Positions 1 to 64,000 of a DNA stretch of 64,000 nt are shown in pieces. The position numbers and the translations under genes were made by a program. Source of the stretch: Bryum argenteum (Eukaryota; Streptophyta; Bryopsida; Bryales; Bryaceae); assembly GCA_037043015.1 (NCBI GenBank), contig CM073322.1:23774364-23838363 (forward strand), read 5' to 3'. Numbering within the stretch: the first letter of the stretch is position 1; each line of letters opens with the position of its first letter. The notes under the pieces were generated by a model that was not told the origin of the DNA, did not search any database, and worked only from the letters and a program-made list of their open reading frames with translations.

Positions 1-373
1 TCAGACATGGTCGTGAATGAATTCCAGCGGAAGTGATCTCTAAACTGATCTCTCAAACGTACGTATGTCGACATGCTTACTGGTATCTTCCAGCGTCCCT
101 CATCATGGATACTACGCTCCAGCACATTCGAATGTCGAACGAGAATTTGCGGGGGATCAGTTCTGGATAGCAGAAACTAGTAACTCCCCCCGGTGTTCCC
201 TATTGCAAGTCACAAAGCCGAGCATTAGAAGCAGCCGTCTGCGAAAGATCAGAAGCATTCTTGTACGAACCTGAGGAAGGTTCAATTGCAGATATGATAC
301 AAAGGTAGCTTCTAATGCAGAAGAATAACACGTCTCTTTCCAGGGACGGCGTGAATGAAGAGTCGGCTTGTTC

Positions 374-670
374 TCACCAGCAGCAGAAGAGATTCTTGTT
401 CTCCCGCTTGTTGACAGTTTTGACAAAATCGAGGATAATGGGTTTGGGAGCGTCGACGAACGAGCGTGCGGGTAGCTTCGCAATCGTCGGTGCCCCGTGA
501 GGTAGCGTCGGCTCTTCCGCCTTGAAATAACGGCGCCATCCTCCTCGTTTCGACAATGGCTTCCACCCAAGCCGGACCAATTGCAGTTCCACTTCCTCAT
601 GCGTGAAAAACTCGCGCATGCTCGGGAAGTGCAAAATACAGCGATGCGTTTCCTCGTCCTCTACGTGCAT
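374..670 (-). CDS. Possible FPF1-like (flowering-promoting factor 1-like) small protein
   Basis: A 98-residue ORF with an ATG start; an in-frame TAG lies one codon before the ATG. The order of short motifs resembles the plant FPF1 family: an HFPS stretch (residues 14-17, compare HLPTGE), a helix of the TSxxxLE type (22-29), LGW (34-36), an aromatic patch (45-49), then LP-R-F (66-71) and a hydrophobic ILDFVKTV segment (79-86, compare MYDIVVKN). FPF1 proteins are about 110 residues, plant-specific, and act in gibberellin-linked growth. The usual N-terminal WVFKNGV stretch is missing here, so either the family assignment is wrong or an upstream exon joins at the AG just before the start codon. 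Similarity is seen by eye only. Confidence 0.35.
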   Translation of the reverse strand: MHVEDEETHRCILHFPSMREFFTHEEVELQLVRLGWKPLSKRGGWRRYFKAEEPTLPHGAPTIAKLPARSFVDAPKPIILDFVKTVNKRENKNLFCCW

Positions 671-2375
671 TCGCTACAGTGAACCAACCAGTAAAAGAGC
701 AATCAAACATCAAATGCAGCATAAATTCATGCTACGAGAAGCATTTGCATGAGCGACCCGTCCACAAGATGCCTAAAACCTGCACAGCAACTCGCATCCT
801 ACTCTCTTGCTAATTTTGCCAGTACTTAAAAGTAGCAATCTAGATGTAAAGCCCGCTGCGGCAATGGACTGAGTTGCAATCTCTGTACGAATGTGCAACC
901 TACTTGACTGCAAACTTCTGGAAAGCTTTGAGATTGAGCTTTGGTATAGTAGCTTACGTCTCTATTGAAAACATGTTCCACAAGTCGCTGTAAGCCACAC
1001 ATTACTTCTGACTCGCCATGCCCAGGTGAGACGACAAGACCGAAGGAGTCCCAGAGAGTTCCCATCTTCGCGCTTCTCCTCCACCACCTCCACCGCATAG
1101 AGAGCCTTCCGATCAACACTCTTCAACCCTCTCTAAAGTTTTCAAATAATGGCTCTCGTAATTGAACCTCCACCCGATTCCGTCCGACATGCCGCCTCAA
1201 GAAGGGGGAGTCACAACCCTCTCCCTCGCTAGCCGATCCAGGAGACTCGAATCACTCTTGAAATACTCAACACAAACCGCCCGAGTCTCAGATGAAAAAT
1301 TCAGACCAAAGGGTCTAAAAACAGCAAGCAAGCAAAGGTACTGTACTGTGAGGGAGGACTTGCAACTGATCGAAATAAATATAAAGAGCGTTACAAATTT
1401 CGCGCTCGGTTACAAGCGAGAAAGCGCAGGTCCGAGGCTGAAATCAACACCGACAGTTACCCTAAAATCGGAATGGAGAGAAGATTGCCAACAGGATGGT
1501 GAAATGAGGACCAAGGGAACGGGCAACGGTATGAGTCGGTAATAGTGATGAGGGAGGTCAGCTGAACGTTAGGACAGTTTTTTCCTGTAGCCATTTCCAA
1601 TGCTTTATCCTTTACCGGTTCCACCGGTTACCTCTACTGGATTACCCGTAGATTCTGTGGGTGCTTCGGGATCAAGCCCCCTCATCGCCTCCCTGGCTTG
1701 CAGGCGCAGTTAAGCATGAGCCTTGGTATCTTCCGCGTGATCGTGTATGTACATTGTGTGCTGTGAGTCCGAAAGTCCATTCTCGTGGTGACGAGGAGGA
1801 GTATCGGTGATTGTTTTCTTCCGGTGCCTTCTTCCAGTGAGTTCCCACGAGTATAGTTTCTGTGTTTCCTTGTGATGCCACTCGCAATCGGTTTCAATGT
1901 CGGGAAATCGTGTAGCGAAGATGGGGAGCTTCCGTTTTCCTTTTTTAGGACGAGTGTACACGTGAAGCTTTGGACTATCATGGAGATGGAGAGAGACACG
2001 CTATCAGTTATGGTTTGCGTAGTCTGCTATCATTTGTGTTGGCTGTATTGTGATAGCCTTCGTGAGATTCAGGCTCTTTTGCTTGGTGCTACAATGAGGT
2101 GCTAGGTTACTTGTAGTTGGTGAGCGCAGGTTGAGAGACTTGTCGGTTTTTCGAAGTATATCATCAGACGGATCATCACACGAGGCTCAGTGTCAGATTC
2201 AAGATCACAAGATTGTTAGGAATGCAGTAGTTGCGGGCTTGAAGTTGGAGAGATTTGCCATGACGGTTTCGTTCCCAGCAGCGACTTGAGGGAGCGCCAC
2301 TGTCGTCGCCAAGGAGACTGGTGAGTTGTGATAGGGATGAGGGGATGATGGGATGAGTTCCGAGGCGCATTTAGA

Positions 2376-2472
2376 AGTGAGAGCATATCCGACCCTGAAT
2401 TATGGAATATATGCTCCTGTGATCCTGCCGTCTCCACTACCTCCATCTTTCAGCGTCGGATATGCTCTCACT
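2376..2472. repeat. 18-bp perfect inverted repeat with 61-nt spacer
   Basis: AGTGAGAGCATATCCGAC at 2376-2393 is exactly complementary to the block at 2455-2472, so transcript or DNA could form a long stem. It sits beside a loose direct repeat (a CTCCTGTGA-CTGCCGTCTCCAC type stretch near 2413-2440 and again near 2589-2620). No terminal duplication is seen. It could be a small fold-back remnant or a hairpin RNA source; the arms match no conserved plant miRNA that I know. Confidence 0.5.
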
Positions 2473-3634
2473 TTCAGATGCTGCTTCCGTCAACGTCCCT
2501 TCCTTATCACGTTGAGCCATTCTCCCCCGCAAGGAATTTTAAGGACCTCGCACGAGACTGTAGCTCGCCCTCTCCCCCACATCGGGAGATGCTCCTGTGA
2601 CCTCTGTCTCCACCACCTTTCGGTTTGACCGCTTATGTGTGGTTCCACCATTCCTAGCTTTTTAATGTTGGGTTGATCTGCTCATCTTCTCAGTTGGTTC
2701 TCAGTTGTTATGAATCTTCTCAGTTGTAAGGAGCTGAAGGGCTTTTGTGTCTGATTGTTGCTGCTGTTGGTTTCTTGTCTTCTGAATTTATATGTGATTG
2801 CTCGGCATGTGTTCATCGGATCTGTGTTGTGCTTAAAAGTCAGCTTCATACGCATTGATTCGATTCCATCCTTTGCATACCATGCAGGATGAAGTATTTG
2901 TGCGATGTGCGTGTTTCTCCACTCCGACCACCACTATTGTGCTTCCGTTTCATGTTGATACGTTCTACGATAGACTTCAGTCTCCACGAACAAAATGTCA
3001 AGGGCATACTGACATAATGCAGCAGATTTTCCATCATAATTGACGTGATTCACTTCAACATTGTGCCTGTCAAAGAGTTGGAATTCCATTTGTCGAATAA
3101 CTCTATGAGCTTCAAAAAAGTCACAATACCAGATGGCGAAACTATCATCCAGAATAATTGTTTCTTTCCAAATGATGGAAAAATATCAGATATGATCGTC
3201 TAGAACCTGTTGCCCTCAATCGACATGAAAACTCAGGATGGCATAGATATGCACATCTACTTCATCGCACGTGATGCCATGTGCTGCTATTCACTCCAGA
3301 CTGAATGTATCACTACACGTACTTGTTTTGCCAGAGCCATGCATCAACATAGCCAAAAGCAGGATTATCAAACTGGGTCAGTATGAACTCCATCTTGGAA
3401 ACCAGATATGGCCTTTATAGAGCACATATTCCGAAGTAAACATCTCACCTGCACATGAAGACTTTCATGTTGAGCAAGGGTGGACAATACTCCAGAAGGG
3501 CAAAAATGTTCCATAAGCGATGCAATCAACTTGAGAAGTGCTAAAAGTAACCCTCCGGCGATGGATTCCACTCCTAGAGCAAGTATCTACACATGGAGAT
3601 TACGGCAGCTCAAGGAAATACTGTCGAAGCGATT

Positions 3635-3862
3635 CTAAAATAAACAGAACCAGAGAAAAAGCTTATACGAAAGATACAGAACTTGATAGTTCACAAGAGG
3701 ATTAAAATTATGTGGCAGACTTACGGGGCAGGTCACCATCGTGCAACGGCAGGAGCCTCTTGTTGCGCAATACGTATGCCGTGGTGCCTGCAATAATGGT
3801 ACATTCAGTTGAATTCTTTGGCAGACTAAGTTAGTTTGACGAAAGCATAACTACACAATTAC
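3635..3862 (-). other. Two predicted introns in the helicase 3' UTR
   Basis: Downstream of the stop codon at 3942-3944, the minus strand shows CTGAG|GTAATT (donor at 3862) with TTGCAG (acceptor ending 3788), a 75-nt intron. It then shows CCC|GTAAGT (donor at 3724) with ATTTTAG (acceptor ending 3635), a 90-nt intron. Both are GT-AG with pyrimidine-rich 3' ends. The first junction would lie about 80 nt after the stop codon, beyond the usual 50-55 nt limit, so the mRNA may be subject to nonsense-mediated decay. This is inferred from splice-site quality only. Confidence 0.45.
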
Positions 3863-3941
3863 CTCAGAAACTCCTGAGCTCGGGAGTGGGGAATCCTGGA
3901 GCTGCTTCCCCTCGAGGACTGACGGCTCAAAAAAGTGCCCC

Positions 3942-6053
3942 TCATCTAGAAGATTTGAGGGTTTTGGACTGCTTCCTTGCAAGAAAGCGCGCACGTGCAC
4001 CATCTACATCCACAACATGTGCCTTCTGCTCAACAGGCTTCAATATGGCCGCTTCCTTGTCCCCTCCTAAACTTGCTTCCTCATCTTTGTCAGCGCTCAA
4101 GCCACTAAGAGTACGAACATTGATATTCTGTAGCTTTTCCAGTATAGGGACCACCCATTCCTTTTCCACAACACAAACATGGCGAAGGTATGGGCGAGTA
4201 GAAGCCATAAGTTCATGATAAAGCACCCACTCAGGGTACAGACCATCCTCATCCACACGCAGTGGACTGGTGGACGGATGAAGTTGAACCAGCTGAGATT
4301 TGTTGCCAATGGTGTGGTAGCCGTTGTGCTTTGGCATTCGTTGCGCCAATTTGCAAGCAAAACCCTGACACAAAGCCTTCCGCAAGGAACGTGCACTGTT
4401 GATCTTCTTCGCACCCCGGCCGTCATCCTCAAAGTTCTTCCTACTCGTGATTAGAGCCAACTGCCTTCTCACATCCTTGGCAAACAGCATGGATCGGATC
4501 TGCAGACCATTGCTTCTGCACCATTTGATATCGAAATCGTTTTTCTTCCACAGCTCGTAAATCTGCAGGTACTGTACATGATCGCCATACTTGTTTCCAT
4601 CCGGAAGCTGCTGATCGTCTCTTGACCTCTTCCTCTCATCACCTTTCTTTGGTCCTGGCATGAAGATATTTTCAGAGGAAAGCATGGCGGCTACGCTCAG
4701 AGCTTGGGGCAAGCAACCGAGTTCCTCGGCAGCCAATAAAGTCCTCCCTAATGCAGGCTCCAACGGCAATTCAGCAATGCGCTTGCCCAGGGCAGTAACC
4801 TTCCCATCTTCACCAATTGCATCAATCGCATATAGCTGACGTAGTGCATCTTCCAGTGACTCCCTTAGTGGTGGATCGATGAAATCAAAGTGTAAAATAT
4901 CCACATTCGGCAAGTCCAGAAACTTGAGGTGTAATACCGCACCCGTGAGCGAGGAGCGTTGAATTTCAGGCACAGTGGCTGGAATGAACTCCTCCTGATA
5001 AGCAGAAAGCGGGTAGAGGCGGTAGCACTTGCCGGGACGAGTCCTTCCAGCTCTTCCTGCCCTTTGAGTAGCCTGCACCCTGCTAATGCGTACAACAGAC
5101 AGAGAGTCCATGCCCGTCGAAGGATTATAGTTTCGTTGCTTCACAAACCCAGGATCAATTACATACACAACTCCGTCGACAGTAAGCGATGTCTCCGCCA
5201 CGTTCGTTGCCACGATAATGCGCCGGCAATTGGGTGGAGCAGGTTGAAACACCCGAGCTTGAACCTCGGGCGCCAAAGATGCGTGAAGAGGAAGTACAAT
5301 GACGTCAAGGCAGGAGCCTTCTTCCAACATTAGCACCTTCTCTTCCAGCATCTTCAGAGCCTTCTCAATCTCATCCTGCCCAGTCAGAAAGACTAAGATG
5401 TCGCCTTCAGGCTCCCTAACGTGGACATCGATGGCTGTCTCTACAGCAGACTCCAAATAGCTGTGAGGATTCTCCGTGCTGTAGAGGAGCTGTACAGAGA
5501 AGAGCTTTCCAGGAACATTGACGACAGGACAGCCGTAGAAATACTCGGAGAATTTCTGTCCGTCGAGGGTGGCTGAAGTGATGATCACTTTCAACTCGGG
5601 GTCGCGGTTCTGGGCCACACGCTTCAAAAGACCCAGCAAAATGTCGGTGTTCAAGCTGCGCTCGTGAGCCTCGTCGAGAATGATGACGGAGTACTGTTTA
5701 AATTCGTAGTCGAACAAGCACTCACGAAGCAAACAGCCATCTGTTAAGTACTTGATTTGCGTAGCGCGAGATGTTCGATCTTCGAATCGGATGGAGTAGC
5801 CAACTTCCTCCCCGAGCTGCACGCCCATCTCCCATGCCACTCGACGTGCAACAGTCACTGCAGCCACTCGCCGAGGTTGCGTTACTCCTATCGTTCCATT
5901 CTTCGTGTACCCTGCTCGGTGAAGTATCTGCGCAAGCTGCGTGGTTTTCCCAGAACCTGTCTCCCCGATCACCACGACTACCCTATTCTTCGCAACAGCC
6001 TCCACAATCTGCTCCTCATACTGGTTGATAGGCAACAGCTTGCGCGCCTCCAT
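3942..6053 (-). CDS. DEAH4: DEAH-box RNA helicase, plant DEAH4 / animal DHX40 type
   Basis: A single-exon, 703-residue ATP-dependent RNA helicase of the spliceosomal DEAH/RHA class. The ATG at 6053 is chosen because the protein then begins just before the conserved LPI-Q-EE-IVE segment, as in the roughly 700-residue Arabidopsis DEAH4 (At1g27900). Extension to 6086 would need a TTG start. Walker A GETGSGKT lies at 30-37, DEAH at 127-130, SAT at 160-162 and QRAGRAGR at 330-337. The winged-helix, ratchet and OB-fold regions follow, and the protein ends in RARFLARK, as in the plant orthologue. There is no N-terminal RS, S1 or G-patch extension. It is expected in the nucleus and implicated in pre-mRNA processing by family; direct function is not shown. 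The gene is whole, with all motifs intact. Confidence 0.96.
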   Translation of the reverse strand: MEARKLLPINQYEEQIVEAVAKNRVVVVIGETGSGKTTQLAQILHRAGYTKNGTIGVTQPRRVAAVTVARRVAWEMGVQLGEEVGYSIRFEDRTSRATQIKYLTDGCLLRECLFDYEFKQYSVIILDEAHERSLNTDILLGLLKRVAQNRDPELKVIITSATLDGQKFSEYFYGCPVVNVPGKLFSVQLLYSTENPHSYLESAVETAIDVHVREPEGDILVFLTGQDEIEKALKMLEEKVLMLEEGSCLDVIVLPLHASLAPEVQARVFQPAPPNCRRIIVATNVAETSLTVDGVVYVIDPGFVKQRNYNPSTGMDSLSVVRISRVQATQRAGRAGRTRPGKCYRLYPLSAYQEEFIPATVPEIQRSSLTGAVLHLKFLDLPNVDILHFDFIDPPLRESLEDALRQLYAIDAIGEDGKVTALGKRIAELPLEPALGRTLLAAEELGCLPQALSVAAMLSSENIFMPGPKKGDERKRSRDDQQLPDGNKYGDHVQYLQIYELWKKNDFDIKWCRSNGLQIRSMLFAKDVRRQLALITSRKNFEDDGRGAKKINSARSLRKALCQGFACKLAQRMPKHNGYHTIGNKSQLVQLHPSTSPLRVDEDGLYPEWVLYHELMASTRPYLRHVCVVEKEWVVPILEKLQNINVRTLSGLSADKDEEASLGGDKEAAILKPVEQKAHVVDVDGARARFLARKQSKTLKSSR

Positions 6054-6760
6054 TTCGTGCAGCTGTCCTCCCAGCTCACGAATCAATCTTGCAGATGATT
6101 ATTTTCCTTCCTGAGCAAGGATCAATTCAACCGAAATCGTATTTGAATCAAAAACGATTCGGCGCGCCACAGTATTCCAAAGATTCACTCACATACATTC
6201 GAACATATGAAATGAAAACCCTAACCCTAATGACTTACCCAAAACATGCGCTCCTGGCAGAGCTCGACACTGACAGTGCACAACTACGATAACATTTCAG
6301 AGTCTCAAAATGCTATGAATAAGCTGTCTCTGCCCCTGTTAAAGAGAGAAAGAAATCTCGCGCTTTAATGCGAACTTCCTAGAATACGCTTAAAGCAAAA
6401 GGCAACTCTACCTTAAGCCCCAAACCCTAAATTATAAGCGGAATTCGATACAAGAAGCCTAGCCCCGGAAGACGCACGTAAGATCAAAATGAGCGCACCT
6501 GATGACGGAGGAAATTTTTTCTCTCAGAACGTGCGCCATGGCTATCTCCTCTGCAAGTCGCTTGAAGCTCACTCCGAGTCAAATTTCTCGCACAATTCCT
6601 AGACAACTCGCCCAACCGGGAGTGGCGAGGCTCAAATCGTCTCAATCAATCGGTGTTGATTGACTGACTGAAGCTCTACTCGCGAGATCGCGATGATAAA
6701 TGGATGAATTCGGTCGAGATGATAATCATCCGGCTATAAACCCTAAGGTTTGGCCGAGGA
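6054..6760. promoter_or_regulatory. Helicase upstream region with telo-box-like motifs
   Basis: The AAACCCTAA-type telo-box occurs at about 6216-6235 (in tandem), 6420 and 6738. Telo-boxes are common near transcription starts of plant genes for ribosome biogenesis and RNA processing, which suits the helicase reading away to the left. The same stretch may also serve an unseen gene to the right. No TATA box is assigned. Confidence 0.4.
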
Positions 6761-7861
6761 AGTCAGCCAGCGCCGCTCACTCCAGAGCAACAAATAGGGC
6801 TTTCCGGCTCAGACATAACAGCTTCCTTGTCTTTTTTCTATCTGTCTCTCGTTTCGTTTCTAGGCAAGGAGTGTTCTTTACTGTCGTTTGAGGGTGCGGA
6901 TGATTTGAAACTTTGATATGCAAGTCTAACTCAGCGGTGGTCAAGCAATTCGCTATGGGCCATAACTAGACAGCTGACGCATCCCTCAATGCCAATTTCT
7001 AATTCTTAGGTCGTATTCTAGGTTCAATGATACGTTCGCCTCACCTTTAAGGCAGAGCATCAGAGCGGCTGGGCTTGAAACACCACGGCTATGGCTTTAG
7101 ATGCTTTGAGGTGCAGGCTAGAATAATGTGAACCCCTCCGGGATCTAGTGATAACTGATCTAAGAGCCTCGAAAGGGTTGCGACAGTTTCTACAGTTTCT
7201 TGCTGAACGTTAATGAGGTCTTTGTCGAGGCTGTGATGACACTTTTTTCCCGAATACGAGACAATCGTCGTTGAGATAAATCTTTACCTTTGTCTGAGCC
7301 TTATCACAGATAGAACAAGTTACGTGACTTCAGTGACCCGTCCGATTAGGATGCATGCCGTAACAATGTTTCGCTTTCGATGTCAGGTATAGCTACTTAG
7401 TTAGAGAAACGATTGACGACAGGCAACAAGTGGATGGGTATTCTGAGTTAGTATAATAAGAACTTCAAACAGTTATTAATTTCAGATTATTCACCCCTTT
7501 TCTACACCCGTAATCATCCCCTTTCCATAGTCGCGATATCCTTACCACGATGTGTTCGAGAGAAATGTCCGCAACATCGTCACGAAATTGGCGAGCTGGA
7601 AACCAGGGGATCAAGAGCAAGACCTCCCATCCAGAACTGCACTCTACAATCTCTGTCGCTGGAAACGCACTGAACCACAATGGATGAATTGTATGTCACA
7701 ACTTTGCGAGGAAAAGTCCTGAAACAGATTAAACAGTTTAAGGGCTTCGTGCAGGCCACAAACTTGCCGTCTCCAGCATCCTTGCTCCTACCGGTCAACG
7801 CCAATTCTGTGATTATAAGATTACTTCAGAGTGCAATACACGCGACTTCCACGATTTCCCC
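6761..7861. other. Intergenic stretch, no supported gene
   Basis: A pyrimidine-rich tract at about 6820-6880 looks like plant leader DNA. The only ORF with an ATG of any length (7680-7877, plus, 65 codons) has no recognisable motif and overlaps the 3' end of the SPIRAL1-like gene on the other strand. I see nothing else. Confidence 0.5.
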
Positions 7862-8529
7862 TCAACCGAATAGGTAGCCTAACGACGACTGGCCGCCAGG
7901 AGATGATTGCACTCTGGTACTGGGGCGGTCCTGCGTAGGCAAGAAGATAATCACGTCAATATCATGAGGCGGTATATCAGAAATGCAAGCTAAATTGCGA
8001 CTGCAGTAGCACTACAGAGAAGCAAAAAGCACGTCTCAAGTACGTAACTCATGCTACAGGTCCACAAGCATCTTTAACATCTTCACCTTTTCTTTCAAAA
8101 GCTGTTTTTTCTGAGCATCACATTGTGTATAGTGAATATGTGGATTAATATGCAGGATCCAAATCACCTAATGCAAATCTACAGGACAGCAAGTAACAAG
8201 GAACTGACCGTAATGAAGTTGCCGCAATTCTGGCCATCGGCGCGATGGTAGTTGTTATTAGTTCGATCCATGTGTATCTCATCATGATAAACTTTTCCAG
8301 CAGCTGGCCTTTCATTTTCTGGTGAAATTACAGAACTTGTCAAATCGTAGGGTGATTTGCTGCCATATCCACTTGAATTGTATTGCTCTTTGACAGGTTG
8401 TTCTTGAAATGATTTGCTTTGGCCTCTGTGATTTGGTCTAACAGCACGAGGTTTAGGTTTATCATCGCCTCCAAACAAGTATCCAAGAGAGCTGTATCCA
8501 CCGCCGCAGCTCTGACCTCTACGAAACAT
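7862..8529 (-). CDS. SP1L: SPIRAL1-like microtubule-associated protein, two exons
   Basis: Exon 1 is 8529-8209 (107 codons); the intron is 8208-7931 (278 nt, GTCAGT to CGCAG, phase 0); exon 2 is 7930-7862 (22 residues and stop). The 129-residue product carries both hallmarks of plant SPIRAL1 proteins: an N-terminal block ending SSLGYLFGG (13-21) and a near-identical C-terminal SSLGYLFG that ends the protein. The conserved NNY-RADGQN-GNF-T stretch lies right before the splice junction and continues as DRPSTRV in exon 2. SPIRAL1 proteins bind cortical microtubules and support anisotropic cell growth. The linker between the repeats is longer and more polar than in short angiosperm members. Exon 2 is too short to appear as a long ORF; it was found by searching for the expected C-terminal motif. 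Confidence 0.93.
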
Positions 8530-9804
8530 TTTGGCACGACTTCGCTCCTCGCTTCAGCCTGTGAAGACGATAACCGTGAACGCTTTGCACAAGCGGGTGT
8601 AGAATAAGGTGACAAGAAAGAATGCTACTGCCGCTATGGAATTCGTTCCCTGCACAGAACACAATGCGTAAGGTCCGCTCAACGTCGCTCAAGGGTGTGA
8701 TTTAAGTTAGTGTATGTTGAGTAGGCGCCTCCGACACATCCTGTGAGTAGAATGTGCGAACTTCAAAGCTTGTGCCACAATGAGAACGGTCAGAGTGTCT
8801 ACTGGAAGTTTACAAATTCAAAGCGACAGCAGCAGTATCCCGAAACATGAATACTTTCATTGCCGTACAAATTAATGTCGACTTCATCGAGCATGTCAGG
8901 AAACAAACGTGTATTTAAGATATTGAGTATTCAGGAGCGCAATGGATCTACCGAACATAACGCATGACTATGCATGTTATAATGCATGATCTTCACGACA
9001 TCGATTCAACTCTAATTCATTACCTCGCGCAATCACTATTACGTATTCAATTCAGCAATTCCAAAATGATCCATTAATGTCCGCACAACGTCTACCAGAT
9101 CCGGAAAAAACTGGCATCACCTCTCTGGAAAACAGAATATGTCCGTCCTCTCTAATTTTTTTCGCTCCAACAAAAAACTGCTCGAAAGTTGTGAGGAGAT
9201 ACATTATGATTGCCAAGTGTTACAATCTTTTGGTAGGAAGAGACTTTTTGAATCTCCCGCGTTAGAAAGCATACCGCGTGTTTCAACTCCTGTCGTGATC
9301 GAATAGAGCTTCCTGTGAATGCGCCGCTCTCACGGCTGAGGCAGGGTGAAGATGTATCAATCGGCTTCGACGGAATTGAATGAAAAGGGTTTCATGCGAA
9401 AGTGATGGCGTGCGGAACATGGCGGGGAAGAAAGACGCTTACCAGTGCCCGCGCCTGGAACTGCTGCTGTCAGGGAGAACCAGCCAGGCGGCTGAAAATT
9501 TTGATTTGAGATCCTTTCTAATCTCTTGCCTAAACTGGCGCCGCTTCGTTCACAACGGATCGTAAACCGGTAAAAGATTTGGTTGTCAACGATGACATTC
9601 ATCTGCAACTTACGAATCACGAAATGGAATTTGCAACGCTTCTTGTCAACACCAAAGACAATGAAAGACTGAAAAACTCAACATCACAACTGAATTTGGG
9701 ACAGGTAAAAGCTTCAATGGCGGAGCATTATTTCGTACAGGCTCATAAGCAAACAATGAGAAAAGAATACCTACAAGAGCTCACTAATTTCTTACTAATT
9801 TGAC
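8530..9804. other. Intergenic stretch upstream of the SPIRAL1-like gene
   Basis: This holds the 5' flank of the SPIRAL1-like gene and the 3' flank of the peroxidase gene. Short ORFs at 9077-9265, 9357-9620 and 9579-9803 have no family motifs, and the last starts at TTG. No repeat or element was recognised. Confidence 0.5.
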
Positions 9805-11317
9805 CTAATTCAGCACGCTGCACACTTTCCGGATGTCGCCCTTCGAGCCAGTGACATCGCCAAGGCTCCCCATTTTAATCAAGGCGTCTTCAAACGCCTT
9901 CGAGAAAGTATCGTCCGTGGCGGCAGCGTACTTGTTCACGAAGCCTTTCGTGAGCGGATTCACTAGCATATTTTGATCGGATTGCAGAACGCCTCGGCTC
10001 TTCTTGATTTGCGTGAAATAGCTTCTGTCGAATTTCGTGTTTGTCCCCTGGTCAAGGAACACGTGTGTGTTGTCCGTGGTTGAATTGGAGCAGACCTTCC
10101 GCAGCTGATCGGCCAGAGCTGGACTCATGGTGGGATCGGGCTTTCTGGTAACCGAGAATTTGTACAGCCGGTCGTTGAAGAACTTGCACCTCGTCTTGCC
10201 GATAGTGTGCACGCCTATGAGAGTCACTGTCTCTTCCACTGAGAATCCGGCTTGATTGAACCTGTTCACGATGGCGGAGATGGCGGTTCTGGAGCCGGGT
10301 AAAGTGTTTGCGTTCGCTATCAACGAGACTTTACCGTCGAGGCGACCCGTGCCAATCGCGTAAGGAGCACGACCACTCACCTGTCAATCCAACTCCGCAA
10401 ATCTTTAGTCTCTACAAACATATTCGGTCTCCACATTCCAGCAACCTCTTACTCACAGCTGAAGGACAAAGCTTTTAAAACAAAATCAAAAATACGAAAC
10501 TATAAGCAATTGATTGAACTACAATCTATAGGCAACCTCCTATATCATTGTTCATTTGACTTCACAGCGTCGTCATAGGGTTAAAGATATAGCTGCAAAG
10601 AACAGGCATTATCGCAACAATCTGTATGATGATAGGATTCGAGAGGATTACAATGGCGAAGGCATCGCGAGTCGCAAGCGCAATGATGTCCGCGCAGGAG
10701 ACCAGATTGGCGCCCCCGCAAGACAACAGTACTCTTCTCTTAACGAGATCGATAAAATCCAGAACTAAGTTAATGTCTTCGTTAGTAGTCGAGTCAAGCT
10801 CCGTCTTTGCACCTGATGGCATCTTCTTTATCAAGACGGAAGCGTCACATTGATGCTGAATGCCCAAAACACGATGGACTTGGTTAGAAAGTAGTCGAAA
10901 CATCTCGAAACCTAAAAATTTCAGACCTAGAGAATGTATCAACGAGCATCTCTGAACCTTCAAGGACGAATTTGTAACTGAGACTATGGTACATTATAAC
11001 TATGAATATAGTAACAAGAGCCGATGCGTCTAGTTTCATTGATGATATGAGCAATTTGCGTTAAGATACGAGCGAGGAAGGAATGTTCGTACATCAGCAA
11101 CGCAGTCGTGATAGTAAAGGCAGAGAAGGGCGGGGATAATGCCGAAATCGGCTTGGTATTTCTTCAGCACTTCCTGCCTCACCACCGTCTCCACGTTCCT
11201 GCAAGCCGTCTTGGCATAGTAGCCAACTTTGAGCTTCAATGTGGCAGGCGCTGCGGTTGCTACGGTAGCCAACAGCAGAATCACTACTACTGCAAACACT
11301 CTGTCCCTCTTCATCAT
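9805..11317 (-). CDS. Class III secretory peroxidase with altered distal pocket, three exons
   Basis: Exons are 11317-11093, 10855-10652 and 10380-9805; both introns (237 and 271 nt) are GT-AG and phase 0. The product is 334 residues, normal for plant class III peroxidases. A signal peptide covers about 1-24 (hydrophobic VVVILLLATVA). Distal His70 is in YYHDC; proximal His201 is in GVHTIGKTRC. Further family marks are C78DASVLI, SCADIIALATRD, GTGRLDG, and a C-terminal FDRSYF-GVLQSDQ block ending KVCSVLN. The enzyme would act in the cell wall, using peroxide to oxidise phenolics. Odd points: the distal arginine of the usual RLHFHDC is Cys66, the distal Phe is Tyr69, and the usual FVxGCDAS reads VADHQCDAS, with one extra residue and no calcium-site Gly. 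The frame and splice sites are intact, so this is probably expressed but catalytically altered. Confidence 0.9.
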
Positions 11318-12254
11318 ATCCCAACACTCCTGAAACCCACAATTTTCTTCTCGTCAATTTCGGGCATAGCATCGCTGTTCAATGCCTCGCAGACTTCAGA
11401 GCTCGACACGATTACCATTCAAGTGCTCCTAAGTCTGAATACAAATCCCCTCAAGTACATAGAGCCTCAAAAACTAGAGAATGAAGAACAAAACCCATCA
11501 GCTCTAAAATGTAACACAATTTACCCTCAAGCTTTACATGAATTCGTTACAGTAACCGAAAGTCAACCCGAAACCGCAAACCTCTGGCTGCTAAATCAGT
11601 GATTTTTGAAATGGGATTTTCATAAACGTGCCTCCAATTATGCATCTGAATGGAGAGCGCCGCTTTCATTCATTAGCCCTCGACTAGAAAGAACATGAGC
11701 ACTAGAGCTTGAATAAGAACGGCACAAGTAGAGAGATGGGTACCTTGATGAATCGCTTTGATGGAATGAGAAAGCGCTTCACGCAATTGTAGCAAGAGCT
11801 GCAGGCGTTACCGCTACATTGTTGATTAGACTCGTCTGCGAATCCTGGATTGTTTGGAGAGCGTGTTGATTTTCGATTCTGCAGAGGGTGAGGACACTCC
11901 CGCTCCTCATCCCGCCCGTGAACAGGCAAGCGCGTGAACACGTGAGAAAGCAAGCCTTGTGTATTTAAGGCGAGCTTGCTCGGCGCCACAGCGTGCCGAA
12001 AATGCTGCCGCCATTGTCGATTTCGAAAAACAGTTGTGTCGGTTCTTGTTCCAGCTGGGGAACAGACGGAGTTTGGCTATTACAGTACCAGTCTCAGAGG
12101 AATTTGTATACTACTAGTTCTGGAAGGTATGACCAAATAAACTTCTTTCTATTCCTCCTTCAGAAAGTTGCAAGAAATGAGACTAACGCCATTTCATCGC
12201 AAATACTATATCTAGGGATTAATATAGATCAAATCACCTAAAATTGGAACTCTC
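11318..12254. other. Peroxidase upstream region, no supported gene
   Basis: This is the 5' flank of the peroxidase gene. An ORF of 95 codons on minus (11702-11989) and one of 82 on plus (11993-12241) show no motif or codon bias and are taken as chance. No clear promoter element could be fixed. Confidence 0.45.
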
Positions 12255-12264
12255 AATCCATGAA

Positions 12265-12629
12265 GATAGATAGATAGATAGAAACTCCGGTCCTTTTTAA
12301 GGGGCCGGCGTGAAATCAATGAAGTGTCCGTCCGTAATGCTAATATCCCGATGGCCACCGGACAAGGGGAAATTAGAACAATACTACTTCCCCCTCCCGA
12401 GGGTGGACACTATAACTATGCTAGTTTCTAGCCTAGTTACAAGTGCCTTGAAGATACTTGACATAGTATCTCCCCAAAGGGCTTTGAGGTACCCATACAA
12501 CAAGGTCGAAGGACCTTCCACAATAGTTGGGTGGACTATAGTGGTGAGGACCACGCCGGCATGGGAAACAGAACCCACGACCTCCTCATTGGGGGCCTAA
12601 GCCCTAGCCACCAAGCCAAGGCTTGTGTA
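12265..12629 (-). mobile_element. tRNA-derived SINE, copy 1 (full length)
   Basis: Read on the minus strand, it begins near a tRNA-like head: TGGCTTGGTGGCTAGGGC (box A region), then GGTCGTGGGTTC (box B). A unique body follows, ending in CCGGAGTTTC and a (TCTA)n tail. The 10-bp target-site duplication AATCCATGAA lies at 12255-12264 and 12630-12639. It is 365 bp long. The same sequence recurs at 27.5, 33.7, 43.8 and (old copy) 57.6 kb. Confidence 0.9.
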
Positions 12630-12639
12630 AATCCATGAA

Positions 12640-12919
12640 CAAATCCTACACATCTTAGAGGTATCGGTAAAGAGGTAGTCTCTTTAAAGGGATTACAATC
12701 TACGGACTAGTAGAGGTATTTTTAAAGAAGATTCAAACAGTGGTTTTAATCCTTGGTTTTAGAAAAATTAAAGATTCTTAAGCCTTCATTACTAAATCTT
12801 AAGTATACTAACTTCAGTTTAAATGAAAGACTACATTTATAGTTAATCCTAGGCTAAAATTAGTTCTAAAGGAGTTTCTTTGAGCACCAAGTTGTAAATT
12901 AAGGAGAATTTCATGGAAC
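12640..12919. other. AT-rich DNA beside the copia fossil
   Basis: No gene. The stretch may be upstream (leader) DNA of the fossil LTR element that follows, but no LTR or primer-binding site was recognised. Confidence 0.35.
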
Positions 12920-13315
12920 ATGGAGAAAACATCGGAGGGGATGAGGAGGATGAGGAGCATGATCAAATACATTCATACTTTCAAAAGTCTTCTTGACCAA
13001 TTGTTGGTAGTCGGATCTCCAATGATCGATGAAGAAAGTGTCTTTGCTTCAATGAGAAGTATGTTACAAACTTATAAAACATATTTAATTTTACCTCAAG
13101 GTCAAACTCTTACTTTGCAAAATTTAATAGCTTATTTACTACAAGAGGATCCAATGCTAAACAATTTAGATAATGAATATAGTAGAATTCTTCACTATTT
13201 AAAAGTGCATCCTCAACTTTAGCTTTTCAGATGAAACCTTGGCATAGTAAAATTCTTCATTATTTAAAAATTCATCCTCAACCTTAGCTTTTAAAATGAA
13301 ACCTTGGCAAAGTGA
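12920..13315 (+). mobile_element. Fossil Ty1/copia retrotransposon, gag piece
   Basis: About 100 codons match the gag polyprotein of plant Ty1/copia elements (the Retrotran_gag/UBN2 type): a helical LLDQLLVVGSP stretch, followed by a SMRSM-YKTYL segment and a TLQNLIAYLLQED segment. No zinc knuckle, protease, integrase, reverse transcriptase or LTR is recognised nearby, so this is a short broken relic. It is probably old. Its 3' end contains a tandem duplication of about 64 bp (13190-13315). Confidence 0.75.
13190..13315. repeat. Tandem duplication of about 64 bp
   Basis: Two adjacent, roughly 85% similar units, each running from AATTCTTCA-TATTTAAAA to ATGAAACCTTGGCA-AGT. The duplication lies within the end of the copia relic and probably arose after it was inserted. 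Confidence 0.8.
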
Positions 13316-14942
13316 CAGTTCTAACTTTCCAAATATAAGTAATTCCATAAATTAACCATTTCATATGTCTCAGGCTAGATTCAATAATGAAGGTCCTTCA
13401 AAGTTTCTATTCATAAAATTTAATTCCACCTGGAATGCAAACGAACATTACACCATGACTGCTGCCCTTCTTATCTGTTCACCAATACACAACCCATATG
13501 GCGTTTTTCCATTCCTTTATTGCATTGGATTGACTATTGTACTTTTATATAATATTCCTTAATGCTAGATTGTTTCGTTCACCAATTTTATCTTCAGCCT
13601 CAGTCCATGTATACCAATATTTTGTCACTATAACCTTTCTAAAGGCAATATGAAGCCCGCTCTCTTTTTGCGTTAAGTAGAGCATGGTGAAACTTGTTGT
13701 TCGAATTTCATCTTTTGTAGCTGCTGCAATGGTAGAAAGTAATCGCACTTTGTGAATACCATGCATATGGCTCTAGATATTAGACTCATGTTGTCTACCA
13801 GAACTTTGATGGCACTAATAAAGTTTTGTAATGCGGCGCCGCAATTCTTCCTGGTCTTGGAGGTTTTATAATCTTTGCTTCTGTCCTTTTGGGGTAAGAA
13901 ACGTTGTCGTGCATTGCTCTCCAAGTAAAACTAGAGACGCATTCCCCACCTCCAGTTAAATTTTGTTGTAATTCGGCATGAGTTGCATTAATATCCGGTT
14001 GTTTCTATGGACGCCCTGCCTCTCTTTCTTACTCTCATCGTAAGGAGTTAACTTCTTCGTCTTGTCTCACGTTTCCATGGCTATCCTTCTACTCCCTTTC
14101 TCGGCCATGAGTCTACTCTCTTCGCTGATCTTGTTCAGCTGTTGATGCTCTACATCTCCATACCTTAGGACGTCGTCGCAGTGGTATTGGTCGCAGTGTG
14201 AATTGCTGCCATGGCTCAATTTGTCCTTCGGTGGCTCGTGGCACCTCTTGCTTTGAGATGCATGATATGAGCAATAGTGGAGCTGTCAAGTCTGACGTAG
14301 AGCAATGTTTGAATCCTTGTTTGACTTCTTGTTTCCCGCTCTATTTTTACTGTTGATGAATGTGTCTTCTATAGCCATCGTTCCCAGCCTTGTGATTTTG
14401 CTCCCCTCGAGGTTTGCTTTCCACCTGCGACTTGCGGAGATTTATCCACTGACCGAAATGTAGGCGGTGTTACTTCTTTTAGAATTATGGAACGTTCCAC
14501 ATTCTCTACCAAGTCCTTCACTATTGAATTCTTAAATGTCTGCCCTAGTGTTTCACTGACCATGCCCACGTCTTACTCCTATTCTGTCCTCGTTTTAGCT
14601 TCTACCAAACTTGTGGATTGAATCACATACTACCATCACACAATTGACGCACCACGACATGATATTTGTGCCCAGTGGTTACATGTGGGGAGACGGTATG
14701 TTCACGATGGATGAGATCAAGCGAGGCCCTGTGTATGGATCCGGTACTTATGCAGGCGATGGTACACAAAAGCCTTCGGAGCTTGAGCTAGGCCACGCTT
14801 TCTTGTAGGGCAAGCTCACGCAGGAGTTAACAAAGAAGATGAAAGCGAAGGAACACATAGACACTAAATTAGTGCATATTCTAGTTAGTTATCATTCTTA
14901 TTCAGATAGTATACAATATGCGCAATCTTATGTATTTACTTA
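13316..14942. other. Unassigned DNA between copia relic and unknown ORF remnants
   Basis: GC rises between about 14.0 and 14.8 kb, and several short ORFs lie there (for example 14369-14569 minus and 14611-14808 plus). This suggests decayed coding DNA, but no family motif could be recognised on either strand. It may be the rest of a mobile element. Confidence 0.35.
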
Positions 14943-15890
14943 CTAGCCTCCTAGTCTCCTCCTTTGATCTTGCAGCTTTGAAAGTAACTCGCGTTCTCTT
15001 CTTTTCTGGAGAGCGTCTTGCTCTTTTCTTTCTTTCCAATCACCTTCTTCTTTCCGAATGTAGTTTTTGTTACTCCTAGGACAACCCCAAGAATTGTAAC
15101 CGAACTCTACGAATGTCGTGCGCCGGTTTGGGTGTCGTGACATGTAAATCTTGTACTCATGAAAAACTCCCTCGCTCTGCATCGGAATCTCGATCCTTTC
15201 TGAAATTTTCATAGAGGATTGTGTAAAAACTTTGACCCTCTGTCCCGCCATATTTTTCACATAGGCTTCTGAATCCTCCACAAACACTACCCAACGAAAC
15301 TTGTTTTCAAGGATCACAAGTCATTCTTCATTCCACAAGTGCATACCTAACCCTAAAACTTGTTACCACACAGAGGATTTCTCGAGCTCCGCTAATGACG
15401 GTTTTAACGTAAAAACATCGGCATTCGATGCCATGGACGACACCTCCTTTTTCTTTGGAAGAGTACACCTTTAATAGCGTTTTGTTAATTCCCTCTTCTA
15501 CAACAAATATTGCTTGGAAGTAATCGTTGACTACTAGTGCGTATCCCGGAAACAATGAGTGCAGCGTGACCTTGCACCACTCTTTGATGTTGTAGGAGCT
15601 TTCACTGAGGCCTAGAATCTCGCCCGATATGGCTAGTTGTTTCACTTTTAAACGATGTTTAAAGAAGACCTTGGTTTCCTTCTGGCAAAAAAACAATTCC
15701 GGTCACTCTCTTCATCCTACTCAACATTACTGCATCACTAGGCGATCACGCAAGCGTCTCGGCTGTAGCAGGTTGAATTGCAAGCGTGTGGCGTATATCG
15801 TACGTGCGTGGATTCTTGCCTTCTCGGACACGTTTGTTTCCATTACGATCTTCCCAGGTAAAGTTTGGATCCAATTCTAACCTCAAAAAG
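14943..15890 (-). pseudogene. Unrecognised decayed coding region
   Basis: Three consecutive minus-strand open stretches (about 15880-15740, 15696-15328 and 15317-14943) are separated by stops, and none of the longer ones begins with ATG. The last codes a basic, coiled-coil-like tail rich in K, R, E and Q after an FRWVVFVEDSEAYVKN segment. The middle one has hydrophobic beta-like strands (YALVVNDYFQAIFVV). Taken together they look like one decayed gene or transposon protein. I do not recognise the family. Confidence 0.4.
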
Positions 15891-16413
15891 AGTCGCACTC
15901 TTTCTCCTCCGAAGACAGATTCTAGTCATCTGATTTCTCTACTAGTAAGATTGAGTGAAGTGTTTGGAGTTGGGCTCATTCTTGCGCATTGAGCTAGCAC
16001 AAATTGATCAAGGATCTGAATAATCTAATTTTTTCTTGCGTGACTACGCACCGTCGTCGCCACTCCTCCATGCATGACGTGCTACCTGCCGGGATCGGTA
16101 AACTTCATTTTGATGAATGACACATCTTTTAAATACAAGAGGAGCTCTATTTTGAGAACATATGTTCTCTATAGTTTAAACGGGAGGATATATGTATTCC
16201 AAAATGCCATACGAAAAATGTTCAATCATGATTCAAATACAGTAACATGCATACTATTGTCTATGAGTTTGTAGAAGTTCATGTGTATACACGTTTCGTT
16301 TGTGAATAGTAAGCACAAGCTTCCACTCTCATTTGACTTTAACTCTAGTAATAAATGCTATCGTTCTTGACACAAAAGCAGTATCCTCATATTCTTGCCT
16401 CCTCTTACACTAA

Positions 16414-17031
16414 GGGCCATGCCACGCGAAAGGAAAGGCAATAAGTTGGATGAATTGTATCCGTCATATGAGCAAGTGGTTGCTACATGAGAGGAAGTAT
16501 GGAGAGAGGCAACAATGACATGAAACAACCTCCTAGCTTTGAATTTTACTTTGGAGAATGCTTTGAGATCTACACGGCAATAAAGTAACGTGACATGACA
16601 CGATAAATGTATTTCAAAACTACTAGGCACGTGCTTGGACGCCCACATTGTAAGGAGAACAACAAGGAAGAGGAAGGCAAAATGCCATGTTGGAGGAAGT
16701 TGCAGGACCCAACTACTCGAGAAGGTGAGGAAGTTTCACAACTTCCTCTAACGTGGCACTTTGCCTTCATTTTTTTTTGTATTTCTCTTTACAATGAGGA
16801 CGTCCAACCACTAATACCTGGTAGTTGTGGAATACATTTATTCTGACCTGTCACGTTCCTTTATTGCCAAGTAGATTTCAAAGCATTATTCAAAGCAAAA
16901 TCCAAAACTATAAAAAAAATTTATGTCATTGATGAATCTCTTCATACTTCCTCTCATGTAGCAATCACTTGCTCATTTGAACCAATATAATTCATCCAAC
17001 TCATTGCCTTTCCTCTTGTGTGGCATGGCCC
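16414..17031. mobile_element. 618-bp fold-back MITE, Tourist/Harbinger-like ends
   Basis: The element is almost entirely two inverted arms of about 290 bp each. They are roughly 75-80% similar by eye and separated by a loop of about 36 nt near 16704-16740. The ends are GGGCCATGCCAC and its complement. It is flanked by TAA at 16411-16413 and 17032-17034, which fits the 3-bp TTA/TAA duplication of PIF/Harbinger elements. ORFs inside are shadows of the palindrome. A read-through transcript would form a very long hairpin and could feed small RNA production. Confidence 0.88.
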
Positions 17032-18515
17032 TAATTCCTCCTAAAATTGCCAACGAGTCCTCGTACTTCAAACCTGTTCACATATAATTACATGCCCACT
17101 CTCACTGGCCAGTTAATCACAACAGCAAGATTTACAGTTGATTATTCACGCTGCCTGATTGCAAACAAGGGCTGAGTTCAGACTGCTATCATCAAATATT
17201 CCGAAATTTGAGATGCTCCTGCCATGACCTGTAGCTATTGGTTTCACAATACCCACACAAAATGTTGCTGCTTGAAACACCTCTATTTTCGTTCAACTGG
17301 TATACTCCATGTGCAATTCTGCGATCCGAAGTGTAAGACTTATTTCCTTTTCATTTCTTTTCAGAGCAGGAATAGGAAGCAGAAGTCCCAAGAATTTAGT
17401 TGAGTTGTAGAATTAGTGATTATTCATTGAACTGGTGTCATTTCATGTACAATTTCTGACAATGTTGTATCAGAAAAGGGTGTGCATGAGCCAGACGGAC
17501 CCTCTCAAATGATGCAGAATGACTCATGTGAACTCAGGCTGAGCAGCTTGAACCTGTTCAGAAATTGTTTCACAAATCACCTGGCTGCATGGCTTGATAC
17601 CACAGAACCAATCCTTTTGGCACTTTCTCAGACCGCCATATCTACAATTGATTTACTGAGGGTGGTTATCTGAGTTTTTGATCGTTGAATTACGCATCCC
17701 CTTCATTTGAATAAGAACCGACCTTCCCATCTAAATGTCGATACAGAGCTACTCCAGAGCAGACAAGGCCTCGTGCCCCAAAACAGAGCAGACTGGGCAG
17801 AACGATTGCATCGAAAAAGACAAGTTCGGACAAAACTTACTTGATAGCCACACATCGGTCCCCCCCCCCGAGCGTATACACTTCTCTAAGGAGGAAAATT
17901 GTTACAACTGGGGATCCCCACCAGTCTTACAAGAGAGCTCGCAGACACGCTGCTTGCATCCGCATGGCGTGTACACGAACGTCGCCTGCACATCCAAACA
18001 GACCGCATCTACAACTGCAAAGACTCGTCAATGGTGAACACGTAGAGAAACTTAGTCGAGTATTTAGAATGCGAAAGCCATGTGTCCCTTTGGAACAGTG
18101 GTCCCGGCGCGGATGAGTCAGCTGCGATTGCTACAAACATGAGTTTCTTGCGCACTTTTGCTATTGAGGGGGACACAGTTTCGCATGAAAGAACTCATCG
18201 TTAACTTTCATCTTCAGTTATCATCACACTGCCACATCTCTCGATATCCGCGGCCCACAATAAATCCTCGCTACTGTAGAGTGGGGTACAGAAATAACTC
18301 GAAATATTTTTTCAGTGTGAATCAGTGTCAGGGACAGATCACTCAACTTCAACAAGCTCTAGCAACTACAAAAATGAACGGATTTCGAAGCCGTGAAGCA
18401 CATTGAAAAGATAACTAGTGGGACCCGTGCCGTTGAGCACGTTCAACTTGGATTGCCTAAAGCTATAAAACATTCATAAACTTCAAATAAGTTTATACAG
18501 AAAATATTAAAAAAT
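17032..18515. other. Intergenic stretch, no supported gene
   Basis: ORFs at 17482-17673, 17735-18037 and 17841-18116 lack motifs; the last two overlap in different frames around a CCCCCCCCC tract at about 17862. Around 18280-18312, AGTGGGGTACA followed by an AACTC-GAAATA stretch resembles the right end of the Tc1-type remnant at 21.4 kb, which may mark a second truncated relic. Confidence 0.4.
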
Positions 18516-18519
18516 ACAT

Positions 18520-19690
18520 ATCGAATTTATATATTTAGAATAATAAAATATACATCAATGGTCTCAAACATGGTCTCTATTGGATCATTCCTCAAAATGG
18601 GTATTGACCGTTGGAATCCCTTTACTCTTTGTAAAAGGGTATTATAACGTTCGTTTGCAGGTTCACTACTGAGCAACCATAGGCCATGAGTGTATATCTC
18701 ATAATCTGTGGACGAAATCTCATTGTCTTCATCAAAAGGCCCTATAATCCAAGATGCTATCCTTGATGTAACATACACATCAGTAGCTAAACTAAATTTA
18801 GCTACTTTTGATCCATAAACACTCATTAAAGATGGATCCACCCAAGGCCGTCTTATTCTATCTCGCCTCCAATTCTTTTTTGTGATGGATATGCATAGTT
18901 GGATAGCGGAGGAAACTCTATCTTACATGCAAATCCCCAATCACAAACACCTATGTACATATTATCTTCTTCTCTCGTGTAATAAGATGTTGTCGGAGAC
19001 AAATCACAATGTATGCTACCATTTTTATACGAAAATAGCATACCAAATAAAAAGTGCCAAGACAATCGGATTCGTAGTCGTTGAAACAACTTCACATTGT
19101 CGCATCCACTCCTGGCTCCATACGTGATTTTCCATTGCGCTTCAAGACCATACTTCTCAAGTTCCAAAGATTCCACCATCGCATATATCCATGCGGTTTA
19201 GAAGGATGTATGGCAAATAATTTCATAAATAGAGGATGGACCAAAGGACAACTTGTGGCTTCTATGTTCATTGATTGAAAACTATTTCTATGAACAAGAC
19301 TAATGAAGGCTTTACAAGCGTACTCCTCTTCTCTTGGAATGAAATCGACTCCTATTATGTGACACTTAAAAATCACACCGTAGCTACGTCTAGCAACCTC
19401 CCTATTACCGTTCAAATCAATAACCTCTCGCATCGAGTGGGAGGAAATGCAACAAAGATCCATCTAATGGATCTTTGTTTATCCCATGTACTAACCTACG
19501 AGGTTCAATTACTAATTCACAACTCGGCATCAAGCCATGAAATTTTTGTCATTAAAGAGTCAAAATTGGGATCAAAAGGATCTAAAACTTGAAGCATCCA
19601 ATTTTTTAAATTAGTGGTACCACTATTGACCTCCTCGCAAATAAGACTATCAAACCTCTCAAAAGACATCCGCTACCTATTTCTTTCTAA
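18520..19690 (-). pseudogene. Decayed protein-kinase-like gene
   Basis: Minus-strand frames in series give, in order: an N-terminal RFDSLICEEV-NWMLQ-LDP stretch (about 19690-19520); a glycine-loop region VARRSYGVIFKC followed by a YACKAF lysine segment (19463-19092); and a catalytic-loop-like IHCDLSPTTS with IGVCDWGFACK (19179-18853). DWG stands in place of DFG. A WVDPSLM-VYG segment resembling the kinase P+1/APE region with following helices comes last (18841-18527). The frames do not agree and contain stops, so this is broken. HCDLSP and DWG would be atypical even in an intact copy. Host gene relic or passenger of a transposon cannot be told apart here. Confidence 0.5.
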
Positions 19691-19972
19691 CACATTTATA
19701 TCTTTTTACTATCTAAATACCTAAAAAAACTAAAGACTACTTCTAGTCTTTTTATTTTATATTCCAATTTTAGAGCTAACGCATAGATCTTCCTATCTTT
19801 TAACCGTAGGTCTAAAACAATCTTATCTCTTTGAGAGAAGTTCCTTTCTCAAAAGACCAACAGTCTACTCCTACTCTTTTTACTTTCAGTTCCTACTTTA
19901 ATTCTAAGTCATAGATTTAGCTACAATCTACTTCTAGTTTTTTTACTTTCTATTCCAATATTGGTTGTGTGG

Positions 19973-20040
19973 ATACAGGAGGCAAGTCTCCACGACGGAT
20001 TCCAGCGCGGAACCGTCGTGTGAGACAAAGCCTCCTGTAT
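19973..20040. repeat. 68-nt GC-rich palindrome (cruciform/hairpin)
   Basis: Nested complementary blocks, from outside in: ATACAGGAGGC with GCCTCCTGTAT (19973-19983 / 20030-20040), GTCTC with GAGAC, CACGACGG with CCGTCGTG, TTCC with GGAA, and a small loop AGCGC. It stands in AT-rich DNA. It could be a terminal hairpin of an element, a strong transcript terminator or RNA stem, or a remnant LTR-like end. It does not show hammerhead or twister ribozyme core motifs. Confidence 0.7.
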
Positions 20041-20109
20041 TGTAATATAGATAGAGTCTAGTTTCATATTGCAACAAGTTTGCGTAATAAAGCTGTGAAA
20101 GTATACACA

Positions 20110-21462
20110 AGGGGTGTTTTTTGTAACATATTATCTACCATCTTGTATTACCACCCCAAGTTGCAATTACTGCTTTCATCCTATATGGCATAGTAGAATT
20201 CAGTGTACGGAGCCACTCCATAGATATGGTATCCCATACGGATTGAATTTTTCTTAGCTTTTTGTTGGGTCTACTATGATGTTTAAGCAAATCTTTCACA
20301 ATCATCCAAACGTTCTTTATTAAATTCAAGTCCGATGAATTAGGGGGCCAAATCAACTATATTCCTACACCATCAGCAAGTCTCCATTGCAGAGGGCAAT
20401 AGGCTACAGTGGGCAGGACCGCAATCTTCCATCAACCTTAATTGCTCATGGTGATCATGTAAGAAATAAAAGTCACTTAATACTTCTTTATACACAATAT
20501 CGACAAATCCCCTTGTTGATCTCTTATCTGAAGGAAAGGGGGCAAGCGGAGACTTATCAAATCTAGTAAAGGTACCCTAATCCATCACTAAACTACGTCT
20601 GAAATTAAAACTTAGTACTATACTGTCCTAATTATATTCTTTGTATGCCAATCACCACACTATGATTTGCCGCAGAATTTTGCCAATGTCAAATGAGGAC
20701 TCATTTGTCCGGATAATGTTACACTAATCTTGAAACGTCCAACTCTCATGAGCACATTTTAATGCGAGCGTGTGTGCTTTATGTTTGAATCTCATATAGG
20801 GTTTTTTAGGCATTATACAATTTCTAAAACCAAGCTCACAAAGGTAGACTCCAACAATATTTCAAGAAACACTCACCAAGTTTGCAAGTTCTACCAATGT
20901 ATGGCATACATTCGAACTAGCAGCACGATATAATGTCAGCCGAATATACCGCTCAAACAACTTTCTAGGTTTGCCATGCTATGTTCTTAACGACTCCATA
21001 CTTCTACGGACCTTCCAATGACTCAAGATAGTTAAACTGGTAAAACATGGAACACTCATGACTTCTACAATGTCTTTATACTTCAACCTGACCTTCCTCA
21101 TCCCCACAATTTGATTTTTCTGCATAGTGGACACTGTTCTATACTTCATGATGTTTCCTCTAAGCCTTCAAACAACACAATCAAACTTTTAGTTTGGCCC
21201 TGAAGAGCCTCTAAAGTTGACAATGTCAAAAACCAAAAATTAACCGACTTCAAAAATCTTTATGTGCTCCACAATCTCATTATGTGCAAATGCAATGTGT
21301 TTCAAAAGTTCACATGGATCATATGTAACACCTCATTGAACCATCCCATAATGTCACTATGTTTTCATTCCAGCTTGATCACAACATTTGATTGAAGTAG
21401 AAGATATTTTCACAAAAAACGGAAATCGAACTATTTCAAGAGTTTTTTTTGTACCCCACTAT
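20110..21462 (-). mobile_element. Tc1/mariner-type transposon remnant
   Basis: Read on minus, the C-terminal third of a Tc1-like transposase is visible at 20356-20135: WPPNSSDLNLIKNVW, then a helical RP-K-L-I-W stretch, then STMPYRMKAVIATWGGNT. Further upstream on minus (20400-20760), broken frames still show LMEDCGPAHC and NIIRTNESSFDIGK, matching the second and first Asp regions of the DDD/E core. The full span of about 1.35 kb fits a Tc1 element. The right terminus (rc AGTGGGGTACAAAAA) and left terminus (AAGGGGTGTTTTTTG) are poorly matched. Several stops and shifts make it dead. Confidence 0.75.
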
Positions 21463-22501
21463 ATAGTACTCGCTAGATGATTTACGAATTAGCACTTAGA
21501 GATAGATTTCCCAACAACTTTGAACATAGCTTGTGCACTCAAATGATCTGATTTCAAAATCATATGGTGCGTTGCAACCACAACGAAGACTATTGGATCT
21601 TCAATACGATTTTACACATTCACCAAATCAATTAAAAGAATATAAACGATTACAAATACTTTATATACTATCCACTAACTGTTACCAGTCTTTTCTTGAA
21701 TTTGAATGTCTAATGTAGCTTACAAATTTGAGATGAGCTTAGAAGTTTGTTGTTTAAATGCCACAACTCATTCTTTATGCATAATTTGCATCTCTTCCAC
21801 CTTGTGCTACAATTGGGTTTGAAATAGTTTTGACATTTAAAGAACTTCTATCGAAGCTTGTAAAAGCCCTCCCTACCTTATTACAACAACACATTAGAAA
21901 TTGGAGGGTGGCCCATGAGTAACTGAGTGATATCTCTCATGAACTAGTAACTAAGCTCAAATTTATTTACTACTCTTGTTGATTCTAAAGGATGACTTCT
22001 CAATCCATCGTAAATACTTTGCAATATCTTCTTAAGAATTGCCCAACGCCACAACACAAGAGGAAGAGATAGGAATTATGCATCAAGAATGAGCTCTAGT
22101 ATCTAGAATGAAACTTGGAAGCCCATCCCAAATTTGCAAGCTAGAATAGACATTCAAATTAAAGCAAAGAATGATAACACTTGGTTGTGGATAGTGTATA
22201 AAGTATTTGCAATCTTTTATATTTTTTTCATTGGTGAATGTATAAAATTGTATAGAAGGTGCACTAGTCTTCATTGTAGTTGCAACGCGCTTTTCGATTT
22301 TGAGTTGAATTTTTTTTGAGTACACATGCTATGTTCGTAGTTGATAGAAAAATTGTCCCTAACTGTTGAATTCGTAAATCATTTGGAGGGTATTATAATG
22401 CGAGACAAAGTGGAATGACCCTTGGGAGCTTTTCGAGAAGGGAAGAGAGGATTATGCAACCCTATAGCGGGTCACGCATGTGGACGAGTACACACCATTG
22501 G
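21463..22501. other. AT-rich intergenic DNA
   Basis: No gene or element recognised. ORFs of 60-80 codons at 21533-21718, 22083-22325 and 22134-22319 have no motif. Confidence 0.45.
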
Positions 22502-23533
22502 AGGTACTCGATAGACAAGGGCTTATTACAACGTAACTCCCTTTAGATTTAAGTTCTGTAGCCTGCGACGTCCCCTCTCATCGCGTGAGGGGTGTCGCAG
22601 GAGGGCCTCACGAACGTGAGGAGTGCCGCAGAAGGGACTCACGATATCTCACAAAAAAAACCCCGGCCTTCATTAAATCATTAATTCGACTTTAACATGT
22701 CTGGAATATGCTGTAGGAATATGCTGTACGCAATGGTGAAGCTTTAAATTTTAAAGATCGGAAGGTTTAAAGTTCGAGATCACAGTCGATCACAGTCAAT
22801 GCTGCATATTTACTTTTTTCCAATTTAAAATGTGTGTCAATGCGCTCCCGCGCGGGGTCACCGGCCAAGGCCGGGCATGGCCCCTTCGATAACAAAACTA
22901 ACTAAATCTAACCAATTAATTCAAAAAAACGTCAATAAAATTAAAAATAAAACAAACCACATGCGCTCCCGCGCGGGGTCACCGGCCAAGGCCGGGCATT
23001 GAAACTTTCATAACAAATTTGCCATTCACTACAGGTTTACTTCATATGAATTACAGTCAACACAGATTAGCATTTAACTTAATTACTAATAAGGATAGTC
23101 CGCGCACTTGATTGTGTTCATTTTTTAACTTACTTTCAGTCGAAGTAATGTCTGTTTCAGCTTCAATTTCTGTGTCAAGGTTCTCTTCTGCGAGAGTATC
23201 TTCTTTCTCCTGAACTTTTATCTCAACCTTCATATTAAAATAGAAATTAAAGTTAATAAGTACAAAATGAAAGCGAACTGCGAAAGCGAACTGCGAGGAA
23301 GACACGAACTCGGGGAAACAAATACCGAAACCCTGTTCCAAAGATAGCCTGACCGTCAAATCCACCTTACCAGATTGGACGGCTCAGATTAAATCTAAAG
23401 GGAGTTACGCCGTAAGAGGCCCGGCCTTGTCGAGCCTCACGGGATGTGGTACTTCCTCATCGGGCCGGGCAGGCCCTACCCCTCCTCGTCAGGACCTCAC
23501 ATCCCGTGAGGCCCTCGAGGCGGGGCCTCTTAC
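22502..23533. mobile_element. Unclassified 1.03-kb element with GC-rich hairpins
   Basis: The direct repeat GTACACACCAT flanks the region (about 22490-22500 and 23535-23545), a possible 10-11 bp target-site duplication. Imperfect inverted ends include CGTAACTCCCTTTAGATTTA on the left (about 22532-22551) with its exact complement on the right (about 23393-23412); the similarity extends outward through GACAAGG and CTCGA blocks. The right end carries a 117-nt hairpin (about 23418-23534) with arms of about 37 bp. The left end has a CCTGCGAC...GTCGCAGG hairpin. Two identical 38-bp GC-rich units lie inside (22841-22878 and 22962-22999). A 10-11 bp duplication would fit Mutator-type elements, but no transposase is present. 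Confidence 0.6.
22841..22999. repeat. 38-bp GC-rich direct repeat, two copies
   Basis: Exact copies at 22841-22878 and 22962-22999, each beginning TGCGCTCCCGCGCGGGGTCA and ending in a CCGGCC-AA-GGCCGG stem-loop motif. They stand in otherwise AT-rich DNA. They probably belong to the surrounding 1-kb element. Confidence 0.9.
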
Positions 23534-23833
23534 TGTACACACCATACAATTAGACATTATATGTAGGCATAGCATTGGATGTCCTAATACATGCAAATGA
23601 GTTCTCAAAATTTAATATTATTACTATCATCATCATTTTAAAATTGTTTTATGAAAATGTGTAAAATTCAATTGAGAATGATACAAACATGAACCAAAGT
23701 ACCATCTCTAAGAATTTATAAGTGTTTTTGGAAAAACTCTCAATCTTCTGCTAGAAGCAGGCTATATTGCAACGTTGAATAATACAATATGGTCCAGTTT
23801 GTAAATAAGAATCCACAAGATTCCAGTAACTAT

Positions 23834-24071
23834 AACCCCAATTCCGTTAAAATGGCACTATGCCATGTGCCATTTTGTCACACTAGATCTTACATTTGTG
23901 CTCATATAAAATGGTAGATTCTGTAATATCACAATTTTTTTTGTAATATCACTTCTTTATATACATTGTCACTCATTTTCCCTAATATCACCTTAAAATT
24001 CTGTTATATCACATGGTTTTTGAGCTACAGTTCAGAAAGTTGAGGTGTGCCATTTTAACGGAATTGGGGTT
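23834..24071. mobile_element. 238-bp MITE with 25-bp perfect inverted ends
   Basis: AACCCCAATTCCGTTAAAAT (first 20 of 25 bp) at 23834-23858 is exactly complementary to 24047-24071. CTAT stands outside both ends, a possible 4-bp duplication. The body is AT-rich with several TAATATCAC-like repeats. Perfect ends point to a fairly young insertion. Superfamily uncertain. Confidence 0.85.
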
Positions 24072-24823
24072 CTATACTTTTTATGATCCAGAGCTCACCT
24101 TCCTCCAAATTGTGATGAAGATATAGTTTATGTTTTAGTGCAAGTTGTGGAGTTTTGAACTATTTTCTTATGTAAATATAAATATTGGAGCACTCTCGAC
24201 AATTACAAGGCTTGATATTACTTGATTTTAAGTTAGATTGTATTTGAAATAAATGTCAACAATGTTATATTTCTACTCAATATAAACATTATGGGATCTT
24301 TTGAGATGGAAATCCTGACAATAAATGCCCAACAAATATGATTTAGAATGTAGAGGAGCTATGGCTTGATTCCAACATCTACCCCCTTAGGCCTTCAAAA
24401 GTTCATGCACTTGCTTGGTTTGAAAGAAGAAGCCAAAGAATTTTGAAATGACCTATAGTATTTTAACCGTAGGATCTTATAGAGCACTAATATGAGAAGC
24501 TCGATAACTCTTTTCCGATTTATTTTCACCACATAAATATAAAAATCCAATAATTAATATAAATAGAAATAAGCCAACTAAAAACAGTTTGGATATGAAT
24601 CTTTCACCAAACATTATGATATATTCTACTGAGACAAAACGAGACTCCTTTAGGGAAAATGTTATAGAATAGAGTTAAATATTATTTATATATCTTCTAA
24701 GTGGTTGAGACCTACAAATATCAATAAGGACGCTTGCAAGAGAGCCAAGGCTTATAACATTATGTTGCTTGTAGCACTTGGTACAAACAACATTAGTAAA
24801 TCAAGTTGTTTGCTGCCAAGACT
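24072..24823. other. AT-rich intergenic DNA
   Basis: No ORF, element boundary or repeat recognised. Confidence 0.45.
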
Positions 24824-24827
24824 TTAA

Positions 24828-25801
24828 CCCCTAAACGTCCTTGGGGTATTTTTAGCCAAAAACTCATTTTAAAAAAAAGTGATATAGATGAAAATAAAGA
24901 TAAGCTATTCCGATCTTAACCGTACAAACTTGTAATAGACTTGTAGTAGATCATGTGGGCCAAAACTTGACTCATGGGACCTCATAGATTGGGAGATCGT
25001 AACGTATTAGTGCGCAAAACAGGCTACAAAATACCATCATTTCCACTTTGAAGTGAAAATACTACCAACATGAAATTTGCAATCAAAAAATCACCAACTA
25101 GAAAGTTGTTCATCTTCATCTCAAAAACACTTCTGTACCAAAAAAATTCATCAAAAAAATATCTTGGCTCAAATAGTAGCCTTCCAATGGTGAAAACTGC
25201 CTCAAAATTTACAAAGGAAAAATAGTCCAAAACTAGACTCTTTGCACTCAAATCCATGCCCTATCTTCAATACATCTTCAATTAGGTTGAGGTTTCTACC
25301 ACTTAAAATAGACTATGATTGGAATCTATCCCAAAGAATAAAGTCGAAATCTAACGGTGGATGAAGGAGATCTAGCTCCTCAAAAATCATCCATTTTTTC
25401 GCTTTTTTTCATTGTAGAAACATCATTGCAAATCCACTAGCAAAGTTATTTGGATCAAAAAACTTGCAACTAGAAAGTTGTTAGAATACATCTAAAGATC
25501 ATACTTATGTAAAAAAAATTCATGAAAAACTATTTTTGGTTTTGCATAATTGGCTTGCAATGGTGAAACATGCCCAATGTTTGAAATCTCAAAACCAAAA
25601 GCTGCTGTCACTAAAATGCATTCCATTAATTCATACTTCATTGTATGGGTCTGCAATTTGTACCACACAAACTAGACTTAATTTGGGACCCAACCCAAGT
25701 GATTTCGTCAAAAACGGAGTCCGGATGAAGAAGTTATGGCTCTTCAAAGTTTCTGCCCTTCATCCAAAATGTCGTTTTTCGACACTAGGGACGTTTAGGG
25801 G
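24828..25801. mobile_element. TTAA-flanked DNA element A (974 bp)
   Basis: The ends are CCCCTAAACGTCC (24828-24840) and its exact complement (25789-25801), each bordered by TTAA (24824-24827 and 25802-25805). TTAA target sites with ends starting CCC are typical of piggyBac; Kolobok and Sola3 also use TTAA. No transposase is encoded, so the element is non-autonomous. A related copy in inverse orientation lies at 42.9-43.97 kb. Confidence 0.85.
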
Positions 25802-25969
25802 TTAACCTACACAAAAGATGTCATCTACACCAAAGTGTTTATACAATTTATTTCTTTTAAATGTTTTTTTTCTGCCCAATTCCGCAAATAAAATATAAAA
25901 CTAGGTTGTTTGCACCCAAGTGTGCAAAGAAAATTCATCATATATCTCAAATGATAAAGATTATATTAA

Positions 25970-26914
25970 CTCCTAAAACTGAATTAATTTTTGGTCTTCC
26001 TAAACTAAAAACTGCAATTTCTTGCTACCTTCTTGGAATTGATGTATGGCAAAATAATTACATTATTCGTCATTTGTAGTTTCCACCGTAAGATCTCAAA
26101 CCATCATACAATCAGAACTACACATAAAAAATTTCAACTGTTGGATCCCCACCATTTGTGATATTCAAAGTTTGTGCAAAGTGCTTAGGACAATGCTTGT
26201 GAGAAAATATCTCTATGGTGCAATGGGAAACTTGGAGATGGTTACTTCAAACATTTTGGTCACAGTTTTTTCCATGTAGGTAACCAAGTTGGGTAGGCTC
26301 GTGCAAAATTTTAGTGACTCGTACTATTTTTTTTGACATGCAAGCAAATTGTTGAAAAAAGGTCTCAAAACAATGACATAGTAAAACATCTATATCAATA
26401 GATACATATTTGGTGTAAGAGAAATTCAGCTGAGAGTACTAGGTGCCATTATGTTTTTGTAAGCTTTGAGAAGATAATGAGGAAAAATTCCAATATCTAT
26501 GAAAATTTTGAAAGAAATAATTGTAAAATAAAGAAAAATTGTAAAGATTGTTTTTAGAATGTTAGAAGGTTGCCCTTGTAAAATTGGAGAAAATTTTAAA
26601 TTGCGTTAATAATGAATTTGACTAGTGATTTGGTTATGAACATATTTCAGAAAAGAAAGTAAAATAACTAAATTAAAACCCTTATAATTTATTGTGTGTT
26701 TAAAGATCAAAAACTCAAAGCTGCAATTTCTATCTCCATGTACTCCCATCGGTGTGAATTAGAATTGGAAGTTGGCTTTGTAAATTTTACCTCATACACT
26801 TTGCAATCTAGGACGCACCTTGTTAAGATCTTAGGCAAAAATATTAGTTTGAACTCTTCATTTGTGTTGGTCTGAATAGTAAAAAGCCGTCATGACTTTC
26901 TTAAATGTTTAGGG
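25970..26914. mobile_element. TTAA-flanked DNA element B (about 945 bp)
   Basis: TTAA at 25966-25969 is followed by CTCCTAAAAC; the other end is GTTTAGGGG at 26906-26914 followed by TTAA (26915-26918). End similarity to element A is clear on the right and weaker on the left. No coding capacity. AT-rich DNA further right (27.1-27.4 kb) resembles parts of its interior and may be another relic. Confidence 0.6.
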
Positions 26915-26918
26915 GTTA

Positions 26919-27504
26919 ATGTAAAAATGTTACAATTTGACTAATAGCCTTCATATGTACCTTTTTCCAAATGATAAGATGATGAATTTATATTTATGAT
27001 AGTTATTTGTATCATCGTAAGAACTTCTAGATGTTATATTTAACCTAACCATGGAAACGGAGGATGCAAACATAGTCGTTCAGAAATAATTGCTAACCGT
27101 GCATTTCTCTTTTCTTATACTTATGCTCTAAACCTCACCTCTGTTAGCTCCTAAATTTTCTTGTATTTGTAGAGCTTGAAATGTGAGAAATGCAATTTTC
27201 TACCTCTATACACTCCTAAGGATGAAGATGGAATGTTTTCACATTTTGATACTTTTGACCAGAAGATCTTGTGCCTAAGCGTTTTTGCTGTCATTGTTCT
27301 AAAATAGACCATTGGATGACAACGAAAGTTATTCTTTGCAAGATCATAACAATGAAATTGTGTGCAATTTTATTTTGTTTGGGAATAGCTCGGGAGGCAC
27401 TATCTTCTCACTCCAAATGAAGAGTTGTGGATTGTTACCATAAACATTTTGGTTATCCTTAACAAACTTCACCATCAAGTGTACGAGAGTCCAAAATCAA
27501 TATT
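26919..27504. other. AT-rich intergenic DNA with element relics
   Basis: No gene. The stretch at about 27130-27330 shares diffuse similarity with the interior of the TTAA element to its left. Confidence 0.4.
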
Positions 27505-27517
27505 TCCACTTTATCTA

Positions 27518-27915
27518 AGGCACCACTAGCCTTGGCTTGGTGGTTGGGGCTTAGGCCTCCAATGAGGAGGTCGTGGGTTCTATTCCCCATGCCGGTGAAT
27601 TCTATTCCCCATGCCGGTGAATTCTATTCCCCATGCCGGCGTGGTGCTTATCACTACAGTCCACCCAACTATTGTGTGGGGTGCTTGGACCTTGTTGTAT
27701 GGGTACCTCAAAGCCCTTTGGGGATACTATGTCAAATATCCTTAAGGCATATAATTAGGCATTTGTAACCAGTTATAGTGTCCACCCTCGAGATGGGGAA
27801 GTAGTATTGTTCCAATTTCCCCTTGTCAAGTGGCCATCGGGATATTAGCATTACAAACGGACACTTCATTCACGCCGGCCCCTTAGAAAGGGACCGGAGT
27901 TTCTATCTATCTATC
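27518..27915 (+). mobile_element. tRNA-derived SINE, copy 2, with internal triplication
   Basis: Full-length copy in plus orientation with the 13-bp duplication TCCACTTTATCTA at 27505-27517 and 27916-27928. Head CTTGGCTTGGTGGTTGGGGC, box B GGTCGTGGGTTC, tail (TCTA)n. A 22-bp unit starting TCTATTCCCCATGCCGGTGA is present three times in tandem (27579-27644) just after box B, where other copies have one. This makes the copy 398 bp long. Confidence 0.92.
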
Positions 27916-27928
27916 TCCACTTTATCTA

Positions 27929-28388
27929 GTCTTTTCATTTACTTTTGAAGTTTACTTTCCAACTGGACATAGATTCCCACGTTTTTACTCCATTAAAGAT
28001 TTTCTAAACTGATCCGCGCTCCATTATTGAGCTGCCCACCTTACCCTCCGATTGAAGTGCAACTTGAATTCAAATTAGGGGCAAAAACAAAGAGTCACCA
28101 AACTTGCATGCAATCATGAATGCAAGGGGTTTGTAGCGACACAGTGGAGGGCGAAACCTCGACGAGGAAGACGCACTGGCACTGCCTGCCATGCCGCCCC
28201 TTTTTGCAGCTTTACAGCGCCTCTGCCACGCTCGACGGGCACTTGTCAGGTCCGCACAGGAGCCCCCGCCAACGTGCCTCCGCTTCGGCTACATCACCAG
28301 AGCGCAAGCCAATGACGTCAGGAGGTCCATCACTGGCACATCCATGCATTGCACCCGTTACAGGTACTACCTTCACTCCAACATTCCG
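27929..28388 (-). other. GC-rich stretch with weak ORF
   Basis: From about 28130 to 28440, GC is much higher than in flanking DNA. The minus-strand ORF 28448-28212 (78 codons, ATG) starts inside the first unit of the tandem repeat that follows and runs through this GC-rich part. It has no recognised domain. It may be a relic exon, but support is weak. Confidence 0.25.
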
Positions 28389-29040
28389 CCGATTTCGAGC
28401 AATGGCCTGTGCCTGCCACAGTTCTAATTTTGTTGCCATTCCATGCACGACTTCTTACCCATGTGAAGCTGGACTAATCTGTCGCTTGCGATCCTCCATG
28501 AGGGCCTGTAATTCGTGTTTCCCGGTGCAATGAACTTTAATTCACTCGCTGTTCAAAATCGAAAGAAACTGGAGTAATCCTTTTGTGAATTTAGATGAAA
28601 GTTGGTCGATGAACTCATCATCGCTTTTGTCAGTTTAGCCTGACAGAGAAATTCTGACGATTTCGAGAGCCTGTGCCTGCCACAGTGCCAGTTCCGATGG
28701 CATTCGTTGCACTACTTCTTACCCATGTGACAACTGGAGTAATCTGTCGCATGGCCCTGGGATCTCTTCACTAGAGCCTGTTATTCACGCTCTGCAGTGA
28801 AATAGACTTACACTTGGTGTTAGAATCAAGAAAACTAGAGTAATCCTTCTGTGGATTCGAATGAGATCTACATCACTTTTGCCCCTGTGTCAGTTTAACT
28901 TGGCAGAGATATTTTGCCGAATGCGAGCGCACAGTCCCACATCTGATGACATTTTTTGCACGACTACTTCTTCATGTGAAACTGGAGTGATCCTGTAGTG
29001 GCTTCGAATGAAAGTTCGTTGCCAGTTCACTTTTGCCCAG
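28389..29040. repeat. Diverged tandem repeat, unit about 260 bp, 2.5 copies
   Basis: Units begin near 28389, 28661 and 28911. Shared landmarks in each are a GAT/GCC-TTTCGAG-GCCTGTGCCTGCCACAG stretch, CCCATGTGA-ACTGGA-TAATC, and TTGTCAGTTTA-C-TGGCAGAGA. Similarity falls along the array, so it is old. Function unknown. Confidence 0.65.
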
Positions 29041-29114
29041 TTCCTGTTAAGCCTTTCGGCATCTTTGTACGCATGTGTACTCCATGCGTACCTTTTCTTA
29101 TTTCAAAAGGTGTG

Positions 29115-29370
29115 CCCGAAAGTTAGATCGCATGTACCTCAGGTGAAGAGGATGTAAACTAAGGCCGAAAAGGATCTGGCCTTTCCAGGTGACGAGGATG
29201 TAACGCACTGTCGAAAAGAATCCTTCTCAGGTGAAGAGGATGGAAGTCACTGTCGTGCACCCCTGTGAGGATAGTCACATCGACTTCCGTGTTTATGTAT
29301 TGGTTACCATTTTTTAATACCCCAGAAAGGATGTAAGTCACGGTCAAAAGGATAGTTCCCAGCTGAAGAG
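29115..29370. repeat. Short diverged minisatellite
   Basis: The phrase AGGTGAAGAGGATGTAA followed by a CACTGTCGAAAAGGAT-like stretch recurs about five times (near 29138, 29188, 29217, 29325 and 29362) at irregular spacing. It lies 400-650 bp upstream of the fasciclin-like gene. Confidence 0.6.
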
Positions 29371-29770
29371 GACGTGACAGTAAAAACGTCTAGTATTACT
29401 ATCTCCTGAAATGAATGGATCGATCCGCACTGACAGTATGCATGAGTGCTGGTGCTTTGAGCCAGCCAATTTGGATTGGGGAATGGGGATAGTAGATGAG
29501 ATGGCCAACTGCAGATCTGCGTAGTTTCCTGAACGGGCATTTGGGTAAGCCATTCCTTCCCTGCCAAGTGTAGCTGACACTTTGTGGATTGAGGCTATCC
29601 ACGTCGGTTGTGGCTCGCTCCACCTACTCCTACAATGCTTTTCCAGTTCCGCAGGAAGCCTCCAAGGACCTGGTTATAACGATTCTGGACAAGCATCGTC
29701 TCAATCAAATCGAGCAACTGCGCCTTCGTTTCTCATTTTCTTCTCTAAACGTGAAGCAACAGAAATCGCA

Positions 29771-30988
29771 ATGGCTTCCTCCATGGCTGTCCGCAGCTTG
29801 TTCGTCCTGGCGGTGTTGGCCTTGGCCTCCCAATCCAATGCTCAGGTTACTGGGGTACGTCGTTCTACCATGTATGAACACCTAGGTTCTGATTCAATCA
29901 CAGATGACCTCAAGCGCTTCAATCTCTAATGAAGTGAGATAGCCTTCAAGAGGGTGGAGGCGGTAGCCTGTGGTAAACTGAAGTCTCAATGGGATTCTAG
30001 ATTGAAGTTTTAGATGAACTTGATGCCGCGCCGTGCATGGTTTCACGAAAAGACCGTATTCGAGGATGGTGCATAGGAGTTGGCTAATTTCGATTCATTG
30101 TTCATTTCTGTGCAGTGCAACACGACATTGCTTCAAGCCGTGCAGGCAACTCCCGAGCTGTCGCTTCTGTATGCTGTCATCCAGGCCTCTGGCTTGGCGA
30201 TGACCGTGAACATGACCGACAACGTCACCGTCTTGGCTCCTAACAACAATGCCTTCAACGGAACCGGTGGATTGCTCTCGATCTTGACCGCCAACAACCT
30301 GACTTTGGCTAATGTTACCGCCCCGTAAGTCATTGACTTTGCATCCTTCATTCAGACTGTAAAATGTGGGAGCGAATTCTTTGGCTGCGCTTTGATATAT
30401 ACGGTCAATGGTGTGGTGGGCTCAAAAGCGTACAGTGAACCTCGACTAGAAGGTACAGACGTATTGAGAATGTCGGTGGGCTTTATGCAGAGGATCGAAC
30501 CGCGCTGCTAGCATCTTGCTGTACCATATCCTCCCCATGCGCTACTTCGCCGCCAACCTCACCAACAATCTGAAGGTGAACACCCTCTTGGGAGAGGATT
30601 ACGACTTGACTGTCTCCAACATGGGCAATGTGACTTTCGTCGGTGCCGGAAACAACGCAACTGTGCTTATGCCCAACATCGCCGTCTGTAACTCCATTGT
30701 GCACGTCGTCAACCGCGTGTTGTTGCCTGCTACCACTCTGGGCGCCATCCCTGTTGCCAACACCACCGCCGGCGCTCCTGGTACTTTCCAATCCTTTCCC
30801 TGTCGCCCACATGATTAAGTTTTGCATCGCAGAATCTGACAGTCGTGGTCCGTTGTAATGTAGGATCTCCCCCGATGGTGAATGTCCCCCCTCCCTCCGG
30901 AGGCGGCTCATCTGGCGCGCCTGCGTTGAGCGTTGGGTCCATGTTGTTCGCTCTCTCTGGAGTCGTTGCCGCCGCCTTGGTAGTCTAA
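29771..30988 (+). CDS. FLA: Fasciclin-like arabinogalactan protein, four exons
   Basis: Exons are 29771-29854, 30116-30324, 30491-30780 and 30864-30988. All introns are GT-AG and the joins keep one frame of 235 residues. A signal peptide (about 1-24, ending SNAQ) leads to one FAS1 domain: H1-like TVLAPNNNAF, the YH motif in LLYHILPMRY, and H2-like IVHVVNRVLLP. There are about ten N-glycosylation sequons. A Pro/Ser/Gly/Ala stretch follows, then a C-terminal hydrophobic tail (LFALSGVVAAALVV) that looks like a GPI-anchor signal. The protein would sit on the outer plasma membrane or in the cell wall and affect adhesion or wall properties. AATAAA at 31214 is a likely poly(A) signal. The FAS1 domain is compact and the arabinogalactan-type region is short. 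Confidence 0.93.
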
Positions 30989-31213
30989 GCGTTCGATTTT
31001 TGTGACTACATCGGATGCGATAAGTCGCAGAGGAATGTAGCGCCGGACGAGTTGATTGATGATCATGTGACTGGATTCTTGTACCTCTCTTTCAGAGACT
31101 CGCAATCTGGCGCGCGCGGGACCTTAGTGTGAACTTTAGCGGTGTATGTAATTTAGCGATGGTCTATCGTAGTCGTGATTTTTGGCCCGCTTATTGATGT
31201 TATCCTTTTGTGT

Positions 31214-31219
31214 AATAAA
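31214..31219 (+). terminator. Putative poly(A) signal of the fasciclin-like gene
   Basis: AATAAA lies 226 nt after the stop codon, within the T-rich context usual for plant 3' ends. Confidence 0.4.
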
Positions 31220-32024
31220 TTCTTTTGTGCTCAGCGACAGCATATATCGCGGTCTTTCGAAATAACAGGCGTTCACTTATGATCATATTTGTTTCTCAAT
31301 TTTCTTGTCTTGAAAGACCGATGTGTTTATCCACATGCACAGTGTATTGTCAGGTGGCAAATCCTTGATAGCGATTAGCTTCATCTAGATGATCCAATGG
31401 TCTGAAAGGACCCTGTCATAGTACGGTAGAGAATGTCATCTAGAAAATTTGTGAAGAACGGATAGGGGAGAATTTTATTCATCCAATGGGCAGTATCATC
31501 AAATTCGAGAATTCATGTATTTACTATTGACGAAAAGGATAAGTTCAGAGTCTCAATACTAAAATAATGTAACATTCTCATTGATAGTGATTAATCTTAT
31601 TGATTAACGTATTCACTGTAGTCATATCATTGCTTTATATGTCAGTTTAGATTAACAGCCCTCTGGCAATGATAGTGTGTCCATTGATACTGAAAGTGAA
31701 TTTAGCGAGAAAGAGGAAGAAGATAGGCGGACGATAATGTGTACCTCATGTTCTCTGCTGATCCCCAGAAAACTTGAAGCATCCAGTAAATTTCAAATTG
31801 CCGAGAAAAACTTCTTGTCGAGGCTGCTTGTTAGGGTAAATGGTACGTTGCTCGCCATTATTGATTGCTCATAATTGAAGTAGGAAATTGTCCAATTGGG
31901 AACAACATCAGAAAGTTCGGTAGGGGTATTTGAAAGTCTGCATTCTCTTGGCTTTTACTTCTCTGTAATTTGCACATCGTGGGAAAAGTGATATCAGTCA
32001 TGTTATTCGAGAAAAAATCTCCTC
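31220..32024. other. Intergenic stretch, no supported gene
   Basis: A 65-codon ORF at 31677-31874 (start SIDTESEFSEKEEED) is the only notable one, too short and motif-free to call. No repeat seen. Confidence 0.4.
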
Positions 32025-32028
32025 TTAA

Positions 32029-32389
32029 CCCTTAAACGCCGAAGGTGACCCGAGGGGTCATGTTCCAAGAGAATCTCCTCTGTAGCTCTCAATGTACTCA
32101 ACTTTTCACTTATATTTTGATGTCAAACTGGTCACCTTCTTCTAATGCATTCAAAAAGTGAAATTTTAGAATTCAAATCACAATTTGTATGAGTGATTTT
32201 GTGCTTTGAAAGGATTGTGGTAGGTAGGTTGGGGTTGTACAATACTTGTAGGAGGTTGCAAGCTCATCATTGATTGGATCATTCATGATGCCCAAGTTCA
32301 AAAAGTGCACTATTCATCATGCCCACGTGCAAAAGATGCTCTGATCCAATACTGGGCTGCCCAAAACCGTATAGCTAGGCGTTTAAGGG
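32029..32389. mobile_element. TTAA-flanked MITE C (361 bp), piggyBac-like ends
   Basis: The ends CCCTTAAACGCC (32029-32040) and exact complement (32378-32389) are bordered by TTAA (32025-32028 and 32390-32393). Just inside the left end is TGACCCGAGGGGTCA, itself an inverted repeat. The layout TTAA-CCC...GGG-TTAA is that of piggyBac-type MITEs. No ORF. Confidence 0.85.
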
Positions 32390-32393
32390 TTAA

Positions 32394-32769
32394 GAAGAAC
32401 AAGATTTTTCTGTTGCTTTTGTGTAGGTCATTTTGGATTTGATGTAGTAGATTTTGTCGTAGAAGTACAAGAACGAAACTTGGTCATTACGAACATTCTT
32501 TTACACTGTTTGGTGTGATTCACAAAGTATAATTCTTATATGTGTGAATATTTGTGATCATCAAAAAGAATTGTCTATGCCCCTAACACCCATGGCTGCT
32601 CTTCTAAAATTTCTCAAACTTAGTGTCATTTGGAGTCTTTGATCATCTCATATGAACACTAAAATGTGAGTGATTCACAATTTGGCCTCCAAACTGTCCA
32701 TGAAAACAATTTTGCTATGTGTTTGAAGGCTTAATTTACAAATCCTATAGGGAGTTTTGTAATCTATTA
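32394..32769. other. AT-rich intergenic DNA
   Basis: Nothing recognised. Confidence 0.45.
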
Positions 32770-33160
32770 CTTAAGGCCCATTGTTTCCGTTTCCGGTTCC
32801 GGTACTGTTTCCGTTTCCAATTCCGTTTCTAGTTTTGGTTCTGGTTCATGTTCTGGTTCCGGTTCCATTTCTTTTTCGTTTCGTTTCCATTTCCGTTTCC
32901 GGTTTTGTTTGCCTTTCCATTTTCGGTTCCGTTTCTGATCCGCGTACCTGTCGCGTTTTCGTTTTCGTTTCAGTTTTTGTTTTCGTTTCAGTTTTTGTTT
33001 TCGTTTTGCGAGTGGCAGTATGATCTTGGAAACCGGTAATCGGATTGCAGCGCATTGGGTGTTGTTGGGAATGGATTTTTTTCTAAGAATGTTGCAAACA
33101 ATGACATCGCTGAAGGAGTGAATGGATCCCAAGATATTGTAAAAATTCAAAAATTTATGG
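32770..33160. repeat. GTTTCC/GTTTTC hexanucleotide-like minisatellite
   Basis: Runs of TTTCCG, TTCCGG and TTTTCGTTTCAG fill 32783-33005 and keep several frames open on both strands, giving false ORFs rich in Lys/Arg/Glu/Thr. The flanks (TA-TTAAGGC before and GG-AT-GGATTG-GCGCAT after) recur around a T/C tract at 33,255-33,400, so the two blocks are an old duplication whose simple repeats expanded differently. Confidence 0.75.
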
Positions 33161-33279
33161 CTCCCAAATCACTTGAAATTTCAATTATAAGCTAAATTTA
33201 GATCTGGCACAGAAGCAAGAGAACCCAACTACGTAAGAATCACGTCCTATACATGATCTACTATTTAAGGCGGGTAGTT

Positions 33280-33335
33280 TGTTTCTTCTTTCTTTTTTTT
33301 TTTTCTTTTTTTTTTTTTTCTTTTTTTTTTTGACG
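33280..33335. repeat. T-rich simple repeat (TTTC)n-like
   Basis: A low-complexity polypyrimidine run at the position equivalent to the hexanucleotide block 500 bp to the left. Confidence 0.8.
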
Positions 33336-33394
33336 TGATATGATAATCTTGGGCATGGCTAATTGGATTGGGGCGCATAACGTGTCGTTGGAGG

Positions 33395-33560
33395 AATGTT
33401 TTATAATAGAGTTGTGTAAGGCAATGGAGGTTGTTACAATGGCATAGACATTCAAATTAAGGTCGAGTGTTAACAATTGTAGTTCTATGTTTTGTTACAT
33501 TGTAGGCGCTCGGCAGTTCCATGCAACATAATCGAAGAGGTACAACAAGGCATGGTGGAG
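33395..33560 (+). pseudogene. Genomic fragment of the COX7c-like gene
   Basis: About 150 bp match 37,345-37,520 at roughly 80% by eye: the last part of intron 1 (TTACAATGGCAT-GACATTCA and GAGTGTTAACA) plus the start of exon 2 (GCTCGGCAGTTCCATGCAAC, then CGAAGAGGTACA-CAA). The acceptor survives as TTGTAG. Because intron sequence is kept, the copy arose at the DNA level, not by retroposition. It lies 3.1 kb upstream of the parent gene and in the same orientation. It encodes nothing usable. Confidence 0.8.
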
Positions 33561-33736
33561 GACTTTAAGAGTGATAACTCTTATGCCCCATGGTTAAACC
33601 CAAATTCTTTGAGTATTCTTGCAAGTTCACACAAAGATTCAATTTCTACCTTGAGTGTTGATTAGGAACTTATTCACAAATCACTCTGTAACAATGAATC
33701 TAGAAGAGAAAAATCTTTTGATCATTCAAGTATGCA

Positions 33737-34105
33737 GATAGATAGATAGATAGATAGAAACTTCGGTCCCTTTCTAAGGGGCCGGCATGAATGAAGTGTC
33801 CGTTCGTAATGCTAATATCCCGATGGCCACCGGACAAGGGGAAATTGGAACAATACTACTTCCCCCTCTTAAGGGTGGACACTGTAACTACGCTAGTTTC
33901 TAGCCTAGTTACTAATGCCTTGAAGATACTTGACATAGTATTCCCCCAAAGAGCTTTGAGGTACCCATACAACAAGGTCCAAAGACCCCCCACAATAGTT
34001 GGGTGGACTATAGCGGTGAGCACCACGCCGGCATGGGGAATGGAACCCACGACCTCCTCATTGGGGGCCTAAGCCCTAACCACCAAGCCAAGGCTTGTGG
34101 TGCCT
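33737..34105 (-). mobile_element. tRNA-derived SINE, copy 3 (full length)
   Basis: Minus orientation, 369 bp, with the 12-bp duplication TTCAAGTATGCA at 33725-33736 and 34106-34117. It is nearly identical in layout to copy 1, with the tRNA-like head at the right and the (TCTA)n tail at the left. High similarity between copies 1 and 3 suggests recent activity. Confidence 0.92.
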
Positions 34106-34117
34106 TTCAAGTATGCA

Positions 34118-36658
34118 CTCAAGAATCATTCGGCAGTTTAAACCAATACGAAGGTGATATGAAGGTGTTACTAAAATCACACCCATGTGAAACTTGGTTA
34201 TGTACTAGAAAACAGGCCTCCGGGCTTGGGAGTTGCCCTAAGACTGCTTCCGGTGCGGAATGTGCTGGGAGAGGTCCATTATCTTACATTAAATTGTAGA
34301 ATTGGCGGCTTCCTAGAGAATCGGCACTAAGGAAAAATCTCACAATTCTTATTTACCTCAACATCCAACAAAATGTGCCTATTTTGCATTTAGCTTTCTA
34401 AGAATTTGACTTAAAATTTATGAAAAACCTTTCAAAGTCAAGACGGCAATTTGAAACCTCATCCAACTAATTAGTAACTTGCCACCGACTCTCCTCATTC
34501 AGTGCCGCCACATGTAGACGCCATTCACTAACAAAATGTGTTTACTCCATGCCCTCGGCATAGAAACACAACCATTGTTTCCATGGAATGTCATTACTCC
34601 ACTTCTCCGCCATAGAAGGACAACCACTTACCATGGGTACATGAGGCATATGGCTAGGGGGCAATGGTAAGCTTGGGGTATCAATTTTTGGACACACTAA
34701 TAAGGTTATTTTTATTGAAAACCTCCAAAGTTTGTCTAATTTAGTCATTTTAATCAAGTAAAAAGACCCTAAAAAAGAAAATAAAATATCATGCACCTCA
34801 CTGAAATCAAAGTATATATGCCTATAGATTTTCTTTTAGATTTTTTATTTTTTTTGGATCCATTCATAGATGAGGGAAAAAGTGTTGAATTTGGGAATTT
34901 GCAGGCATTATAGTGCACAATGAATTAATTTTTTTATTATTAAATAAATTATTTTGTATTCTATACAAGAAGATGTAGGTCATATTCAAAAATTATATTA
35001 AAATAAAAATGGTTGATATTCCATTTGCTTGATTCTATGGATTATAGGTTATTGGGACATGACTTACTTTTTCAACTAAAAAATCAAATAAAATTACTTC
35101 AAAATATTTTTTTTAATTTTTAATTTTTTTTCTTGATACATTATAAGTATAGACAACTAAAACCACATCTAATGTAGTCTTATTGTATTACAATTTAAAA
35201 ATGGATATGTTTGTCACACCAGCATAGAGTGCAATTGTTCATTGGACAACCTTTTTGGGTACCCCAACCAGACCATCACCCTAGGCAATTTGCTTGGCTT
35301 GATGAGCATGCCGAGCCCCCAACATACAATCACATGGGGGCATGTCGCAAGCCATGATAGGTAAAAATATCCACTATTAAGTGAAAGGGGCATGGAGTGT
35401 GACTGCCCAATGAAGCTGCTCGGAAGCTCCGCTCTCTTTCTCTTCGCACATCGCACTAACGCACTCACTTCCGTAAAGTTGTGCGGAGACGGTTGGGATT
35501 CACACTTGTAAGCAAGTTTGTCTTATGAGACCTAATTCCTATTCAGATGTGAGACACAATTTAGATGAGATGTACATTTAAAACGTCTTCAATGTATTAG
35601 ATGTACATCTCATGTTTGACAAATTTGATGGAATTTTTTCTAATAAGACAACACTGGTTGCAAAGGGTGTTGATGAGCACCTGAATACCTTTATATTCGT
35701 TTTGTATCGCACATGATTGGATGCAAGAGCTAAGAAGTGGTAAACACACGGTAAAGAGACAACAATCCTATAGGAAAGGAGGACTCTCCGTCTGCCTTTG
35801 TTCAAGCCAACCCCGAAAGGTCAGAGGCGCAAATATGCCTTCACATGGCTCTGTTTGCCTCATGTGCACACACTAATTTTTACCCTGGAATGTGATTCTC
35901 CACTAACACCCGCTCAGAATCTTTTCAACATGGCGCATGTTTTATACCCATCACAGTGATTCTAGAACATACAGAACTTACTCCAGGTTCATTTTAGTGA
36001 GACTATCCCTCAAATTTTTTGGTAGCATCTCATTCCAAAAGTCTAAAAGCACGCAAATACCTCATCACGTCCAGGAAAATGAATACTTTCACAACATGTC
36101 ACTGTTAGGAAGGTGTTGGTCGCCCAAAAGGCAAGTTCACCAGTGAATGAAATACTTTCACAACATGTCACTGTTCGGAAGGTGGTGGTCGCTTCGTAGC
36201 AAGTTTACCAGTGACCAGAAAAGCCTGTTCTACACAACAATCAACTATATAATGTAATAAATATTAGAAAGGTCATGTACAATGGACAGGAATTTCAAAC
36301 TTTACGCTGGGGTCGGTTTAGACTTTGCGTACCGGCCGGTAAGCTACCAAGGAAGCAATCAACAAACTGACTCAAAGCTGAATTGTCCCTTTAATTGTGT
36401 CCCAAATCTTAAGGAAAAAGCCCAATTGTCTGTACTCATGTTTGGTTCATGAATTTGGGTCGAATCCAATAGCCCTCTCAGGTCATCAAATCGATGGACT
36501 GATATCCGGATTGTTCCGGGTATGCCCCGGGTACGACCAATGGAGCTTCAAGAAACCCTAGGGAGATCGCATCATGCTTCCGAATGCACACAGGAATCCA
36601 GAATTTCACCGTCATCACTAGAATTTTGCGTTTGAATTCTGCAATCGGTCTCACAGCC
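34118..36658. other. Long intergenic stretch, no supported gene
   Basis: AT-rich to about 35.2 kb, mixed later. ORFs of 60-85 codons show no motifs. An imperfect 70-bp tandem duplication at 36,077-36,214 is listed separately. The last few hundred bases are the promoter and leader of the COX7c-like gene. Confidence 0.45.
36077..36214. repeat. Tandem duplication of about 70 bp
   Basis: Two units, each with ATACTTTCACAACATGTCAC near its start and GCAAGTT-ACCAGTGA near its end; they differ mostly in the middle. Simple local duplication. Confidence 0.85.
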
Positions 36659-37665
36659 ATGGCAAGCTCCGTCGCTGCTTCTGCCGTCCGTCGCGTTGTT
36701 TCCAAGATCGCTGCGACTACCCCTGCTTCTGGTACGTTTCTGCAATTCGAATTCCTCTGCTCGATCTCTAGTACTAGAATTTCTGTCTAGTACTAGCTAA
36801 GCATCCAAACAATCGAGGGAGGCTCCACAGTTTGCGACCCTACTAATCTGGAACCACTAGTCTATCTCCTGCGTGGTATTCTTTGGACGTATCGCTCGGT
36901 TTGACTGTTTCCAGCGAGTTTTCTTTGTTTCTTGATCAATTTTAGGTTTCTACTGAGCGGTTACATATTTTAGTGGTAGCACCATCTTTAGGTTAAGTTC
37001 CTGCTTGTTACAGGCTTTTAGATTTAGTTTCTTCTAACAATTTATTACTCCTTCAATATTAAAGCCCGTCTAATTCTTTCCCGCGATGAGTTTATATTTG
37101 GTTCACGACATGGTGAGCATTCTAAGCCTATGGGTGAGGGCTTTGTGAGAGAGAGGGCGTATGACATCAGATCGTTTTTCATATTGGTAACAGTAGCATT
37201 GATCAGAGGCACCGCATGGGCATAGATTTCCTCAAGTCTTACCTGTTGAACACTTGTAAAACTTTCGTTGTGCGTTGACCTAATATACTAAGTCCGGTGC
37301 ACGATTCAGCTACCAAGGGTTGAATTCGTCTTGTGGCTCGGATGTTAAGTTTCGTTCCCATTGTAATAGACAATTGTAATAGGCGATGCAGTTCGTTACA
37401 ATGGCATGGACATTCAGAAATGACGTTGAGTGTTAACAGTAGTAGTTATGGGTTTTGTTATGCTGCAGGTGCTCGGCAGTTCCATGCAACGGGAGCGAAG
37501 AGGTACAGCAACGACTACATGCATGCGGAGCACATGTACGACATCACGAACATGAAGAACCGCAAGGTGAAGATGGCCCTCGGCACCTTCGGCGCTTTGG
37601 CCTTCGGCACCATGGTGCCCATCTGGGCCGTGCAGTTCCAAATGAAGAAGCAAGGTGGTCTTTAA
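36659..37665 (+). CDS. COX7c-like mitochondrial complex IV subunit, two exons
   Basis: Exon 1 is 36659-36731, the intron 36732-37468 (737 nt, GTACGT to TGCAG, phase 1), exon 2 is 37469-37665. The product is 89 residues. The N-terminus (MASSVAASAVRRVVSKIAA) is a typical mitochondrial targeting peptide. The mature part has AEHMYDITNMKNRKVKMALG, followed by one membrane helix (about FGALAFGTMVPIWAVQF) and a short basic end. This matches the small plant protein of the At1g72020 type, which I believe corresponds to COX7c in plant cytochrome c oxidase. It would sit in the inner mitochondrial membrane. The fold and position are clear; the exact subunit name is from memory. A 150-bp fragment of this gene lies upstream at 33.4 kb. 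Confidence 0.8.
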
Positions 37666-39586
37666 ACTTACCCTGCTTAGACATAGAATCGCCTCATTTT
37701 TTGACGGAAGTAGTGGATCGCTGCAGTTTAAATAATCAGGGTGGCTCTTGGGTATGCTGAGCTGATGAAAGCTAAGGCATGCTTATTCAACATGTCTTTC
37801 AATTCTATGAAGCTTTGGAATGGCCATGTTCCTAGTTCCTTTGTGTACGAGTCTCATTAGGTTGGTTAATGGCAAGTACGTGACATTACATGGATATATT
37901 TGCCTCATTCGTTGTAGTGAATGAGTTTTTATGCTATGATTGGATGAACTTATGAAATGTTTTAGTACGCTCTGAAATAGTGGATATTGTTTTCTTTGCA
38001 AATTGTAGAAAAGTACAAAAATGACAACTCCTATTGGTCTATCTTTTCACTTACTTTGCCCATGCACAAAAATTGGTTTACTTGAAATTAAGCCAATATT
38101 GAGCGCGTTACTCTAAAGGATATTATTGTTTTGTAATTGCATATGCACTTATATTTGTGTGGAGTGACTTCTAAGTTCAAAATAAAGCTATGACCTTCAC
38201 AATTTTAATGTGTGATAATGGCAACTTGGCACGAAACATGGATAGATTAGGGGATAGGTTATAGTTTTCAAGTGAGGTTTTAAGAGCACGACCATCCTTG
38301 TATGGAATTTGAAGCCTTAAAAACCATTGCTTGGCATTGTTTTTCACATGTAGAGTCTTGGTCTCAAATTATAGATTCCGACCTACGCACGCTAATGTGA
38401 TCTCGTTTCATTAATGAGACACATGTTTGTCATGTGAGCTCGTACATATGGGAACATGTAAAATCTTGATACCTGTAGAAAACGCCAATGCAATGAACGG
38501 GGAGAACGGGGAAGCACGCACTAAAAGCCGGATATCTACCCATCTCCTGTGATGAGGAGTCGGAATTATACCGATACGGTCATTCGTTTGCCGGATGAAA
38601 ACCCGGCTATTTGTCCATTGACTGGAATGAGACCGTTCACTCTTTGCAAGGGACGGAAATCATCCAATTATGGATTTGGGCTTGCCACTCGCAGTTGAGC
38701 AACTCCCAACGGCGCCTCTTGCAGCTTGCTCCCCTACTCGTTCTACTCGTTCAGCTTGCTCCTCTCCGGAAAATATGCTTCTACCACCTCTCCGCAACTC
38801 TCTTGTTCCGACCTAGACTCTCCTCCCGAATGCGCCTCTCGGCAAGCACACCATCAGTCGACCTTTAGCGCAGATATGCAAAGATATGCAAAGTTGATAT
38901 GCAAAGAGACAATTCGAGGAGCCGTTGGTTGAGAGATCATAAGAGTCTTTATAGCTTCCTGAAAGAGAATAATAGTCCCGAAAGGTCTCTTTCCTCGATG
39001 GGTGTCTGTTATTGATGATGTTTTTGAGTCTGATAGCATCTTATTGTTGCAGCTTCTTTTTGAAGCCCAGCAACAAGCACTACTCCTCCTTGCTGAGCTT
39101 GCAGGCCGGATAGCATCTCGTATTGTAGCTTGTTCTATCAGAGGAAGCATCCCTGGTGACAATCGGTTGTCCTCTTCCAAGGTACGCTCTACCCTTTTTT
39201 TTCCATTATCTAACTCTAGCTTACAGACTAAAATTTATGATAGTTTATCAATCTTTTGATGATACTCTGATTAGGAGTATAAGCCCTACGGGTGCTTTGA
39301 AAAGAGGGAACTAATTCGCGACATATTGAAGAATTACCGAGATCTTTAGGAGTCAATGTGCTATTCCTCTGGTGCAATTTTTTGGATTTTCTCATTGCAT
39401 GTACTTTGATGTGTTTGTGTGATTGATTGTTTCACATTCTTGTCATGCTTTTTAACATGTCACGCTATACTCCCGGTGTTGATTTCTGCTTTTCTTCATT
39501 GCATGTATTTGTGTGATTGATTGATTTTTTGTATTATTGTTTTTCTTTCTTTTTCTTCTTGCATTATTTAGATTGGTTGCATCATC
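37666..39586. other. Intergenic stretch with one weak exon-like ORF
   Basis: The 3' flank of the COX7c-like gene is followed by AT-rich DNA. At about 38950-39180 (plus), an open stretch (IDDVFESDSILLLQLLFEAQQQALLLLAEL in part) ends at a good donor-like AG|GTACGC. Its acidic, Leu-rich and Gln-rich start recalls transposase N-termini, and it may be a 5' piece of the hAT element next door or a relic of another. Not assigned. Confidence 0.35.
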
Positions 39587-41891
39587 ATGGCTATTGTTAC
39601 ATGTGTGCTTAGATTTGGTTCGTTTTGGTTTTCACTTCTTGTTATGGCTCTCATTTTCCCATTGGTTGCTAAAAAACAGAAAATCCTTAGTAATATGTTT
39701 TTTGGAGCTGAAATATCTGATGAGGAAAGGGAAATCTTCCCCTTAACCACATCACGTAGTATCAAAAAACCTGAAAATGCCATTGATGCTGCTAGGAGGG
39801 AATGGAAATATTCGTGGTACTTAGACTATGATTGGCTTGGATTTAATGCAACAATAGGTAGAGTATTTTGTAAAATTTGTAAAGAGAAAGGGGGGAGGTC
39901 CGTTTTTGCAAAGGCAGGGTCAGTTAATATAAAAGTTTTTGCTTTTAAAGACCATGGTAGGTCAGATGAGCATAAGAGTTTTGTATGGGCCATTCAATCT
40001 GGAGAAAAAGTTATGGTTAAAGCAATTGCGCAAGCTAATAGGACTTGTGATGAGGCAGTATTAAATCTTTTCAGAGTTGCCTATTACATAGGAAAAACAC
40101 CATTTCATTTAACAAATATCCTCCTTTATGTTAATTATTTGTTAGAGTGAAGGCAACCATAATTGAAAAACTTTACCATGACGAGAAAGCATGCGCAAAT
40201 ATGGTATTTTGTATTTCCAAAGTTATAAAAATAAAAGTACTTGATAGAGTCAAAAATGCAAGACTTTTTGGAATAATGATAGATGAATCCACTGACATTG
40301 CAGTAACTAGCGACTTGGTAGTTTTTGCTTCATTTTTTGAAGAAGGGTTACCGTTTCAGTGTTTTTAGGTCTTCTATTCATTGCTGATGGACACAAGGAT
40401 GTTGTAGTAATGTATGAAAGACTAAGAGATTATCTAGTCAAAGATTGCGGATTAGATTTTGAGAAATTTACTGGATTTGGATCTGATGGAGCAGCGACAA
40501 TGGTTGGGGGAAAAAATGGAATTTCTACAAGGTTAAAACAACATAATCCTTTTTTGACCGCCGTTCATTGTGTGGCACATAGAACTAATTTGGCAGCTTT
40601 AGAGGCTGCCAAGCATGATTCTTGCAAAGCGATTTCATGTTATGTTGACAAAGTATTAAACAGATCTGCTTTTGATTTTTAAAAAGTCTTGTCAAAGGAG
40701 AGTTAATTTACAAGCTTTCCAGAGTATACTCTTGGATGCTAAGAGATCATTAAAAAGATACCACAAAATAAGGTGGCTATCTAGGTGGCAAGCCGTTACT
40801 TCTTTATGTGATAGTTTAGAAAGTGTAATGACATATTTTCGTGTTGTGCCACATAAAAAAGATGATAAAGATGCCCCTTATTTGTATGAAAAGTTAACTA
40901 AGGTCATTTACAATGATTTATTGTTTATACTTTTTGACTGACATATTACACATGCTTTCTTTACTTTCAAGAGTCTTTCAATATAAGTTTGTTGATGTCA
41001 GTAGTATTGGATCAATTGTTAGGGCTGAAATTACACAAATTAGGATGTTGTTTATAGAAGAAAGGTCAGATTTGTATATTTGTATGTTTAAGGAGGATTG
41101 GGAATATCATTTAATCCCTGATTTTGGCCCTCAAGGAGGTTATTTAAACGCCTTTCATCTTCACATTAGAGGTAAGTGGTATTATAGTGTTGAAATGATT
41201 TGTGATAGAATTGGTTGTGATCTTGAAGAGGCTCTAGATTTTGAGAAAGCGTATGCTCAAGTTGTGATTGATGCTTTAGAAAGTAGATTTGAAGACAATG
41301 GAATCATGAATGCTTTCAAAGTTCTTAATCCTTGTAACATGCCATCAAAGTCTGTGGGATTGGGAAGCTAGGGTGTTACAGATTTAGAGGTTTTATGTTC
41401 TCATTATGGTAAGGAGCAAGACCTCAATGGTTAGAAATTCAGCCCTCTTATTAACCCTGATGCAGAAACGTGAATTTTTGTCATTCAAAATTTAAGCTAC
41501 AAGTGATTGGATGCAAAAGAATTTTAGAGATTTATGGAATATGATTTCTTGGCATTCTTCACTTCAAGTAAAGTATTCTAATCTTTTGATCTTAGCTGAA
41601 ATTGCAAGTGTGCAATGTGTTAGTACAGCTGCTTGTGAAAGAGCATTTTTTGTACAAAATTGTATAAAATCAAAATTCATAAATAGATTGAAGACACAAC
41701 ATTTGGAAAGTGCTATGCGTATTGCTCTAGAAGGACCTGAAGAAGGTTGCGATTCCCTTCTTTTAGATGCTATTGGACTTTGGAAAAGTACGACCAAGTT
41801 CAGGTATTTGTATTCTGACCCTGAGAAATATTTGATTGACAATGCAATTACTAGTGACATGCATGTTGATGTAGACATTCCTAACTATTGA
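39587..41891 (+). mobile_element. hAT-superfamily transposase, broken
   Basis: The plus-strand open stretches follow the order of a TTF-zinc-finger/DUF4371-type hAT transposase. A WLGFN-G-VFCKICK zinc-finger-like region lies at about 39,830-39,890. Next come LFGIMIDESTDIAV (first Asp region, 40,264-40,305) and FGSDGAATMVG with AVHCVAHRTNLA (second Asp and following region, 40,477-40,590). RWLSRWQAV follows, then the C-terminal dimerisation domain VSTAACERAFFVQN-IKSKFINRL (41,610-41,700). The reading frame is interrupted in about five places, so the copy is dead, but codons outside the breaks are well kept. Terminal repeats and the 8-bp duplication were not found. It resembles the ZNF862-like branch. 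Confidence 0.88.
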
Positions 41892-42114
41892 TATGTTTTC
41901 TAAATTTCATTGTATGTGGATGGGGAATCCTTTCAAGACTTTATTGCATATGGTCTTGAAAGGGTTGGGAATCCTTGGTACTAAACCGGTATAGGATTTT
42001 GTGAGGTTCAACTCCTCCCAAGGATCTTGGTCAGTCGAATGTTAGTTTTCTTGTTTTGGTTTCTTTTGGGTTAAAATTTAATATTTGAATGTCTTTTGGT
42101 GTTTCAAAGTGCTA

Positions 42115-42345
42115 TTATGGTGCTCAAAGGTGTTGTTTTTGTGATCAAATGTGTGTTTTTGTGTAGAAAAGTGTTGTTTTTGTGTTTGAAACTTGATGTT
42201 TTTATGTTGAAAGGTGTTGTTTTTGTGTTTTAAGGTGTTGTTTGGTATTGAAAGGTGCTGCTTTTGTGTTTAAAGGTGCTGATTTAGTGATCTAGTGTGT
42301 TGTTTTTGTGTTATAAGGTGTTGTTTTGGTCATTTAGGGTGATGT
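42115..42345. repeat. GGTGTTGTTTTTGTG minisatellite
   Basis: About nine imperfect units of 20-27 bp built on AAAGGTGTTGTTTTTGTGTT. It lies 220 bp after the hAT coding region. Confidence 0.8.
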
Positions 42346-42449
42346 TATAATTGATAGCTTCAATAGTAATAACACTTGGCATTATTTTGAATTTTTGTAT
42401 TGATTTTTTATTTACAAACCAAAGGAAATTTTACTATGCAGGATATTGA

Positions 42450-42560
42450 CCGAATGCTTTAAAAAATTTTAGGACAAAGAACCGATCAAGGAAAAAAAAT
42501 TTAGGACATTGACCGATCTAAAATAAAAAAATTTAGGACATAGCCTGCCAACTATGATCC
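42450..42560. repeat. Short tandem repeat around TTTAGGACA
   Basis: Three imperfect units of about 35-40 bp, each with TTTAGGACA followed by GACCGATC/AACCGATC and an A-rich run. Within the 3' flank of the hAT element; possibly a subterminal repeat. Confidence 0.5.
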
Positions 42561-42921
42561 TTGACCGAAGATTTCAAAAGACATAGGAAAAATACTGAAA
42601 TTTTCCAAACCCTCCCGGTTCAATGCGCCAATGCACTCTAGGCTACTCTATGTAAGTGACACAATTGTCCTAAGAGCATTTTTACTCCATAAGTCAAGAA
42701 TATACCCTTCCTTTGAAATTACCTAATTTTGGAAGTTTTAAAGAGTTACAGATTTGTGTAGACTACTTTCTAGATAAAGTTAAAGAAACCTAAGAAAGTT
42801 GATAGTGGGAGTTTTTAGTTGAGAGAATCTAAACTGGTTGTCATTTAATGATTATAGTCACAAATAGTAGCAAATCAGACAATGATTGGGAATTTAAAAT
42901 GTCTATGTTTTCTTTATTTAA

Positions 42922-43965
42922 TCCCTAACCGGGTCGAATGTGGAAAAACGACATTTGGATGACAGCACCAACTTTGACGAGCCATAAATTTTTCATCCAA
43001 AGTTAGTTTTGGATGTAATCACTTGATTGCGTCCCAAATCAACTACGGTTTGTGTGATAAAAAATGCAAACCCAAGTAAGGAAGTATGAATAAATGGCAT
43101 GCATTTTAGTGAAGGGAGCTCTTATTTATGAGTTTTCAAACATGGGGCATGTTTTGCCATTGGAAGGCAACTATGTGGAATCAAAAAGAATTTTTCATGA
43201 ATTTTTTTGCCACAATGATGTTCTTTGTATAAAGAGCAACAACTTCCTAGTAGGAAGATATTTGATCTTAATATTTTTGGTATTGAATCTGCAACCATGT
43301 TTCTATCTTGAAAGAAAGTGAATAAATGAATAATTTTGAGGAGCAATATTTCCTCCATCCACCGTTGGATTTTGACTTTATGTTTTTCGGATGGATTCCA
43401 ATTAGAGTTTAGTTTTAGAGGTAGAAACCTTGTAAAAATCAAAGATATATTGAAGATAAGGCATAGATTTGAGTGCAAAGGGTTGGGTCATGAACTATTT
43501 TCTTTTCTTAAGTTTTGGGGGTTTTCACCATTGCAAGGTCATTAAATGCGCAATGAAATTTATTCATGGATTCTCTTTGTTCAAGGGTATTATTAAGATG
43601 AAAGTAAACATCTTTGTAGTCGGTGGTCTTTTTTATTGCAATACGTCTATTGATAGCATTTTCACTTCAAAGTGAAAATGTTGAGATTTTGTGATGCTTT
43701 TTGAATTCTAATACGTTGTGATCTTGCAATCTATGAGGCCTCAGTGACTTAAAGTTTGGCCCACATGATGTCCTATATGTCTATCCCCTTGCCCGGTGGC
43801 CATCGGGATATTAGCATTACGAACGGACACTTCATTCACGCCAGCCCCTTAGAAAGGGACCGGAGTTTCTATCTATCTATCCTATATGTCTACTACAAGA
43901 TTGTATGGCTCGAAATCTAAATAGCTTACCTTTGTTTCCATTCATGACACTTTTTTTGAGAATGT
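42922..43965. mobile_element. TTAA-flanked DNA element D, host of SINE copy 4
   Basis: TTAA at 42918-42921 precedes TCCCTAACCGGGTC. Just inside are GGAAAAACGACATTTGGATG and GAGCCATAA, matching the right end of element A read in reverse. The body follows element A in inverse order to about 43,965, including a TTTTCACTTCAAAGTGAAAA palindrome. The far terminal repeat is eroded. A 5'-truncated SINE is inserted at 43,784, so the SINE is younger. Confidence 0.72.
43784..43879 (+). mobile_element. tRNA-derived SINE, copy 4 (5'-truncated)
   Basis: Only the last 96 bp are present (from CCGGTGGCCATCGGGATATT to the (TCTA)n tail), yet a perfect 13-bp duplication TCCTATATGTCTA flanks it (43771-43783 and 43880-43892). 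Truncation at the 5' end with intact duplication is the mark of incomplete target-primed reverse transcription. Confidence 0.92.
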
Positions 43966-44043
43966 TTTCTTTTCTCTACCAATGTGTCAAACCATTTAAA
44001 GGTTAAATACAAATTCTTTCAGCTAGCGAAGTAATTCAATTAA

Positions 44044-44090
44044 AACGCGCAATTAAACAATTATGCACCCGGCTATTTAAAAGTGCACTT
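44044..44090 (+). repeat. Left terminal inverted repeat of the 11.2-kb element
   Basis: 25-bp repeat next to TTAA, then 12 bp, then AAGTGCACTT (itself palindromic). Two mismatches to the right end. Confidence 0.75.
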
Positions 44091-44989
44091 GGGTACTACG
44101 ATGGCCATTTCTTGCAAAAATGGAATTTTTTATTTTTAAACTTGATTTTTTCTGGAAAAAAAGGTGTTTTGCAAAGAATGTTGCGTATTGTCAGAAGTGG
44201 TAATATAAAAAGACTTCTAATGGCATTGTGAACATATTTTTGGTATAAATCCATGTGAATAATACAAATATTTTTGTCCAGGGATATTTGAAATGCTTAG
44301 TATATGCTACAAATTGTGTAGATTATAGTTAATATATTTTTGGTGAGCAAAATGACGCGAGCACCAAACTGTTAATAAAAGTAGGCACCAAATTGTGCCA
44401 ATGGACATTTAATAAAAATATACTTCATATTGTACTTTGTATATATGTGGTAGAAAAGTATCTAAATACACATTCTTCTAAATGTATACCAAGTTATGTA
44501 TATAACTGATAATACAACTAAATTCAACCCATATGTTCATCGCAACAACACGTCTGAAAATAATCCTTGCGATCTTGTACTATCTAGTACGTATATACAC
44601 TTAGAAACACCATGTGTACACAAAACACATGGACTACATACTAATATCTAATGCGGCTTGCAAGCGGTCATCATCGATAGCTTGGGTTTGCATTGCGATA
44701 TATTCTAATATGTGGGCCTTCGCAGATTGGATAATGCAAATGTTGCTTGAAACCCGCACTCCAAAGACATTGCGGTTTCTCCCCGACTATGACTGCACAT
44801 GATTCTTTCCGGTTCGTCCGCCCCATGAAAAAATATACATGCCTCTTTCTCTATCCAATCGTGATTCTCCCGGATGGCTCCCACAATGAATCCAAACAGT
44901 TTGCATACCGTTGTAAAGAGGAACTCGGTCCGTCACCAACTCCCCCTCGAATGATTGGCCAATACCAACAAACTTTCATCTTGATTTTA

Positions 44990-47720
44990 TTCCGGCCTTT
45001 TCCGTCTTCAATCACCTTCCCTAAATAAAATGGAACACCCTCGTGTACTTCGCACGATCAACAACACGAGGCTACAAATTGTCGAACGGATATCGGATTG
45101 AGGATCAAATTGGGGAAAAGGATCGTCAGTACCTTCTGATACCGCTCTTTCTTCGGTTCCATCAAAGATGTGACTGCGAGCCGTTCTTTGTGCCCTACGC
45201 ACTGCTTGGTTAGGTGGCCTCTCTCTTCGATGACCAAAGTATCCTCTAGCCTCAGAATTTGGAAGCATCGCCACTATTTGGTCCACAATAGTAATCTCGT
45301 GGTTTGATTAATTTCGATCGTCAATAACATCTATTGATGCATCTACAATAGGTGATGTCTCTAATACCTCTGAAGGCCAAAGCTGTGAAGAACTATGCTC
45401 GTTGCTACGATCTTTGCTTGGGAATTCGGCTAGGTATATTTTCAAATGTTCTGCCTCTCTTTTAGCTTCACCATTTTTTTCCGGATGTTGGAATCTTTGA
45501 ATGCACCTTTCTTTGTATGCAATAAAGTCATCCAATGCCTTCAACTCCCTTTCATCAGCTGCAAACACCTTTGCAAACGATGGTCGTTCTTCTTTATTTG
45601 GTAGCGATTGCAACGTCTTTGTCCCTGACTCAGGTCCCCATTTATCCTTGCTATAATGTTTGTGTTGTACTCGAACCTTACCGACCCCCTCTCGATTGTC
45701 CATACAGAATCGCATGTGGTGCGGAAAGGTTATGCCAACCAAAGAGTCCCCACCCGTCGATCGATAAGTGAGGGGTTATGAAGGACTTCCAATCCCACAC
45801 ATTTTCTAAGAGTCCAAGCGCTAACAAATGCCGCTTATTATGGATGTACCTTGTTCTATTAGACTAAGCATTTCCTTCAATGAGTCGATGTCCGACCTCT
45901 TCAACACATTAGATATACAACTAAAGCGTTGGTCGATATCTTCGTGTGTATGGCCCACTATAAGGAAAGAGAGCTCCACCTCTTGAAAAAAAAAACCCAA
46001 TCCCACCAATGAAACACATAGAGCAAACATGTAAATGTTTTTATTCTCTCGTGTGCAGTTATCCGCTTGGATACGTAATGTTGGAGGCAAAAAGCGTTTT
46101 CTCCTCTTCACATCTCCTATCACGTGCAACAATGTGCTCACCACCTGGTTGCTATCGTGTTTGTGGTGCGCGCCAACCACACATCGCAATATAAACCAAT
46201 CCCATGTTTAGAGGGCTCTACACAAATGGGTCTTCACAAACCGATACTCGATGTTCTTCACGGTTTGACGCATTCTCGGTACCATGGTAGTGTTTTGATC
46301 CATGCCATCAACAATGATGCACATGTACAACTCCGGGCTGATATAGCACGACCTCTTAAATATACAATAATCTCTCCGTTCCTCCATCCGAATACGCAGA
46401 TGCATCATAAACAACTCTTTTATTTTGATCCGAAAGATCTGCATTCGTGGTTCCCTCCACGGCACATTTATATTCCCAAAGCCGATAACACTTTGAAAAC
46501 CTTGAGAATGGAGGTACGCGGACATGAGGATACACGATGCGCCACATCCTCCGAACGAGCTAATTGAAATGGTTTCTCCGTTACAAACTCTCTTCACCTC
46601 CTCCTTCACGTAATTGAATATATCGACTTCCGAGTATTCACGGGCGGAGAATAAGAGGCACCACTTCGTTGTCATCCTTACGAAGAATTGAACGATGAGG
46701 TTGAGGACAACCAGCTTCGTCCACAAATGATTTAAATGAGGCCTCTGCCGCTGACATTCTAGTGCTCTCCCGAAGCGGGTTTGAAAGGCTGTTACCGTGA
46801 ATCGCTGCCACTCTTCCATATATTAAACACTCCTTCTTCAGTTGTTTAAACCGTCTTTGTGAATATCCAATGCCCAGAGCATAACAAGCATTACAAACTT
46901 GTTTGCCATCTAACATTGTGACAAATTTATCTTGTTGGAAACGTTCCGTCCGTGTATAAAAAGAAAGCAGCATTTGTCTCATCCAAGTACTTCGAATTGC
47001 ATAAGTAGAAGCACACGCATTATAACGCATGTCCAATAGATACCGTTCTTGAATGTCTCACAAACAATTTTGTTTGCATCCTCCTCGCCCTATTGCACGC
47101 TTAGAAGAGATACCTTCGTAGATATACCTTCTCTAGAAGATGTCTCCCTGGAATCTCTGCTTCTTCTATTTTGCATAGAATATGGACGTCGGGCCGCTCT
47201 GACATGAATAAGCCCATCTACATGGGGCAAATCTCGGATGTTGGAAAGAGTACTTTGAGAAAATGGAGAGTTCTCATCTACGGGGTTTGAAGCTATACTA
47301 CTACGCCGAGACCTATCAGTGGATCCAGGTGTGTTGAAGTTGTCATGGAAATCAAATTCTTGTGTCAACCTCCGTACAGGTGGCGTTTGAAACCCATTCA
47401 ATACGTCCTCGCCATTTTGAATGGTGGGTTCCATGGCTATCGCACGTAGATAAGATTTGTGCCAACGGATGATCAATCCAACACACATTCCAAGACGTTC
47501 TCCCACAATCTCTCCAGTCCAATGCAATGCATCGTCTACCCTAGTGATGCGTACTGCCACCTCGGACGGGAATAACTTCGATCCATGCAATTGCGCGCGG
47601 ATTTTGAAATGTATACTCCCTAGTTGCCAAGCCGACAACTTCTCTTCTTTCGATAACAATTCAAATGTCCTTTCCAATTGAGATGAAATGACGCGAGTAA
47701 TACCATCTCGATCTGCGCTT
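44990..47720 (-). pseudogene. Transposase-like gene (DUF7869 type) of the 11.2-kb element
   Basis: Read from 47.7 kb leftward: a LSAWQLGSIHFKIRAQLHGSKLFPSEVAV start region with a following polar stretch; then VCNACYALGIGYSQRRFKQLKK (Cys-containing) and GCPQPHR; then IIVDGMDQNTTMVPR; then QADNCTRENKNIYMFAL and VGHTHEDIDQRFS; then a C-terminal PHHMRFCMDNREGVGKVRVQ and YSKDKWGP-SGTKTLQ region (45,720-45,600). The three Asp-rich motifs (DGMDQ, DNC-REN, HTHEDID) look like a DDE/D-type active site. This motif set is what databases call DUF7869 as I recall it. Several breaks put these parts in different frames, so the copy is not functional. Confidence 0.68.
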
Positions 47721-49181
47721 GACGAGCCGCTGCCGTATTAATCGCGCTCCCACCGAACCGTTCGGATTAATGACATCGCTTCACGTTGGGTGTTTTGATG
47801 TACTAAAGGGATTTGGAAATTGGAGCATCGTTGTCGTTGTTGAACTAATAGGAACCTATACATTGCAAACATGTGAAAATATGTGTGTAAGCAATAGAAA
47901 ATATCATTCATTCAAACGAACATATGTTCAAGGACATAAATTTTTGCTTCTAAACATGATTGTTAATGTTGGTTACTAAGTTCGTAAAGATATTATATAT
48001 AATTGTTAAGATTGTTTAAAGTTGTTAAATTACTTAGGATTATCTTGTGTAATTTATTTATTTATAAATTAACGGTTTATCTACCTCTACAGACATGTGT
48101 TGGATAAAATAATACAATGCTAAGTTTTGATTACATGGAAATAACAATAATCATGTTTGATACCTTGTCCAAGACTATGTTACACCTTAGGAATTGGATT
48201 GTTTGCGTTTCATAATACATTGCTAAAAATCGTTGATTGAAATAAAAAAAGACAATGACAACATGAAATGGCGTCAAATTACTTTGTACCTATTGCAATT
48301 TCCATTATAAATCCTACATCATGCTTTGAGCGTGCATAAAATCACAAAGATGGTGGTATTGTTTAGGATAAAGGAATAATTATTGCAATGACAATGATTA
48401 TAGAAAGTTACAACTTACTTATAGGTTCAATTAAATTTGCAAGAAAAAATAATATTTGCAATATTCATTGTATGATCTATTATCATAGCGATGGATAGAA
48501 TTATCATGTGTTCTTGTATGAATGCAATATATTATTGTTTGGAAAATATGGTAATTTTAAACTTTACCTTTAACTTCTACTACATTATAAAAATGAAAGT
48601 TGAATAAAACTTGCAACCAATGATTCAATTGCACTCAAGTAGGAACAAAGTTTTATAGAAGAACAAAAAATATTAAATCAAATTGTAACTAAATTATTCC
48701 CACCTTAATGTGTTAGCTTTATAGGGCTTAGAACCAAGTGGTGTTCACACCACATGTTCATTCTTAGACATGCTCTTCAATAGATGTAAAATATATAGAC
48801 CTGGAAACATACAACAAATAAACCGGAATTTAGCAATGCAAACACTCGTGCTTTAGAGATTATTCAACTAGTAACTTACATTTTGAGTCATCTTGGAATT
48901 TGAAAGAAAAAATAAATAAATAAATTTCATTTTCAGTGAATTTTAAGAATTAAAAAAATGATTCACAACACACAACAAAATTTCAAGAATTTAGTGAAAC
49001 AATAACTTGTAGATTACATTAGCCTTCTACTAAAATCATTCAATTGTTTTCATAATTATAGAAAGTTTTTTAAAAAACTTAACATACAACAAAATTGCTA
49101 TAATACAGCAATAAAAATACCTTCGATTAGACATCCATCAACTAAAAAATGACATAATTTTTTTTTTTTTTAAAAAAAGAA
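47721..49181. other. AT-rich inter-gene DNA within the 11.2-kb element
   Basis: Lies between the two divergent coding regions. No ORF with motifs. It may hold the divergent promoters. Confidence 0.5.
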
Positions 49182-49285
49182 AAAAAAAGAGGAGGTGGTA
49201 GAGGTGTTCGCCGGACAGTCACCCGCCAAAAAGGCAGGGGCCAGGGGGTGTCCGGGCGAACACCTCTACCACCTCCTCTTTTTTT
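49182..49285. repeat. Hairpin with 36-bp arms, one bulge
   Basis: The left arm 49182-49217 contains GAGGAGGTGGTAGAGGTGTT. The right arm 49249-49285 is its complement with a single extra base. The 31-nt loop contains GCCAAAAAGGCAGGGGCC. Poly(T)/poly(A) runs sit on both outer sides. It may be a small insertion or a structural part of the element. Confidence 0.85.
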
Positions 49286-49326
49286 GTTCATCTGACCTGT
49301 CCGCTTCTGATCTTCTGGCACACTTG

Positions 49327-49610
49327 CCGTTTCTTCCTCCGCTCTTGCTCGTGTTTTTGAAGGTCGTTGTTGCCGTTTCTTCCTCCTCCGCTCTTGCTCC
49401 TGTTTTTGAAGGTCTTTGTTGCCGTTTCTTCCTCGTCCGCTCTTGCTCGTATTTCTGCAGGTTGCTATTGCCGTTTCTTCCTCCTCCGCTCTTGCTCCTG
49501 TTTTTGAAGGTCTTTGTTGCCGTTTCTTCCTCCTCCGCTCTTGCTCGTGTTTCTGCAGGTTGCTATTGCCTTTTCTTCCTCCTCCGCTCTTGCTCGTGTT
49601 TCTCAAGAAC
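49327..49610. repeat. 49-bp minisatellite, six units
   Basis: Units start CCGTTTCTTCCTCCTCCGCT and contain CTTGCTC-TGTTTTTGAAGG or a GTGTTTCTGCAGG variant. The two variants alternate, suggesting a higher-order 98-bp unit. Since 49 is not a multiple of 3, the long ORFs through it on both strands are artefacts of its composition. Confidence 0.9.
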
Positions 49611-50716
49611 GCTACTAGGACGATCTGTAGAGCACTAGGAGAGTTTCGTGACTTGTTGCAACCAAAAATATTTTTGCCGATTCTCCTTATCGCTTGCTGC
49701 TGCTGTACCGAATAGCTGCTTGCTCTAGTACCGAATCGCTGCTGCTATTGTACCAGATCGCCGCCTGTTGTTGCTATCGAATCGATGCTTGCTACTTGCT
49801 GATCTTGTTGCTATTCCTCATTGCTATCACTGGTATTGTTGCTACTATTGCGGCGTGCATTTTGGGTTCTTGTTCGCTCTTGTACATGTGTGCGCTACTA
49901 TTCAAGTTTATCCCACTTTGTACTCGATATGTTAAAATCTTCGTCTTCCTCCCTTCATCCTCTTTTTGTGGTCTTTGTTGCGACCATGCAAACCCCACCA
50001 AAAGCCACCAAAATCCTAATCTTAAATCCTTAAACCCTAAAAAATTTAAGAATCTTTAAAAATAGAAATAATAAAAAATTATGAGAGATTGCAAGGGGTG
50101 TGCGCACAAGACACCCTTGAAACAATCAACCAAGTGAACTCAATAAACATCCCATTTACTATATTAAAGCCATTTCAAACGTCTGATACCCGCCCATGAG
50201 GGATACCTGCCCATATTGATACCCGTCATACATTATAATTACTTGCTTAAGAACAAGAAAAATGAAAACATTTAGCAACACATGATAGTAAAAATATTAA
50301 TGTAGATATTGTAGAACTAACATCTTTCACATACAGTCGTTTGAGACTAAAGAATATTACCTTCTTTTACGATTCCAAATTTCTAAAATTGTCTTCACTG
50401 TAAAAAGAGCATTTAGCCCCAGTCAAACATGTTCGCACATTTTGGTCAAAGGAGAGAAAAAAAACACTATTTCCTACATAAAACCTATAGATCTTCATTT
50501 TTTAATTTTTTTTTTTTCTAGCGAAAAATTTATGTGATAAATAAATTCTTATCAATCATTTTGGATTTTCATTCTAAAGCATGTTGAGTTCACAAAAGAA
50601 TAAAATGTGGCATAAAAGTTTGTCTATATGGTGAATTTTGGTATAAGTTATCAATATTTTATTGAATAGAAATCAAAACAATTGTCAAATAGACTCTAAA
50701 TTACACCATATTAACC
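49611..50716. other. CTG/TTG-rich then AT-rich DNA within the 11.2-kb element
   Basis: At 49,690-49,850, imperfect GCTGCTATTGTACCGAATCG-like repeats continue the low-complexity zone. The rest is AT-rich, with AAACCCTAAAA-like words at about 50,030. No gene. Confidence 0.5.
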
Positions 50717-53700
50717 ATTATGATATTGTGTTCCAATGATGATCAGGTTGCCATGCCTCGCAACGTCGGAACCAACTGCAAAATCGACAAGACATGGGAG
50801 AAGCACGGATGGTGGATTGTAGAAGAGGACCCCTCAAAGCCTTATTTGTGGATGACGCACCAACCTTTTAAAATAAGGGACCGTACGTCAGCGTTAGGCA
50901 AGCGTTTTGGCGAGATTCAAGCAATTACTACCCGCCCATCGTCTGACATGATATATGTGATGTGTGTCCCAGATGCTGATGAAGCAATGCAGAAGACTTC
51001 TCTGTCGAGACAGCTTCTTCTTGCATCCATTCCAGAATCCTTGCTTGCAAGTTCTGGGTCCGTGAAATTTTTCAATACCTTGCAGAAATTTTGGTCAATA
51101 TCGCTCTGCCGCAGACGTCATGGCGGCGCGAGAGCATATGTCACATTGTCTAGGGTTATCACAAGAGGATGTGGCACGAGCAATGGTTCTTATGGATGCC
51201 CATATTAAGTACGAAGCATTACTAGAGGCGGATCCAACACATGCAACATCACAAGGTCCACCAGCTGAACCAGAAGAGACGGATCCAATTCATCGTAGTT
51301 ATGTTATTGGAGGTGAGTTGGATTACTAAATACTTCAAAGATTGCACAATCTGTGCCCGTCCAGGCGTCATCGCGACTATCGAGCCGCTTTGTAGGAAGT
51401 GTTCCTCTATCCGGGAAGAGGACGTCCTTCAAAGCGGCCACGACGTGAGAGAGGCGACATAGCATCTGGTTCGGGTGGACGATCGTCGAACGTGGCTACA
51501 AGTGGTGCGAGGTCAACTGGACGAGGATCGAGGGCACGTGGTAGGGGTAGTGGGTCTACAACCATGAGGTTTCCAGCTCAGCGTGGAGCATCTAACATGT
51601 GCCGAGTTCTTCACCAATGTATCGGCGGTGGAGGACGAGTTTGAAAAATCGGACCGGGGACGAAGAGGATTGATCGGAACCGAGGATGGCGTTGGAGGCC
51701 TCAACGTCAAGTAAGTTCCTAGCACCGATACCTACTGAAGGAGAAATCGCGAAAGGATCACTATGGGGGGACATTGTATTCGAGGTGAAGATCGACAAGA
51801 TTATCCAAGTGGAGAGTCCTTTGACAAACCATCGGGTACTCTCTGCAAAGAGAGTTAGAGAGGTTTATGACTTTATGAGACATCCAGAGAACAAGACTTG
51901 TGTGAGCAAGTTGGTTCTTCGTCCGATCAAGTACATTGTGGATGTCACTACTGACGATGGTGTGGTTCGGCAAGAAGAGGTGGCATTCCCCCTCGAAAAA
52001 GCTCAACGAGAGTTCCAACGTATATTTGATACACACGGATTAGTGTCTATTCACGGTACAACACATTCTCAGTTGTGTTGGCTTCAGGAGAGGATCATTT
52101 GGGAGCCAGTGGATGGACAACACATTGTTGCAGCCTGCAATTTTGCGAAGGAAGAGGTTGCCCAACACAAACTCTCACATGCTGAGTTTATTAACATCTT
52201 TGAAATGCGGGAGGCAACATTTGTCGTATACGATGATCATGCATTGTACCTAGCGAAGTCCGCGCGGGTCAACAAGAAGGAATGGAATAGGACAAAATAT
52301 TCCACCATGGATGAGGACTTGAGAAAGCTACGCGAGATTTGGGAGTTGTATGGGAAGCCTGATAGCTTGGTTCGTGCAGACGATGAACGCAGGGCTAAAG
52401 CTCTGGTGTGTGCGGCTAATCTGATCTGAAAGAACTTGTTGTTGAGGGCAACAAAGGTATAACAATCAAGAGGTTGGCAAAGCGGATGCATGACTTGACC
52501 ATTCATGCGTGGAATCCTCGGCGCGAGTGTTCTGAAGCTATCCTTCAAGTGTGCAAGGACTACGAAGATGGCCATCTCTTTTATAGCGAGGAAGAGGAGA
52601 AGAAGTGGAAGGCGTTTGCAGACAAAGAACAACCTAGATCCTCTTGTGGATGTACGGGAGCGTCGGAAGCGAATGACCATGCATTGGTTGAGGCGGCTGA
52701 ATGTGGTTCCACGATCTGCTTATCTACGGCTAGTCAAGTCTTGTGCAGCTAAGCCAGTGGGGAGGGCGGTAGTGAGACCTCGACAATCATATTATTTTCA
52801 CGCCATCAAGGATGCGTCTAGGGATACCCGTACTATTGCAGGTGCAGTTGACCGGATCATGAGACAAGAAGCGGTCGCTAATATCACTCGTTGGTTAATG
52901 GTGTCCAACAAAGTCTTTCACCTAATTCCATGGAAGAGTTCTTCCACATATCTGTACGGAAGTATTTTCCCGGGGGCAAGGAGCAAATTGATGCATTTGG
53001 CAAGGACTTGGCCAAAGACACAAAAGCCGCATGGGCTAAACCTACACGAGAGAAGGTGCCCAAGTTGGCAGACATAAGTGAACTTATTCCCACCTCCATC
53101 AAGGTTCACTATCATGACATTGCAACAAGAACACATGGAGAAGTGGAAGCATCAGCAGATGAGGGTGGTGCCACTACCGTCACATGGAAGTGGGTGTTAC
53201 AAGTTCGAAGGCCAACTTAGACCAGTACACCAGATCATCTTATGGTTCGAGCTTGGGAAGGATTATTTCATCCTGATGTCCAGCAGTTGACACAATCATA
53301 CTTATGGGTTGTTGATTGTCGACGTGGTGGGGGAAGGCATGGAGACGGTCGCTTGGGAAGAAGAAGCGATTCACCAAAGTTATTGCACAATTGTCGGGCG
53401 TGGATGACGGGCGTTGAAACGATGGAACAAGATTCTCTCTTTGTTACCACCACCCCGTGTTCTTAATGCCGAGTTGTTCGCGAAGCTCAAACTTCCCGAG
53501 GGCGGCACTCAACGACATGGATGTTGGGCATTTGGCGCAAACTCGGTTGATCGATGCCCTCAACTTTACACAGGGTGGTCGATTCTGAGGAAGCGGTGGA
53601 ACCATTTGGAGGTGTTGTTGTTTATATACAACACAACACCGCTGATACTTCCCCAACCGTAATTATGTTTAAGGGACCGTCCCACTACCACTTGTATTTC

Positions 53701-54564
53701 ACGATCAATAGAGTGAGACACATCAACCGTCGGAGGGTGATAGACTCGAGCGATCGCCATCCGAGCTCTCTAGATCGGTGGATGCGTATTTGCCAATTGG
53801 TTGGGGTTTGGCTGCGTATAACATTACAACGGCCATTCCGAAAATCCTTCATGGAGGTTTCCATGGATCGGAGATCATTGTCATTGACGATAGCCTAGAA
53901 AGGCTAAACTTCTTGTATACAAAGTTGTTTGTCAACTTCCAGGACAATTTCGAATCCCCGAGATGACGGGTGCAACAAGGAAAGACTAGCGTTGGCATTT
54001 CCGAGGCGAAGATCCGATGAACATAGGTTCAGAGGAAGGCGGTAGTGACGAGGACGAGCTTGGAGATGAAGCGGATACTTCTATTCCAGCACCATATACA
54101 TTGGCAAATGTGCGACAGCCGCGTGAGTATGACACAGATGTATCCTCGCCTGATCATAACTCATGTGACGACGGACTTTATTCGTCTGTGGAACCTAATG
54201 GCTTTGGGGAAGGATCAGAGATACCGGAGGTGGTTCTAGATACTCCAATTCAAACGAGACCAATAGTGCCATCCATTCCACAATCTACAGAATCAGCGGA
54301 GACCATAGCTTTCAATGAGGCCTTCGCACCAATGATGACATTTAGAGACGGCTTCTACTATAACACCGATGGCATAAGGTACACTCGCCACGGTGAGCCG
54401 AGCGATTCTGGCGTCACGAGGAGTCTGCGTCCATCGGTCTTCAAGATTCTATTGATCCCCAGTGTCGGCAAGGCGCGATGGATCGTATGGTACATGAGGC
54501 CTATGAAGCGCGATCTGGTAGGACAATGGAGGAGGATGATTAGAGCATCAGAGATTTATAAGTA
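50717..54564 (+). pseudogene. ParB-like multi-domain coding region of the 11.2-kb element
   Basis: Consecutive plus-strand open stretches, in shifting frames, from 50,720 to 54,564. First comes a WEKHGWWIVEEDPSKPY segment, then an Arg/Gly/Ser-rich basic stretch (51,405-51,560). The longest intact piece is 51,686-52,429 (247 codons, ATG). It has VKIDKIIQ, a NHRVLSAKRVREV helix, KLVLRPI and IIWEPVDGQHIVAACNFAKE (PVDGQH at residues 141-146), followed by ATFVVYDD. This order is that of the ParB/sulfiredoxin nuclease-like fold. Later pieces include a VVDSEEAVEPFGGVVVYI segment (about 53,580) and an acidic SDEDELGDEADTS stretch (54,040-54,090) near the end. I recognise no family for those. Frame changes may be breaks, introns or both. 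Confidence 0.5.
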
Positions 54565-55255
54565 GCAAGTCAATATGATGTTTAGGTGACATGTTAGGTT
54601 AGATTGATATGTTTGAGTAAAGTATGAGATGTTTGGTTATAGTATTATGCATGTTATATTATAGTATTTACTATCGATTTCTAAAAATACGTTTATGAAT
54701 TTTATGTATGGATTTTCATATAATATAGAGCGAGATGCTACATATTTTCTCGTTGAATAGCACATGTTGGCCTTTTATCTCTTATAAAGTATGTTTGTTG
54801 TATAAATGCCAAAAATAGTATATAAATGTCATATAGCAATGTACAACGTAGAGGTTCGTAATCAAAATTGTATTGAATCTAAAAAGAAACACTATAGGAA
54901 GTTCAAGGACAAAATTGAATCTTTGAAATTCTTTAAATTTCAATTTTTGCACTCCAAGACGTGACGTTGTCCTTCATATTGATCCATTGGGATTTGTATT
55001 CCAAAAAATTATATGGTGCACAAAATAATAAAATAGATGTTGGCAATATTTGAATATAATAATTTGGTAGTATTTACAAAGCAATAAAACATGATTTAGC
55101 AACAAATTTGTTATTAAAAAAATACTATTTCTCATTAGTTTAAGTTTAGTGCCTCCACATTTAAATTTTTTTTTTTGTGTGGAATTTTTGTTGTTTTTTT
55201 TCATTTTGGAGGAAAATGTTGTTGTTTTGACATGCCATTGAGTGCACTTGGCAAA
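54565..55255. other. AT-rich right margin of the 11.2-kb element
   Basis: No gene. An AGTGCACTT motif at 55,241-55,249 mirrors the left end. Confidence 0.55.
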
Positions 55256-55280
55256 GTGCATAATTGCTTAATTGCGTGTT
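55241..55280 (-). repeat. Right terminal inverted repeat of the 11.2-kb element
   Basis: AGTGCACTT, then 6 bp, then the 25-bp repeat ending in GCGTGTT and TTAA. Mirrors the left end. Confidence 0.75.
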
Positions 55281-55284
55281 TTAA

Positions 55285-55872
55285 GGCCTCTTCTCACTTG
55301 GAGGTAGAGAATTTTAGGTAGGAGGTAGAGGAGGTGATAGGATATTGGATGCTCCCACCAAAAGAACTCCGTGATGCACAATTTTGGTCGCAATCTTCAC
55401 ATCCGGCGGAGGTTGCCAGGAGGTAAGTCGCAATTTTTGGAGCAACCTTGTAGCTTATTAATCATCTTCATATGTGCATCCCGAGGAAACGAAGGGAAAG
55501 TTTGCTATTCAAGCGCCTAAAGGCCAACATAATTTGTTCAAAAAGAAAAAGTTGTGCAAAATTCGAACTTTGTAAATCACCATGATGTGGAAGCCGCTAT
55601 TAATTGTCTCTACTTTTTCTTTTTCTTTCTTAATACGCTTGATATTTTCTATACAGACAAGGTACAACGCCTCCTTAGAAACTACTAAATGTCTACACTA
55701 TAGTAGTTCCTTCCTTTCACATTTCTACTCTAGCGTACGCAATCATGACATTGCCGTTTCATAGGCCTTTTCGTTCTCGTCACACTTCAAATTAAATTAC
55801 ATTCGTCCAATGAACCACACTAGCAAAGCTACTCGGCGGATAATGTTCAGTGTACTTTCACACTGCTGACGT
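55285..55872. other. Intergenic stretch right of the 11.2-kb element
   Basis: No gene recognised. A purine-rich GGAGGTAGAG motif is repeated at 55,302-55,340. Confidence 0.4.
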
Positions 55873-55876
55873 TTAA

Positions 55877-56725
55877 CCCCTAAAGTCAAAAAATGCCCAA
55901 ATCGGGTTGTTCGGAGTCTGGTCAGGTCCGAATTTACTATATTTAGCTCGTATGAATTTGAAACCTTATGCAGGTTGAAGAGTTTTTCCATACCTTTCCA
56001 AAAAGTCATTTTATGCTCCAAAATTCCTCATACTTTAGGAGATATTCACGCTCAAAGTTTGAAAACACTATTTGAAATTTACCCAAAACTGCCCCAACTG
56101 AGGTATATGCTCGTTTATTCTCAAAATCTGTCCAATATAAATAAGATCGCAGGAACTTCAAAAATTCACCAAAATTTGAGATTTTACTTTTTTTTTTAAT
56201 TTTTGTTTTTTGTACTTGGAAATAAGGTTTTAAGGCATGGTTTCACCGTTTGGATCTTCATTCAATTATTCTTCACATGCCATTCTTATCGTCAAAGAGG
56301 GGCCTTTGAAGTTGAATTTCAGCATACCTCCATGTGAATAATCAAGAATTTTTTTGGGTTTTATGGGTCGCATGAGGGTAAAAATTGCATAGGCATGTTC
56401 CTAACTCACTTAGGAACAAGTATTTTGAAGAGCCTCATTTCAAGTTTACTCTTGAAGTTGGTTTTTTGGGCTCACAAGAAACTTTGAACCTATTCTGTAA
56501 CAAGGAAAAAAACACTTATTTTTCGACTTTGAATGCCGTTACGATCTCACAATTGGTAAGGAGTTCTAAATTAAGTTTTGGTACACACATAAATGGACAA
56601 GTTAGGTACAAGATCTTACGGTTACATACTTAAGATTACGTCAAACCTCTAAAATTTCCATCTTGCATTGAAAGAGGGTGGTTTTGAGGAGTTGTGACAG
56701 TTTTGGGGGCTTTCTACTTTTGGGG
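55877..56725. mobile_element. TTAA-flanked DNA element E (849 bp)
   Basis: TTAA (55873-55876) then CCCCTAAAGTCA; the right end is the complement of CCCCAAAAGTAG followed by TTAA (56726-56729). The inside matches element F at 61.6 kb, for example TTTCTCCATACCTTTCC-like and ACAAGTT-G-TACA-GATC-TA-GGTTACATACTT blocks. No coding capacity. Confidence 0.72.
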
Positions 56726-56729
56726 TTAA

Positions 56730-57577
56730 GGAATAATGATCTCCAAGATTCATAAACATAGGTCTGTGGCATCTTTTGCAAGGAAAGTGATCTCCTTAAC
56801 TAAAGTGCCCAAAATTAAGTTTTATTTCTATCGTCAATTGTTTGACAGCCTCTCGCAGATATTCCTATAAACGCCACCTACAATGCCCTGCATAGAAAAA
56901 AATAAAAATAAATAAAAATATGGGTTTTTAAAAACCTCACTATTTAATTTTCAAAAATTGTTCAGAAACAGCACTTCAAAGACATGTCCGTTTGGCTATA
57001 AACAACGCGCTGCAGTCTTCCACTTGGACCGGTCACCGGGTGTTCGGAACAAAACAAAGCTTTTTGCACAAATGTAACAAGGTATGGAATCAATGCCATT
57101 TTGCACACGTGGAATTGCAATGCATTTACTTTATTTTTTAATATATATTTTCTAACACTAATTTGCAAGTGTATGATCTTAATGAGGAGTCATTCTATGT
57201 GACACCTGGTTGAACCCACTTCAATTTCTATAATAAATGAAAAAAATAGTAGAATATAGATTGCTCATGGAGAGTTTGATCATTATAATTTCATCTCATG
57301 ACATAATTCATTTTATTGTGACATTAGTCAAATGATTCAACTTTTAAAAAAATAAAAAAAAATAAAAAACATAATAACAATAACAATGGTTGTGGAGTTG
57401 TTTTTTCTCGTAGAACTGATGTGAAATAGATTTGTGTACGAAGAAATTGTAATATTGATTATTGTGCAATCTTAAATGAAGTTATGTATGTTTTAGACTT
57501 GACAAACATGAAATGTCGAAAGAGTAAAAGTCGTGATGACAATAAGGAGGTTGTGGTTGCAATTCTTTTTTGCGGAC
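56730..57577. other. AT-rich intergenic DNA
   Basis: No supported gene or element. Confidence 0.45.
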
Positions 57578-57722
57578 TTGGTGCTCACCACCTTAGTATG
57601 GTATGAAAATCTTGCACCTCGTTGTATGAGTACCCAAAGTCCTTGGGAGATAATATGTCAGCAATTTCTTGGGCATTAGTCGCTAGGGCGGAATTAGCAT
57701 AATATATCTTGAGAAGGGTTAG
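57578..57722 (+). mobile_element. tRNA-derived SINE, copy 5 (old, partial)
   Basis: A block with GTTGTATGAGTACCCAAAGT, CCTTGGGAGATAATATGTCA and GGGCATTAGT aligns with the middle of the SINE (compare GTTGTATGGGTACCTCAAAG and CTTTGGGGATACTATGTCAA). Head and tail are not recognisable and identity is much lower than among copies 1-4, so this is an old copy. Confidence 0.6.
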
Positions 57723-58876
57723 TAATCATATTAATTGTTGTATGACCTAATATGTGTATACATCAAAAGAAAGGTCAAACAACCACTCTATTGATGGTTG
57801 CCTCAAAATAAGTTCATATACTTTCTTCAATAGATCTTAAACCCCTAATTTGGTCCTTGATGCAAATTTGTATAGATCATCAAAATATACCTTCCTCTAC
57901 TTGATGCCTTGAAAACTTAACCTAAGCATTGTTTGAAGGATTCAATTGTAGAATCTTACAATTATCCTCACCTTTAACCCACACACCAAATTCAAATTGC
58001 TGATTTCTTACCATTTGTGAGATTATAAAGGTCAAAGTTGATTAAATTTATTCATGCAGGAACCCCAAAAATCCATCTTGACTTTCTTGGACCTTTAGGG
58101 GACTCATTAAGTATGCAATTGTTAAACTGTATGCAATCATTTATCGAAAGCAATAGCGAGCAAAGAGCTCTAGTGCACCCTATCCACTCTCATACTCTCA
58201 TGTGTTGCTAAACTTGACATTGGCCTATTCTTGTGACCTCCATCAATTACACCCTCTTTCTTTTCTCAATTCCCTACTCCAAAAGAGATTCAATACTTCA
58301 GTAACTTTTCTTGCCCATGATAATGGCATTGACCATGTCATGACATGATTACAATAAGGAAAGAGAGAATACGGAGCATTCAATTGAGCTACATTGACAC
58401 AATATAAAGGGAGCTATAGTTTAAAATGATGTGCCAATTGAAGATGCTCTAGTACTTAAAATCTTTTGTTTCCATATAAAGTGAAATTATTTAGAATAGT
58501 GAAAATAAATGAAAAAAAAACAACTTAGAATCAATAATAAACCTCCAATAGTTTCAGAATCCAATGTTGTCACCATTCCCCTTTCCTTCAAGAGTGGCAT
58601 CTGTTCACATGAAACTTCAAATAAAGGAGACAAAAGAAAGATATTTGAAAGCTGTAATGGATGAAGTGAGACAAAATTAGGAAGGTAGAGAGAGAAGAAG
58701 GCGCAAAGTGGCTGCTAAGAATAGCGGGGCATCTACAAGCCCCGGCCCACTCCGTTTTGTTTGCAGTGGGGGTACCGCGCCACGGCCCAGCCTTTGCGCA
58801 GCGCCAGCGCGCTACAGTCGATGCAGTTGGTGAACCCCCCTCATCACGTTCACCGATTCCCGAATTTTCCAATCCC
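57723..58876. other. Intergenic stretch; short GC-rich island at 58.7-58.87 kb
   Basis: At 57,845-58,095, ACCCCTAATTTGGTCC and a matching GGACCTTTAGGGG form weak inverted ends without a TTAA border, perhaps another relic of the TTAA elements. The GC-rich island (58,720-58,870) is open on minus (58,884-58,588) but shows no motif. Confidence 0.35.
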
Positions 58877-59170
58877 CTAGTCATTAACTAACGCGTCTTC
58901 CAATGGTGGGAACGAATCAGTCATCATGCTCCGGATCGCGCTCTTCCTGTTGAATGTTTTCTCGTAGCTGGAATGCCGGTAGACATCCTCGCACCTCTCT
59001 GTCTGATCGAAGCTCATCGTCTTCCTCGTTTCCGCCGCTATGGTCGCGGACCCAATGCTTCTGTCGCTATTGTAGCCAGCATTGCTCGGGATCTTCAACA
59101 TAGCTTGAGTATCTAGACAGGTGGTTCGGGTTTTTGAATCCGGGATTCTGATCAAGCTTCGTGTTTGCAT
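58877..59170 (-). CDS. Hypothetical 97-residue protein, divergent to next gene
   Basis: ATG-initiated ORF rich in Ser, Thr, Arg and Asp with an acidic end (FPPLEDALVND). No domain recognised. It is separated from the divergent 317-residue ORF by only 166 bp, as in a shared promoter. Its GC content is like a coding exon. It may be complete or only the first exon. Confidence 0.35.
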   Translation of the reverse strand: MQTRSLIRIPDSKTRTTCLDTQAMLKIPSNAGYNSDRSIGSATIAAETRKTMSFDQTERCEDVYRHSSYEKTFNRKSAIRSMMTDSFPPLEDALVND

Positions 59171-59336
59171 GCAACGACGATGAGTATGTTAGGGTTGGAG
59201 GATTTGCAGGTTTGTTGCGAACATGGGTTGGATATGTAGAGAGGCGAGACTTTTGATCCGGGGCGCGCGGAGACAGTGTTAGGGTTGGAATGCAATGAGG
59301 AAGATTGGTTTGTGAGGTGACAGGTCTGGGTTTGAG

Positions 59337-60290
59337 ATGGCGTCGTCGTCGTCTTTATTCAGGGGGGACACCTCCTCGGAGACCTCAGGTTCAATGAGGT
59401 CTCCGTTATCGAGTTTCATGAGATCCCCAATGTCGAGTTCGATGATGCCATCCCCAGTATCCTCCCGCTTGACGATGGAATTCGACTCCGCATTCACGAT
59501 GGAACAGGAGGATCCCATTCGTTTCACTGGTACAGACATTCTGCCGTATCTTTCGCAGCCAAGCTCCTGCAGCTCGAGTTCCGATTTCGACACCCAAAGC
59601 TCTGGCGGGGGATCAGGATCGACCTCCTTTTGCGACTTGAATGATTCGAATAGGATAACGCTTGGGAGTCTCATCGGACTTCCAATGGCAGATTCATTTC
59701 GAACTTTTGGGGAGTCGTTGCGGTTTCTAGGGCGCGGCGACAGCACGTATGATAGCGGAAGCAGCAACCGGTCCACTGAAGGAGGACCGCCGCGTCGCTC
59801 GAGGTCGTGCAGTCTGCTCGGCGACATTTTCCGGTGCTTGCAGCGGAATAGAACTGATTACGTAAGCGATGCTCCGGCCAGGAGAAACCTCACGGCTCTC
59901 ACGTCCTTTACTATTACGGAAGTTTCCGAGGAGGAGGAGCGAGACTCGGATAGTGACAATGGTCCGACAGTATTCGAAAACTCAGTGTTCGTCGAACGGG
60001 ATACCCTGGGCAGCCGCATTTATGAATTCAATCCACTCTACATCTCAGACGCCATGTCCGAGGTCGATCCTGAATCTCGAGATGTGAGCCTTGCGCGAGA
60101 GAGCTCTAGTTCAGGAAATTCTACAGACAGCATGGAGTCAGGTGACGATGAAAGCTCGAGATTGAGCGTCCAAGTGAGCACGCCCACAGCCCCGTTGAGC
60201 CCCCGAGCCGATGTTCAGCCTCTGTCCCCAATGCGGACCGTTCTTACTGCCATGTGCTGCCGCCTGGGCGACGACTGCCCCAGTGACTGA
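59337..60290 (+). CDS. Uncharacterised serine-rich 317-residue protein, single exon
   Basis: A long intronless ORF in GC-rich DNA with an ATG start. The N-terminal 100 residues are Ser/Met/Pro-rich with repeated MRSPLSS-like phrases. The middle has an RSRSCSLLGDIFRCLQRNR segment (about 153-171) and an ITEVSEEEERDSDSDNG acidic patch. A STPTAPLSPRADVQPLSPMR proline-directed phosphosite-like stretch follows near the C-terminus, before TVLTAMCCRLGDDC. No transmembrane segment or signal peptide. The pattern suggests a largely disordered, phosphorylated regulatory protein. I cannot name its family. Confidence 0.75.
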   Translation: MASSSSLFRGDTSSETSGSMRSPLSSFMRSPMSSSMMPSPVSSRLTMEFDSAFTMEQEDPIRFTGTDILPYLSQPSSCSSSSDFDTQSSGGGSGSTSFCDLNDSNRITLGSLIGLPMADSFRTFGESLRFLGRGDSTYDSGSSNRSTEGGPPRRSRSCSLLGDIFRCLQRNRTDYVSDAPARRNLTALTSFTITEVSEEEERDSDSDNGPTVFENSVFVERDTLGSRIYEFNPLYISDAMSEVDPESRDVSLARESSSSGNSTDSMESGDDESSRLSVQVSTPTAPLSPRADVQPLSPMRTVLTAMCCRLGDDCPSD

Positions 60291-61640
60291 TCCAAATGAT
60301 GCCTGCCGGAGCAGACTGGGATTCAATAAGAAAGAATTACCAGGTATTTCATTGAATACCGAGATGACCTAGAATGCAAATCATGGGAGCTGCTACGGTT
60401 TTTCATCACCACTTGTTCTTCGTGCGCAAGACTATGGCTCTGTCATCAGCCGGAGGTGATCGAAATCTGGTGCTTTCAATACAAGGCTCCTTAGATTCGT
60501 CTTACAGTTACAACGTCTGCGAAGTGGAGTGCTCGTGACCAGGCGGTGAGGGATGAAGTGCGTGATCTTCATATCTCAGGTAAAGCTCAGCTGTAAGGTG
60601 AATGAGTAAGTTAGAGGGAACATTAATTGATTTGTCCCTTCTTAGCTTAGTGAAGGTCCTATTTATTGCAATTTTTTGAAGCTGGAGTGACTACCGACTA
60701 CGATCATTCTCTCTTGATCGACATGTAAACTCATGCTTCCCTGATTCACTCTTCTGAATTGAAGATATCATGGCCCAACCAGGCAGCGTATGTCTCTCTA
60801 TTCGATTACTTCGTTATAAGTCTGCTGTCTACCATTTTAAGTTTCCTATGGTATGACCGATGCTCCGCTTGTATTGGCGACTCTGGAGCCTTCCACGGTT
60901 CACTGGTTGCACGTCTGATGCACCCGGTTACTGAAGCGAAGTTAGTTGTAAGGATGAACTGCTTGGTTTCAGTGTTGGTAATCCGAGACAACGAACATGC
61001 ATTCTCTTTGCAAACGTCATAAAGTCATTGACTTGCGTGACGACGACCTATGTCATACATATGTCATAGTGATGGCTCAATAAAAAGTGGCGAAGTAAAT
61101 CAATTTTGATAGATGTGCAAAGTGTTTAGGTGATTTGATCAATTGGAACCATTCATTTTGACTGAAAAGTGAATTAGTTATGAATTTTGGAAGTGGAACC
61201 CATAGGTGTCCCCAAAACCGTCCAGCCTAAAATGTGAGTCATAAGTACATCAAAATTCGAAATTGGCAGCTGAAATGTACCCCGTGCTTGAATAAGCCTA
61301 GTGAGCAGTTTGTAGTGTTGTAGGTGTTGAGCCACCTACCATAATCTTCTATTGCTTATATAAAGACCCGTGTTGCAAAATTCCTGAGGGAGATAGCAAA
61401 TTAATTATCGTACTAGTGGTACCAAGCCCCAATTGTGCCTACACTAGGAATCCCAAATGACCAAGTGATTAGTGCTCATTGGCCAGGAAGGTCAAATCTG
61501 AAAAGTTCTTCATTTGCTCATTCTTGATTTTGCACGACTGTCTCTGCAATCCTTTTTGAGAACCTCCTCCGTCCTTGAACAAAGTGCCTCACGGAATACA
61601 ATCACATCATGTAAAACAAAATTTCCATTCTATGATGTTT
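60291..61640. other. Downstream flank and intergenic DNA
   Basis: The first few hundred bases are probably the 3' UTR of the serine-rich gene. Nothing else recognised; an 87-codon ORF at 60759-61022 has no motif. Confidence 0.45.
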
Positions 61641-61644
61641 TTAA

Positions 61645-62138
61645 CCCCAAAAGGTGAGTGAAGCCCAAATCAGGACGTTTGGACTCTGTTCAGCCTAGCC
61701 GTTACTAAATATAGACAGTATGAAGGTGGGATATTGTGAGTGGAGTTTCTCCATACCTTTCCTAATAGTCATCTCATACTAACTTCAAAATTTCTTTTAC
61801 TTTAGGAAATTTTTCACAAATATTTAGGAGGGACTCATTTCAAAATTTTCTTTTGAAATTGGTTATTTTTGCTCACAAAACACCTAGATCCCTATTATTA
61901 GGTGATTTTATTATTTTTATTTTATTTATTTTATTTTTTTCAATTTTGAATATTACGATCTCACAAACGGTGAGGAATTTGAACTTTAGATATGGTATGC
62001 ATGTGCACAAACAAGTTCGTTACATGATCCTAAGGTTACATACTTCATGATATGTCAAAGATTGAGAATTTGCATCGTACATAGAAAGAAGGTAGTTTTG
62101 AGGGTTTTTGGCAGTTTTGAGGCTACTCTCCTAAGGGA
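61645..62138. mobile_element. TTAA-flanked DNA element F (about 494 bp)
   Basis: TTAA (61641-61644) then CCCCAAAAGGTGAG; the interior is clearly related to element E but lacks about 350 bp of it. The right end is worn (CCTAAGGGA followed by TTTA). Related blocks include AATTTTCTTTTGAAATTGGT and AAGGTTACATACTT. No coding capacity. Confidence 0.68.
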
Positions 62139-63148
62139 TTTATCCACAAATTTGTTAGCATGTGCAACAATCTCTGCACAAGCTTCTTTTTATTTTTTTC
62201 ATTGAGAAGCCACATGCAAAGTATATAGCAGTTTTAAACACTTGGTTTTGATTTTTGGTTGATACTATGTAAGTGTATATGGTGAAATCAAGGTTGTAAC
62301 TTTTGAAAAGTTATACAATTCTAACATTGTAATTCATTGAATATACAAAGACATCACAAAAAAAAACCTACAGAAATCAAATTGATAAGATTGGATAAAT
62401 ATGGTATGGTTTTGATTGACTCTATGATCTTGATTAAGCTTATTGATAAATGAGACCAATATGCATAGTAGTTGAAAAGAAAAAGAAGTGCATAATAGAA
62501 AATCATAAAGGTTTGAACAGATACTTGTAGGAATGCATTCCACTCTCTTCAAATGCTGCTATCAAAGGGCATTTGAGGGGAGTGGAAAGGGATACAATGG
62601 TGAAAGCTCTTTCAAGGTATCTTAATGCAACTGGTTGGTAAAGAGAGTGTTTCTATAATTTTGGGACAAGTCGCGTGATGTTTAAGCATAGGTCATGATA
62701 TTCTAAGAAAACGGGAACCATGGAATCACATTGATTGTTATTTTTGATTTACCTCAACGTTTGCAATTAGCAAGCGAGCCTCACAACAAATAACAAAAAT
62801 ATATAAAATAACCAGGAGTACTTTCTAGTGAGAGCAGTGAATCTTACCACATAATAAAGCCTTGAATGTATTTTGCACCCAACATGAAGTATTGCCAAAA
62901 TTAGTACCATTTGCATTGCAAATACTTTCTAAGATGAAAGAGGTTTGTGGGTGAAATGATAGAGTTTTCTGATTTTGAGGCTCAAAATAAATACCTCAAG
63001 TGTAATGCAATCCTTTTTAACCACAAATGTTAAAGATGATGTTTAAAAAATAATGAGCGTATTACTTCATGCAATATAATAAATTTCCCCAATTGAATAA
63101 TATTGAACCATAGAAAAAGCATACAAATTATTATTCTATCGAAGCCTC
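62139..63148. other. AT-rich intergenic DNA
   Basis: No gene, repeat or element recognised. Confidence 0.45.
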
Positions 63149-63156
63149 TTGGGAGC

Positions 63157-63373
63157 GGGCAATGGTTCGTGGTAGCTACCAAGGAGGCACCCTAAAATCC
63201 ATGGGGACCTCCTAAGGCCGTTTTTGATAATTTTGAATTCAAAATTTCAGGTCTGCGACCCCAAGTTACCATTGAAAGCCTACTCCTTGACATTTAATGT
63301 CTATACATCAAAAAATTAGGGGGCTCACTACCCCTCCTCCATCCTCCTTGGTAGCTGCTACGAACGTTACCCC
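63157..63373. mobile_element. hAT-type MITE (217 bp) with 8-bp duplication
   Basis: The ends GGGCAATGGTTCGTGGTAGC and, reversed, GGGGTAACGTTCGTAGCAGC continue into an identical GCTACCAAGGAGG block on both sides (about 31 bp in all). The perfect 8-bp direct repeat TTGGGAGC flanks it (63149-63156 and 63374-63381). An 8-bp duplication is typical of the hAT superfamily. No ORF inside. Confidence 0.88.
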
Positions 63374-63484
63374 TTGGGAGCAAATATGAATTACTTCTTA
63401 TGGTAATTTAGCATAGTCTCGTTTCTATTTCCGTATCGACGTCAACAACCAATTAGGGTTTCGTGTGATGAGGGAGATGAGTTT

Positions 63485-63813
63485 ATGAAGAAACAGAGTC
63501 ACTGTATCCCGTCTATCTGCAAGCAACAGTCAGGAAAATTTCGAGTGCTTCGGATCCACGTCAGTTGCAATCAATCGAGCATGGCCTGTGACGGATGCGC
63601 ATGCGGCAACGTCGCCGAACAAATTGATCAATCACAGAAATTGCAGCCGAAGGATTGCCTGGAGGTCGACGACGAAGCGGCCCGACGCAACAAGGCCTTG
63701 CAATCCACGGGCGCACAGCTCATCGATGGCGATTTTGTTCGCGGCATTCGCGTCGCCGGATGGTCCATCCTGACGCGCAAGGCGCCCATTCTCAAAATGG
63801 GACCTCGAGAGAA
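63485..63813 (+). CDS. First exon of a possible plant-type phosphofructokinase (partial)
   Basis: Open from ATG at 63485 (alternative ATG at 63581, MACDGCACGN) to a good donor CGAGAGAA|GTAAGC at 63813. The end of the exon reads VRGIRVAGWSILTRKAPILKMGPREK. A GPREK segment directly precedes the YF-P-EVKAAIVTCGGLCPG core in many plant and algal ATP-dependent phosphofructokinases, which is the reason for the call. The core itself would lie in exon 2, beyond the window. If correct, the enzyme phosphorylates fructose 6-phosphate in glycolysis. The N-terminal Cys-rich stretch is not typical, so the call is tentative. Confidence 0.4.
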
Positions 63814-64000
63814 GTAAGCCAACTCAATCTCCCATTCCCTTGCTCAGATTCAGGGCCACGTGACAAATGTCTGATAGCCGGAAAGTGCCGTAGCAATTTG
63901 CGTTTGTTTCACGGAAGTCCAGAGCAGGACTAGGGTTTTGCAAATTTCGATGATCAGATGAAATTGCGTTCGGGTGGAACTTTTCGAGCCCTGGTAATGA

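Follow-up and report, generated by a model that had tools for sequence, protein, structure and literature searches.

The 11.2-kb segment we investigated is best read as one inactive cut-and-paste DNA transposon inserted at a TTAA site, carrying a transposase-like gene with a DUF7869 domain and, divergent from it, an accessory gene; we put the probability of this reading at about 75%. The segment lies in a 64-kb stretch of DNA that was analysed as a whole (the window). A single decayed transposon that targets TTAA fits best because transcription of both genes is directed outward from the middle of the segment and each gene stops about 700 bp short of its end. A sequence-only reading had proposed one mobile unit in which a DUF7869-type protein is paired with a ParB-like one. 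The anatomy favors the single unit with a DUF7869 gene and a divergent partner; the ParB identity of that partner is only suggestive.

An inverted-repeat search compared with shuffles places the terminal inverted repeats (TIRs), each of 25 bp, at 44044-44068 (plus strand, left) and 55256-55280 (minus strand, right). The ends had been described beforehand as 25-bp inverted repeats alike at 23 positions with TTAA beside each, and this description was confirmed: TTAA followed by AACGCGCAATTAAACAATTATGCAC occupies 44040-44068 and recurs as an inverted copy at 55256-55284, with 23/25 identities without the TTAA and 27/29 with it. The two TTAAs (44040-44043 and 55281-55284), which presumably represent a target-site duplication, delimit a span of 11,245 bp. 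No match between the flanks longer than TTAA was seen at the two borders, and duplications of TA (2 bp) and of TTAA cannot be told apart from one copy. The outermost bases of the element are 5'-AA...TT-3'. When up to three mismatches are allowed, the end motif is found only twice in the 64-kb window, at the two ends themselves (mean of 0 in 100 shuffles). The window contains no further copy with the same ends, and the flanks joined in silico find no match across the junction within it. Outside the window, the end search returned nothing from the viral collection and one match from the prokaryotic collection, in a sequence of the cyanobacterium Fischerella (L122); this match sits in an 899-aa open frame, is not included in any listed inverted repeat, and was rejected as chance.

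The element is known from one copy, and with one copy examined one could assume that a gene pair happens to lie within an accidental inverted repeat. However, the segment scores 23 for ungapped distant inverted repeats, whereas the highest value among 200 dinucleotide shuffles is 16 and none reaches 23. Moreover, both ends are bordered by TTAA, and both genes are decayed in comparison with a helicase gene about 38 kb off that has an open frame of 718 aa. We consider an accident of this kind very improbable.

Directly inside the TIRs lie a palindrome, AAGTGCACTT, on the left (44081-44090) and AGTGCACTT on the right (55241-55249). The earlier claim that each end is followed by the same motif is correct insofar as copies of AGTGCACTT are present inside both ends, but the two are in different registers: GTGCAC begins at offset 43 on the left side and at offset 37 on the right, each counted from the nearer end. 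The orientation of these copies is undefined because their core is palindromic.

The left gene is encoded on the minus strand at 44705-47737, where the limits are those of stop-free stretches, and its reading is broken by a stop and by frame changes. Pfam recognizes DUF7869 (PF25273; profile positions 32-135 of 192) at 45851-46168 on the same strand with E = 9.1e-40 and a score of 136.7 bits against a curated cut-off of 26; the read-through translation scores 134.1 bits. The assignment as a DUF7869 protein with three Asp motifs stands for the family and for ADNC (46055-46066) and GHTHEDID (45932-45955), both located inside the Pfam match. The candidate for the first catalytic Asp motif, VDGMDQ (46295-46312), was picked by eye and falls outside the matched stretch, past an in-frame TAA stop (46205-46207) that separates the first motif from the second. 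The protein is likely a transposase of the DDD type, a catalytic role suggested by these motifs. No paper naming DUF7869 turned up in the literature collection that we searched.

An alternative explanation is that the element belongs to another superfamily that targets TTAA, Kolobok or piggyBac, rather than being Sola-like. A TTAA duplication suits both; Kolobok elements are described with 5'-RR...YY-3' ends, a pattern that the termini reported here fit, and with accessory proteins that are frequent in Kolobok lineages (PMC9587614). However, the Pfam scans of the left-gene pieces revealed no piggyBac-type domain, and DUF7869 alone passed the cut-off. The C/DxxH motif given for Kolobok along with its TTAA duplications (PMC9587614) was not seen on inspection between ADNC and GHTHEDID, the latter being assigned by eye as the site of the last acidic residue. 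Membership in either superfamily thus appears unlikely.

The two genes are separated by a central region (47738-50752) that presumably contains their promoters. It harbors a perfect 31-bp inverted repeat with arms 42 bp apart (49182-49285) and a tandem array with a 49-bp unit (49324-49601). Additional open stretches, the longest of 200 aa, are found at 49142-50059, both overlapping the array and next to it; a Pfam scan of six central open stretches gave no match. The segment had been said to contain exactly two decayed coding regions, which holds for the two main, divergent ones but does not account for these additional stretches. The genes end roughly 660 bp (left) and 720 bp (right) from their respective TTAAs. 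Rfam detects no family within the 64-kb window. About 38 kb from the element, where both genes are decayed, the helicase gene retains its 718-aa open frame.

The two genes might also have separate histories: the TIRs would belong to the DUF7869 transposon, and the right gene would be a captured or nested passenger without a role in transposition. Transposons do capture second genes, as illustrated by Fanzor1 in Sola2 (PMC3627910), and the central inverted repeat and tandem array could be nested inserts; the genes could even be unrelated relics between matching ends. However, the right gene takes up the whole right half, and its distance of about 720 bp to the right TTAA makes it a mirror image of the left gene. 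Of 40 listed inverted-repeat pairs, the 25 with the greatest length include no near-perfect arms around the right gene alone. In addition, this layout has already been published for an alga (PMC12477816). A passenger origin therefore seems improbable to us, and we retain the single transposon with two genes of its own.

The right gene lies on the plus strand (50753-54565), opening with MPRNVG and closing at the stop that follows IRASEIYK, and has undergone many frame changes. Its product was a large protein, now heavily frame-broken, that carries a VDGQH motif. A stretch, GRGRPSKRPRRERG (51414-51455, plus strand), was noticed by eye, and we take it to resemble an AT-hook. The candidate ParB-like domain, a weak assignment, lies in a 251-aa open stretch (51674-52429, plus strand) that includes the sequence EPVDGQHIVAA (52103-52135). 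The protein may bind DNA somewhat like bacterial ParB.

The ParB-like fold ascribed to this protein was not corroborated by the library searches: no ParB match was obtained in Pfam, NCBIfam, PHROGs or PDB, and the matches obtained were weak and unrelated, such as those to ABhydrolase-like_N (E = 0.0019) and PrimPol_Db (E = 0.03). The former is the best Pfam match of the candidate stretch, at 18.5 bits below its cut-off of 27. The absence of a Pfam match says little, because the N-terminal ParB model was likewise missing from the Pfam output for L013, a ParB relative whose phage homologues are annotated as ParB-like and in which Pfam found HTH_ParB. We built our own ParB profile from L013 and 12 phage sequences picked from 60 of 297 records. 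With this profile the right-gene stretch scores 3.9 bits, whereas all 13 left-out members score between 23 and 143 bits; 16 of 2000 shuffles equal the stretch, the best of them reaching 6.0. Among eight decoy stretches taken from the window, the five for which scores were reported all score -1.3 or less. When the two halves of the profile are tested together, the score of the stretch is reached by 92/5000 shuffles and 12/438 open-frame decoys (two-half test). The share of controls that equal the ParB signal is 0.8-2.7%. The motif half alone is matched by 84/5000 shuffles and 33/438 open-frame decoys. Two structure predictions made without relatives had mean pLDDT values of 36.1 and 37.2 and yielded useless models.

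The right gene may then not be ParB-like at all, with VDGQH a chance motif of an unrelated large protein. The four libraries with just weak, unrelated matches point in this direction, as do the open-frame decoys that reach the two-half and motif-half scores. So does a scan of viral contigs for PVDGQHxxxA: nearly all of the 88 stretches found appear chance-like on inspection, the exceptions with a ParB-like look being L013 and perhaps L074, which scores 6.2 bits with our profile. (A degenerate scan for the left-gene motif, GHTHxDID, gave eight stretches, chance-like by inspection.) On the other hand, the motif is collinear with the upstream half of the ParB profile at a score that few shuffles equal, the known relative L013 fares no better with the Pfam N-terminal model, and the partner gene in an algal transposon has been published as having a ParB-like domain (PMC12477816). 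We regard an unrelated protein as a serious contender, though the lesser one, and continue to treat the domain as a ParB candidate.

No amino-methyltransferase domain was found in the right gene by Pfam, NCBIfam or PDB searches. We had suspected one by eye at 53224-53963 and built a profile on 12 sequences, E. coli YhdJ plus 11 phage relatives, picked from 40 of 1975 records. This profile recognizes all 12 left-out members, none of which falls below 95.9 bits. The frame-joined composite of the decayed gene scores -3.1 bits, equaled or exceeded by 970 of 2000 shuffles, and so gives no signal for the suspected domain. The shuffle comparison covered this composite; one single-frame translation (frame 0) scores -0.8 bits. 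Searches of viral contigs, genome contigs, phages and plasmids with the DUF7869 and ParB pieces returned nothing convincing. One match to an Aeromonas phage, with 39% over 51 aa at E = 0.1, and two matches of the ParB piece (E = 8 and 2) were taken as chance.

If the element functioned as its anatomy suggests, the DUF7869 protein would have recognized the 25-bp ends, cut at TTAA and re-inserted the 11.2-kb element at another such site, where the present copy was later inactivated. The divergent gene would have supplied a large accessory protein with the AT-hook-like stretch and the candidate ParB-like domain, which probably bound DNA of its own element, perhaps at the palindromic AGTGCACT sites inside both ends. 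A more specific version is a long shot: a transposon lineage, probably of plants, whose DUF7869 DDD transposase works with its own ParB-like clamp that loads at AGTGCACT as the counterpart of parS and pairs or marks the ends without a methyltransferase. Binding could be assayed directly on the TIRs and on the palindrome next to them. Should the two genes indeed move as a pair, the element would link DUF7869, an unnamed Pfam family, to mobile DNA with defined ends, and in a plant it would extend ParB-type accessory genes of DNA transposons beyond algae.

Among known systems, most KolobokP families are described with a second gene on the complementary strand, and Kolobok as a whole shares with our element TTAA, 5'-RR ends and an accessory protein (PMC9587614). 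The element differs from the Kolobok and KolobokP descriptions in its DUF7869 match, in that C/DxxH was not seen, and in having no long terminal direct repeats among the repeats listed. Sola2 elements with Fanzor1 share a 4-bp AT-rich target duplication (presumed in our case), short TIRs and a second gene, which in Sola2 was captured; however, their duplications are AWWT and similar rather than TTAA, and their partner gene is Fanzor1 (PMC3627910). A published parallel to this layout is Sola1-1_Ec32, a giant Sola1 transposon of 21.5 kb from the brown alga Ectocarpus, whose 1104-aa accessory protein is reported to contain a ParB-like domain and a DNA methyltransferase domain (PMC12477816). Compared by description, both combine a transposase with an opposite-strand accessory gene, whereas our element is 11.2 kb long and has no detected methyltransferase domain. 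The same source cites ParB-methyltransferase proteins, the same kind of accessory protein, for transposons of green and red algae (via PMC12477816). For the pairing of a transposase with a ParB-like partner, which at the outset was not known to be described in a plant element, a similar combination has thus been reported, though one whose hosts are algae. Our element may be kin to these Sola1-type transposons, a relationship that would make DUF7869 a relative of Sola transposases, and it would have worked much as they do with their opposite-strand ParB-methyltransferase gene.

The locus at 44040-55284 is the relic of a real element. The sequence-only reading had placed inverted ends beside TTAA at two sites, and these are present: the left end consists of TTAA followed by AACGCGCAATTAAACAATTATGCAC (44040-44068), and the right end (55256-55284) is its inverted copy with two positions different; counted with both TTAAs, the element measures 11,245 bp. 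A search of the 64 kb that tolerated as many as three mismatches finds the end sequence only twice (mean of 0 in 100 shuffles), and the best distant inverted repeat of the 11.3-kb segment scores 23, against a maximum of 16 in 200 dinucleotide shuffles. The printed flanks outside both TTAAs contain no longer direct repeat, and the presumed duplication is therefore either the whole TTAA or a TA flanked by bases that match. The sequence described as following each end, AGTGCACTT, does occur just inside both terminal inverted repeats; however, its copies are out of register, since GTGCAC is offset by 43 at one end and 37 at the other. No other copies or fragments of the element were found within the 64-kb window.

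Between these ends, as had been proposed, lie two decayed coding regions transcribed away from a central stretch roughly 3 kb long, one on the minus strand (47737 to about 44705) and one on the plus strand (50753 to a stop after 54562), with roughly 660 and 720 bp separating the gene ends from the TTAAs. Within this central region lie a 49-bp tandem array (49324-49601) and, at 49182-49285, a 31-bp inverted repeat that is perfect although the rest of the element has decayed, which suggests a recent origin, a nested insertion or constraint. Six open stretches scanned in this region or at the edges gave no Pfam match at 0.1.

The identity of the left gene is confirmed by a Pfam profile search, in which the stretch 45821-46207 matches DUF7869 with 136.7 bits (E = 9.1e-40) over positions 32-135 of the 192-position profile; no other family was above the cut-off in the left-gene pieces scanned. 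The three Asp motifs attributed to this protein fared less evenly: ADNC and GHTHEDID fall within the match, whereas VDGMDQ lies upstream, beyond an in-frame TAA. From one motif start to the next there are 82 and then 37 residues, and the three motifs hold putative catalytic Asp residues, assigned by eye. Structure prediction in the absence of relatives gave no usable model (mean pLDDT 37.2).

The right gene begins with MPRNVG and is broken by many frame changes, its open pieces almost abutting; at 51414-51455 it carries GRGRPSKRPRRERG, which we take to be AT-hook-like. The ParB-like fold claimed for it is unproven. Its longest piece (251 aa, 51674-52429, containing WEPVDGQHIVAA) gave no ParB domain in any library searched, its top Pfam match, ABhydrolase-like_N, was under the cut-off (E = 0.0019), and its structure model was also useless (mean pLDDT 36.1). 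The missing Pfam ParB match counts little, because for L013, a phage-type ParB relative from viral contigs, Pfam listed HTH_ParB and omitted the N-terminal ParB model. Against a profile made from 13 ParB-like domains (L013 and 12 phage sequences, L098-L109), the piece scored 3.9 bits, equalled or beaten by 16 of 2000 shuffles, while left-out members scored 23 to 143 bits and all 13 beat 300 shuffles each. The piece is therefore, at most, a very remote or decayed relative. The alignment forms two collinear halves about 60 residues apart; scored separately, they are matched by 92/5000 shuffles and 12/438 open-frame decoys, and the motif half alone by 84/5000 and 33/438. A methyltransferase was undetected in a composite of the later right-gene pieces: in the METHYLTRANSFERASE test, a profile of 12 sequences gave -3.1 bits (970 of 2000 shuffles equal or higher), and the same kind of profile recognised 12/12 left-out members, none below 95.9 bits.

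The window also contains a DEAD/DEAH-box helicase (3942-6098) and peroxidase pieces (9805-10383, 10565-10993). A decayed hAT transposon (39572-41888), carrying Dimer_Tnp_hAT (E = 1.2e-5) as well as a zf-C17orf113 zinc finger (E = 8.4e-11), lies some 2 kb to the left of the element; a copia-type gag domain at 12884-13219 is a weak match under the cut-off (E = 3.1e-4). Such surroundings are in keeping with a plant genome. Copies of a dispersed repeat family (12264-12627, 27517-27916, 33740-34106, 43784-43891) are 79-95% alike in aligned pairs. The last of them, adjoining a longer repeat (42918-43784) with an inverted copy at 24935-25805 (76%), stops some 150 bp short of the left TTAA. A 620-bp foldback (16413-17032, 78% to its own reverse complement) is perhaps MITE-like. 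A 324-aa plus-strand frame (59316-60290) overlaps a 192-aa minus-strand frame (59279-59857), and neither matches a Pfam family within the limits applied.

Sola elements have DDD transposases and 4-bp duplications, and the target of Sola3 is TTAA. The portions available of PMC10294476 and PMC5199201 do not give the Sola3 target site; those of PMC9033089 list Sola1 in Physcomitrella and Sola in Capsicum, those of PMC3627910 describe 4-bp AT-rich duplications and a captured Fanzor1 for Sola2, and Kolobok features come from part of PMC9587614. Searches for DUF7869 found no paper. What gives this locus its value as a lead is a DUF7869 gene that lies between defined ends, each bordered by TTAA, and has a partner on the opposite strand. 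The relic is probably the single mobile unit proposed earlier, unassigned to a superfamily and with a ParB part that is at most a candidate. The pairing of a transposase with a ParB-like partner, which the sequence-only reading did not know to be described, has been published: literature searches on ParB, Sola and transposons found it in PMC12477816 alone, in the portion available, and the gene pairing seen here is probably an example of this already published kind.
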